A stretch of DNA of 64,000 nt from NCBI RefSeq assembly GCF_037975245.1, contig NC_092563.1, positions 21,210,699 to 21,274,698 on the forward strand, in the 5' to 3' direction. Positions 1 through 64,000 of the stretch are shown here, piece after piece. The position numbers and the translations under genes were made by a program. The notes under the pieces were generated by a model that saw nothing but the letters and a program-made list of their open reading frames with translations, was not told where the DNA came from and ran no database searches. Numbering within the stretch: position 1 is the first letter of the stretch; every line of letters starts with the position of its first letter. The DNA comes from Apostichopus japonicus. Lineage: Eukaryota; Echinodermata; Holothuroidea; Aspidochirotida; Stichopodidae.

Positions 1-1300
1 TTCGAGGAAATGTTCCTCACTTAGACATGCAGTCATCTAGTGTGTTCCTTAAAAATGTCTGAGTACAATTTGGAGAGTTAAGAACTCCAGGAAAGTACTT
101 CTTGAAAACTTCTAGCAATTATAGCGTGCTATAATTTGGGTCTTATACTGACTATCTTTAAATATAATTCCCCCCCCCCCCCCGGCCAGCGATCATTTTG
201 ACACCGCTAAACCATTCCCATGAAGATACAGAGTAAATTTAACTTTGAGAATAACATTTCTCAATTAGGGGAATATTATAATGGCAGTATGATGTGTTTG
301 TTAATGCTTGAAGATTGATGATCTTTATATTTGAACTTCATAATATATTTCAAATATATTTTAAACTATATATATTCATGTAACCGCGGCAACGTCTATG
401 TTTTGCATCAGCCAAATATATATATTTTTAAATTACCTACTTCTTTCATTCTACTGTTTTAGACCATATGCTATGATATACCGTTTGAATCAGCTGTCCG
501 CATACTTTAATGCCCATGATGGAGGATGGCTTGCACATCTTTCCTGCATATATAATAATTAAAGTTAAAAAAAAAAAAAAAACTAAAACATACGCAAGGC
601 ATGCATGGAGATCTTCTAATAATGATGTGATGGTTGTATGCATTTCATTGATTTTGGTTTTATTTGCGCAATAGTTTAGCAGCCAAACAGCGACTTCCGT
701 CTCAATGTTATTGACTTATATAAAACAGTATACTTCAAGAAATACGTCATTGCTAAACCAAACAGCGTAATGTAATTAGCCACCACCGTCTCTGACAAAA
801 GTATCGATCCACAATCATGATATTGTACACACAACCTTCGTGAATTGTGTATCAGTGGTTTGCACAGGGTTTCAATGGTGTAGTGGTGAGATGGAACGGG
901 ACGGGGGGGGGGGTGCTTAATTCCCCGGAGGCTGATTTAGGTAAGGATACTGGAACTTTACGGAAGCGCCAGAGGCAGATCCGAGATTATAATAATAGTT
1001 TTCCCCGACTGACGAAGGAGGGGGCATGACTCCTGCCTCACATCCCCCCCACAAACTGACTCATTGATCAAGCGCTGTTGTTTTATGTTGTCATACAGCT
1101 ACAGTTTGCGCTGGCTTGTATACATTGTACATAATCCTCCCCATACCATGTTACGTTTACGCATGACTGGGTAATCTCCATTCTTAACCCAACTTAGACT
1201 AAGTGATCTGTACTGGTTACGACGATTTAGCAACTCAGCAAATTTGTTGAAGTTATTACCACTTTCCAAAAAAAACAGGAAACATTTTGTGCTCCACCCC
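1..1300. other. AT-rich noncoding DNA
   Basis: No convincing gene is visible. The stretch holds a run of 14 C at 170-183, a poly-A run near 568-582 and a G run near 903-912. Short open frames here have no recognisable similarity and no supporting splice signals. Confidence 0.6.
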
Positions 1301-1400
1301 NNNNNNNNNNNNNNNNNNNNNNNNNNNNNNNNNNNNNNNNNNNNNNNNNNNNNNNNNNNNNNNNNNNNNNNNNNNNNNNNNNNNNNNNNNNNNNNNNNNN
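1301..1400. other. assembly gap (100 N)
   Basis: One hundred consecutive N. This is the conventional size for a gap of unknown length, so open frames crossing it are meaningless. Confidence 0.99.
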
Positions 1401-4400
1401 ACACTTTGCCGACATCAAGTGAATGGGAGCGCAAGTTTAAAAGCTTGTATCCTGTCTCTGTTTACAGTGGTACTTGTTCAAATTATATGTGCAACAGGTG
1501 AAATTGATATTCTACATGTACAAGTAACACTGAATTTCAACAGGAAAGTAGGCAAACCAGGTATATTTCTGTATGGTAGGATAGCTTGCACCTCACTTTT
1601 TGTCAAAACTTCAATGTCATCTAACCTACGGCTTGTTCTCACATGGTATTGTGTATTGTGTTACAACCATTATAATCTGTAGCGAAGACAATTGGCTTTG
1701 GTAGGGATGTACATTAAACCTACTGTAGAAAGGTTCAGGCCTCTCAATTTTAGTGCAAAATATGTCAACTATAGTAAATAGTACTGTTTTTTATTTAAAT
1801 GCACATTTTATTCAAATATTTTGTTTTTTGTTGACAACTGTCACTATTATTTGTTGCATCCCACATGAGGGTAGTGGGATAGGGAAGAGATGGGATGGCT
1901 TTCCATTTCATGTGAGCTAGTTTGTTTAATAAGTACTGTATGTGCTCTTCACTTAATTGTCTCCACATACAGATAATCACACACATCTTGCTCTGTAGCA
2001 CAGGACCTGAACAAACACAACATGGAACATATATATGTATGATCAAGTCTCTTAACTATACACATTCAATCAAGTTGATTTTAAAATCCTTCCTGTTAAA
2101 TTGTCTTGCATTTTGATTTGGAGGGGTCAGTTTATATCATTGAGTACTATGCTTCATACTGTATGCAGTATGCGCCATAGCTCATACTGTAGTGAGTGTA
2201 CAGTATTGTTAGACCAAAAGAGTTTCCACTCAGCATATCAGCCATGCTCCCTGCAGTGTGTTGAGACAGCTGAACATTTGAGCTTCTGCAATGGTTTAGC
2301 ACTAACATATATGTATGCTTTCCCAAATTATGAAAATTGCACACAAGTCCCTAGTTGTACCAGGGAGCAGCTCCATGGTATTAAAGGGTTGACTATTGAC
2401 ACAAAACTTGCTGCATTTAAATGACACTTCCAAAATCTTTAAAGCAAAATGTTAAGCCAGTTTTTTTTTCCATTTGAATTGTAAATTATTGTATTCCAAT
2501 TTTTTTTCTTTTTATATTTACATTTACAAGCTTCCATGGTGACATAAACTGAATGAGACATTTCAATATTTGCTCATCACTCGAGTTCGCTATCAGTTCT
2601 TGCTTCTTAATGGGTTATTTGTCATATAGGCCCTTTAACTTTGGAGGTTGTAAGGCCATTCATCATTCAATGGGATGTGCAACAGTATAAACTGGAATTC
2701 CTTATAACTTGAACAGATGTGTAGATCAATTACCCATCCCTAGCTATTTCTGTAGCCCTTGTAGAACCCAGTGTACATGCAGAGTAGGGCACACATGTGA
2801 TAACGTTTTGCTGTATCATCCTTGAAACAGGATGAAGGAATTTACTACCACTACCAAATGATGAACCCACAGGCATCAATTGGCTTATCTGTTGGAAATG
2901 GGATGTTTGTATCGCCTATGGCCACATTCGTTTTTTTAACCCAGTAGTAGTAGTACATTAGAAGATGGAGAATGGGTGGGTCCCTGCATACTGTACCTGT
3001 AGTGTGTACTGTTGAAATACATGGCCTACTGCAATGATTTCTGTGTGCACACATGTATGGTACTGTAGTTTATACCCATGTTTGCTGAAGATGTAGTTTG
3101 CAAAAGAATTTGGGTGGGGGGGGGGGGGTTAGTGGGTTGGTGAGGTAGAAGTTTGGTGGAAAAATAGGGGTCTGTAAAAAGCTGAATGGGTTGGTCAATT
3201 TTTACCGACTTGCACATTCTCAAGACATAACAAGGTTGAGAGTGCCATATCTCAAGCAAAGAAACTGAAATTTTCTCACGACGGCTCCAACATGTGGAAG
3301 TATTGAATACCCCCCTCTAAAATGAGCCGAACTGTCCGTCCCTTCTCATAAAACTGAGGCATATAATAGTGCTTTTCTTGCAATTTATATTCTTTGGTTT
3401 GTAAACGTTTCTCACACTAGGCCACCACTGAAGATACACTTGCTACCGGTATAATCAGCAGCTCTGTACAACTCTGTGGGTGCCACTTAAAGTTAAATTG
3501 AATAACATCAACACCTTGTGCCTTAAAACAAAATTCCTAGGAAAAATTGAGGAGGTTATTACTCTAGATATGAAATCGTTCAAAAGGAAAAATAAATAGG
3601 TGTTGAAAGAGTCTGTGGGAGGTTATTTTGTTACTTTTTCCCAGTTTTTATTTCAAGGAGGTGAAAAATTTGGTTCCTTTGTATTATTGTACCTTAGCTG
3701 GGAGTTGCTATTTGTGGGACAGTAGAGGAAGGATTGCAATTGAATTGTGTAGTGTTGTTCAGCTTTAGAAGGGAAGAAACAGAGTACAGTATGGCCATAT
3801 CACTGTGATGTTCTTTACAAGAAAATATATACCTTCCAAAACATTTTAATCAAGAATGTGTCAGAAAAGATTCGGTGGTGGTTGTGATAAATACGTATAT
3901 ATATCACTAAACTTGAAAGGCCCTTGCAGTACCTGTAGGTCTGGCCTTGAAATTTGAGCTATTTACTGGATTAATGCCAGTGGATTTCCCATTTGTGAGT
4001 AGGGGAGGAAAAAAGGCACTGATAATTGTCTGCCAGTAGACATGAATTTAGAATATTCAACACACTGTTAACACTTTTTACAACCGTCAGTCTGAGAATT
4101 GGTATGATTTTCGTGCCTAAAATGTAAACCCTACATTACTGCTGATATTCAGCATTTATTATTGGGTTGCAGTGCTCTAAATATCCTCATATACAGTACA
4201 GTAAAACTAAATACAGTGTGCGGTGTGCTCTAATTCAGGAAAATTTATGCCTGTGAGAACTTGATTTTAGCCTGTATAATTTTTGGGCACTTATTAGCAG
4301 GTGGCTTAGTTTAAGGTTGAAATTCTAGGCCTATAGGCAGGCTACAGTAATGTTCGTATTGTATTGGTTGGTGATATGAGAATATATCTTAATTGCTAAT

Positions 4401-4655
4401 TAGGGGAAACAAATCAAAGAAAATGTTAACTATTAAGTTAAGGATTGCTGTGTACTCATTTGGTACCTGAATTATTGCCAAGACTAACAGTGGTTTACAC
4501 TGGATCTCAAGAAACCAACTTTAATGTGAACGCTCTCTCACACTCTTAATCTTCCTTTTGGTGGAGGGGAAGGGGAGATGGAGGGAGGCAGGAGATCAGA
4601 ACCAGACTATGAGATCAAAAAACAATTGTATGAAGCTCATTTTTGGAGGATCTAA
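1401..4655. other. noncoding DNA, no gene recognised
   Basis: AT-rich sequence with a G run at about 3115-3128. A 107-codon cysteine-containing open frame at 2101-2424 is discussed in the findings as a weak candidate. Otherwise I see no domain, RNA gene or repeat. Confidence 0.5.
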
Positions 4656-5105
4656 CGTTAACAATATAATTGTTATACTGTATCATTGACCATATATTTA
4701 TACGACAATATTATTGTGGATGTTTTATATTATATTATGACAATATAATTGTATGGTACTATATGAAATGGGTAATATAATGCAACAATATTATTGTGGA
4801 TGGTTTCTAGTATATTTGTGATACAATACTATTGTATGAAACTATGTGAAACAGGGTAATATACTTATGCAACAATATTATTGTGGATGTTTTATATGAT
4901 TTTGTTGGGATGCAACAATATTGTATGATACTACTGTATGTGACTTGGATGCTGTGTAGCCCCATGGATTGTATATATAACACTGTGTGGCCCAATGGAA
5001 TATATTATATGCTGTGTGGCCCATGGATTGTATGATGCTATGTGGCCCCATGGATTGTATGATGCTGTGTGGCCCCATGAATTGTATTATGCTGTGTGGA
5101 GCCTC
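4656..5105. repeat. two adjoining AT-rich minisatellites
   Basis: The left part (about 4656-4930) repeats a block containing ACAATATTATTGTGGATG at roughly 80-bp spacing. ACAATATTATTGT is itself nearly palindromic. The right part (about 4950-5100) repeats a block of roughly 30 bp around GCTGTGTGGCCCCATGGATT four to five times. Units are imperfect, so this is an old or drifting array. Confidence 0.75.
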
Positions 5106-6875
5106 GGATTGCCAAGACCTGTTGTGGTTTCTTTGTGAAGACTATCTCTAGACTTTCGGTTCATCGCCCAGTCTCAAAGGCCTCTTTCCTTCTTCAGACA
5201 GCACAGACACCATATAATTTAATGACAACTAAGTTCAAAGAGGATTTAAAGCAGCTCTTGAAGTCGATTTAAAGGTACCTTACCAATTATAGATGTTTCT
5301 GGCTTTCATGGCAAAATCCAGAAGGGGTCCATTGACTGACCTTATTAATTTGAAGGCTAAAGTCTTCTTTCAATATACTGTACTGCAGAACTACAGTTAG
5401 ACTGTATGGTTTTCCTTTGATTCAAAGTATGATATGACAATCAATGTAAACATTGCCATACAGCCCTGGCACACAGGGTAGTTTCAACAAAACTGGTTTA
5501 CCCTAGAGATAATTGATCAGTAAGATAATTACAGGTCATGCCAGTCAACTAATTTAGTGTACTGTAGGTCAGACTTAGGCTATTACTAATCCAATCATGA
5601 TAAGCTCTTACATATTAAGTAGGAAACTGTGTCCAGTTAATGAAGCCTAAAGGGTCATCGATATAACCACATATCCAGTAAGCATTTAGATTGTGTCACT
5701 TTTATCATCAAGCCATGCATTAAATTCCATGCAGAGATGCTTCTAGATGGTTAACAAAGCCCATTATGTATACTGAAGTTACATTGGCTAACATATGTAC
5801 AAACTGGTCAGCCTTTGTTTCTGAAAGAGATTGGCTTTACAGCGTGGCATTATGAAATCCTCAATTTATAAACATTTACAATTGGACATGGCAGCGTAAA
5901 TCATCTCATTGACAGGTTCCCTTCAATCACATTATTATGATCTGATTTTACTTTTCCCCACAGGAATTAGCTTATTTGCAAAGAATGGGCAAATTTAAGT
6001 TCTGTAACTTATAAACAGTTCATCATGGGCAGAGGCTTGTTTGTATGTACACTGCAAGCACAGTCAGTTAGCTTTCGAAAGTACAACTCGTTAGAGGTCG
6101 TGCAATACGCTAATATACTGGACATGCTTTGACCTGTGACCTGAACCACTGCCTCATAGACAGCTTAGAATGTAAGATCTATATGATGCATACCTTTGAT
6201 ATTATATTAATCTTATTTACATATTATCAGTCTTATTTACATAAATTGCTAAACCTCCAGAACTTCTCTTGTCATAGCACATGTTAGAATAAGTATATAT
6301 TATGAAAAAGGTAGGATGTTGCATAGAAACAACAACCAAAAATAAAAGAGACTTGGCTGCAACTTTTTACTCAAATGACTAATATCTGAATTCCATATTC
6401 CTGTGTAACATCCTTCATTTATATTCTTTGCCAGTCTGTTCTCTGCTAAAAAAAATAATCATTAAAACCATTTTTTTTTCTGACATGGTATTGCATACAG
6501 CGTTATAAGTGTATGGTAGTTTTAGTAGTACCTGTAGGTCAAAGTATGTAACAGATCATCTATTCTATATCTACTCAACAAGCCAGGAGAAAGGGGCTTT
6601 AACCTGACTTCTGCAGTAGACCTCAGACTCACTGTTATTGTGGGGTTAGAATGTAAAGTGATCTGCCTTTTAACAATAGGCTATTGACAATGAATAGCCC
6701 AAAGGTGGCATAATACTGACACATGTGGTAAATGAGGATTTCCTGGCTCTTGTAAATCATGTTAAAAGTTGGCTAACATAGTACATGCCCAAAGACTTCA
6801 CACCAAATGTGCTGCTGCTGCTGACTTACCTACCTCCTCATCAATATGACACTCTACTGTACCTAGAACTGTTCT
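5106..6875. other. noncoding DNA, nothing recognised
   Basis: Unique-looking AT-rich sequence without a supported gene, RNA or repeat. Confidence 0.5.
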
Positions 6876-7250
6876 TAAAGGGTGTGAAGACTTGCACAAA
6901 AAGAAACGTCTAATACCGGTAATCTGACCTAGTTTTGGATGAGTTGTTACAACAGAAGTGTTAGACACCACCATCGATTCCAGAAAATACACACACAGCT
7001 TGCTACCGTCGGTAATTATACACTAGTGTACAGTCAGTACATACAGCTGCGGTCAATACCCACAGCACAGTGTATAAACGATACAGCGATGGACATCTCA
7101 GGTCCAGCTAAAGATAACAAGGTATCACGTTTCATTACTGTCTGCATTTTGTAGCGACATGAACAAAACGTCACTTGCAACCAGCAAAAAAGGTAACTTT
7201 TTCAGATGTCTGCACACGGTTTGGGGGGAGTCTTCAATGCCTTTAACATT
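6876..7250 (-). repeat. dispersed repeat, copy 1 (inverted partner of 20207-21006)
   Basis: The reverse complement of this stretch aligns by eye over its full length with 20207-21006 once the insertion at 20244-20641 is removed. Shared landmarks include the block around TACCGTCGGTAATTA, the pair TGTACACTAGTGTA, and the terminal block GGCATTGAAGACT. Short open frames in both copies encode similar peptides only because the DNA is duplicated; one copy has an indel. Family identity is unknown. The two copies sit on either side of the sulfotransferase gene in opposite orientation. Confidence 0.8.
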
Positions 7251-7935
7251 GTAGCTTCTACCAATTTAGCTTTTAATTAAACTAACCCTTTCCTTTCTCA
7301 TACACTCCAGCAAATCAATGTGGAAGATTTAATCATATCACCTCATTTGGAGTTGTACAAAACAAACCCTTTTTTGTTTTCACTAGAATCTGTTGTCAAT
7401 GATAACAAGCAATTAAAACTAATGACAAATAAAACTGGGCTTCAAATTGTGGAAGAGCAATTTCACATATCCTTCTGTAACATTCTAGTCAATTTTGTTC
7501 TTTCAAAAGTGACAGCCCAAATGATGCAAATTTGTATGTACCATCATACAACATTCATACGTGTTTCTATCATTACAGTACCAAACAGTTTCGATCAAAT
7601 CCCAGATTAGCAACTTTAATAGGCCTGTAAAGAACCAAAAAGCTTTTCCACTCAATTAAATATTACTTGCCAGATGCCCTTTCCTCCATTCAGTGTGGTT
7701 TCTAAGCTACGGTTTGATTTATAGATTTGACATGTACTGTATATACTCTAAGTGTTTACACTCAGTGACATCAAATGCCACATATATCATAAAACCACTT
7801 CACTGCTAGTTCATTTGAAGTGGAACATATTCTGCATATAAAGTCCTACTGTTGAGTCGGAACTGTTATTATGGCAGCGATAAAAAATTGTTCTATGCAA
7901 TTTAAGTCTTCAGCTTTGAATCAATAAAATCAATG

Positions 7936-7973
<38 letters not shown>

Positions 7974-8640
7974 GAGAGATGTATACTGTACATATAGAGG
8001 AAGGTTTTAAATTTATACATAGTATGGACATACTGTATGCACTGTGGGTTTGCATTGAGCACTGTTATGTACAAATACTTTGTACAATAATGAATCTACA
8101 GTACACAATGTATGCAAGATTAATGATGGCAGACCAATATTGTGGCTGAACGATAAGTACACACAGTCACGAATATTTGCATTTATGACAAGTATGCTTA
8201 TAAAATGGGGATAGTCTCTCTGCCAGAGAGATATTATACATATTCAAATAGTTGTTCAAATCTCAAAATTTGTTAATTTTTCATCAGCAGCTCATGTTTT
8301 GTTCAAGTTTTACTCTACCTAATAGACTAGTAACTGTTCCAAAAATATTTAGTTTTATGAATTAAATTAATGGTAATTATCAAAATGTGTCAAAGTTTTG
8401 ATGCCATATCTCACTACTCCATTGGTTTCTTTAATTATAAGTGAATGCATTTGTTTTGTGCTGAAATGTAGCACAGTGTTATAATGTATGCATGGTAGCC
8501 ACAAATGAGAAATCAAACATGTAAATTATGAAAATTTATGAAAACTTTGTCAAAAGGAAAGAACTTTTTTCTTCAACAATAATTAATAAAAAATGCAAAA
8601 ATCAATATTGCTGCTCATATGAAAATGTTGTCATGTAACG
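7251..8640. other. noncoding DNA with poly-T tract
   Basis: It contains a run of about 34 T at 7939-7972, possibly the tail of an old minus-strand retroposed sequence. A 96-codon open frame at 7320-7610 has no recognisable domain and is probably chance. Confidence 0.5.
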
Positions 8641-8835
8641 TTTGTGTGATGTGCATGTTTGCTATGACATTCCATTTGGATCTGGGCGATCGCAAGGAAT
8701 AAAGTATTCTATGAAATCGATTAATTCCACACATTACTCAAAGGTTTAACCTTCCGCGGCACATTGTTTAATCTTCACTACTAAGTCACTAAAATCAACC
8801 CTTTCCAAGCTTAGTGTACGCTCTACGAAAGCTCT

Positions 8836-8866
8836 CAAGATGGCGCCATTTTGGATTCATTTGCAT
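8836..8866 (+). promoter_or_regulatory. candidate promoter motifs: YY1-like and octamer
   Basis: CAAGATGGCGCCATTTTGG at 8836-8854 matches the core of the YY1 consensus AANATGGCGNC, a motif commonly found near metazoan transcription starts. ATTTGCAT at 8859-8866 is an exact octamer (POU) motif. They lie about 0.5 kb upstream of a consensus splice donor at 9381 and about 4.5 kb upstream of the sulfotransferase coding exon. Their use as that gene's promoter is inference. Confidence 0.3.
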
Positions 8867-8869
8867 AAA

Positions 8870-9380
8870 ACTGTTTACTGGTTGCTAAGATACCTTTCCC
8901 TCATCACTGACCACAGTAGCCGCAAGGGAAAAGCTATTCAGACAGACCCTCAGGAGTATACTTTCACCGTTTAAGAAAAAATTCCAGAGATTGCTGCGGT
9001 AAACTCACCTCCCAGATTTACTCTCTACTACTCCATGACAACCAGGAGACATAACACGAGCCTTCTTTATGTCCATCTGCTAAGTACACAATCCTGGTGT
9101 CAGCACAACGTTGTCACACACTTGTAAATGACTTGAGTGGACACATCAGTAGCCATAGCAAAAGTACTCTCTATATTTGTCTTCAGGATTTAAACCATCA
9201 CTGGATCACCAAGAGATGGCGATTCTTCGTTTGGGATGAAGTTCAGTTCACCAGATTACTCGGAGGATGCATGACGTTAAAGGAAGATATCATTTAAAGG
9301 AGAGCTTTACCTACAATCCAACTGGAAATCATCAATCTGAAGCAGACTTTTGTGAAAAATACAGTGGGTTTTTTGTCCAG
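8870..9380 (+). other. candidate 5' noncoding exon of the sulfotransferase gene
   Basis: The right edge is a strong splice donor: CAG then GTGAGA, with GT at 9381-9382. The sulfotransferase coding exon has a good acceptor at 13267-13268 and no coding upstream of it, so a separate 5'UTR exon is required somewhere to the left. This is the best donor I noticed in the interval. The left edge is undefined and set after the promoter-like motifs. A 66-codon open frame at 9097-9297 inside it ends before the donor and would be an upstream ORF if transcribed. Confidence 0.3.
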
Positions 9381-12300
9381 GTGAGAAACTTTTGTAAAAT
9401 GCTTCGTGTTTTTCTTAAATGGTAAAGTAAGAAAATATTCAAATTAACAACTGCTTGAGATTAATAGTGAACTCTTTTCATAATTGATACGACAAGACTT
9501 GACTGTTAGTTGCACCATATTGGTCGGATAATTCCACGGATCAAATCATTAACGTGAGTGCCATTGTTTTAAATTTCTCTTGAGTACTAGTAACAATTGT
9601 AGTCATTGTTGGCAAAAAAGGACTCCACTTGTAGGGCTACTCCGAATCTGTAGGAAACTACTGTACCTCAAAACCTGTTGCTAGGGATTATGTTTATATC
9701 ACAATTCTGATTACTTACTTTTATAGAAAGTCATAAAAATTGATATTTTGTTGGACTCATTGTTCAAATTGTCAAGTTGTGTACAATGGTTAATTTTATT
9801 TTTCATTTCATTTCATATATATTGAAATTTGTTTATAAAGTTAGGTGTGATCACCTGATCAAGAGAAGTATATTAAGTCTGCAAAAGAGGAGACTGCATT
9901 AGTCTATACACGTTTTACGCTGTAATTAAAATTGTGAATCCAAGAATAACATTTCCAGTGTTTTAGATTTTATCGCACACTTTGTTGTATCGCACACATC
10001 CAGTCACTGAATTGAATATTACTCAGTTGAATGTAAGTTAATCTGGTAGACTGGTACATTGTCATTATATACAGTATGTTTCATTGCTCTGTCATACAAA
10101 TTATTCACAGGTCATAAAATCTACGCTACAGGAAGAGCCCAAAATGATCTACTATGATCTTTCAACTTTGCTACTTTGCTTATTTAACTTAATGTTATTT
10201 CTGCTTCAGTGACAGACTACAGTAGTTACAACATGTACAGGTCTACATAGTCTCTGTGTATGTTGTCCAGAGGTCTGCTACAGTATGGTCAGTATCAGGG
10301 CCACCCCATCCCCTCCCTATCTCCCACCCACCAACCACCTCCTCCCCCTCATTCCTGCAAAACATATGACAGATACTATTTTCAAACAATAGGCCTCTTT
10401 ATCTGGTAACTCTCCTGACATGGGCAGATGGGAAAACAGTCACTGATGCAAAACCCCCAAGAGGTTGTCAAGGTTACTGTTTTCTTTGACTTTTATGGAG
10501 GGAAATTCTTGATCCCTTGAACTTGACAAATAAATACTTTTTTATTAGTTTTTAATGCCACTAAAGTCATTTTTAAGAATGGTATGCTTGGTGAGATATG
10601 ACCCTGAGGCATACTTGCTGTTCCACAGATTGTCATTACTGTAGTACTGTACAACCATTTACCTGAACATGTAAATATGCAGTACTTCTTTAGCAGGTGT
10701 TGAGCTCCCTCTGTACTACAGGCATATTCCTTAGCTATCTAATTCAATTACTGCACTGTTGATTATTACTACATTATAGTACATTTACAACCATTAACCT
10801 ACAGTAACCATGTAAATATATGCAGTACTTAGGTGTGGAGGTCCCTCTGTACTACAGGCATTTTCCTTAGCTACCTAATTCAATTACTGCACTGTTGATT
10901 ATTACTGTAGTACATGTACAACAATTTACCTGAACATGTAAAGATGCAGTACTTCTCTAGCAGGTGTTGAGCTCCCTCTGTACTACAGGCATATTCCTTA
11001 GCTACCTAATTCAATTACTACACATTACTGTAGTACATGTACAACCATTTACCTGAACATGTAAATATCCAGTACTTCTCTAGCAGGTGTGGAGATCCCT
11101 CTGTACAAGGGGCATTTTCCTTAGCTACCTAATTCAATTACTGCACTATCGATTATTACTGTAGTACATGTACAACCATTTACCTGAACATGTAAATATA
11201 TGCAGTACTTCGCTAGCAGGTGTGAGCTGGTATGTATATAGTAACTACCTCCCGATTGATATCAAATGTACACTTGATTTAGCGCCTCTTTCTACCGTGC
11301 CTCGAATAAACTGTTCACCTTTCAACATCGTGCGCCCTCTATGACCGGCTCCTCCGGTCAATGCCCTTCATTCTCATTCTACCATCCAAAGTGCCAACAT
11401 CATGCGTTTTGTTGTCCAGATATCCTACAGCGATTTTCATACGGAATTGAAACCTATGTTCTTGGTCTTTTCCATAAGTTTCCATGATCAGATATTTCCC
11501 ATAATGAATTCTCACTTATCTCAGAGGCTAGGATCAATATGACAGCACCCAGTACAATATAGCTTAAATGTATTAGCAATGGTGACTGTTAAAATGTCAG
11601 TTAATGTACTGTACTGTATCCGCCTACACCCATATTCTATGACTAATACTCTATTCAGGACCAATAGCCTTTCCAAATAGTACCCTGATACAAGCAATCA
11701 TGGAGATCAATCACCCAAAAAACTTGGCAGTGAATGATAGAAAGGTCTCTCTGTTTAAATCCTCCTGATAGAATTCAAATGGTCAGGAAAGAGCTGCTGT
11801 TGGATACAGACTATTCGGTAGTTTTATTTTATTAAAGTATCATGTTTTCTGCTAAAATGTTAATGTCAAACGGAAGGTCATCTAGATCGTTAACATCGAG
11901 TATGTTGTCGTTTTGTCTTAGTTTATCTGTACTTAGTCAGTCTTTACATTGTTTGAAGCAAACTGTTTGTAATTGCCTTTACTTTTCTTTTCTTTTTTCT
12001 TTTCTTATTTCAAATCGGTCTGGCATTATGCTCCAATTGACACGTAATAGTGATTTATCAAAGGATTTTACAAAAGGGCAATTGCTTCCTTTATTATCCA
12101 CCGAATTAGTTACAGGTGGGTTATTCATCCATCTGGAGATTATATTTCACACAGTCAAGAACTAAATGGCTACTAGGGTACAATATTATGATTTTGGTGA
12201 CAACAGGTTCACTGATCAGTTTAGTCATGGAGGTAGGTTTAGAAGGCCTAAATTTTGTGTGGGTGTGCGTGTGTGTGTTCCCAGAGTGTTGAGCTTTCCA

Positions 12301-13268
12301 TAGCTCTCTCTTGACATCTGTCCAAAGTTTTGTAACGCTTCACTTTCTCGAGAGCAAACACAAGACTTATTGTTGACTGCAAAATGATACATTTTAGTCC
12401 GTACCCTGAATTCTCCTATAAACTATTCACGAAGATTGATGCTTGATGAAAATGTAAATAAAGGGTTAAATTATGTCAAAATATTTCAGGTTATAAGCGG
12501 TTGGAAAAGCATGCCATTGGTATTAACAACAAGACTGACTGCATTTGTGGATTAGGTACAGTACAGTAGTTCACTAAATCATGGCAACTGATCAAATCAA
12601 AAGTAATACCCAAATAATTTGCACACCAATGATTTCACACTGTCATAGAGTGGCTACAGTTTACAATTTCATAACCAAATGAACATTGGTCTACTTCCAG
12701 CCACCACCCCCCCTCCCCAAGGCCAGTAACATGCAGATACAAAGTAGAAAGCCTTGGAGCCCAGCACTGGCAGTTTATGCGAAGTCTATTCACAATGCGT
12801 ATCCTCGAGCAAAATACCTTTTCTTCTTGAAAACGGGCATTTATTATTTTGCCACAATTCAGTGGCACCATAATTGACAATTCAAGAAGAAAGATATAGT
12901 TTCATGAAAATATCAAATACATCAGTCTTTACAGAGTTTGAAAAATTAGAAAGCTGTGAAATTTGGTTTACAAGCTTCAAAGTTTTGTGAATGAATACAA
13001 GGTGAAAGCAGTAAATTAAATACAATTAGGGATCTTAGACCGAGGGACTTGTGGTGTATTTTAACAGCTACCAGTAAGAGGTATTGGAGCGATGATCGTA
13101 ACGTTAAAAGTTAAAACCATTCAAGTTTTGATTTCCAATGTGCTGAACTAATTCTGGTACCTTTTAGTGGTATCAGATCCATCACAAAAATGGTTAAAAA
13201 AGGATATTGTTCCTTTTTCTTAAATGATTTAAATATGCTTTTAAATCATTTTTCTTTTCTCTTTCCAG
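9381..13268 (+). other. candidate 5'UTR intron of the sulfotransferase gene
   Basis: The interval is bounded by GTGAGA at 9381 and a pyrimidine-rich acceptor ending TTTCTCTTTCCAG at 13268. It holds a minisatellite (10651-11226) and otherwise AT-rich sequence without a supported gene. An open frame at 11842-12165 has no recognisable domain. The acceptor is more secure than the donor. Confidence 0.3.
10651..11226. repeat. minisatellite of about 123-136-bp units
   Basis: The anchor ACAACCATTTACCTGAACATG or a close variant occurs at 10651, 10787, 10918, 11041 and 11172. This gives four units and a partial one. Shared blocks include GCAGTACTTC and CCTTAGCTACCTAATTCAAT. Spacing varies through small indels, unlike the rigid satellite further right. 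Confidence 0.85.
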
Positions 13269-13360
13269 ATATATATATTTGCTGCATTTATCATAAACTG
13301 GTGAGCACCTGAAACTTAAGCCAGGGAACCGCCTCAGCTTAATCAGAGTGGTTGTGTGAA

Positions 13361-14881
13361 ATGAAGTTCTATCGAAGAAGGAAGAACCAGCTGTGCACAT
13401 GGGTCCTCGTAACGTGCATCTTATTTTCCTTCTCCTTGCTCGCCTCTCACGATAGTCGCGGACATTTATTTTTGTCTCAGTACCTCTTCACGAACGTTGG
13501 CCGGAGTCTTCTAAAGAGATCCAGTTCTGTCAGCTCTGATCGCCGTGCAATCAACCACCCAAAGCCTCTCATCGACTTTGACGTCACCGTCCCCCCAGTA
13601 CTAGACGAAAGCGGCTACTTTGTCGGCAAAGTGTTGGTCGACACGGAACAGGAACAAGGAGGTCAAAGGTTACCCCAAGATGGTGCCTTAGTACACACAC
13701 GTAGAGAGGATAACGTTGTTAGGAATCCAAATGTGAGTAGAACTAACTTGAAGAAGACAGAGTTAGGTGTTAAAGGAACCTGGCAGAGTACCATGCCAAA
13801 ATCAGCCGAAGACCTAATTGATATATTAGACAGCAAGATATCCCAAATACCGCAGGTGGTGGATCAGGCAAGAGAATTCGTGGATGTGGATCTCGCCGAC
13901 GAATTCCTGCAGATTCACAAAGCTTTGAAGCCTGCGCCCAAGAAGGATAATCCAGTTCGTGTCTTGATTGTGACTAACCGTAGATCAGGGTCAAGTTTCC
14001 TGGGTCAAATATTAAATCAGAATCCAGGGATCTTTTTCAATTTTGAACCTTTGAAATTGCTGGAGCAGAAGCCAGGTATCTATGCAAACCAGTCAGTCTT
14101 TCTTAGTCTTCTACTATCGTGCAAGTTTAAACAGATGCCCTTCTTGATGGACTTTTATAATAAAGAGAGGCTACACAGGAGCGGAAGCCTGGCCTTCTCC
14201 AGCCCCCCTCTATGCACCTTGAGCGTCCCAGTTAATAGTACTAACGTGCGTCAGTGTGACAAGCTGCACCCCACCTTTGCAGCCTCGGTCTGTGCTAGGT
14301 ACTCCCACACGGCCGCCAAATTAATTCGACTCTATGACATCAGTTCCCTGGAGAGATTGGTCACTCGGAACAATTTAAATTTGAAAATTATTCATCTGGT
14401 CAGGGATCCTCGAGGAATTTTGTCGTCACGCTCTGCGGCGGAGAAGAGAACTTTAAATGTCGACAAAGGCTTAGAGGGAGAGGCGGGTTACCTTTGTAGG
14501 AGGATCAAATCTAACCTTGGATTAGCTTCATCTCGACCTCCATGGTTAGAAGGCAGATACATGCTGGTACGCTACGAAGATATTGCCTACGACCCAGAGA
14601 AGTGGGCTAACCAAGTTTACAAGTTTGCCGGGTTGGGAACTGTCCCCTCGGAGGTTCTGTCGTGGATTAGGACTAACACAAATGTTGAAAGTACCAATGT
14701 ATATTCCACTAGCAGAAACTCCAAGGCAACTGCCGAAGCCTGGAGAAAAGCCATCTCTTTTCCAGTGGCAAAAAGGATAGGAGAAGTTTGTAAAGATGTC
14801 CTGTCACTCTTAAAGTATCAGCCCTTGGAGAACAAGGAGGAGTTGATCAATATGAAACGGAGTGTGGTAAACCCATGGTGA
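13361..14881 (+). CDS. carbohydrate 6-O-sulfotransferase (CHST1/3-like family), Golgi type II membrane enzyme
   Basis: The 506-residue enzyme should transfer sulfate from PAPS to the 6-hydroxyl of Gal, GalNAc or GlcNAc in glycans in the Golgi. Residues 1-9 form a short basic cytosolic tail (FYRRRK), and residues 10-28 a hydrophobic signal anchor. A stem follows to about residue 195, then the sulfotransferase domain. The 5'-phosphosulfate loop is VTNRRSGSSFL at 204-214, followed by the family's FEPL at 228-231. The 3'-phosphate site is LVRDPRGILSSRS at 346-358. RYEDIAYDP and the C-terminal ATAEAWRKAISFP block also fit the Gal/GalNAc/GlcNAc 6-O branch. NVS, NQS and NST are potential N-glycosylation sites. 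I chose the ATG at 13361 because the frame can only be extended upstream through a TTG, and the acceptor at 13268 leaves a short 5'UTR. Coding in one exon is usual for this family. Acceptor substrate cannot be decided from sequence alone. Confidence 0.93.
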   Translation: MKFYRRRKNQLCTWVLVTCILFSFSLLASHDSRGHLFLSQYLFTNVGRSLLKRSSSVSSDRRAINHPKPLIDFDVTVPPVLDESGYFVGKVLVDTEQEQGGQRLPQDGALVHTRREDNVVRNPNVSRTNLKKTELGVKGTWQSTMPKSAEDLIDILDSKISQIPQVVDQAREFVDVDLADEFLQIHKALKPAPKKDNPVRVLIVTNRRSGSSFLGQILNQNPGIFFNFEPLKLLEQKPGIYANQSVFLSLLLSCKFKQMPFLMDFYNKERLHRSGSLAFSSPPLCTLSVPVNSTNVRQCDKLHPTFAASVCARYSHTAAKLIRLYDISSLERLVTRNNLNLKIIHLVRDPRGILSSRSAAEKRTLNVDKGLEGEAGYLCRRIKSNLGLASSRPPWLEGRYMLVRYEDIAYDPEKWANQVYKFAGLGTVPSEVLSWIRTNTNVESTNVYSTSRNSKATAEAWRKAISFPVAKRIGEVCKDVLSLLKYQPLENKEELINMKRSVVNPW

Positions 14882-16230
14882 TAGTGAGGCTTTCAAGAAA
14901 GATAAAAAAATGATAATAAGTAAATATTTATGCCAAATTTAAAAGGTTTAAGGGATGTATTCATTAGGAGAGAGAATGATTGTAGTAACATCTGAGAAAT
15001 CAGAGATGGATACACGTTCCCCTTTGGCTCTACCTTATCCAATATCAAAAATCAAAAATCTTTCAAAGTTTCCAAAATCTGAAAAAACCTAACATCCAGT
15101 TTCAAAGTTTCCAAAATCAAAATCTTCTGTTGGTTGAAAGAAAAGAAATCACAAAGGATTTCAAAGCTGACATTAGTTCAAAGTCAAAGACATTCTGTTG
15201 CTCGTGTAAATGATTCCTATTGGATAGGAGGTTGTGAGTGAGGGGGCATGAAGGGGGGCAGGGGATAGTAATAACCCTTATTGCCATGGGTTGGCAAGTC
15301 TTTTTTTCTTATAGTCATTGGTCTTTGCCTGTGATACTGATGCAGGCTAAAGAACCAGTTTGACGAGTAGTTTTAGCATTAAAACAGTTGACATTTTTTT
15401 TTTGATACTGGTGGTGGGTGATTTTGAGGTATTTGTTTTTTTAATCATTCTTCCCTTGTAGGAGTTCCCTTCATACAGAGTTCTGCTATGACTTTTGTCT
15501 TTCAAGCTTGGTCTTACGTCTTTCCCAGATTTTAACATCCTGTATAAAGTATCTAATGAAGTCCAGAATGAGAGAGGGTCTTGAGAGGTACAATCTGGGT
15601 CAGATTGTGGACATCTTTATGTGTGCTTTGTTTCAAATGGAGATATTTTGGGTGGAACAACTCAACTCTCCCTCCCCCCCCACCCACATAGGTAGAGGTT
15701 ACAACAAATTTACTTCTGTTCCAGTGATATGGCTTAACTGTCATTCCTGAGGTCTGCTTTGATTCCCAACCTGTGAACTTTTTTTTTTCATCATCATGTG
15801 TAAATCTTCATAATGGAACATGATATTTCCCAAAATGGAATAAGGTTTTTTTTTCTATTCGCTGTTCCTAATATTCGCCATTGCAGGATGCATTCACCAA
15901 AAAATATCACAAAATTTGAAAAAATTTCATACAGCATGCTATGACAATGCAGTTTTGTACTACACAGATGCCGCAAATTTCCAGTATTTCTGCTAAAATG
16001 ATCATCATCAGCTATCAGAATAATCCCTTGAAATGAAATGGTATGGTCTTAAATGTGAGGGCCATGGTGCATTGAATGTGCAAATTAATCAGAAACTACT
16101 TTGATGTCCTACATACTGGGCGTGTATAATGGATTTTTTGTCTTTAATTCTAGGAATATCCTTAACTTATTTGTGTATATGTACAGCTGTAGTTTGTATA
16201 ATAAAGAGAGATTTATGAGTACTTTAACCT
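14882..16230 (+). other. probable 3'UTR of the sulfotransferase gene
   Basis: No other gene begins here. The clearest polyadenylation hexamer that I noticed downstream of the stop is AATAAA at 16200-16205, which would give a 3'UTR of about 1.3 kb. The region is AT-rich with several T runs. The end point is inference. Confidence 0.35.
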
Positions 16231-19200
16231 ATCACAGACATAATATTACATTTTTCTTTTTGACTTGGTACCTTCTAAAGAATCGATGTTGTGCACAATT
16301 TTAAGTCATATTAATTAATCCAAGAAAAGTATCTACCAATTACATTTTTGCAAATCTCAAGAAAAAAAATATATATATATTTTAGTATATATTTTTTGAC
16401 GGCATTATGATGTATTTAACGTTCAAATCGGATACCATTTTATCCTGTCACACATATGTGTTGGAAAAAGACTTTATGCCATATATATTGGGAAGAGACA
16501 TTTTGATATTCGTTAATGTAATCAATCCCTTTGGTCAGCTCATGGGATGCATAAGTCATCGAAATATGCGAGTGATTTCTTGTATCAAGACAGCTTTGAG
16601 TTTCTCATGACAAATAAGGGTAAATTGACTTCTTAAGGCTTAGAGGATTCACATGTATGATAGGACTTTGTGTAAGGAAGAGTTCCATACAACAAAGTTG
16701 GTTTTGTATAATGCAGCTGACTGGTGTTGGTAACCAAACCATTCCCTTCTACAAAGGTCTCGAGCATGCACATATTGTAGTGTTAGCTCCTTGCGTTAAA
16801 CACTATAACAGTCTGTTGTCATTTTCGGATATGGTTTTAAATTTAATTATACATTTGTAGCATAACCTTTGATTGTTATCTCACCTTTGTGGTGGTCCAC
16901 CTTTAGTTGGACTTGTTTTGAGTTTTTATTGGGGGGGGGCGTATTATTTATTATTTTTTTCTTTTTAAGGTTAACATTTAATTGTTTCAATAGAAATACT
17001 TCTGGGGTTAATGCTTTACTATGACTTACTATTCACACTTTAAAAGACAGACGGTTGCTATTAAGGTACAGGCACATCTTGATATTCTGTAAGGGGTCCA
17101 CTACCTCTAAGTAATGCAGCAAATGAAACCACCCACTTTAAACATTATCAATTCAAAAACTTAATTCCATAAATCTACTTCGTAATTGGCAGCTGAATCT
17201 TTGACAGCATTTCCATTTTTTTTTTCTTTACCCCACCGTTCAACCACTTCTTTTACCGTTCAAAGCGGGACATGAGATGCTACCAAGCTCTGTTAAGTTC
17301 AACTGTGTTTAGCCTTAAAAATATCTTCCCAGGCTCTAGCATTACACATCAAAATGTTTGAGTCATGGAGCCTCTTATGAAGTTTCATTTATTCACTCTA
17401 TGATTCGTTCAACAGGTGGATGTTAGGTCTATATTATCCAACACATCACTGTCTTGTTCTTTACCTAGAAGAACGTTGACAAAGGAAGAAAGCATTAATC
17501 AGGGAGAATTTTATTTCCATGAAATAATTACCACCCAGCGATATAGTCAATAGTTTGTAGATTAGATTTGTATGGTTTTGTTAGAGTATTATGTTTTTCA
17601 TTAGATTTTATGTTTTTTGTTAAATTAATTCTTTTCTCTCCGAGTTTGTGTGCGTTTTGTTTCTCTGTTTCTTTATTTGTTTTTAACTTATTTTATCACC
17701 CGGCTTATGTATCCCATATTTAATTTAATTTCTATATTTAAATTCAATTTCTAAGCCAAAGACTGATTTAAATATAACACATGAATTTAAAGAAATGAGT
17801 CTCTATTTTCTTATACCGCCGTCTATGGAAGCTCCGGCCGATCATTTTAGAAGTTAAAATAATTTTCAGCCATTTATGGGATTGATCGAAAAGCGCCAAA
17901 TATATATCATAAAGGTGAGGGGTGACGGGAAATGGGTTCAGTCTCTAGTGGGACATGTACCATTTCTGAATGCAACATCTAGGGTGGTCTGGGGGTGATA
18001 CCCAAGGGAGGGGGAGTGATACCCAAGGGAGGGGGAGTGATACCCAAGGGAGGGGGTTAGAAGTCAAATGGCGCATTCTGAGGCATGTGTTAAACTTTAA
18101 TTAGTTTTAAGCGCAAGGTTGGTCTAATAAATACTTTTGAATTTTGCAAAGAAAAATCCCCGATAGAACGTCTCCCCACCCCCTCCCCACCCGACTGTAG
18201 ATGGAGGTGGGAGAGTCATCCTCCATTTTGCGGGCCCCATTGTGTGCGGATATGACAACCGCGGCTAAATACCACTTGTAAAAGAGGTCTGCCTAGGCTA
18301 CATTCCTACAATAAGGCAGAGCCAATAACTGCTTGATAAACTAGACTACGTTTGAATAGGCCTACTGTGTATAATATGTCCAACGCCATGAAGACAAAAA
18401 AGGTTCAGAACTAGATTTTTGTATAGTTTCTACGATATCTTCATTAATCTCAATCCTCATTTTAAAAGTTTTTTTTCTTTCATTTTTTTCTCATTTTAAA
18501 TCCTATTGTATTAACCCTAACAATGTCCTTCAGCGTGAAATCCTTGTAAAAATTTTAAGCTTCTAGCGGCAGTGTGGCGGTAGACAATAAAAATTACTTT
18601 TATGCACTCCTACAGTACCCCCGGTAAAAAGGGTCAATAAAAGGATGTTGATTAAAGCTTTACAATAGTTTAATCGTCGTTCCAATCAGTCAGATCATCG
18701 GGAAAATGAGAAATAGTTTGACAGATATTAAAGTATAGTTTAGCGAATTAAAGCTTCAATATAGGTATAATTGATGTAGAATCACTGATAAGCCGACCAC
18801 AAGAGAAAACAAATTACGAATATATTTTAACATAAAGAGGCGAAGCTATAGTAGCATCAATAAAAGTTACGAATTAAGGGCCACTGTATTGTAAGAATTG
18901 TAAGAATTTTTATAAACCTTAAAAAATCATAAATAGTAATATAGCGATGGGATTTTGACAATTGCGTTCGGTTTCTCGTCCTTTTAATTGTTTTCTCAGA
19001 AGTTCTCATTTTGGTCTGAAAAGTACAGTTTAAGTTATCTCATCGTCTATGATTTACTATAAAAATGATTTACATAAATTTGTATATGAAGCTCAGTTTC
19101 ATCGACTTGTACTTCCTTCATTCAGCCACTACAGCTGTCCGACCAGCACCATATATTCCGTCAGTTTTTATTACGTCAACCTGCTTACGTCTGTTGGAAG

Positions 19201-20206
19201 CAATATTTCGGTTTGCCGGGCCTAAACTAACGACTGGTCAGTCTTTATGAGTTCACACGTGTAATGGTGAATTAGGTAAAATATCATGCTGTAGCTTCCA
19301 AGTAACAATAACGGATTAACTTCGGACGGCCGATATAAACGATGGTATAAAGTTATAAACAAACACATATCGTTACAAGGTGGCGGATGGGGGAGGGGGG
19401 CATGGGGTACCTCGTAGCGATGACAGAAAGCAAAATAATAGGATAACATTTAACTTGAGACGCAATTGGCCGGTATTAATTTGAGAATTCCCGCCAATTA
19501 CGGATAAACGTCAACCGAGAACTGGTTTAACTGAGCCTTTAAATGCATTTTGTAAATTTCGTCCAGTATTCTTTTGCCCACCAATTTCATTGGGGGGGGG
19601 GGCAAGACATTTGACTGGGTGTTCCGCCTACCCGGTACTTACAAGGTTCCTGGTTATTAACCCGGTTTCTATACCTTGACCATATAAAATCAAGTGATAA
19701 ACCTGTGTCCGCAAAGAGGCCTTTACCGTATGGTATATTTATGCATGTCCGTGAGTCCAGGGTAGAGTAGCAGCTCCCTGGTGAGTCTATACAAATATTG
19801 CACTTTTTGTGGGATCATGGCCGCGTATAGCTACGTGACGTTTGGTCGATTTTTAACTCATATAGGTTTAATCTATCTCTTGACATCAATTATGTAAACT
19901 TTAATTTCCAACATCTGTACGTCATAATTTCTCTACGGTCCCACAAAAGACACCGGCTTCAAAGTTCCGTCCTTGCGGAGGTCACCGTAAACATTCGTCA
20001 AATTCCGTTCTTTGTCGAGCTGTTTTTCTTTCTTGAATATTATCCATAATCTGCTTGGATAACATCCGACCTTCAGCTTTGGGGGAACTATTAAGTACCT
20101 GTACACAGGCTAATCTGTTACGTTTATCCCAACCATGGGCAAAGCTCGGGTCGCATATCTTCCTCGGTCAAAACCTCCGCGAGCCCGTGATAGGGTTTTC
20201 AAAAAC
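16231..20206. other. intergenic AT-rich DNA
   Basis: Apart from a small G-rich repeat at 17993-18058 and several G runs (near 16930 and 19594), I see no gene, RNA or mobile element I can name. Confidence 0.5.
17993..18058. repeat. 21-bp G-rich tandem repeat, three copies
   Basis: GTGATACCCAAGGGAGGGGGA is repeated three times with almost no variation. Confidence 0.85.
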
Positions 20207-20243
20207 ACTTTAAAGGCATTGAAGACTCGCCCCAAACCGCGTG

Positions 20244-20641
20244 CGTATGGAAAGCCATTTTAACATTTAATCGGGAATTTTAGATATCTGAAATTGTTTC
20301 TTATTTCAGATATCTGAAATTGAATTCGAGATATCTAAAATAGATTTGGAGATATCTGAAATTCTAATACAGATATCTGAAATTCAATTCGAGATATCTG
20401 AAATTGAATTCGAGATATCCGAAATTGAATTCGAGATATCTGAAATTCTATTTCAGATATCTTAAATTTAATTCGAGATATCTGAAATTGAATTCGAGAT
20501 ATCTGAAATTAAATTCAAGATATCTGCAATTCTAATTCGAGATATCTGAAATTGAATTCGAGATATCTGCAATTGAATTCGAGATATCTGAAATGCATAT
20601 GCATAAATTTCCGATTAAATGTTAAAACGGCTTTCCATACG
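20244..20641. mobile_element. MITE-like element with terminal inverted repeats, 398 bp
   Basis: The left end begins CGTATGGAAAGCCATTTTAA, and the right end is its reverse complement with a few mismatches over about 38 bp. The homologous repeat at 6876-7250 lacks this block, which shows insertion directly. The duplicated target is 2-6 bp; the exact boundary is ambiguous because CGTGCG flanks both sides. No transposase is encoded, so it would depend on another element. Its interior is a palindromic minisatellite. Confidence 0.75.
20283..20594. repeat. 21-bp palindromic minisatellite inside the MITE
   Basis: About 14 copies of GATATCTGAAATTGAATTCGA and close variants. GATATC and GAATTC are each palindromic, and AATT alternates with them, so single strands could fold in many registers. 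Copies differ by single-base changes and a few inverted junctions, such as around 20300 and 20450. Confidence 0.85.
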
Positions 20642-21006
20642 TGCGGCCGTCTGAAAAAGTTAACGTTCTGTTGATTGTAAGTGACGTTTTGTTCGTGTCG
20701 CTACAAAATGCAGACAGTATTGAAACGTGATATCTTTAGCTGTTATCTTTAGCTGGACCTGAGATGTCCACCGCTGTATCGTTTATACACTGTGCTGTGG
20801 GTATTGACCGCAGTTGTATGTACTGACTGTACACTAGTGTCTAATCACTGTTTATAGCTCCATGTTCTAATTACCGACGGTAGCAAGCGGTGTGTGTATT
20901 TTCTGGGATCGATGGTGGTGTCTAACACTTCTGTTACACCTCATTCGAAACTAGGTCAGATTACCGGCATTAGACGTTTTTTTGCGCGAGTCTTCACACC
21001 CTTTCA

Positions 21007-21400
21007 TAATGCGGCCAGCAGAACCTTATATGGTAACGAGAATCATGAAATGTGTCTACTTTTGGGGAGTTATTATAGAGGCAAGCTTGATATATAATTG
21101 TGATAGGATAACCAACATGATAATAGATGGACAATGGGCATGGAGAACTTTCTGATCTTATGGCCATATTGATCTTACTATGAAATATATTTTTCCCACT
21201 TCAAAGGAGTTCTAAGCATGATTATGTACGTGTTGTTGTCTGTGAATGGGATACAAAATGATGCCACAGCTGTCCACAATCTCCATTACGTGCCCACCCA
21301 TATTTAAGTGTGCCACAAATACGATATGAATGATGAAATTATATAGGCATCCTTTGAAAATGTAACAATAACAACTCATTTATGGGGAAAGGGGCGAGGT
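21007..21400. other. noncoding DNA left of the gap
   Basis: Nothing recognised. It does not contain satellite units, so the left edge of the satellite array lies inside the following gap. Confidence 0.6.
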
Positions 21401-21500
21401 NNNNNNNNNNNNNNNNNNNNNNNNNNNNNNNNNNNNNNNNNNNNNNNNNNNNNNNNNNNNNNNNNNNNNNNNNNNNNNNNNNNNNNNNNNNNNNNNNNNN
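21401..21500. other. assembly gap (100 N)
   Basis: One hundred N directly abutting the satellite. The array's true left end and total length are therefore unknown. Confidence 0.99.
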
Positions 21501-21614
21501 ACGTGTTTTGGGTCCTGGGCTCGAGACCCGGCCACGGCAGTTTGCTTTTGCAGCGCTCTCATAGGGTTCTCTGGAACTTTAAGTATTAGGAACGAACATA
21601 GATTTATATCAGCT

Positions 21615-21689
21615 GCTGTCGTGGCGCGGTTGGTTGCGCTCGAGAGCGTGACGTGTTTTGGGTCCTGGGCTCGAGACCCGGCCACGGCA
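21615..21689 (+). other. tRNA-like head of one satellite unit (representative; recurs every 150 bp)
   Basis: A cloverleaf can be partly drawn. Acceptor strand GCTGTCG (21615-21621) faces CCACGGC (21682-21688), with six of seven positions pairing including one G-U. The D-arm is GCGC, loop GGTTGGTT, GCGC (21624-21639). The T-arm is CTGGG, loop CTCGAGA, CCCGG (21665-21681). TGGCGCGGTTGG resembles the pol III A box and GGCTCGAGACC the B box, each with one or two departures from consensus. The anticodon arm does not fold into a normal 5-bp stem, so it is not a working tRNA. TTTT at 21696-21699, seven bases after the discriminator base, could end pol III transcription. A TTTT at 21656-21659 inside the head would compete. 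This head layout is typical of tRNA-derived SINEs. Confidence 0.65.
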
Positions 21690-24600
21690 GTTTGCTTTTG
21701 CAGCGCTCTCATAGGGTTCTCTGGAACTTTAAGTATTAGGAACGAACATAGATTTATATCAGCTGCTGTCGTGGCGCGGTTGGTTGCGCTCGAGAGCGTG
21801 ACGTGTTTTGGGTCCTGGGCTCGAGACCCGACCACGGCAGTTTGCTTTTGCAGCGCTCTCATAGGGTTCTCTGGAACTTTAAGTATTAGGAACGAACATA
21901 GATTTATATCAGCTGCTGTCGTGGCGCGGTTGGTTGCGCTCGAGAGCGTGACGTGTTTTGGGTCCTGGGCTCGAGACCCGGCCACGGCAGTTTGCTTTTG
22001 CAGCGCTCTCATAGGGTTCTCTGGAACTTTAAGTATTAGGAACGAACATAGATTTATATCAGCTGCTGTCGTGGCGCGGTTGGTTGCGCTCGAGAGCGTG
22101 ACGTGTTTTGGGTCCTGGGCTCGAGACCCGACCACGGCAGTTTGCTTTTGCAGCGCTCTCATAGGGTTCTCTGGAACTTTAAGTATTAGGAACGAACATA
22201 GATTTATATCAGCTGCTGTCGTGGCGCGGTTGGTTGCGCTCGAGAGCGTGACGTGTTTTGGGTCCTGGGCTCGAGACCCGACCACGGCAGTTTGCTTTTG
22301 CAGCGCTCTCATAGGGTTCTCTGGAACTTTAAGTATTAGGAACGAACATAGATTTATATCAGCTGCTGTCGTGGCGCGGTTGGTTGCGCTCGAGAGCGTG
22401 ACGTGGTTTGGGTCCTGGGCTCGAGACCCGGCCACGGCAGTTTGCTTTTGCAGCGCTCTCATAGGGTTCTCTGGAACTTTAAGTATTAGGAACGAACATA
22501 GATTTATATCAGCTGCTGTCGTGGCGCGGTTGGTTGCGCTCGAGAGCGTGACGTGTTTTGGGTCCTGGGCTCGAGACCCGACCACGGCAGTTTGCTTTTG
22601 CAGCGCTCTCATAGGGTTCTCTGGAACTTTAAGTATTAGGAACGAACATAGATTTATATCAGCTGCTGTCGTGGCGCGGTTGGTTGCGCTCGAGAGCGTG
22701 ACGTGTTTTGGGTCCTGGGCTCGAGACCCGGCCACGGCAGTTTGCTTTTGCAGCGCTCTCATAGGGTTCTCTGGAACTTTAAGTATTAGGAACGAACATA
22801 GATTTATATCAGCTGCTGTCGTGGCGCGGTTGGTTGCGCTCGAGAGCGTGACGTGTTTTGGGTCCTGGGCTCGAGACCCGACCACGGCAGTTTGCTTTTG
22901 CAGCGCTCTCATAGGGTTCTCTGGAACTTTAAGTATTAGGAACGAACATAGATTTATATCAGCTGCTGTCGTGGCGCGGTTGGTTGCGCTCGAGAGCGTG
23001 ACGTGTTTTGGGTCCTGGGCTCGAGACCCGACCACGGCAGTTTGCTTTTGCAGCGCTCTCATAGGGTTCTCTGGAACTTTAAGTATTAGGAACGAACATA
23101 GATTTATATCAGCTGCTGTCGTGGCGCGGTTGGTTGCGCTCGAGAGCGTGACGTGTTTTGGGTCCTGGGCTCGAGACCCGGCCACGGCAGTTTGCTTTTG
23201 CAGCGCTCTCATAGGGTTCTCTGGAACTTTAAGTATTAGGAACGAACATAGATTTATATCAGCTGCTGTCGTGGCGCGGTTGGTTGCGCTCGAGAGCGTG
23301 ACGTGTTTTGGGTCCTGGGCTCGAGACCCGGCCACGGCAGTTTGCTTTTGCAGCGCTCTCATAGGGTTCTCTGGAACTTTAAGTATTAGGAACGAACATA
23401 GATTTATATCAGCTGCTGTCGTGGCGCGGTTGGTTGCGCTCGAGAGCGTGACGTGTTTTGGGTCCTGGGCTCGAGACCCGGCCACATCAGTTTGCTTTTG
23501 CAGCGCTCTCATAGGGTTCTCTGGAACTTTAAGTATTAGGAACGAACATAGATTTATATCAGCTGCTGTCGTGGCGCGGTTGGTTGCGCTCGAGAGCGTG
23601 ACGTGTTTTGGGTCCTGGGCTCGAGACCCGACCACGGCAGTTTGCTTTTGCAGCGCTCTCATAGGGTTCTCTGGAACTTTAAGTATTAGGAACGAACATA
23701 GATTTATATCAGCTGCTGTCGTGGCGCGGTTGGTTGCGCTCGAGAGCGTGACGTGTTTTGGGTCCTGGGCTCGAGACCCGGCCACGGCAGTTTGCTTTTG
23801 CAGCGCTCTCATAGGGTTCTCTGGAACTTTAAGTATTAGGAACGAACATAGATTTATATCAGCTGCTGTCGTGGCGCGGTTGGTTGCGCTCGAGAGCGTG
23901 ACGTGTTTTGGGTCCTGGGCTCGAGACCCGACCACGGCAGTTTGCTTTTGCAGCGCTCTCATAGGGTTCTCTGGAACTTTAAGTATTAGGAACGAACATA
24001 GATTTATATCAGCTGCTGTCGTGGCGCGGTTGGTTGCGCTCGAGAGCGTGACGTGTTTTGGGTCCTGGGCTCGAGACCCGGCCACGGCAGTTTGCTTTTG
24101 CAGCGCTCTCATAGGGTTCTCTGGAACTTTAAGTATTAGGAACGAACATAGATTTATATCAGCTGCTGTCGTGGCGCGGTTGGTTGCGCTCGAGAGCGTG
24201 ACGTGTTTTGGGTCCTGGGCTCGAGACCCGGCCACGGCAGTTTGCTTTTGCAGCGCTCTCATAGGGTTCTCTGGAACTTTAAGTATTAGGAACGAACATA
24301 GATTTATATCAGCTGCTGTCGTGGCGCGGTTGGTTGCGCTCGAGAGCGTGACGTGTTTTGGGTCCTGGGCTCGAGACCCGGCCACGGCAGTTTGCTTTTG
24401 CAGCGCTCTCATAGGGTTCTCTGGAACTTTAAGTATTAGGAACGAACATAGATTTATATCAGCTGCTGTCGTGGCGCGGTTGGTTGCGCTCGAGAGCGTG
24501 ACGTGTTTTGGGTCCTGGGCTCGAGACCCGGCCACGGCAGTTTGCTTTTGCAGCGCTCTCATAGGGTTCTCTGGAACTTTAAGTATTAGGAACGAACATA

Positions 24601-27600
24601 GATTTATATCAGCTGCTGTCGTGGCGCGGTTGGTTGCGCTCGAGAGCGTGACGTGTTTTGGGTCCTGGGCTCGAGACCCGGCCACGGCAGTTTGCTTTTG
24701 CAGCGCTCTCATAGGGTTCTCTGGAACTTTAAGTATTAGGAACGAACATAGATTTATATCAGCTGCTGTCGTGGCGCGGTTGGTTGCGCTCGAGAGCGTG
24801 ACGTGTTTTGGGTCCTGGGCTCGAGACCCGACCACGGCAGTTTGCTTTTGCAGCGCTCTCATAGGGTTCTCTGGAACTTTAAGTATTAGGAACGAACATA
24901 GATTTATATCAGCTGCTGTCGTGGCGCGGTTGGTTGCGCTCGAGAGCGTGACGTGTTTTGGGTCCTGGGCTCGAGACCCGACCACGGCAGTTTGCTTTTG
25001 CAGCGCTCTCATAGGGTTCTCTGGAACTTTAAGTATTAGGAACGAACATAGATTTATATCAGCTGCTGTCGTGGCGCGGTTGGTTGCGCTCGAGAGCGTG
25101 ACGTGTTTTGGGTCCTGGGCTCGAGACCCGGCCACGGCAGTTTGCTTTTGCAGCGCTCTCATAGGGTTCTCTGGAACTTTAAGTATTAGGAACGAACATA
25201 GATTTATATCAGCTGCTGTCGTGGCGCGGTTGGTTGCGCTCGAGAGCGTGACGTGTTTTGGGTCCTGGGCTCGAGACCCGGCCACGGCAGTTTGCTTTTG
25301 CAGCGCTCTCATAGGGTTCTCTGGAACTTTAAGTATTAGGAACGAACATAGATTTATATCAGCTGCTGTCGTGGCGCGGTTGGTTGCGCTCGAGAGCGTG
25401 ACGTGTTTTGGGTCCTGGGCTCGAGACCCGACCACGGCAGTTTGCTTTTGCAGCGCTCTCATAGGGTTCTCTGGAACTTTAAGTATTAGGAACGAACATA
25501 GATTTATATCAGCTGCTGTCGTGGCGCGGTTGGTTGCGCTCGAGAGCGTGACGTGTTTTGGGTCCTGGGCTCGAGACCCGACCACGGCAGTTTGCTTTTG
25601 CAGCGCTCTCATAGGGTTCTCTGGAACTTTAAGTATTAGGAACGAACATAGATTTATATCAGCTGCTGTCGTGGCGCGGTTGGTTGCGCTCGAGAGCGTG
25701 ACGTGTTTTGGGTCCTGGGCTCGAGACCCGGCCACGGCAGTTTGCTTTTGCAGCGCTCTCATAGGGTTCTCTGGAACTTTAAGTATTAGGAACGAACATA
25801 GATTTATATCAGCTGCTGTCGTGGCGCGGTTGGTTGCGCTCGAGAGCGTGACGTGTTTTGGGTCCTGGGCTCGAGACCCGGCCACGGCAGTTTGCTTTTG
25901 CAGCGCTCTCATAGGGTTCTCTGGAACTTTAAGTATTAGGAACGAACATAGATTTATATCAGCTGCTGTCGTGGCGCGGTTGGTTGCGCTCGAGAGCGTG
26001 ACGTGTTTTGGGTCCTGGGCTCGAGACCCGGCCACGGCAGTTTGCTTTTGCAGCGCTCTCATAGGGTTCTCTGGAACTTTAAGTATTAGGAACGAACATA
26101 GATTTATATCAGCTGCTGTCGTGGCGCGGTTGGTTGCGCTCGAGAGCGTGACGTGTTTTGGGTCCTGGGCTCGAGACCCGGCCACGGCAGTTTGCTTTTG
26201 CAGCGCTCTCATAGGGTTCTCTGGAACTTTAAGTATTAGGAACGAACATAGATTTATATCAGCTGCTGTCGTGGCGCGGTTGGTTGCGCTCGAGAGCGTG
26301 ACGTGTTTTGGGTCCTGGGCTCGAGACCCGGCCACGGCAGTTTGCTTTTGCAGCGCTCTCATAGGGTTCTCTGGAACTTTAAGTATTAGGAACGAACATA
26401 GATTTATATCAGCTGCTGTCGTGGCGCGGTTGGTTGCGCTCGAGAGCGTGACGTGTTTTGGGTCCTGGGCTCGAGACCCGACCACGGCAGTTTGCTTTTG
26501 CAGCGCTCTCATAGGGTTCTCTGGAACTTTAAGTATTAGGAACGAACATAGATTTATATCAGCTGCTGTCGTGGCGCGGTTGGTTGCGCTCGAGAGCGTG
26601 ACGTGTTTTGGGTCCTGGGCTCGAGACCCGGCCACGGCAGTTTGCTTTTGCAGCGCTCTCATAGGGTTCTCTGGAACTTTAAGTATTAGGAACGAACATA
26701 GATTTATATCAGCTGCTGTCGTGGCGCGGTTGGTTGCGCTCGAGAGCGTGACGTGTTTTGGGTCCTGGGCTCGAGACCCGGCCACGGCAGTTTGCTTTTG
26801 CAGCGCTCTCATAGGGTTCTCTGGAACTTTAAGTATTAGGAACGAACATAGATTTATATCAGCTGCTGTCGTGGCGCGGTTGGTTGCGCTCGAGAGCGTG
26901 ACGTGTTTTGGGTCCTGGGCTCGAGACCCGGCCACGGCAGTTTGCTTTTGCAGCGCTCTCATAGGGTTCTCTGGAACTTTAAGTATTAGGAACGAACATA
27001 GATTTATATCAGCTGCTGTCGTGGCGCGGTTGGTTGCGCTCGAGAGCGTGACGTGTTTTGGGTCCTGGGCTCGAGACCCGACCACGGCAGTTTGCTTTTG
27101 CAGCGCTCTCATAGGGTTCTCTGGAACTTTAAGTATTAGGAACGAACATAGATTTATATCAGCTGCTGTCGTGGCGCGGTTGGTTGCGCTCGAGAGCGTG
27201 ACGTGTTTTGGGTCCTGGGCTCGAGACCCGGCCACGGCAGTTTGCTTTTGCAGCGCTCTCATAGGGTTCTCTGGAACTTTAAGTATTAGGAACGAACATA
27301 GATTTATATCAGCTGCTGTCGTGGCGCGGTTGGTTGCGCTCGAGAGCGTGACGTGTTTTGGGTCCTGGGCTCGAGACCCGGCCACGGCAGTTTGCTTTTG
27401 CAGCGCTCTCATAGGGTTCTCTGGAACTTTAAGTATTAGGAACGAACATAGATTTATATCAGCTGCTGTCGTGGCGCGGTTGGTTGCGCTCGAGAGCGTG
27501 ACGTGTTTTGGGTCCTGGGCTCGAGACCCGGCCACGGCAGTTTGCTTTTGCAGCGCTCTTATAGGGTTCTCTGGAACTTTAAGTATTAGGAACGAACATA

Positions 27601-30600
27601 GATTTATATCAGCTGCTGTCGTGGCGCGGTTGGTTGCGCTCGAGAGCGTGACGTGTTTTGGGTCCTGGGCTCGAGACCCGGCCACGGCAGTTTGCTTTTG
27701 CAGCGCTCTCATAGGGTTCTCTGGAACTTTAAGTATTAGGAACGAACATAGATTTATATCAGCTGCTGTCGTGGCGCGGTTGGTTGCGCTCGAGAGCGTG
27801 ACGTGTTTTGGGTCCTGGGCTCGAGACCCGACCACGGCAGTTTGCTTTTGCAGCGCTCTCATAGGGTTCTCTGGAACTTTAAGTATTAGGAACGAACATA
27901 GATTTATATCAGCTGCTGTCGTGGCGCGGTTGGTTGCGCTCGAGAGCGTGACGTGTTTTGGGTCCTGGGCTCGAGACCCGGCCACGGCAGTTTGCTTTTG
28001 CAGCGCTCTCATAGGGTTCTCTGGAACTTTAAGTATTAGGAACGAACATAGATTTATATCAGCTGCTGTCGTGGCGCGGTTGGTTGCGCTCGAGAGCGTG
28101 ACGTGTTTTGGGTCCTGGGCTCGAGACCCGGCCACGGCAGTTTGCTTTTGCAGCGCTCTCATAGGGTTCTCTGGAACTTTAAGTATTAGGAACGAACATA
28201 GATTTATATCAGCTGCTGTCGTGGCGCGGTTGGTTGCGCTCGAGAGCGTGACGTGTTTTGGGTCCTGGGCTCGAGACCCGGCCACGGCAGTTTGCTTTTG
28301 CAGCGCTCTCATAGGGTTCTCTGGAACTTTAAGTATTAGGAACGAACATAGATTTATATCAGCTGCTGTCGTGGCGCGGTTGGTTGCGCTCGAGAGCGTG
28401 ACGTGTTTTGGGTCCTGGGCTCGAGACCCGGCCACGGCAGTTTGCTTTTGCAGCGCTCTCATAGGGTTCTCTGGAACTTTAAGTATTAGGAACGAACATA
28501 GATTTATATCAGCTGCTGTCGTGGCGCGGTTGGTTGCGCTCGAGAGCGTGACGTGTTTTGGGTCCTGGGCTCGAGACCCGGCCACGGCAGTTTGCTTTTG
28601 CAGCGCTCTCATAGGGTTCTCTGGAACTTTAAGTATTAGGAACGAACATAGATTTATATCAGCTGCTGTCGTGGCGCGGTTGGTTGCGCTCGAGAGCGTG
28701 ACGTGTTTTGGGTCCTGGGCTCGAGACCCGGCCACGGCAGTTTGCTTTTGCAGCGCTCTCATAGGGTTCTCTGGAACTTTAAGTATTAGGAACGAACATA
28801 GATTTATATCAGCTGCTGTCGTGGCGCGGTTGGTTGCGCTCGAGAGCGTGACGTGTTTTGGGTCCTGGGCTCGAGACCCGGCCACGGCAGTTTGCTTTTG
28901 CAGCGCTCTCATAGGGTTCTCTGGAACTTTAAGTATTAGGAACGAACATAGATTTATATCAGCTGCTGTCGTGGCGCGGTTGGTTGCGCTCGAGAGCGTG
29001 ACGTGTTTTGGGTCCTGGGCTCGAGACCCGGCCACGGCAGTTTGCTTTTGCAGCGCTCTCATAGGGTTCTCTGGAACTTTAAGTATTAGGAACGAACATA
29101 GATTTATATCAGCTGCTGTCGTGGCGCGGTTGGTTGCGCTCGAGAGCGTGACGTGTTTTGGGTCCTGGGCTCGAGACCCGGCCACGGCAGTTTGCTTTTG
29201 CAGCGCTCTCATAGGGTTCTCTGGAACTTTAAGTATTAGGAACGAACATAGATTTATATCAGCTGCTGTCGTGGCGCGGTTGGTTGCGCTCGAGAGCGTG
29301 ACGTGTTTTGGGTCCTGGGCTCGAGACCCGGCCACGGCAGTTTGCTTTTGCAGCGCTCTCATAGGGTTCTCTGGAACTTTAAGTATTAGGAACGAACATA
29401 GATTTATATCAGCTGCTGTCGTGGCGCGGTTGGTTGCGCTCGAGAGCGTGACGTGTTTTGGGTCCTGGGCTCGAGACCCGGCCACGGCAGTTTGCTTTTG
29501 CAGCGCTCTCATAGGGTTCTCTGGAACTTTAAGTATTAGGAACGAACATAGATTTATATCAGCTGCTGTCGTGGCGCGGTTGGTTGCGCTCGAGAGCGTG
29601 ACGTGTTTTGGGTCCTGGGCTCGAGACCCGGCCACGGCAGTTTGCTTTTGCAGCGCTCTCATAGGGTTCTCTGGAACTTTAAGTATTAGGAACGAACATA
29701 GATTTATATCAGCTGCTGTCGTGGCGCGGTTGGTTGCGCTCGAGAGCGTGACGTGTTTTGGGTCCTGGGCTCGAGACCCGGCCACGGCAGTTTGCTTTTG
29801 CAGCGCTCTCATAGGGTTCTCTGGAACTTTAAGTATTAGGAACGAACATAGATTTATATCAGCTGCTGTCGTGGCGCGGTTGGTTGCGCTCGAGAGCGTG
29901 ACGTGTTTTGGGTCCTGGGCTCGAGACCCGGCCACGGCAGTTTGCTTTTGCAGCGCTCTCATAGGGTTCTCTGGAACTTTAAGTATTAGGAACGAACATA
30001 GATTTATATCAGCTGCTGTCGTGGCGCGGTTGGTTGCGCTCGAGAGCGTGACGTGTTTTGGGTCCTGGGCTCGAGACCCGGCCACGGCAGTTTGCTTTTG
30101 CAGCGCTCTCATAGGGTTCTCTGGAACTTTAAGTATTAGGAACGAACATAGATTTATATCAGCTGCTGTCGTGGCGCGGTTGGTTGCGCTCGAGAGCGTG
30201 ACGTGTTTTGGGTCCTGGGCTCGAGACCCGGCCACGGCAGTTTGCTTTTGCAGCGCTCTCATAGGGTTCTCTGGAACTTTAAGTATTAGGAACGAACATA
30301 GATTTATATCAGCTGCTGTCGTGGCGCGGTTGGTTGCGCTCGAGAGCGTGACGTGTTTTGGGTCCTGGGCTCGAGACCCGGCCACGGCAGTTTGCTTTTG
30401 CAGCGCTCTCATAGGGTTCTCTGGAACTTTAAGTATTAGGAACGAACATAGATTTATATCAGCTGCTGTCGTGGCGCGGTTGGTTGCGCTCGAGAGCGTG
30501 ACGTGTTTTGGGTCCTGGGCTCGAGACCCGGCCACGGCAGTTTGCTTTTGCAGCGCTCTCATAGGGTTCTCTGGAACTTTAAGTATTAGGAACGAACATA

Positions 30601-33600
30601 GATTTATATCAGCTGCTGTCGTGGCGCGGTTGGTTGCGCTCGAGAGCGTGACGTGTTTTGGGTCCTGGGCTCGAGACCCGGCCACGGCAGTTTGCTTTTG
30701 CAGCGCTCTCATAGGGTTCTCTGGAACTTTAAGTATTAGGAACGAACATAGATTTATATCAGCTGCTGTCGTGGCGCGGTTGGTTGCGCTCGAGAGCGTG
30801 ACGTGTTTTGGGTCCTGGGCTCGAGACCCGGCCACGGCAGTTTGCTTTTGCAGCGCTCTCATAGGGTTCTCTGGAACTTTAAGTATTAGGAACGAACATA
30901 GATTTATATCAGCTGCTGTCGTGGCGCGGTTGGTTGCCCTCGAGAGCGTGACGTGTTTTGGGTCCTGGGCTCGAGACCCGGCCACGGCAGTTTGCTTTTG
31001 CAGCGCTCTCATAGGGTTCTCTGGAACTTTAAGTATTAGGAACGAACATAGATTTATATCAGCTGCTGTCGTGGCGCGGTTGGTTGCGCTCGAGAGCGTG
31101 ACGTGTTTTGGGTCCTGGGCTCGAGACCCGGCCACGGCAGTTTGCTTTTGCAGCGCTCTCATAGGGTTCTCTGGAACTTTAAGTATTAGGAACGAACATA
31201 GATTTATATCAGCTGCTGTCGTGGCGCGGTTGGTTGCGCTCGAGAGCGTGACGTGTTTTGGGTCCTGGGCTCGAGACCCGGCCACGGCAGTTTGCTTTTG
31301 CAGCGCTCTCATAGGGTTCTCTGGAACTTTAAGTATTAGGAACGAACATAGATTTATATCAGCTGCTGTCGTGGCGCGGTTGGTTGCGCTCGAGAGCGTG
31401 ACGTGTTTTGGGTCCTGGGCTCGAGACCCGGCCACGGCAGTTTGCTTTTGCAGCGCTCTCATAGGGTTCTCTGGAACTTTAAGTATTAGGAACGAACATA
31501 GATTTATATCAGCTGCTGTCGTGGCGCGGTTGGTTGCGCTCGAGAGCGTGACGTGTTTTGGGTCCTGGGCTCGAGACCCGGCCACGGCAGTTTGCTTTTG
31601 CAGCGCTCTCATAGGGTTCTCTGGAACTTTAAGTATTAGGAACGAACATAGATTTATATCAGCTGCTGTCGTGGCGCGGTTGGTTGCGCTCGAGAGCGTG
31701 ACGTGTTTTGGGTCCTGGGCTCGAGACCCGGCCACGGCAGTTTGCTTTTGCAGCGCTCTCATAGGGTTCTCTGGAACTTTAAGTATTAGGAACGAACATA
31801 GATTTATATCAGCTGCTGTCGTGGCGCGGTTGGTTGCCCTCGAGAGCGTGACGTGTTTTGGGTCCTGGGCTCGAGACCCGGCCACGGCAGTTTGCTTTTG
31901 CAGCGCTCTCATAGGGTTCTCTGGAACTTTAAGTATTAGGAACGAACATAGATTTATATCAGCTGCTGTCGTGGCGCGGTTGGTTGCGCTCGAGAGCGTG
32001 ACGTGTTTTGGGTCCTGGGCTCGAGACCCGGCCACGGCAGTTTGCTTTTGCAGCGCTCTCATAGGGTTCTCTGGAACTTTAAGTATTAGGAACGAACATA
32101 GATTTATATCAGCTGCTGTCGTGGCGCGGTTGGTTGCGCTCGAGAGCGTGACGTGTTTTGGGTCCTGAGCTCGAGACCCGGCCACGGCAGTTTGCTTTTG
32201 CAGCGCTCTCATAGGGTTCTCTGGAACTTTAAGTATTAGGAACGAACATAGATTTATATCAGCTGCTGTCGTGGCGCGGTTGGTTGCGCTCGAGAGCGTG
32301 ACGTGTTTTGGGTCCTGGGCTCGAGACCCGGCCACGGCAGTTTGCTTTTGCAGCGCTCTCATAGGGTTCTCTGGAACTTTAAGTATTAGGAACGAACATA
32401 GATTTATATCAGCTGCTGTCGTGGCGCGGTTGGTTGCGCTCGAGAGCGTGACGTGTTTTGGGTCCTGGGCTCGAGACCCGGCCACGGCAGTTTGCTTTTG
32501 CAGCGCTCTCATAGGGTTCTCTGGAACTTTAAGTATTAGGAACGAACATAGATTTATATCAGCTGCTGTCGTGGCGCGGTTGGTTGCGCTCGAGAGCGTG
32601 ACGTGTTTTGGGTCCTGGGCTCGAGACCCGGCCACGGCAGTTTGCTTTTGCAGCGCTCTCATAGGGTTCTCTGGAACTTTAAGTATTAGGAACGAACATA
32701 GATTTATATCAGCTGCTGTCGTGGCGCGGTTGGTTGCGCTCGAGAGCGTGACGTGTTTTGGGTCCTGGGCTCGAGACCCGGCCACTGCAGTTTGCTTTTG
32801 CAGCGCTCTCATAGGGTTCTCTGGAACTTTAAGTATTAGGAACGAACATAGATTTATATCAGCTGCTGTCGTGGCGCGGTTGGTTGCGCTCGAGAGCGTG
32901 ACGTGTTTTGGGTCCTGGGCTCGAGACCCGACCACGGCAGTTTGCTTTTGCAGCGCTCTCATAGGGTTCTCTGGAACTTTAAGTATTAGGAACGAACATA
33001 GATTTATATCAGCTGCTGTCGTGGCGCGGTTGGTTGCGCTCGAGAGCGTGACGTGTTTTGGGTCCTGGGCTCGAGACCCGGCCACGGCAGTTTGCTTTTG
33101 CAGCGCTCTCATAGGGTTCTCTGGAACTTTAAGTATTAGGAACGAACATAGATTTATATCAGCTGCTGTCGTGGCGCGGTTGGTTGCGCTCGAGAGCGTG
33201 ACGTGTTTTGGGTCCTGGGCTCGAGACCCGGCCACGGCAGTTTGCTTTTGCAGCGCTCTCATAGGGTTCTCTGGAACTTTAAGTATTAGGAACGAACATA
33301 GATTTATATCAGCTGCTGTCGTGGCGCGGTTGGTTGCGCTCGAGAGCGTGACGTGTTTTGGGTCCTGGGCTCGAGACCCGACCACGGCAGTTTGCTTTTG
33401 CAGCGCTCTCATAGGGTTCTCTGGAACTTTAAGTATTAGGAACGAACATAGATTTATATCAGCTGCTGTCGTGGCGCGGTTGGTTGCGCTCGAGAGCGTG
33501 ACGTGTTTTGGGTCCTGGGCTCGAGACCCGACCACGGCAGTTTGCTTTTGCAGCGCTCTCATAGGGTTCTCTGGAACTTTAAGTATTAGGAACGAACATA

Positions 33601-36600
33601 GATTTATATCAGCTGCTGTCGTGGCGCGGTTGGTTGCGCTCGAGAGCGTGACGTGTTTTGGGTCCTGGGCTCGAGACCCGACCACGGCAGTTTGCTTTTG
33701 CAGCGCTCTCATAGGGTTCTCTGGAACTTTAAGTATTAGGAACGAACATAGATTTATATCAGCTGCTGTCGTGGCGCGGTTGGTTGCGCTCGAGAGCGTG
33801 ACGTGTTTTGGGTCCTGGGCTCGAGACCCGGCCACGGCAGTTTGCTTTTGCAGCGCTCTCATAGGGTTCTCTGGAACTTTAAGTATTAGGAACGAACATA
33901 GATTTATATCAGCTGCTGTCGTGGCGCGGTTGGTTGCGCTCGAGAGCGTGACGTGTTTTGGGTCCTGGGCTCGAGACCCGGCCACGGCAGTTTGCTTTTG
34001 CAGCGCTCTCATAGGGTTCTCTGGAACTTTAAGTATTAGGAACGAACATAGATTTATATCAGCTGCTGTCGTGGCGCGGTTGGTTGCGCTCGAGAGCGTG
34101 ACGTGTTTTGGGTCCTGGGCTCGAGACCCGGCCACGGCAGTTTGCTTTTGCAGCGCTCTCATAGGGTTCTCTGGAACTTTAAGTATTAGGAACGAACATA
34201 GATTTATATCAGCTGCTGTCGTGGCGCGGTTGGTTGCGCTCGAGAGCGTGACGTGTTTTGGGTCCTGGGCTCGAGACCCGACCACGGCAGTTTGCTTTTG
34301 CAGCGCTCTCATAGGGTTCTCTGGAACTTTAAGTATTAGGAACGAACATAGATTTATATCAGCTGCTGTCGTGGCGCGGTTGGTTGCGCTCGAGAGCGTG
34401 ACGTGTTTTGGGTCCTGGGCTCGAGACCCGGCCACGGCAGTTTGCTTTTGCAGCGCTCTCATAGGGTTCTCTGGAACTTTAAGTATTAGGAACGAACATA
34501 GATTTATATCAGCTGCTGTCGTGGCGCGGTTGGTTGCGCTCGAGAGCGTGACGTGTTTTGGGTCCTGGGCTCGAGACCCGGCCACGGCAGTTTGCTTTTG
34601 CAGCGCTCTCATAGGGTTCTCTGGAACTTTAAGTATTAGGAACGAACATAGATTTATATCAGCTGCTGTCGTGGCGCGGTTGGTTGCGCTCGAGAGCGTG
34701 ACGTGTTTTGGGTCCTGGGCTCGAGACCCGGCCACGGCAGTTTGCTTTTGCAGCGCTCTCATAGGGTTCTCTGGAACTTTAAGTATTAGGAACGAACATA
34801 GATTTATATCAGCTGCTGTCGTGGCGCGGTTGGTTGCGCTCGAGAGCGTGACGTGTTTTGGGTCCTGGGCTCGAGACCCGGCCACGGCAGTTTGCTTTTG
34901 CAGCGCTCTCATAGGGTTCTCTGGAACTTTAAGTATTAGGAACGAACATAGATTTATATCAGCTGCTGTCGTGGCGCGGTTGGTTGCGCTCGAGAGCGTG
35001 ACGTGTTTTGGGTCCTGGGCTCGAGACCCGGCCACGGCAGTTTGCTTTTGCAGCGCTCTCATAGGGTTCTCTGGAACTTTAAGTATTAGGAACGAACATA
35101 GATTTATATCAGCTGCTGTCGTGGCGCGGTTGGTTGCGCTCGAGAGCGTGACGTGTTTTGGGTCCTGGGCTCGAGACCCGGCCACGGCAGTTTGCTTTTG
35201 CAGCGCTCTCATAGGGTTCTCTGGAACTTTAAGTATTAGGAACGAACATAGATTTATATCAGCTGCTGTCGTGGCGCGGTTGGTTGCGCTCGAGAGCGTG
35301 ACGTGTTTTGGGTCCTGGGCTCGAGACCCGGCCACGGCAGTTTGCTTTTGCAGCGCTCTCATAGGGTTCTCTGGAACTTTAAGTATTAGGAACGAACATA
35401 GATTTATATCAGCTGCTGTCGTGGCGCGGTTGGTTGCGCTCGAGAGCGTGACGTGTTTTGGGTCCTGGGCTCGAGACCCGGCCACGGCAGTTTGCTTTTG
35501 CAGCGCTCTCATAGGGTTCTCTGGAACTTTAAGTATTAGGAACGAACATAGATTTATATCAGCTGCTGTCGTGGCGCGGTTGGTTGCGCTCGAGAGCGTG
35601 ACGTGTTTTGGGTCCTGGGCTCGAGACCCGGCCACGGCAGTTTGCTTTTGCAGCGCTCTCATAGGGTTCTCTGGAACTTTAAGTATTAGGAACGAACATA
35701 GATTTATATCAGCTGCTGTCGTGGCGCGGTTGGTTGCGCTCGAGAGCGTGACGTGTTTTGGGTCCTGGGCTCGAGACCCGGCCACGGCAGTTTGCTTTTG
35801 CAGCGCTCTCATAGGGTTCTCTGGAACTTTAAGTATTAGGAACGAACATAGATTTATATCAGCTGCTGTCGTGGCGCGGTTGGTTGCGCTCGAGAGCGTG
35901 ACGTGTTTTGGGTCCTGGGCTCGAGACCCGGCCACGGCAGTTTGCTTTTGCAGCGCTCTCATAGGGTTCTCTGGAACTTTAAGTATTAGGAACGAACATA
36001 GATTTATATCAGCTGCTGTCGTGGCGCGGTTGGTTGCGCTCGAGAGCGTGACGTGTTTTGGGTCCTGGGCTCGAGACCCGGCCACGGCAGTTTGCTTTTG
36101 CAGCGCTCTCATAGGGTTCTCTGGAACTTTAAGTATTAGGAACGAACATAGATTTATATCAGCTGCTGTCGTGGCGCGGTTGGTTGCGCTCGAGAGCGTG
36201 ACGTGTTTTGGGTCCTGGGCTCGAGACCCGGCCACGGCAGTTTGCTTTTGCAGCGCTCTCATAGGGTTCTCTGGAACTTTAAGTATTAGGAACGAACATA
36301 GATTTATATCAGCTGCTGTCGTGGCGCGGTTGGTTGCGCTCGAGAGCGTGACGTGTTTTGGGTCCTGGGCTCGAGACCCGGCCACGGCAGTTTGCTTTTG
36401 CAGCGCTCTCATAGGGTTCTCTGGAACTTTAAGTATTAGGAACGAACATAGATTTATATCAGCTGCTGTCGTGGCGCGGTTGGTTGCGCTCGAGAGCGTG
36501 ACGTGTTTTGGGTCCTGGGCTCGAGACCCGGCCACGGCAGTTTGCTTTTGCAGCGCTCTCATAGGGTTCTCTGGAACTTTAAGTATTAGGAACGAACATA

Positions 36601-39600
36601 GATTTATATCAGCTGCTGTCGTGGCGCGGTTGGTTGCGCTCGAGAGCGTGACGTGTTTTGGGTCCTGGGCTCGAGACCCGACCACGGCAGTTTGCTTTTG
36701 CAGCGCTCTCATAGGGTTCTCTGGAACTTTAAGTATTAGGAACGAACATAGATTTATATCAGCTGCTGTCGTGGCGCGGTTGGTTGCGCTCGAGAGCGTG
36801 ACGTGTTTTGGGTCCTGGGCTCGAGACCCGACCACGGCAGTTTGCTTTTGCAGCGCTCTCATAGGGTTCTCTGGAACTTTAAGTATTAGGAACGAACATA
36901 GATTTATATCAGCTGCTGTCGTGGCGCGGTTGGTTGCGCTCGAGAGCGTGACGTGTTTTGGGTCCTGGGCTCGAGACCCGACCACGGCAGTTTGCTTTTG
37001 CAGCGCTCTCATAGGGTTCTCTGGAACTTTAAGTATTAGGAACGAACATAGATTTATATCAGCTGCTGTCGTGGCGCGGTTGGTTGCGCTCGAGAGCGTG
37101 ACGTGTTTTGGGTCCTGGGCTCGAGACCCGACCACGGCAGTTTGCTTTTGCAGCGCTCTCATAGGGTTCTCTGGAACTTTAAGTATTAGGAACGAACATA
37201 GATTTATATCAGCTGCTGTCGTGGCGCGGTTGGTTGCGCTCGAGAGCGTGACGTGTTTTGGGTCCTGGGCTCGAGACCCGACCACGGCAGTTTGCTTTTG
37301 CAGCGCTCTCATAGGGTTCTCTGGAACTTTAAGTATTAGGAACGAACATAGATTTATATCAGCTGCTGTCGTGGCGCGGTTGGTTGCGCTCGAGAGCGTG
37401 ACGTGTTTTGGGTCCTGGGCTCGAGACCCGACCACGGCAGTTTGCTTTTGCAGCGCTCTCATAGGGTTCTCTGGAACTTTAAGTATTAGGAACGAACATA
37501 GATTTATATCAGCTGCTGTCGTGGCGCGGTTGGTTGCGCTCGAGAGCGTGACGTGTTTTGGGTCCTGGGCTCGAGACCCGACCACGGCAGTTTGCTTTTG
37601 CAGCGCTCTCATAGGGTTCTCTGGAACTTTAAGTATTAGGAACGAACATAGATTTATATCAGCTGCTGTCGTGGCGCGGTTGGTTGCGCTCGAGAGCGTG
37701 ACGTGTTTTGGGTCCTGGGCTCGAGACCCGACCACGGCAGTTTGCTTTTGCAGCGCTCTCATAGGGTTCTCTGGAACTTTAAGTATTAGGAACGAACATA
37801 GATTTATATCAGCTGCTGTCGTGGCGCGGTTGGTTGCGCTCGAGAGCGTGACGTGTTTTGGGTCCTGGGCTCGAGACCCGACCACGGCAGTTTGCTTTTG
37901 CAGCGCTCTCATAGGGTTCTCTGGAACTTTAAGTATTAGGAACGAACATAGATTTATATCAGCTGCTGTCGTGGCGCGGTTGGTTGCGCTCGAGAGCGTG
38001 ACGTGTTTTGGGTCCTGGGCTCGAGACCCGACCACGGCAGTTTGCTTTTGCAGCGCTCTCATAGGGTTCTCTGGAACTTTAAGTATTAGGAACGAACATA
38101 GATTTATATCAGCTGCTGTCGTGGCGCGGTTGGTTGCGCTCGAGAGCGTGACGTGTTTTGGGTCCTGGGCTCGAGACCCGGCCACGGCAGTTTGCTTTTG
38201 CAGCGCTCTCATAGGGTTCTCTGGAACTTTAAGTATTAGGAACGAACATAGATTTATATCAGCTGCTGTCGTGGCGCGGTTGGTTGCGCTCGAGAGCGTG
38301 ACGTGTTTTGGGTCCTGGGCTCGAGACCCGGCCACGGCAGTTTGCTTTTGCAGCGCTCTCATAGGGTTCTCTGGAACTTTAAGTATTAGGAACGAACATA
38401 GATTTATATCAGCTGCTGTCGTGGCGCGGTTGGTTGCGCTCGAGAGCGTGACGTGTTTTGGGTCCTGGGCTCGAGACCCGGCCACGGCAGTTTGCTTTTG
38501 CAGCGCTCTCATAGGGTTCTCTGGAACTTTAAGTATTAGGAACGAACATAGATTTATATCAGCTGCTGTCGTGGCGCGGTTGGTTGCGCTCGAGAGCGTG
38601 ACGTGTTTTGGGTCCTGGGCTCGAGACCCGACCACGGCAGTTTGCTTTTGCAGCGCTCTCATAGGGTTTTCTGGAACTTTAAGTATTAGGAACGAACATA
38701 GATTTATATCAGCTGCTGTCGTGGCGCGGTTGGTTGCGCTCGAGAGCGTGACGTGTTTTGGGTCCTGGGCTCGAGACCCGACCACGGCAGTTTGCTTTTG
38801 CAGCGCTCTCATAGGGTTCTCTGGAACTTTAAGTATTAGGAACGAACATAGATTTATATCAGCTGCTGTCGTGGCGCGGTTGGTTGCGCTCGAGAGCGTG
38901 ACGTGTTTTGGGTCCTGGGCTCGAGACCCGGCCACGGCAGTTTGCTTTTGCAGCGCTCTCATAGGGTTCTCTGGAACTTTAAGTATTAGGAACGAACATA
39001 GATTTATATCAGCTGCTGTCGTGGCGCGGTTGGTTGCGCTCGAGAGCGTGACGTGTTTTGGGTCCTGGGCTCGAGACCCGACCACGGCAGTTTGCTTTTG
39101 CAGCGCTCTCATAGGGTTCTCTGGAACTTTAAGTATTAGGAACGAACATAGATTTATATCAGCTGCTGTCGTGGCGCGGTTGGTTGCGCTCGAGAGCGTG
39201 ACGTGTTTTGGGTCCTGGGCTCGAGACCCGACCACGGCAGTTTGCTTTTGCAGCGCTCTCATAGGGTTCTCTGGAACTTTAAGTATTAGGAACGAACATA
39301 GATTTATATCAGCTGCTGTCGTGGCGCGGTTGGTTGCGCTCGAGAGCGTGACGTGTTTTGGGTCCTGGGCTCGAGACCCGGCCACGGCAGTTTGCTTTTG
39401 CAGCGCTCTCATAGGGTTCTCTGGAACTTTAAGTATTAGGAACGAACATAGATTTATATCAGCTGCTGTCGTGGCGCGGTTGGTTGCGCTCGAGAGCGTG
39501 ACGTGTTTTGGGTCCTGGGCTCGAGACCCGGCCACGGCAGTTTGCTTTTGCAGCGCTCTCATAGGGTTCTCTGGAACTTTAAGTATTAGGAACGAACATA

Positions 39601-39650
39601 GATTTATATCAGCTGCTGTCGTGGCGCGGTTGGTTGCGCTCGAGAGCGTG

Positions 39651-39692
39651 ACGTGTTTTGGGTCCTGGGCACGGCAGTTTGCTTTTGCAGCG
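39651..39692 (+). repeat. terminal partial satellite unit lacking the B box
   Basis: The last unit reads ACGTGTTTTGGGTCCTGGGC, then jumps to ACGGCAG. Thirteen bases containing the T-loop and B-box core are absent. Similarity to the unit ends at about 39692, giving a sharp right edge. Confidence 0.9.
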
Positions 39693-41694
39693 ATCTAAGC
39701 ATCTATGCAGCTGAACAAAGTAGAAGATTGTGATAATTGTAGAATAAAAGAGTAGCAAATTAAGAATACCGAATGCCCTTCCTTTCATCTGCTCGCTAGA
39801 GTAATATCAACATTTAACCAAAGATTTTCTAAAATGGTTTATATTACCTTGGATATTTCCTATTTTCACACCACCTGTACTTTAAAATATGCTGTTTCAT
39901 ATAACTGCAGCACTATTGATGACAGTAACTGATACCATGCTTCAACAAGCTTTACCTTTCTCGTTAACCTTTTGATGGGATGAACACTACTCTGACTGTG
40001 TTGCGGTACCTGATGGTAGCATACGCCCATTCAAAAAATACATTGACACACTAAATCACAAAAGTAATGTGGCCTCTAAGTCTAGATAAAAATGTCCCAC
40101 TATCATCGCCGTTCGGATAGCTGACAAGTTGGCTTTTCATGGCACATCAATTTTTCCTTACCATGACCGCGCAGATTTTTTTTTATCCGAGTCGGAAGTT
40201 TTCGTCACTTGTAAACAAACCCCTCTACTCAGTAGTAAACAATTTTCTTACGCTGCGCCTGGGAGGCCTAAAGGGGCCTAAAATTGCCTCAATCGACCAC
40301 ATTTTTGCAACACATATACTTCCATTCATGCTCTTCAACACGCAAGCCATAAAAAAAACTAGATCATGATCGGTAACAGGTCACAAAAGATTTTCTCCTG
40401 CTGCTTTTTGGCACTTTTCCTGAAGGAGAACAATCGAGCGGATGGATATAATAGACTCTTATTGGGTATGCCACCTGATGTGAATACGACTAGATATAAA
40501 CGGGAGGTGCACTGTCAAATCAGGGAGTTGTTATGGAACAACTCCCTGGTCAAATTGAACAGATGGCGCTATGCACAACATGTGTGCTGACTGCTGAGCC
40601 GTATATAGGCTCTGCATGTGTGCTGAAGTATGCGAACAACGAATACTGTTACCCAATGAGAAAACGGGAGAAACGCTGCTGTCTAACTAAGATGTCTATC
40701 TAAGGGTAAAGGTCGCAAAGTACAGTTTTAGAAACCTAACATTGTGCCCTGTATGTTCTTATATCTTCTAAGATCTTTCATGTCTAATAAACCGACAACA
40801 ATATAGGCATATTGACGCTAGATCCCACGGCACTGTCATTTGTCAAAACGCATATAGGCTAGCCTAATTTAGGCCTAGGCTGAGCTATGATATGTAATAA
40901 CTTTTAATGCCTAAGCCGTTAGCGTAAAGTTAGGCCCTATCCGTGTGCAACAAATTTACGGCATACTGTGCCTGCATATATAGGCCTACGTTTTTTGTCA
41001 ATGTCATGAATTGAAATGGTCTTAGACCAAAAGGATCAATAAAGTTAGGCATTATTGTAAAAATTGAAATCATAGAAAAATTCCTTTCACATTGTATATT
41101 TGCACGTGATAAAAATAAATCAATCGCAGCCCAATTCATCCACACTACTAATACAATAGGCTACCCTAGTGTGTTCTTTTTAAATTGTCAATAAATGCTA
41201 TGGATTATGGGGCCGAGGCTAGCCCTGTATGGAATAATCAACAAGAAACAGAAAGACTAGCTTTATCCAATGATTTTGGAGGGAGAAAAATACCTTGAAC
41301 ATGGCAAAGTGATTGCATGCCATCATAACTGTTTATATATAGCACTAAACCTACCACTGGCTAACAGTTACACTTATAACATGCAGGCATAGATGTAGCA
41401 AAGGCCTGATATTGGGGGGGGGGGGGGGGTAGTCGCTGAAATTCCAACTGGATGGATTTTGAAACCAGACAATTCTGGCTGCTGCCTTGTATCCCCCCCC
41501 CCCCACCCTGCGCTTCTCGTCAACGATACGGTCAGTGTCAGTCAGACTTCCTATCTTTCGCGACTGCAATTTTGTTCTGACCTTTTTTCAATACATTTGT
41601 ACCCACTGGCCCTCACTTCATAAACTTATTAATCAATCTGAGTAAAAGTTATCTGCTTGAAGGCTCCATAGGCTACTAACTACAAAAGCTATGT
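39693..41694. other. noncoding DNA right of the satellite
   Basis: No supported gene. It contains a perfect hairpin at 40521-40548 and a paired G run (about 41415-41430) and C run (about 41492-41503). The short open frames here have no recognisable similarity. Confidence 0.5.
40519..40550. repeat. perfect 12-bp inverted repeat with 4-nt loop
   Basis: CAGGGAGTTGTT, loop ATGG, then AACAACTCCCTG. The hairpin is flanked by the direct repeat GTCAAAT on the left and GTCAAATTG on the right. Confidence 0.8.
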
Positions 41695-42407
41695 TTTGAT
41701 TGATTGATTGATATTTTTTATCACGTGAATATATACAATTTGGTAGGAAGTCCTCTAAAAAACCTTCAGATGGCTAAACAAAGTAGAGAACTCCCTGTAA
41801 AGAAAAGGAAAAAGTAAACTAAATGTATAAGAAAATATGAACATGTTCAATTGATAAAATGCAATAATTTTTTGAATAAAGTTTCTTCTGAATGATTTTG
41901 CAGAGGGTTTATTTGTGATATCGTCTGATAGAGAATTCCATGTTTTGATTGTACGTGCCCTTAGTGATAACATCCCCGTTGTAGAATTATACCTGTTATA
42001 ATGTGCATTGTCTGAAAATATGATATTGTAATGACGAATCGCTGTTACTTATTAAGTAGTCATTAAAACCATTTGGTAACAGTCCATTCCATGCCTAATT
42101 ATAAGCAAATGTAGCAAGATTAACCCTAATAATGTCATCAGTTTTTAACAACTTAGAATGTTTAAAAAGAGGATTTGTGTGGTAACATGGTTTGGCATGT
42201 GTTATATGGCGGACTGCTCTCTTCTGTGTAATACAAATGGGATTCAGATTGGTATATCTAGTACCACACCATCTGTTACAACAGTATGTGGCTGGACTAA
42301 TGTCTGATAGAGAATCTTTAATGCGTTGTGGCAGGTAATACTTAAGCTTAGCTAAAACACCGGTGTTTTTTAAACTTTTTTACAGACAGTTGTAATGTGG
42401 TCACACC

Positions 42408-42485
42408 ATTTCATTCATTCGTTCATTCATTCATTCATTCATTCATTCATTTTTTTTTCACATAAATATTACAATGTGAATGGAG
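42408..42485 (-). mobile_element. inserted 3'-tail fragment of a related non-LTR element
   Basis: An (ATTC)n run of about 40 bp is followed by TTTTTTCACATAAATATTAC and AATGTGAATGGA. The same tail occurs at 49246-49300. It splits the host reverse transcriptase between the region before WxDH and the following codons, so it inserted after the host element landed. Confidence 0.6.
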
Positions 42486-43016
42486 TTTATGATCTATATA
42501 AACGCCTACAAATCAAGTACTATTGCCTTGTTGTAGTCGTTTACCACCCATCAGCATTCCATGTAAAATTCTTGTATTAAAAACTATATAGTTTGTTTGA
42601 TCAATATTCAATGATAACTTGTTGCTAGCGAACCAGTCGCTGCACTTGTCTAATTTAGTTGATACTTCAATATGAAATAAAGTTCTCAATTGTGATACAA
42701 AGATTATATTTGTGTTGTCAGCAAACAAAACAACTTTAACTTTATCAGAAACATTGGTAATGTCATTAACATATGGGATAAAAAGCAATGGACCAAGTAT
42801 AGAGCCTTGTGACACACCACATGGAATTCTCTCCGATTGGGAATGAGCATTTTTGTAGGATGTATATTGGTAGCGGTTTGCTAAGTAACTGTTGATCCAA
42901 TTTAGGGGGTTCCTCTTATGCAGTAACGGTGTAATTTATTAAGCAGAATTGTCAGGTCTATTGTGTCAAAGGCCTCTGAGAGGTCCAGGAAAGCCCCAAC
43001 ACAGGTACTATTCTCA

Positions 43017-43796
43017 GGGGGGATGCAAGATTTGTGACAGGGGGGGTTTACTGGTCCAGCCGCGCTTGAACGTAAGACTATCTAGCGGAGCGCCACCATC
43101 AGTTGGCGCGGAGCGCACTAGGAAATTTTTGGCTTTAAAAACCCCCCCAGATGGCCGGAAACGGCACTTCCCGAGTATTCTAAGCTGCATGTACCTAGCC
43201 TGAAAATATGGATCTCATGTCTGCAATTTCTCAATTGATGAGAAAAAAAACAATCTATGAAATATGGTATTTACATATCAGATAAGTTGAGATGATACAA
43301 AAATCATAATGCCTTTAGCCCCCAATCCCCCTCCCATTCCGTCACCACTGTTTGATGCAGGGCCGGATCCAGGACTCTGGAAGGGTGAGGGGTTTGGGTG
43401 AGGGGTTTGGCCTCCAGTTATCCTAGGGTCTAAGGGGAGTGGGTTTCCCCCTATTGTGAAATCCTTGGATATTTAAGTACAACATGGAACCCCCTTCAAT
43501 TTAGCCATGCAAAGCACCTACAAAAACTCACTCGAAATGTATCTGCATCCATACGAGTTAGCTTTTCGGTCTGAAAATTGAGATTTTTAGGCATTTTTGG
43601 CACGTGTAGCACGCGTGCACACTATAGTTCATTTAACGGTAAAGACCCACCTGGCTGACTTGTAAGGATAACCGCCCGTCTGACGTTCTACATGTTTAAA
43701 ATTGGCGTTTTATTTAATTATTTTTTTCTCTCTCTTTTTTTTTCTCTTTTTTTTTTGGCCAAGAGCGGGGGGGGGGACCCCCCTCTGGATCAGCGC
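43017..43796. mobile_element. nested insertion inside the reverse transcriptase element
   Basis: Reverse transcriptase coding breaks off after LAKNQ (near 43797) and resumes with [11 protein letters not shown] (near 43016), where a few residues should separate them. The intervening 780 bp has G-rich and C-rich ends. Within it, CAGGGCCGGATCCAGGACTC at 43358-43379 and the reverse complement of CTGGATCAGCGCCTG at 43785-43799 are similar. A smaller inverted-repeat element of about 440 bp may therefore make up its right half. No coding capacity was recognised. Confidence 0.55.
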
Positions 43797-44290
43797 CTGA
43801 TTCTTGGCAAGATTACTGTATAAATTGTCAATGGCATCAGCTAGTGCTATCTCAGTGGAGTGTTCAGGACGGAATCCGTATACTGTTCGTGGCATAAAAT
43901 GTTATATTTTGAAATAAAGTTAAAAATACGATTATAACATAAGCCTTTCAACTATTTTGGAAAAACATGATAATAGTGTTAAAGGTCGATAATTTTCATA
44001 GTTTGCTGAATCCTCTTTCTTAAAGACAGGGATGACCTTGGCAATTTTTAGCATATCAGGAAAAAATACCGATATTGAACGACAAATTGCAAATATGGGG
44101 TTAATGGTTTAGTAATAAATGGGATAATTTGCCTTACAATACCAGGCTTGAAATCATCGTATCCAGCTGCTTTATTGGGTTTCATGCAAGAGGTGGCTGT
44201 TAAAGAGGTGGCTGTTATGTTAATGGTAACAATGGGAAAACTTTTTTTTTCATCAAAATATATTCAATGATATGTTATGATATATTCAAT

Positions 44291-44612
44291 ATGTTAAGAA
44301 TAAGCCTTCTTACTCTGTATTCAAAAGGAATCTCCAAACTGTAATTATTTCTCACTATTGATGGATTTAGTCTTGTGTGTGTTTGCGTTTAAGATCATTA
44401 TAAAGATTGTTAGGATTGCTTATTAACATTATTAATTTCAAGTAGAGTCAATTCGATTAGTACATCATTGTAGATGCTACTATTAACTTTTCTTTTTCTA
44501 TTCTTAAGTTTTTCTTTCTTTTTTTTCTTTTTGGGGAGTCTCCTACTTTGTTAAGCCTTACAGGCTTTATAGGAGACTTCCCGTCACACTGCAATTTGTG
44601 ATGAAACAAAAC
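44291..44612 (+). mobile_element. 3' fragment of the same non-LTR family as 57395-58740
   Basis: It begins inside the C-terminal coding part (the AATAAGCCTTCTTACTCTG block) and continues through the 3'UTR. It includes the hairpin region AGTCTCCTACTTTGTTAAGC to TATAGGAGACT. It aligns with the end of the 60266 copy nearly base for base, and it is 5'-truncated as expected for target-primed retrotransposition. Confidence 0.8.
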
Positions 44613-44980
44613 GACAGTGAATTACCAAAAATTACAGTGCTTCTTCCTAGCGCACTTCATATTATTTTCTTTGTTTCTTTTGGAGGGGGGGTGGGGGGCG
44701 GGTGGGGCTATTTATCACTCACATGAAAAAATATTCAATTGTTAACTTCATTCCAACTGAGCATATGGAATGAAGAAAACAATTAAACATTTGGCATAAA
44801 AATGTTGAGTTGACGAGATACAATAAAGTTGTCAGTTAAACATTTTGAAGATAATTTTTCAATTGCTCAGATGGAATGAAGTGAAAAATTGAACATTTTA
44901 CAGCAAAATGTCCAATTGACGAGATATGATATTTTGCAGAAAAATGTCCAATTGACGAAATGTGATAAGTTGTCAATTAA
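44613..44980. other. short noncoding stretch with degenerate repeats
   Basis: AT-rich sequence with several variants of TGTCCAATTGACGA and CAATTGCTCAGAT. These resemble the arm of the inverted-repeat element that follows. Confidence 0.5.
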
Positions 44981-46860
44981 ATATTTTACAGAAAATTGTG
45001 CAATTGCTCAGATAAAGCAATTGCTGAACACTCAAACATTTTTCTGATTTTTCATAAAATTTTATCTTGTTATATAAACAATTTACTGAAAAATGTCAAC
45101 TTATGGGGCAAATTTTTTCTTATATTGATGGCACTTTTAAGCTTCCATAGATTAGCATTGAGTGTTTTATATGTATACCACATACAGACAATATATATCC
45201 TGAACTTACTTGAAGCTAGCAAACAGGGTCAACCCACCCAATAGCAAAATTACTACATAAATAAACCCCAAATATGAAGCTGGTGAAGGTTGTACAGTAC
45301 AGTAGTTATACTAGGTATTTTTTTTTAGAGTATTCACAATCATACTGTACAAAGTTTTGTATGGTGGAGTATAAGGATTGCGAGATACAATTTCTCAAAG
45401 TGGCAAGGAAAACGTGGTAATTATGACTGATGGGTCAGATGGGATAGGTCATTTTGATTGGAATTTTTCAAGTTTTAGGTCATTCACAATCACAGGAATA
45501 TATGAATAGGCCTATAGGTAAATTAGACTGTGACAGTCGGAAATTCTGATTGCCGCACTCTCATTTTCCAACCATCGTCACTTTTACCAAGTTTGGGGGA
45601 TGAGACACCCCCCCCCCCCGACCCACTCTAGCGACATCCCTGCATTCAGGCATAGCCTTAGTTATGCTAATTTACTTGGTTAGGTTGTTGAATTACTGTC
45701 ATTCGACATATATAAATGCAAGACATTTACAGGTAGTAATTATAATGCACACACTTGGTCTATTCTAAATATTCCATTTTGTGCAATCAGCACTTAGAGT
45801 TAGGCTTGTTATAGCCACCTGGGGGTAGGTTAGTTACCCAGTGTTGAAGAGGTAGTCAGAAATGAAAATATTAGTTGGTCATGCATGCATGTTTTTTATT
45901 CCAATCAGGGATCAAGTTGCCATTTTCAAGACTCCATGCATTTTAAAGCTTATTTTGTTGTTGTAGTATTTGCCAATGTTTTCCTCTATTCAGGCTCACA
46001 GTTAAATCCAAAAAGAATTTAAACAACTTCAAATTTAATTTCTCTTGAAATTACTATCAGCTTGTATGTAATGATTTTGGAGCCCCAAAAGGACCATGGT
46101 GATCAATCTTTTTAGGAGAGATGTTTATTATTTAAAGAGGTACTATAATCTACCTGCTTGACATGGTCATGTACCACTTGCCACGCCATCATGTAGCAAA
46201 ACCACACAGTCAGATTGAAGTACGTCACATACCTATAATGCATGCTTATGACATTAACATTTGTTTACATTGTTCAACTCTTTACTCCCTCTTTGGATTT
46301 CATTGGAAAGTTACACAGAATTAAATCATTTTAATTCAATAAAATAATTAACAAGGTATAGTGGGCTGAAATTGTTTACTTATACCAATTCATAAAATAA
46401 ATGTGATTTGAATTATGACTTCAGTTGGCAAATAGGGCTTTTTCAATTGCAAAATGGTTAGCCAATATACTTTATGAAGCATTAATTGTTAATTGTGATT
46501 TGAATGGTTTTATTCTCATCTATACAAAAGCAGCTTCAGCACATGCTGGTCTAATATGTCTACATCAGTAGCCAAATGGCTTATTATCACATGCCAATAT
46601 TTTATTCTTCTTCATGTAATCTGCACAATGATGCATCAGCACAGCTATCAAACCAAAGAATTGCATAATAACCACAAACAATTTAAGTTAGCATGTTATT
46701 TGCATTCATAACAAACATGATGATAAAAAATACCCAAAACACAAACTGTAAATACAAAACAATTTGCCCTTAGATAAAAGATAAAACCTTATAAAAATCA
46801 GAAAAATGTTGGATTGCTCAGTTGCTTTATCTGAGCAATTGCACAAATTTCTGTAAAATG
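44981..46860. repeat. long inverted-repeat-bounded segment, possible nonautonomous DNA element
   Basis: The left arm at about 44985-45068 and the reverse complement of about 46776-46860 match over roughly 85 bp with about a dozen differences. The core is GTGCAATTGCTCAGATAAAG, followed by ACATTTTTCTGATTTTT. The arms enclose about 1.7 kb without recognisable coding sequence. Variants of the arm core repeat just outside the left arm. Target duplications were not found, so a transposon origin is inference. Confidence 0.55.
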
Positions 46861-47302
46861 TTTTATTGAAATAAAATCTGAGTTTCTACATATGTAATTT
46901 GATTAACAAACTATTAGAAAATCACCTACCATGTACTTTCCTTATTTATTTTTTTTCATTAAAATGGATCATGCCAGATTTTGTTCAGGATTTCTCCCCT
47001 GAACAATTATGGCATTAAGGAGTAAATTACATGGGAAAGCAAGCATATTTCAAGGTGCATCAATTTGGGACAGTTTCAAGCGATCATCAAGTTCTGCTTT
47101 TGCAGGTACAGTAATGACATTTGCCTGACATCAAGACACTCACTGATCACACTGAACTTTCATTTCATTTAATGTTATGTGGTCATTAATTAAGAGCAAC
47201 TCTTATTTGTTGAAATTAAAAGTTATTGAAAAAAGATGGTATTGATCAATTTTGATGCATGCTTGGTGAATTTGTGTAATAATGACTATTTTAATCTTTG
47301 TT
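46861..47302. other. noncoding DNA, nothing recognised
   Basis: AT-rich sequence without a supported gene or repeat. Confidence 0.5.
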
Positions 47303-47390
47303 CAGCCTTGCAGGCTTTATAGGAGACTTCCCGTCACACTGTAAATTGTGATGAAACAAATAAATATACAAATAAAAATACAAATGCAAA
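47303..47390 (+). mobile_element. very short 3'-tail fragment of the non-LTR family
   Basis: It starts within the hairpin at CAGCCTTGCAGGCTTTATAG and runs through GTGATGAAACAAATAAATA. It is identical in layout to the tails at 44560 and 60760, and is a heavily 5'-truncated copy. Confidence 0.8.
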
Positions 47391-47518
47391 CATCATTCAA
47401 ACAACGTTGTTACTGTTTCATTTGCTTTGTTCAATGATTAAATAGAATTTTTTTCTCTTATTAGCATCACTTAGGCTGTCATCTCTGTTATATAACTTTT
47501 GTATGAAGAAATCATACT

Positions 47519-47600
47519 ATTGTATGTAACTTAATGTGACCTTATGCGACCTGATGTGATCTAATGCGACCTAATGTGGCCTTATGCGACCTGAAATTGG
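47519..47600. repeat. short degenerate tandem repeat of about 11-12 bp
   Basis: TTATGCGACCT, AATGCGACCT, GATGTGATCT and similar variants occur back to back six to seven times. Confidence 0.6.
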
Positions 47601-48014
47601 CTGAAAAACTGGCATATTTTTGTTCTTGACACAATTTAATATGTGAATCAGTTTATTGTGGACCTGCCAGGCATTACAAAATCACAATCAGTCATTGTAC
47701 ATTACTGTTAAGGTCTAAACACGTCACATATAGGTCTGACTGATTCCACAGGGAATGTGAAAAACACAAGATAACGACATCAGTTTTTCAAATCTTGCAA
47801 ATGCTTTATCTCTGCTGTTTAGTTAATGATCGTCAACGACATATGCAGGTTTCATGTATTTATAGTCATGTGGGATGATGTATTCACAGGAAGAATTTGA
47901 ATCACCTAATATTTTTAATTGGATATGTTATAAATTATTATTGGGTCAGCGGGATTGGAATATAGTGATGGGTGCAATGTGAAAAGCAGTGTGATGTGAC
48001 AAACAATAAATTCA
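47601..48014. other. noncoding DNA, nothing recognised
   Basis: No gene or named repeat seen. Confidence 0.5.
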
Positions 48015-48815
48015 CAGTGACACAGGCTGTCCTGAAATGACCATTGACCTCAACAACAGTCTTCTTGCACTAAATGTGATGGATTAAACATCAACATATT
48101 AAATGTGACATCTGTCCTTGTTGAAATATTGTGTAAAACATGGTTTTCACAATTTGAACCCTGGTGAGCTCAAAGAACCATTGACCTCCGTCCACAACAT
48201 TAGGCTTCTTGTACTCAATGTGGTACAATCACATACCATATATGCAATCTGTACACCGGTGTACAGTACAAGCTGTACAAGCTTCCCCTGTGATGTTACA
48301 CTAAGAAAAGTGTACTAGTGTAGAGAGACAGGTCAGAGGGGGATTGAAGTAAATGTTTGGCATATGCTGTTTACAAATGACCTTTGACCTCCACCAAAGA
48401 CAATAATAGGCACATTAAATTTGATATGGTACATTTCCAAACACCTTCATACCAAGTATGAGATCTGCCCAAGCTTCCAATATTGAGATATCATGTTCAC
48501 AAGGTTTTCACAATTTAACCTCTGATGACCGGGAATAACCTTTGACCTCTTCCCACAACAATAGGCTTCTTGTACTCTATGTGGTACTTCTACACACCAA
48601 ATATGAGGTCTGCCCAAGCTTCCATTCTTAAGATATCGTGTTTACACATTTTTACAATTTGACCACTGGTGACCCCGAATGACCTTTGACATCCACAAAA
48701 AAATTAAAAGGCTGTACAAGCTTGTACACAGTGTGGTACTTCTACAAACCAAATATGAAATTGACCTGACCTTTCCTTCTTAAGATAACATGTTTACAAG
48801 CTGGGCGTCACAAAC
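48015..48815. repeat. array of about 140-195-bp repeats with TGACCTTTGACCTCC-type motifs
   Basis: The motif occurs near 48040, 48183, 48378, 48541 and 48681, each followed by an ACAATAGGCTTCTTGTACTC-like block. The array ends in GCTGGGCGTCACAAACACACA. The same ending closes the array at 57255, so the two belong to one wider family. Confidence 0.7.
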
Positions 48816-49245
48816 ACACACATACATCATGAATGCAAAGGTTACGATTATCATCGAAACCCAAAATATACAAAATATCAGGTATTATTATTAAGTGGTT
48901 GTTTAGCAAACTTATTAAAGTGTTGTCCCAAATGTACAAAAGAAGAACATGTCTAAACAACAATATATGTTAAGACACTATGACTGCAGTGGTGTCACAA
49001 ATGCAGTGAAGAAGTTAATATTACAATATGAAGGCACTACAAGTAGGTACACTATGATTGACAGTATTGCCTCAAATTTACAGAAGAAGAGCATTTTGAA
49101 ATGACAATATATACAAGGACACTATGACTGACATTAGTGTCCCTAAATGTTCTGAAGAGGCATACTGACTCAACCTGATGTAAATCCATATCAAGTTAGA
49201 GTCATAAATATGTAAAACATTTGATGTATAGCCACTTCGCATATA
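48816..49245. other. noncoding DNA with degenerate local repeats
   Basis: Blocks such as ACACTATGACTG and AGAAGAGCAT recur at about 90-bp spacing three times. No gene recognised. Confidence 0.45.
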
Positions 49246-49345
49246 TTCATTCATTCATTTAGTTGTTTTTTTTCACATAAATATTACAATGTGAATGGAC
49301 GTCTTCTGAAAAGCCTATGCTGGCTTAACAAAACAGAAGACTCCC
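49246..49345 (-). mobile_element. 3'-tail fragment of a second non-LTR subfamily
   Basis: Read on the minus strand it ends in a T-rich stretch and (ATGA)n repeats. It carries the hairpin GTCTTCTG...AAGCC...GGCTT...CAGAAGAC, the same architecture as the 44291 and 60266 family but with different stem sequence. Confidence 0.7.
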
Positions 49346-49700
49346 ATGAAGAAACGATAGAAAATAGTGAAAATAATATTAATAACAATACGTATACGCT
49401 TCAATATGTGTACGCTTCAATACGTATATGCTTTATATATATAAACTTGATCACTTAGCATCTGAACAATAGGATTAATGACTGAACTGATTGCCATCAA
49501 TATTTTCAGATGCTCCTTTACTTAGTTTTAGGGATTTTAGTGATATACCAGCATCACAGTGTTGCATGACTATGCTATGTTCAGGACAATCCTGTCCAAG
49601 TAACAGTACACTCTGGACTGTACATACAGTATACCATGATGTTATTGGTGTGTGACACCCACACAGGATGAATTCAGTTTGTGTTCATTTTACTTAACAG

Positions 49701-49802
49701 ACACCAATGGCAGATGTGAATCATCTCCAAGAGAAGTGCTTGCTCTGCTACCATCCTTTTCCACAAACTGCGGAAGCATATGGAAAAGTGAAAAAGTGAC
49801 AG
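49701..49802 (+). CDS. candidate internal exon, 102 nt, function unknown
   Basis: It is flanked by a pyrimidine-rich acceptor (TTTACTTAACAG, ending 49700) and a donor (GACAG then GTAATT at 49803). The open reading frame starts with two bases of a codon and ends with one, so the exon is phase 1-1 and could be skipped or duplicated without a frameshift. The peptide (SSPREVLALLPSFSTNCG and flanks) shows no domain I know. It lies on the same strand 3.3 kb upstream of the HECT exon and could be part of that gene, but the next candidate exon does not join in frame. Confidence 0.3.
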
Positions 49803-50117
49803 GTAATTTTTTGTCCAAATTTGCATTGCTAAATAATAATTTGAAGGAGGAAAGAAATGTTTTGGAAAAAAAAAGGTAACTGTCTTTTAAAAAAAATTAA
49901 AATGGTGAATATTAATACATGTTTTGAGGATGACCATTTAGGGTAATTAATTACAGTCTATTGGCATATTTCTTTGAATATTTTAACTTCATCTGATGCA
50001 CTGTTTGATTTTTACAGATAGTCTCTGACATAGTCAGGACTTTACCCATACTATTTACTAACAAACAGACTCAATGTGGAAGGTTTAAAAGTAGTTTTAT
50101 GTGTTGTTATACTTTAA

Positions 50118-50640
50118 CAACAAGTTCTATTCTTCACCCTTCTACGTAGCTCCTCTTTATCAGCATATATGTCTGTGTCGGCAACAACAGCTTTGTTGTC
50201 AATGCCATCCTTTTCAATGACTACTTCAACAGCTTAATCTTTGTGAGTTTAGTGCGATTTAATTGAGCTATATAATTTCATATATAACTTCATCGTTTTT
50301 TTGCTTTCCAGTGATTGATTGTCCTTAATTTCCAATTTTGTTCTTGTATGTTTGTGAAATTAATACATAAATAACATTACAGGTTAACATATGAAGGACA
50401 CTACAAAAACAGCAAGCTGTTTCTCAGCTAGTGACCGAGTAATAAAAAATGACCAAAATCTTATAAAAACAAGTTCTACTCTTCACCCTTCTAGTTCCTC
50501 TTTACCAGCGTCTGTGTCGTCAACAACAGCTTCATTGGCAATGCCATCCTTAGCAATGACTACCTCAACAGCCAAATCTTTGTGAGTTTTGTGCTATTTA
50601 ATTGAGATACATAATTTTATACATAGCTTCATCTTTTATC
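50118..50640 (+). repeat. tandem duplication of a Ser/Thr-rich exon-like block
   Basis: 50118-50300 and 50467-50640 align over about 180 bp. The right copy is open and Ser/Thr/Ala-rich (SSSSLPASVSSTTASLAMPS) and ends at a GTGAGT donor (50582). The left copy keeps the GTGAGT but has an insertion and in-frame stops. This looks like an exon duplicated together with its donor, with one copy decayed. Whether either is transcribed is unknown. Confidence 0.5.
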
Positions 50641-52232
50641 TTTCTTCTTAGTATGCCTACAGTTAGTTCATTATGAAATTTTTCCAGTAACACCCTGGGT
50701 TCCACATGTTTTCCCTCACTGGTGCAACAGTTTCATTGGAGCAACCATCTTTTCAGAGTTATATACTCTATACCTTGGAATAAAGATACTTACTCTAAAT
50801 TGTCTAGGTCTTGAAATCAATATATTTCTTTATTATTATTCTTTCTTTGACTGTAATATTTGATATTGTTGCAAAATTGCTAAAAAATGTCAAGGAGGGA
50901 AGCTTTTACTTCTTTCATGTTTGACATGTGGATGCACTATGATTAGAAGAATATTCTGATTCTGTAGAGGTCAAAGTTCATTTAAGGTCAGCAGAGTTAA
51001 GGCCTAAAAATCTTATACATGAGATATCTCAAGAAGGATTGCTGCAATTGTTTACCCATGAATGCACCATATGTAGGAGATATGTATTGTTCATCATGAA
51101 GGTTAAGGTCATTTGAGGTCAAAGTCTGCACAATATCGCAGGAAGTTAATTCAATAGTTTCTAATCCACAAATATTACATTCAGGCATACTGAACCTTTC
51201 TGCAGTGCAGTAGCAACTGTAACTGTATCATGTTACATCTCAAAATGTTCCTGTATTATTATTGTTGATAGTTGTCGATTTGTTATAATACCACTGCATT
51301 ATTACAGTAAGTTACCCTAGCATTTCACTTTTAAGCCCAGTATCAATTACTGCACCAATTGGTTTCTGCAAAGTATTAGTAGTATTTGAAAGACAAAATG
51401 TGACTGGGATACTACTGTAATGAAATTTCTGCACATGGTACAGTACAGTACCTGTGAACTGTGTACTGGAAATATGTGATTTACTGACTTGTATCGAACT
51501 GCACTAGCCTCAGTCTAGCCACAACCCCCCCCCCCCCCAAAAAAAAAACAGTTGCTAATAATGCAGTTAGAGAGTGCTAAATGATGAAGAGTGTTCTGTT
51601 TAAACCTGTTCTTTTAATCTATTTCTTACTATTTCCTACTTTTTTCTTAAATTTTTATTAACCACTGAAATTGCAAATGTTTTAGTGAACATAGCTGTTG
51701 GTTTAATGTTCTCGTCCTTTTTTCCCTAAGTAATATAACTTTTATATAACAAATATTGAATCTGAAGCAGCAAAATCAGGCAAAAGGCTACACTAAACAA
51801 TACTGAACATTTTGTGTCCCTCCTTTACCATCGGAATTGTCCCATTAACTGTAGATTTGACAATTGATGCCTGTTCATCTAATTTTTCCTTGGTGTATGT
51901 GAAGCAATGTACCAGCCAACACCTGATATAAGTTACATGGTCAGTGCAACTAAAGAACAGTGTATTTGACATCTTCCAAAAAAAGTGTGAAAAACATGTT
52001 CATTTGGTGTCCCTCCGTTACCATGATGTTTTTAATGCCATATTTTTCCTAACAGCCACAAGTAACAGCCACAATAATTAAGTTTATGGGTATGAAGCAA
52101 GTAACTACCTGTCTAGATAACCACACAAGAAATTGAAACATACTCCCTCAAACTAATGCAAAGAAAGACAAAATGTGTAAGGAATACAGTCAAATGTCCC
52201 TCCGTTAACGATTGACCCTGCCAATATGTATA

Positions 52233-52237
<5 letters not shown>
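50641..52237. other. noncoding DNA
   Basis: No gene recognised. The segment at about 50990-51130 (GAGATATCTCAAGAAGGATT and GAGGTCAAAG) resembles a single unit of the TGACCTC repeat family in inverse orientation. A C run lies at about 51525-51538. Confidence 0.5.

Positions 52238-52306
<69 letters not shown>
52238..52306. repeat. (TA)n microsatellite
   Basis: About 34 uninterrupted TA units. Confidence 0.95.
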
Positions 52307-52311
<5 letters not shown>

Positions 52312-53109
52312 GTTGTAGCTACGCAGGTCGGCGCCGGTTGGACTTGGCCAGCACTAACGTATGCTGACCGGTACTAAAAAAAAGTTCTAATAAAGACCGG
52401 CACTCGCGCTTATGATCGGCCAGTACAAAATCCAGTAAATAGTGTCACAAAATGACTGTAAAAGAAATCACTCTCACTCAAAACTGATTTGAACATTGGA
52501 CAAATAATATAAATAATGAAATCGGAAGGTCACTGTGTTGTTCGACCGCAACTACAAACAAACTGAATTACTGAATATCTCTACTCAGTACGTTAGCGCT
52601 ATATTGAATACCGATGACGTGAACGTGTGTAACAATGCAAGTAATGAAATACTGTACAGTACATTAAATCTTTCATATCATAAATCACAATACAACATAT
52701 ATCACATTATTAATCTAACATTATATAAACCTTATAAGGTATTAAAAATTCAAATTGTTATTGTCTCATCCATAATGGTCTGAAGTAGTGGAATTTGAAT
52801 GCCTCAAATTATGGCCATATAAGTTACCATTTTGCATCTGAGCACTGTGCATAAGGCAAAATCCCCTCCCCTATACCCCTCTCCCAGGACGCAGACTTGG
52901 CAGGCAACTGCCACTCCAGAAAATTCGACCGCCACCTGCAAACTCCTAGCCACAACCCTGTTTATATATATATATATATAGATATATACCTGTATATGTA
53001 TATCATATATATATATTATATTCAACCCCCTGACCAGAATAATGTTCATCTGTCCTTTTTCCATATTAGACTACTTACACAGCAGTTACCAAACCTAGGT
53101 GTCTTTTAG
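52307..53109. other. noncoding DNA
   Basis: It contains a TA-rich stretch at about 52964-53025. A repetitive-looking block at about 52320-52440 has internal CCGGTACTAA and GGCCAGTAC motifs. No gene recognised. Confidence 0.45.
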
Positions 53110-53331
53110 AGAAAGGGGGCCGTTTATAATTTTCTCACGACATACGCCTCCTTAGAGAAGGGAAAGTACAAACTGACAGGGAGTTTTGTTGCATGGTGTA
53201 TACTCCATGGAGGACCAGGTTTCTGGATGCTTCACCCAGCTCTGTATTACATGATGGTCGGCAGAAAGTCAGAGGATGACATACTACAGGTTCATGTGAA
53301 TGATGGAGATATCTTGTTTCGTTTCAATATG
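53110..53331 (+). CDS. exon of a G2E3-like HECT-type E3 ubiquitin ligase
   Basis: The exon is 222 nt (74 codons) and open throughout, between an acceptor (GTCTTTTAG, ending 53109) and a donor (ATG then GTAATA at 53332). The peptide contains GKYKLTGSFVAWCILHGGPG, then LHPALYYMMVG, then DDILQVHVNDGD. GK.xxGxxVAWxIxHGGPG followed by LxPALYxxMVG is the signature of the G2/M-phase-specific E3 ligase (G2E3-like) HECT region, a family abundant in invertebrate deuterostomes and fish. HECT ligases accept ubiquitin on a C-terminal cysteine and pass it to substrates; that cysteine region is not in this exon. The next recognisable exon (54810) is broken, so the locus may be a pseudogene. The family call rests on memory of motif pattern, not a search. 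Confidence 0.6.
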
Positions 53332-53466
53332 GTAATACATGGCTTATGATTTTAATTGAGCCATTAACTGCAAGACACACCATGATGCAATGTAATCTCA
53401 TTCCAATTGATTGCTTCTATAAAAAATCTGTTTGCCCACCATACATTTTTTAATTAACTGTCACCA

Positions 53467-54605
53467 GGGGAATGATTGATCAATGCCATACTTGGTGGGT
53501 GGATGGTCCATAATGAGTTGATGAACCTTATTTAGTTTGGTACTCATATAATGAATATTAATGAGGTCACAGGGTCAGACATCAATAACTTCAAATTGCA
53601 ATAACTTGGCAACCACAAGTTGGGGATTCTTCAAATTTGGTATGCTGATATTGGTAGAGGACCTTTACATACTGATTTGTCTTGTAATTGATATCATGCA
53701 TTTTTATGAGGAGGCAGGGCTGAGTATTATTTTAGTAACAGAAGTTTGTATGCACAATAACTAGACAAGGGAATAATTGATCAATAACATACTTGGTTGG
53801 TGGGTGGTCCATAATGATTAGATAAGCCGTATGCTTATTGGTGCTCATATAATGAATATTAATGAGGTCACAGGGTCAAACATCAATATCTTCAAATTGC
53901 AATAACTTGGCAACCACAAGTTGGGGATTAATCAAATTTGGTATGGTGATATTGGTAGAGGATCTTTACATGCAGATTTGTCTTGTAAATTGCTATTATG
54001 CATTTTTATGAGGAGGCGGGGCTGAGCATTATTTTAGTAACAGAAGTTTGTATGCACAATAACTAGACAAGGGAATGATTGATCAATTACATACTTGGTG
54101 AGTGGTTGGTCCATTATGATTAGATAAACGATAATGAGGTCACAGAGTCAACGTCAAAATCTTCAAATTTCAATAACTCAACAATCACAAGTCGCAGTTT
54201 CATAAGACGTGAGCGTGTTTTTGTAGGTATAGCCTACACCTGGCAATTTGCATTGCAATTGATAACATGCATAATTATGAGGTGGAGTGGCCTTGCATTA
54301 TTGAAGTTAGAAGTTTGTATGGTTAATAACTTTACAAGACAATTATTGATCATTACCATTTTTAGTGAGTAGGTGAACCTAATTGATTTTGGTGCTCATG
54401 TCATGACTAATGATGAGTTTACTGGGTGAGGGATTATATATCAAATTGCAATTACTTATGTGAAAATCATATGTTTGATCTTCAAAATAGGATAAGTGAT
54501 ATTTGTAGATAGCAGAGGCATGCTGATGTGTGCTACAAATGGTTCATGCCTATTTATGAAGGGCCCTGGCTAGCATTATGGTAACAACAATTTTTACACT
54601 TTACT
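53467..54605. repeat. array of about 300-bp repeats (3.8 units) in the HECT locus intron
   Basis: Units start at about 53469, 53768, 54072 and 54338 with GGGAATGATTGATCAAT or a close variant. They share GAATATTAATGAGGTCACAG and CAATAACTTGGCAACCACAA. Later units are more degenerate. The sequence is the reverse complement relative of the array at 56128-57255. Confidence 0.85.
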
Positions 54606-54809
54606 TAAGGGAATACTTCAGCATTACATACTTGAATTGTTCCCTCTTAATCAAATCAATGAGCAGCAGCAAGTAACCATGAAATGTTTTTATTCTGGTT
54701 TTAATTATCATTGACTGCTTTTGTATTTTCATTAAACCACTAAGGCATTCAAGCAGATTTTTTTTTTTTACATATTTCATCATAATTCAAATGTTTATTC
54801 CTTACACAG

Positions 54810-55080
54810 CTGGACAATGTGGTAGATATGTTGTCCATGACGGTGGAAGCATGTCACATGCTCTGATTGCATCACATGCTTCGCTTCTGTACTGGTGCTG
54901 ATGCAATTCCCCTCACTGGATTCACCAAGGGTAATGACATTCACTGCATCAGAAGGCATATCCAACAGCACACACATGTTGCCTTGAACTGTGTCTCCCA
55001 CTTGGGGTACATGATATCGACCACATTCAATTCTTATGGTTGAAGCTATTCTTTGTTCCCCTGGATTTGGGAAAATGTAA
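54810..55080 (+). pseudogene. broken C-terminal HECT exon of a G2E3-like gene
   Basis: An acceptor (TTCCTTACACAG) ends at 54809. From 54873 the frame reads HMLRFCTGADAIPLTGFTK, the classic HECT C-lobe stretch. At about 54930 the homology passes to the next frame as TFTASEGISNSTHMLP. This ends in AILCSPGFGKM and a stop at 55078-55080, which matches the usual end of G2E3-like proteins. In that second frame TGA stops occur at 54985 and 55012. The catalytic-loop position that should hold the ubiquitin-accepting cysteine falls in the damaged segment. A minus-strand open frame over the same bases (54795-55205) is only its shadow. One frameshift plus two stops argues for a dead exon. Confidence 0.55.
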
Positions 55081-55734
55081 AACTTCGAGCATTTAATATT
55101 TAAGTTAATATCCTCTTTTATTTCTTTGTGATATATTAAGTTGTTTTTCCCTTTAGTACTTTTAAATTGCAGATAAAAAGAAAACTGTAAAAAAAGGTCC
55201 ACCACTGGTTCCGTTAGGGGTCATCATTTTTGTAACTGTTCCACATGATGACTTAAGACACTGTCCTGTGTCCTGTATGATAGACATGTCATACAAACTT
55301 GCTGATCAAGGTCAGCTTTCAAAAAAATTGCCTCCTCTCACACAGAAAATCCTGAAAACATGAAAGGTGTATAGGCAAATTTCTTCCTATGATATCTAAA
55401 GGTGCAAGTTTACTCCTTTTGTGTGCGTGTGTGCGTTTGTTTTTCTATCCGACCGAGGACTTGAACAAAAGAATTTCAGGTCCTCGGTTGTGATTTCTAA
55501 AGAATCACCACGTCCTCGGAAGAATTCTATTGTATGGGGTATTGTTAAGTTTAGGGTACGTGGATTGGAACAATGGAAAATACAATGGGGTCCTCGGTCT
55601 GAATGAAACACAAACGTGTGTGTGTGTGTGTAAAACTACAGTGAAGAAATCTGATTAAAGTAACAGTTAAGTAAATCATGGCAATGTCCATGAAATAGAA
55701 CTGTGCCTTACCTAACTAAACATCTCACTGTCTT

Positions 55735-55739
<5 letters not shown>
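55081..55739. other. noncoding DNA with partial inverted repeat
   Basis: At about 55440-55610, GACCGAGGAC and GTCCTCGGT-type blocks recur in both orientations, which makes the overlapping open frames on both strands. A TG run lies at 55616-55632. No gene recognised. Confidence 0.5.

Positions 55740-55816
<77 letters not shown>
55740..55816. repeat. (TA)n microsatellite
   Basis: About 38 TA units. Confidence 0.95.
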
Positions 55817-55820
<4 letters not shown>

Positions 55821-56127
55821 AGTAGCAAACCCATTATGTGACACAAGGTCCTTAGTAAATAAATACTAAATAACATGGTCAGAGCTCCAATTAGTCCTCT
55901 TTTATTGCTGTACACAAACTATTCTGTACAAACAGTTCTATACAAAACAGTCCTGTAAATTGAGAAACAAGATTTAAATAGTAACCAGAAAGCCAGTGGG
56001 CTTATTCCTTGCCAATTGAGATCATAATCCCCAGCATTCGTCATTGTTAATTAAATTGAACAGCAAGGTGCTTTCACTGACTGTGGACCTACCTACTAAA
56101 TATGTTAACTTACCATACGTTTACAAG
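55817..56127. other. noncoding DNA between the TA tract and the 300-bp array
   Basis: Nothing recognised. Confidence 0.5.
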
Positions 56128-57292
56128 CTATTTTTAGCAAAAATCAACTCAAGCCCTGCCCCCTAATAAATGTGCATAATATCACAGTGAACATACATTA
56201 TCATGTACCCGCTATCTACCAACGTCTTCACACAAAGTATGATTCAATTCTGAAAATGTTTACATTTGACCCTGTGACCTCATTAATATTCTCAAGATGA
56301 GCACCCAAAATCAAAAGGGCCCATCTACTCACTATGGCACATATATGTATCAAGTATGACTTCAATCCAACTTGTCGTTGTTCAGTTACTGTGTTTAAAA
56401 GCTATTTTGTGAAAATGAATTTAAGCCAAGCCCCCTTATAAATATGCATAATATCAACTTGAACATATGTTACCATGTACCCACTATCTACCAACACATT
56501 AATACCAAGTATGAATAAATTCTGACTTTCGGTTGCGGAGTTATTAGCATTTGGACATTTTCACGTTTGACCCGTGACCTCATTATTATTCATAAGATGA
56601 GCACCAAATCAATAGGGTTCATCTACTCACTATGGGGCATCTATGTACCAAGTATGACTTCAATCCAACTTGTAGTAGTTCAGTTACCGTGTTTACAAGC
56701 TATTTTAGTGAAAATCAACTTAAGCCCCGCCCCATAATAAATATGCATAATTTCAACTTAAACACATATCACCATGTACCCGCTATCTACCAACATACTA
56801 ATACCAAGTATAAATAAATTCTAACGTTTGGTTGCGGAGTTATTAGCATTTGAAGATTTTTACGTTTGACCCCGTGACCTCATTATTATTCATGACATGA
56901 GCACCAAAATCGATAGGGTTCTACTACTCACTATGGCGCATATTTGTTTCAAGTATGACTTCAATCAAATTTGTCATTGTTCAGTTACCGTGTTTACAAG
57001 CTATTTTAGTGAAAATAAACTTAAGCCCCGCCCCATAATAAATATGCATAATATCAACTTGAACATATGTTACCATGCACCCAATATCTACCAACACATT
57101 AAAACCAAGTATGAATAAATTCTGAGTTTTGGTTGCGGAGTTATTAACATTTGAAGATTTTTACGTTTGACCCTGTGACCTCATTATGGACCATCTATGT
57201 ACTAAGTATGACTCCAATCCAACATGCCATTGTTGAGTTATCGTGTTTACGAGCCCAGGGCGTCACATACACACACACGCACACACACACAT
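56128..57292. repeat. array of about 300-bp repeats (3.8 units) ending in a CA tract
   Basis: Units start CTATTTTAGTGAAAATCAAC or a close variant at 56128, 56402, 56700 and 57001. Conserved blocks include TGACCCCGTGACCTCATTAT and GGTTGCGGAGTTATTA. The array ends with CCAGGGCGTCACATACACAC and a CA-rich tract to about 57292. Two short open frames (56632 and 56897) arise from adjacent units and encode similar peptides only for that reason. Confidence 0.85.
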
Positions 57293-57394
57293 GCACAAGT
57301 ATCTAACACATACATACAAAGCGTGTACATACTGTTATGTAATAATATAACAATCACCCATGCAATTAACTTCAACTTGCCCCAGTCCTATTTT

Positions 57395-58740
57395 GTGATT
57401 TGTATATTTGTTTCATCACAATTTACAGTGTGACGGGAAGTCTCCTATAAAGCCTGCAAGGCTTAACAAAGTAGGAGACTCCCCAAAAAGAAAAAAAGAA
57501 AGAAAAACTTAAGAATAGAAAAAGAAAAGTTAATAGTAGCATCTACAATGATGAAATAATCGAATTGACACTAATTGAAATTAGTTATGTTAATAAACAA
57601 TCCTAACAATCTTTATAATGATCTTAATCGCAAACACACACAAGAATAAATCCATCAATAGTGAGAAATAATTACAGTTTGGAGATTCCTTTTGAATACA
57701 GAGTAAGAAGGCTTATTCTTAACATTATCCTGGAGATTATTCCACGTTTTTATAGCACGAATACGAGGGTTAAAAGAACTTAAAGTACTTCGTTGGGATA
57801 AAACATGTGCGTTATTACAATGGCGTGTTTGATGGTTGTGGATTAGTCTATTACTATATATAAAATCTTTAAAAGCCTCGGGTAGCAGTCCATTCCATGC
57901 TTTATATGCAAATGTTGCAAGCTGGACTCTTATAATATCATTTAGTTTTAATAAATTTAATCTTTTGAATAATGGGCTAGTATGATCACGTGGTGCAGCA
58001 TGTGAAATATGGCGGATAACTCTCTTCTGGAGGACACATAGGTGATTAAGATTTGTAGAATAGGTTCCTGACCAAATAGTCGTGCAATAAGTTAATTGGG
58101 GTAAAATCAGAGTTACATAGAGTGTTCTGAGTATATTTGGAGGTAAATAATGTTTTAATTTGCATATAATACCAGTATTTCTAGCCACTCTGTTACAGAC
58201 TGCTGATATATGATCACGCCACGAAAGTTTATTGTCTATGTGTACACCCAAGAACTTAGTAGTGTTAACCCGATTAATAATTTTATCATTCATGGTAATA
58301 TTGTGATCCCATCTGAATGAGTGACTAGCATTAAACACCATATAATTAGTTTTTTCTATATTAAGAGATAATTTGTTTGCTGCAAACCAGCTGGAAAATT
58401 TAGTTAGTTCAGTAGAAACAGTTTTATGTGATGAGAGTAGATTTTGGGAATCGAAGAAAATATTTGTGTCGTCGGCAAATAATATTGTTTTAGCAATATC
58501 GGAGACATTAACGATATCATTGACATAAATTATAAATAGTAATGGACCTAGTATAGAACCCTGAGGAACTCCGCGAGCGATTTTAGCAAGTTCAGATTTA
58601 GAATTTTTATATACAGTGTACTGGTATCTATTTGAAAGATAACTATCTAGCCAATTTAGGGTTGTTCCTCTGATACCATAAAAAGATAATTTACTTAGTA
58701 ATATTTTGTGATCGATGATATAATATCGATATAATATCGA
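57395..58740 (-). mobile_element. 5'-truncated CR1/L2-like non-LTR retrotransposon with reverse transcriptase C-terminal half
   Basis: The minus-strand frame (57655 to about 58735) is open for about 360 codons and holds the reverse transcriptase palm and thumb. IDHKILLSKLSFYGIRG comes first, then GVPQGSILGPLLFIIYVNDI. The catalytic LFADDTNIFF is intact, followed by LSLNIEKTNYMVF, TKFLGVHID and the C-terminal RIRAIKTWNNL. The 3' end lies at about 57395 after the hairpin at 57433-57480 and GTGATGAAACAAATA-type tail (on minus). The element starts abruptly at the DHKILL block, where a short local duplication (TAATATTTTGTGATCGAT twice) marks the junction. Finger motifs and endonuclease are missing, so it cannot move by itself. 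The good preservation suggests recent insertion. Confidence 0.88.
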
Positions 58741-59120
58741 TCGATGATGTAATATTTTGTGATCGATTTGAGTGTGATATTCAGGAAGAGTTCGTTCGGT
58801 AACCCCTCTGATCAACTCAGAGTGAGAATCTGCTAGTAAAGTGATAGAGGTTCTTATCAGAGGAGATTAGATAGGTCCCCTCACCCCGAGAGAATTTAGC
58901 CCTTATATCTTGTCCATGAAGGTAGCTAGTCTGTAGAAAGTTAAGTAAAAGTATATCATAGTGTAGACAGTCTTTCTCGCATGGTTTATTGTCAATAAAT
59001 AAGTTACTAGACTTTTAACTCCAGTGGAGCTCTCTTTTCTCTGGCGTTTTCATTTGTTCTTTTCCAACAAAACCCTTAGCACTGTAAATACCCCTAACAT
59101 CCCTGCTACGTAACGATACA
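58741..59120 (+). mobile_element. possible solo LTR or LTR fragment
   Basis: The sequence has LTR-like composition. An AATAAA (GTCAATAAATAAGTT near 58993) is followed by GAGCTCTCTTTTCTCTGG and a CAACAAAACCC-like end. No internal coding region, primer-binding site or second LTR is seen, and boundaries are not defined. It abuts the truncated reverse transcriptase. Confidence 0.2.
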
Positions 59121-59338
59121 TATGTCAGCGTACTGTACAGTATACAAACTTCACCTCAAGTACTTAAAGTAGGTGGTAACTTCAATCTAATCACTACTGG
59201 CACATTGAAGTATACCATATCAACTTGCTCCCTGGGGTGCTTCCCACAACTTTGAGTACAAGTTACGTTCGAGCTTCGCGGGCCAAACAGTATATCATCG
59301 ATAGTCGGGTAATATAAATATGTATTGCTAAGGCGTTA

Positions 59339-59339
<1 letters not shown>
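59121..59339. other. noncoding DNA, nothing recognised
   Basis: No gene or repeat seen. Confidence 0.5.

Positions 59340-59408
<69 letters not shown>
59340..59408. repeat. (TA)n microsatellite
   Basis: About 34 TA units. Confidence 0.95.
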
Positions 59409-59410
<2 letters not shown>

Positions 59411-60121
59411 CCAATGGGACATCGACAATGTGATTTGATCGACATTCACGCTACCCTCAGCTGGAGAAAAGGCGGGGTCTTATAGAAAATAGGCGGAGCC
59501 ACAGACTACCCTCAGGTCGAGAAAAAACAAAATAATAAGCGTTAACCCCCGTGCAAGATATGAATAATTCAATGCACTGAGCTGGAGCTCACCTCTGGAG
59601 CTAGCGCTGCCCGCCTGATCATAGATCTCAGTCTATATTCAAAAATGTAAGGACGCCACTGTAGGCATTATGCTAGACACTACATGGTTCGCATACAACA
59701 AGGTCTCGAAACACTTCTTAAATGTACCAAAATGATTTCATCTCGCGATGAATGTCATAATTCTCAAAATACTCGTGTAAATTCAAAGACGATAAGTATT
59801 ATAGGAAGAAACAGCAAGCTTTGCGTAAAATTGATATCATAATTAATGAACTACAGTAAATGGCTTAAGCAAGCCACCGTAATATTGAAACTCTCTTGAC
59901 GTGTTTGCAGAACGGTTGATCGAACATGTACAGTTTATAAGCTAATTGTTCCCAGACCAAATCTATTTGTAGTCCTACGCACACACAATTTAGGATAAAT
60001 TGCAGTTACCTTCTCATTGTGTTGCTGGGAAATCGTGTTGGATCGCTGATATTGTAATATTTACAGTAACGCACCCTTACCTTTTCAATGTTTCCATGAA
60101 GGTTTGAGGGACATATGAAGA
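59409..60121 (+). other. upstream region of the signal-peptide exon
   Basis: A short repeated block (CTACCCTCAG near 59450 and 59505) is present. No TATA box or other promoter motif can be assigned with confidence. The last part may be 5'UTR of the exon at 60122. Confidence 0.4.
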
Positions 60122-60176
60122 ATGGATGTGAAATACGTTCTATCAGTTAGTGGCATACTTGTATTCCTGTGTTCTA
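60122..60176 (+). CDS. first exon encoding a signal peptide of an unknown secreted or membrane protein
   Basis: The ATG has A at -3 and G at +4, a strong initiation context. Eighteen codons read MDVKYVLSVSGILVFLCS: a short polar and basic start, a hydrophobic core, then small residues. The exon ends after one further base at a perfect donor, GTAAGTAT (GT at 60177-60178). Short first exons that hold just the signal peptide and end in phase 1 are very common in animal secreted proteins. No further exon is recognised between here and 64000. The next 700 bp is a retrotransposon fragment, so the rest of the protein probably lies beyond the window. The product cannot be named. Confidence 0.5.
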
Positions 60177-60265
60177 GTAAGTATAAACTTATGAACTCTA
60201 GTCTAAATTTAATGTCTAACTCTAAGGAGTAAGGGACCTCTGACTGTTACTTGTTAGGCCTAACA

Positions 60266-60835
60266 AGATTAAATTTATTAAAGCTAAATGATATTATAAG
60301 AGTCCAGCTTGCAACATTTGCATATAAAGCATGGAATGGATTGCTACCCGAGGCTTTAAAAGATTTTATATATAGTAATAGACTAATCCACAACCATCAA
60401 ACACGCCATTGTAATAACGCACATGTTTTATCCCAACGAAGTTCTTTTAGCCCTCGTATTCGTGCTATAAAAACGTGGAATAATCTCCAGGATAATGTTA
60501 AGAATAAGCCTTCTTACTCTGTATTCAAAAGGAATCTCCAAACTAATTATTTCTCACTATTGATGGATTTATTCTGGTGTGTGTTTGTGATTAAGATCAT
60601 TATAAAGATTGTTAGGATTGTTTATTAACATTATTAATTTCAATTAGTGTCAATACGATCATCTCATCATCGTAGATGCTACTATTAACATTTCTTTATC
60701 TATTCTTAAGTTTTTCTTTCTTTTTTTCTTTTTGGGGGGTCTCCTAATTTGTTAAGCCTTGCAGGCTTTATAGGAGACTTCCCGTCACACTGTAAATTGT
60801 GATGAAACAAATAAATATACAAATACAAATATCCA
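60266..60835 (+). mobile_element. 5'-truncated non-LTR fragment, same family as 57395-58740
   Basis: It starts in the thumb region (LNLLKLNDIIRVQLATFAYK) and continues to RIRAIKTWNNL. It is nearly identical to the minus-strand copy except for a small deletion after VLSQRS and a frameshift before the stop. The 3' hairpin lies at about 60740-60782, followed by the AAATAAATATACAAATACAAATA-type tail. It is oriented away from its sibling at 57395, so the two copies lie back to back. Confidence 0.88.
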
Positions 60836-62602
60836 ACTTAGGCCCTATATGACAACTAGGATTTTTTTTTACCAAATCTAAGGTCACGCGGAGGACTAAT
60901 ATACAGGATCGTTATTTAATCAGGCCATGACATGTAAAATCCAACTTAACGAGAGTAATTTCCTCTGAATCAATGAGAAAATCTATGTTCAAAACTATTC
61001 TCATCACCTTTAAATCCTTAAGGACTAATTAGAAATTAACGTTTTAATATTTGCATCCGAAAACAGACCTCTGAAAAATGAGATTTCAAATAACACAACG
61101 ATGACGTCATATTCAGGGCTGCCAGATGCAACCAAAGGTTTAAGGCCAAATCATTGATTTTTTTATGGCCAAATCGGCCAATTAAGTTTTATATGGAAAA
61201 TTCGGCCAAATTCAGCCAAATTTTAACACGAAACCTCCAGTGGGGCAAATGGCGATCCTTTGGAGGAAGCCCGGCCGAGCACTAGTACTAGTAGTACCAG
61301 TATTAGCGTTACTACACTGATACCGCAATAGACGAATACATTTTGCTGTATCATCTAAATTAACACCTCCTTCATTGCCCTATTGTGTAGTAATAAGCTA
61401 TAAGGTTAGCTTCAGAAAGGATGGGTTACATCTTGTGGAAAATCTCAGTGCGCCAATTAATTTCTGGAATATGCTGGGTCAGTTATGGCAAAAATATTTC
61501 TTATTCGTATTTCAGGAAAACAATATTTTTGTTCGGGAGGTAGTGGGGATGATAGCGATAGGTCAAAATAAGTAGTTAAAATGATTATATTCCAAAGGGT
61601 GTTTAAAACCTCACAGTCATTGAGTCAAAAATTCACACAACGTAGTTCAAATCTTAAATCATAAATCAAACAAAGTTTATTCAACATCAATTCTAGACAG
61701 TCATTCTGAACAAGCCCGTGACTAAACCAACATCAACAACAATCAGCGGTTGCAGTCATATGTGCAATACGGATTCATTAATGCACAATAATGACAATCA
61801 TCAATGAGCTACAATGTATAACCTTAAACAAAATCAATAATCATGGAACACTGCAAATATCCATAAACACAGGTTAAAGCATATTCAAAATACTAACACC
61901 ACTATTTTTTCCTTGCATTATATATGACATATATATATATTATATGACATAAAACTAAAACTGTACTATCCATAGACAATATCATTCTTAAATTACACTG
62001 ATGTAATTTGTGACATCAAAGGAGGTTTGAACTTACATGAAATTTTGGCTTTAAGCCTACAAAAGATATACATGTCCATCGCCATCAATGTTAAAGTAAA
62101 TAGAATAGAGGGTAATTTAAACCAAGAAACACTGCACGAAACTCAAATGCAACAATGTTACCCATTCACGACCACACGCACAACACTGACGCGCAACGTG
62201 AAACACAGCATCACACACATTCAAACAATCGGAGACCATTTACAGGGTTGAGGGCTGAGTTTCTGAAGAAAGATTGTAAAACAAACCACCTGCTGCTGAA
62301 GAAACAAAGTCTAAACATTCAAGAGTTCCGCTGCCTCCATTGATCTTTATAATGACTTTCTGTCAAATATCATTGGAGATATGGATATTTTGGCTTCCAG
62401 ACAAAAAGAACCAGGCAAACATGTCTGGGAGGTAAATGCTCCTAAAAAGGTCAATCCCCGTTCACTTACGCACATATTACATGACATCACAGCCAATACA
62501 TGTGTCCAAATGCTTCAATACATGCCTCTTCGTTTCATTGTTGATGTTGGGTCTGGAACATGACCATTTCGTCCTTATTAAATCTTGAATTTCAATATAC
62601 CA
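60836..62602. other. noncoding DNA
   Basis: Short open frames at 61375, 62027 and 62381 show no domain I know. The stretch at 61145-61225 has repeated GGCCAAAT(T/C) motifs. It may include the 3' part of the minus-strand gene to its right. Confidence 0.45.
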
Positions 62603-62949
62603 TCACTGAGGGAACCCGGTCGGATTAATGATCCAACATAATCGTAGAGTAGAAAAGTTGTTTCTGTAGGTTTTTCTGAACCAAGGCTTCCTAATTGAGT
62701 TTTCTCCTGGCACCTTGAATCCAGTATACTGACCATTGGCTGGAAACTCACTTCTGATCCTATAAACTGTGCATGATGGTAGCACAACCCTGATGTGTCC
62801 TGCTAGTAAATGTGGGCCCATGATGTCCACAATAACAAGCAGCGATACAATGTACAGTTATGGTTACATTTTTAGTGAATTTATACCTTCCATGTTTCAT
62901 GAAACATTCTTTACAGCCTTTCAGACAATTGATTTGCAAAACTCCAGGA
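62603..62949 (-). pseudogene. decayed exon of a P2X7-like intracellular-domain protein
   Basis: On the minus strand an acceptor (GTACTTAG) ends at 62950. The exon then reads PGVLQINCLKGCKECF, a form of the family's HPGFxxxCLNxxVL motif. After a frame change, YRCLLLWTSWAH appears in another frame; after a second change, HIRVVLPSCTVYRIR and FPANGQYTGFK appear. The run R-V-V-L-P-S-C, I-R, F-P and Y-T-G-F is characteristic of the domain shared with the cytoplasmic tail of the P2X7 receptor. This domain also occurs in many unrelated invertebrate proteins without the channel part. Two frameshifts indicate decay. The reading frame ends at 62603. Family call is from motif memory. Confidence 0.55.
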
Positions 62950-63292
62950 CTAAGTACTAGACTTATAATGAGTATAAAATGACACATGCCTACCTAACAT
63001 GGCTGCATTATGCAGCTTTCACCCCGAGCCAAACTTTCAGTCTTCAACCAACCCTACTAGTAGTATAGTACTACGTAGCATACTGTACATGTATGATGTA
63101 ATCTCATTTGCAGCACCAGGATAGTACAATACATCGCCAACACATTGTACATATGGGTTGTAAGGATTCTATGGTTGTAAGTCACGGTAACGCAATGCAC
63201 AATACGGTTTAGCCAGTTCCGTAAATTCAAACGACACATGCACAGAGTGGACTGGATTTTTTAAATATTTTTCTTTGTTACAAAATTCTTAC
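62950..63292 (-). other. intron between the two P2X7-like-domain exons
   Basis: Bounded on the minus strand by a GTAAGA donor at 63292 and an AG acceptor at 62950. No other content is recognised. Confidence 0.4.
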
Positions 63293-63556
63293 CATGTTGT
63301 ATGTTCCTTGCAATCTTTCCGAACGGTTTTCTTCATCGATCTGTTTTGGAGCTTCAATTTTGGCTCGTTTAACAGGCTGGAACTGGTACCGTTCTGTGCC
63401 TTACAGTGACACCTCATGTCCACCCTCAACGTCCTGTTCAACTTTATGGGCATGATCATCGCTTTCACCCTCTGATTCGAATATGAGAAAGTGCACTTTA
63501 ATTAAGTCTAGCCCAATTTCACTGCAGGTTGCAGCATGTGGTTCTAGATCTGCCAT
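63293..63556 (-). pseudogene. first exon of the P2X7-like-domain gene, with an in-frame stop
   Basis: From an ATG at 63556 the minus strand reads MADLEPHAATC, then an acidic segment, HEVSL, and a TAA at 63403-63401. In the same frame it continues to YQFQPVKRAKIEAP and NRSERLQGTYNM, ending exactly at a GTAAGA donor (63292). PYxFEP, then an acidic or basic linker, then RLxNT before a CxCxxC block is the usual N-terminal layout of this family. The exon is 88 codons including the stop. The TAA in the middle agrees with the frameshifts in the downstream exon. Alternatively the true start lies after the stop and the upstream part is 5'UTR. Confidence 0.5.
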
Positions 63557-64000
63557 TCCACAGGAAATTTAGAGTTGATGTCGCACTGACTTGTTATCAA
63601 TATTTTGTGTAGTATATATGTACACTTGTCGAATGTGTACGTACGTGTATATATGTTAGGAGGAATCAGCGAGAGCAATAGTGCTCCTTACATGACGGGA
63701 CATGTCGTCATGAGATTAGGAAAATTTTCAGTCGAACAAACTTTTCAAGCCCAAAGTGAGTAAAATTAATTCTCAATTTTCAACTGGAAAAGTTTTTAAC
63801 TGGCAGAATGGTTGATATATGTTCTAGAGAACATGCTTATATGGATCCCTGAAAGATTGATAGTCTCAGTACTTGTTTGCCAAATTTAAATTTCAACCCT
63901 TCCGGCTGACTGCACTAAAGTCTCAGTGAAAATGACACCTTTGGATCCATATTTCATGTCAATATTCATTATTGTTATTGAGCTATCTGTCGTTAAACCA
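63557..64000. other. noncoding DNA, possible upstream region of the minus-strand gene
   Basis: No promoter element can be assigned. Nothing else recognised. Confidence 0.4.

Follow-up and report, generated by a model that had tools for sequence, protein, structure and literature searches.

Squamate SINE-derived satellites (sSat) are tandem repeats with units of 67 to 215 nt that include part of a tRNA-related SINE, according to the available text of PMC10702118. The same text summarises the amphibian pol III tandem repeats OAX (Xenopus), PolIII/TAN (Cynops) and Rana/polIII, reporting that TAN is transcribed in vitro and that a SINE link of the amphibian repeats is unproven. In the limpet Patella caerulea, the satellite PcH-sat has a long segment in common with the tRNA-type Nin-SINE and is pericentromeric by FISH, as stated in the available part of PMC11121367.

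The locus compared here with these systems lies in a stretch of 64,000 nucleotides of Apostichopus japonicus (the window, C3:21210699-21274698, in an assembly of 671.6 Mb and 35 contigs). A literature search that included strings of the unit, and that covered titles and abstract openings with most subscription papers outside its scope, found no description of this repeat. The preferred reading, to which a probability of about 0.75 is assigned, is that the window holds one array of a satellite whose unit is descended from a tRNA-like sequence of the pol III type, ~75-83 nt long, joined to a body of ~75-80 bp.

Structure of the array in the window

Tandem Repeats Finder reported a single array (21501-39670, period 150, 121.1 copies, 99% matches, 0% indels), and its features are collected in Table 1. 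Eight positions vary over the 121 units, six in the tRNA-like half and two in the other half, giving nine distinct unit sequences with a mean pairwise difference of 0.0037 per site. Neighbouring units are identical in 75 of 120 pairs, and the commonest variant, carried by 34 of the 121 units, is clustered along the array (35 runs vs. 49.9 expected, with as few in 7 of 10000 shuffles), a pattern that points to local exchange between units. The CpG observed/expected ratio is 1.16 inside the array and 0.50 in the flanks, so that CpG is not depleted in the repeat. A protein-coding array was considered and rejected: the minus strand is open over 6104 codons and the plus strand over 3598 and 2509, but with a unit length divisible by 3 (150) and no indels, any frame without a stop in the unit is bound to remain open along the array.

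Table 1. Positions of the repeat and its neighbouring features in the window.
Feature	Position	Strand	Remark
Assembly gap, 100 N	21401-21500		Left array end lies beyond the gap
Tandem array, 121 indel-free 150-bp units, head to tail	21501-39650	+	Tandem Repeats Finder and cutting of units every 150 bases
tRNA-like head, 75 nt, first complete example	21615-21689	+	Recurs every 150 bp
A-box-like TGGCGCGGTTGG, with G for A14	21622-21633	+	Occurs 121 times in array
B-box-like GGCTCGAGACC, with C for T54	21668-21678	+	Occurs 120 times in array
TTTT, possible pol III terminator	21696-21699	+	7 bases past the last acceptor base
Broken final unit, B-box region gone, junction to other DNA	39651-39694	+	Ends at ~39694
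Right flank, inverted duplicate beside the array at C3:20.234-20.262 Mb	39693-46318	+	

The inverted copy of the right flank shows 96.5% identity over 40184-46318 and 96.8% over 39693-39911, and the segment 39912-40183 is absent from it. The window array thus shares a flank of 6.6 kb with the array at C3:20.234-20.262 Mb (read at both ends, outside its middle 12 kb), which indicates that array and flank together form a segmental duplication and that the arrays have spread partly in this way. The 130-kb contig C24 contains units of the window's subfamily, including its G/A variant, and is a candidate for part of the stretch missing at the gap to the left of the array.

Fragments of LINE reverse transcriptase are also present in the window. 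Comparison of the satellite unit with the rest of the window gave no significant match, and a sulfotransferase open reading frame gave 0 matches against the PDB.

tRNA-like layout of the repeat unit

The layout described in the first-pass annotation, with pairing D and T arms, an acceptor stem matched at six of seven positions and a TTTT shortly after the tRNA-like end, was borne out. With the register that fits best, pairing extends over 4/4 positions of the D stem, 5/5 of the T stem and 6/7 of the acceptor, and the A-box and B-box are spaced by 46 bases from start to start. On the plus strand the 5' acceptor string GCTGTCG is found 121 times in the array, CCACGGC 119 times and GCAGTTTGCTTTTG 121 times, and within the window both box strings are confined to the array on that strand. 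The statement that A and B boxes occur in every unit holds for the recurring strings (121 and 120 copies), but each string departs from the consensus at a key base, with G where an A-box has A14 and C where a B-box has T54, in the numbering and box consensus that we assume here; GWTCRANNC was taken as the B-box consensus for scoring. The unit reached a combined box-plus-stem score of 30, which was attained by none of 3000 dinucleotide shuffles (best 28). It therefore presents one trait of tRNA-derived SINEs, a tRNA-like head with both boxes at tRNA spacing.

Gene-finding programs gave a graded picture. With default settings ARAGORN called no tRNA in the window unit; with -ps90 it called tRNA-Val(gac) with a score of 37, any such call being made in 8 of 3000 shuffled units, and with -ps80 it placed a tRNA at about the same position in 25 of 28 subfamily units, a figure that carries no shuffle control. 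A natural T54 variant of the window's subfamily, found on contig C24, is called by ARAGORN at default. A covariance-model search, which had been suggested as a check, went against the annotation: the Rfam tRNA model RF00005 gave no match to the window unit at the gathering score, nor at E 10, and none in the old loci described below. Other Rfam matches (Scr3920, snoR30 and others, at E 0.9-10) lie far under their gathering scores and were taken as chance. Since the tRNA model is blind to young and old units alike, the ancestor may have been a SINE or another pol III element and not a tRNA gene. The minimum-free-energy RNA of the unit is a three-way stem and not a cloverleaf (z -3.35, with 2 of 200 shuffles as stable).

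The missing Rfam tRNA match and the silence of ARAGORN at default speak for a satellite that resembles a tRNA by chance. This explanation is disfavoured, and is considered highly improbable, by the shuffle result, by the default call on the C24 variant, and by the fact that the old relatives are nearer to the box consensus than the window unit is, as the sister family described below is for the B-box. A tRNA-like ancestry of the unit is supported, because its older relatives mostly carry consensus boxes and because the C24 variant passes ARAGORN at default.

Size, subfamilies and location of the family

Genome-wide pattern searches allowing 3 mismatches, all with 0 sites for the reversed-pattern control, found 21,005 sites for a 23-mer of the unit tail, 2,329 for the short-type head of the window and 18,851 for a long-type head. 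The head sites add up to 21,180 vs. 21,005 tail sites, so that head and tail travel together. The family amounts to ~21,000 units, ~3.3 Mb or 0.49% of the assembly, in two subfamilies, and its units were read on 13 contigs. Of 29 loci, 28 yielded an alignable unit; they represent 12 contigs, to which C24 adds the 13th; the alignment used 8 of the 12 loci of one locus set and not the other 4, and locus L079 yielded no unit.

The short type (149-151 bp, 9 loci) comprises the window, three other loci on C3, and loci on C7, the right end of C20, C26 and C28, and the long type (154-157 bp, 18 loci) is found on C2, C4, C11, C14, C15, C19, C20 and C21; locus L080 holds an older form of the unit. The short type is without the motif TCTGTAC in the anticodon-arm region, a net difference of 6 bp. 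Because the old relatives have TCTGTAC or a variant of it, the short type seems to have lost the motif by deletion. The repeat forms long head-to-tail arrays with thousands of copies, homogenised within arrays and with array-specific differences between them, as is characteristic of satellite DNA.

Among the matches listed, clusters are situated in the middle of contigs C2, C3 and C15 and near the ends of C4, C7, C11, C14, C19, C20 and C21. The start of C7, the start of C11 and the end of C20 lie inside the satellite, and C4 and C19 end in TTAGGG repeats ~16 and 180 kb past the last site among the matches listed. The 20 contig-end stretches consisted of telomere repeats (TTAGGG or CCCTAA) in 10 cases, N in 5 (the starts of C14, C15, C19, C20 and C21), satellite in 4 and other DNA in 1. 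No exact match to three unit patterns was found on C1 among the matches listed, which are apparently ordered by contig. These array positions fit a pericentromeric and a subtelomeric satellite equally. Exact-pattern scans of viral contigs and of a genome-contig collection returned 0 stretches.

State of the boxes in old and young copies

Boxes were read with templates allowing 2 substitutions. The A- and B-boxes were readable in 18 and 16 of 26 unit matches from old dispersed relatives (14 loci), in 20 and 19 of 22 from intermediate copies (5 loci), in 205 and 197 of 221 from long-type arrays, and in 394 and 392 of 402 from short-type arrays, where some units are counted twice at the overlapping loci L067/L068 and L069/L070. 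A14 was present in 16/18 A-boxes of the old relatives, 18/20 of the intermediate copies, 5/205 of the long-type arrays and 0/394 of the short-type arrays; the corresponding values for the GWTCRANNC consensus of the B-box were 14/16, 0/19, 2/197 and 1/392. Within the window's family, altered boxes thus go with large array size, both A14 and T54 having been lost there. A consensus B-box is nevertheless kept, in the units seen, by the sister family and on C9 by a 168-bp array (25 sites, C9:21.684-21.692 Mb). Box-plus-stem scores of four older units were matched or exceeded by 2, 0, 0 and 0 of 600 shuffles each. The inferred ranking of copies from old to young uses the state of their boxes, their divergence and the length of their arrays, and not a rooted tree.

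Evidence for selective constraint on the boxes, as far as it can be judged from sequence variation, is weak and mixed. In the alignment of subfamily units 3 of 23 box columns vary vs. 47 of 138 elsewhere (Fisher p 0.052), and 1 of 23 vs. 36 of 138 when L080 is omitted (p 0.029), the rows of the alignment not being independent in either comparison. With loci L043-L062 left out (18 unplaced and 2 placed without units), the head was less variable than the tail in array A (31 units, 0.0069 vs. 0.0118) and in array B (0.0088 vs. 0.0147), and the relation was reversed in the window array (0.0046 vs. 0.0002).

A sister satellite with a consensus B-box in the units seen

Two loci, L141 (C2:17.333 Mb) and L120 (right end of C21), are made up of a sister unit of 165-166 bp. 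Over its full length the L141 unit can be aligned with an old one from the first family (score 44 vs. 9.5, best of 1000 shuffles). Its B-box, GGTTCGAACCCC, agrees with the consensus and L120 has a close form, and the A-box-like string of the sister, TGGCGCGATGG, is also without A14. A search with a 25-mer of the sister B arm that contains the consensus B-box, allowing 3 mismatches, located 34,920 sites (control 0); the statement that the family has a consensus B-box refers to the units seen. At 165 bp per site the sister totals ~5.8 Mb, 0.86% of the assembly, and both families together account for ~56,000 pattern sites and ~1.35% of the assembly. Among the matches listed (100, all exact), sister sites are located at C2 17.16-18.09 Mb, within the C2 cluster of the first family; a variant pattern used for mapping the sister by contig gave 0 sites.

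These data bear on the proposal of the first-pass annotation that the window holds more than 120 TFIIIC sites, produces a swarm of pol III RNAs or serves as a boundary element. Such functions are not supported for the window's subfamily, because the large arrays no longer have the key residues of the boxes. The wider idea that the arrays have a TFIIIC/pol III-based role in chromatin (as boundaries, in clustering or in organising centromeres), with boxes kept for that purpose, would agree with near-consensus boxes recurring at 149-166 bp spacing, with box columns that are somewhat less variable than the others, with the consensus B-box in the sister units and with the CpG content of the array. 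It is nevertheless regarded as unlikely, given the loss of A14 and T54 from the large arrays of the window's family and the missing A14 in the sister A-box, and homogenisation alone predicts uniformity within arrays. Under a further extension, judged quite unlikely, the two tRNA-derived satellites would be the main pericentromeric/centromeric DNA, TFIIIC would still be recruited by the sister at near-nucleosomal spacing, a pol III factor thereby helping to organise chromosome clusters, and the window's subfamily would be a decayed branch.

Old copies and the possibility of a SINE stage

The old-type B arm has 81 sites in the genome within 3 mismatches, including 25 that form the C9 array, 16 sites on C3 and 5 on C24. 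No other listed site is present within 700 bp of 28 of the 81, and some of these 28 lie in arrays. A profile search of the 14 old loci gave two or three unit matches in 9 and a single match in 5; by eye, the loci hold ~0.6-3 units and the ends of the pieces vary. Three paralogous loci on C10 (L135-L137) represent one 5'-truncated unit insertion that was duplicated with its left flank, and the unit there runs out into a CA/TA simple repeat; nothing else resembling the end of a SINE was seen. Inspection by eye revealed neither a LINE-like 3' end nor a clean target-site duplication of the unit (a 13-bp repeat at L123 adjoins a simple repeat of similar motif). Single-unit pieces exist but are few, and the many dispersed solitary copies characteristic of SINEs were not found.

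From these observations a once-active tRNA-derived SINE with this head and body can be proposed, the satellites being its tandem derivatives as in reptiles; this is a variant of the preferred reading and not its opposite, and its chances are put a little short of even. It gains from the head, body and simple CA/TA tail joined in L135-L137, from the old loci with a single unit match and the B-arm sites lacking a listed neighbour, and from the precedent of the reptile SINE-derived satellites in the available text of PMC10702118. In addition, four of ten loci (L123, L125, L126 and L128, by eye) start ~10-20 nt before the tRNA-like start, which counts for a SINE because a pol III transcript would begin there; this position was noticed post hoc, and L125 and L126 share their left flank. 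Set against it are the scarcity of old-type B-arm sites, 81 genome-wide and mostly in arrays, and pieces that end at varied points of the unit and in which the two SINE hallmarks were not seen by eye. Of the suggestion that a SINE head was captured into a satellite, the tRNA-like ancestry is supported and the SINE stage is possible.

Proposed origin and significance

In the satellite origin preferred here, a small pol III-type repeat would have undergone tandem duplication and would have spread as short pieces and by segmental duplication, to be followed by expansion and homogenisation via unequal exchange and gene conversion. Pol III activity would not have been needed for the expansion, because these two processes do not require transcription. 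The tRNA-like head of the window array would be mainly a relic; if transcribed, it is predicted to give an RNA of ~85-95 nt ending at the TTTT. The arrays of the family are concerted-evolution satellites of known kind and of unusual scale, and the variability of head, tail and box columns makes some remaining constraint conceivable.

A single genome holds a series with short pieces at one end, whose pol III boxes are at consensus, and megabases of satellite with altered boxes at the other, so that it can be tested whether pol III activity helps or hinders the birth of a satellite. On C2 the window's family, which lacks a consensus B-box, and the sister family, which has one in the units seen, lie in a common cluster and can be compared for RNA, TFIIIC and centromere proteins.

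Comparison with known satellites

The repeat resembles sSat in that the long sSat loci are more homogeneous and some sSat units are near 150 nt, according to the available text of PMC10702118. The parent SINEs of sSat are known, whereas here ~21,000 tandem units stand against 81 old-type B-arm sites, and the main snake sSat unit is described in that text as containing no more of the head than its 3' portion, with box B, whereas both boxes are present here in altered form. Tandem organisation with a tRNA-like segment is shared with the amphibian repeats, for which the same text gives ~360 nt in TAN, ~250 nt in Rana and a longer unit in OAX (PMC10702118). Unlike those repeats, the unit reported here measures 149-166 bp and occurs in two homologous families. 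As in PcH-sat, a satellite is tied to tRNA-type sequence, but PcH-sat is without boxes A and B according to the available part of PMC11121367, whereas the A. japonicus unit has both of them, each altered.

LINE junctions with the satellite unit

At loci L040, L081, L129, L132 and L144, a particular type of LINE abuts the satellite unit with its 3' end (GTGAGCCAGTGGGCTC..., with an A-rich tail). A pattern search of the window and the loci examined placed the join in the anticodon-arm region of the unit, no more than about 10 nt ahead of CTGTACC, in all the places found (4/4), and the L144 junction was recognised by eye. At L081, the insert is flanked on both sides by ggttgtgctct. In the whole genome, the exact junction pattern was found at 3 sites. 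The junctions suggest a target preference of this LINE for the satellite unit, in a sample of loci that is non-random because they were chosen for containing the unit. The short type of unit present in the window lacks the stretch where the LINE joins other units. LINE reverse-transcriptase fragments are also present in the window (see table), and the one starting at 57655 shares 96% identity over 447 bp with a LINE adjoining the satellite at C3:20.07 Mb, on the contig that carries the window.

Features located in the window
Feature	Window position	Strand	Remarks
Open frame with sulfotransferase domain	13343-14881	+	Single open frame, 512 codons; PF00685, E 5e-17
Palindrome-like element	20244-20641		73% inverted self-match
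LINE reverse-transcriptase fragment	42513-42935	-	PF00078
LINE reverse-transcriptase fragment	57655-58866	-	PF00078

Related satellites and tRNA genes

The 130-kb contig C24 (L134) carries the same 150-bp subfamily as the window, with the identical G/A variant, and may be part of the sequence absent at the 100-N gap to the left of the array. A second tRNA-like satellite, more abundant than that of the window and with a unit of 165-166 bp, was observed at C2:17333000-17333450 (L141) and at the right end of C21 (L120). Its B-arm 25-mer has 34,920 sites with at most 3 mismatches, and over its full length it shows homology to one of the old relatives of the unit in the window.

When 63 of 55,204 candidates were scored, 57 of the 61 tRNA matches belonged to a tandem tRNA gene array at C3:17.760-17.777 Mb (L011-L038), with genes on both strands and a spacing often of about 170 or 340 bp. 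ARAGORN read tRNA-Lys(UUU) in the loci examined within this array.

Other repeats and insertions

Another repeat (end CAAGGGCGGCGG / CCGCCGCCCTTG) adjoins old units at L096, L097, L140 and L142 (C1), with its junction at TCTCTACC or a close variant in three of these four loci, reflecting either a shared insertion or a duplicated locus. The duplicate of the flank at C3:20.23 Mb lacks about 270 bp that the window has (39912-40183), through either an insertion in the window or a deletion in that copy. Positions 6877-7215 and 20641-21004 of the window match in inverted orientation (84%). The palindrome-like element contains a 21-bp tandem repeat (13.6 copies, 20308-20594), and resembles a MITE bearing a minisatellite.
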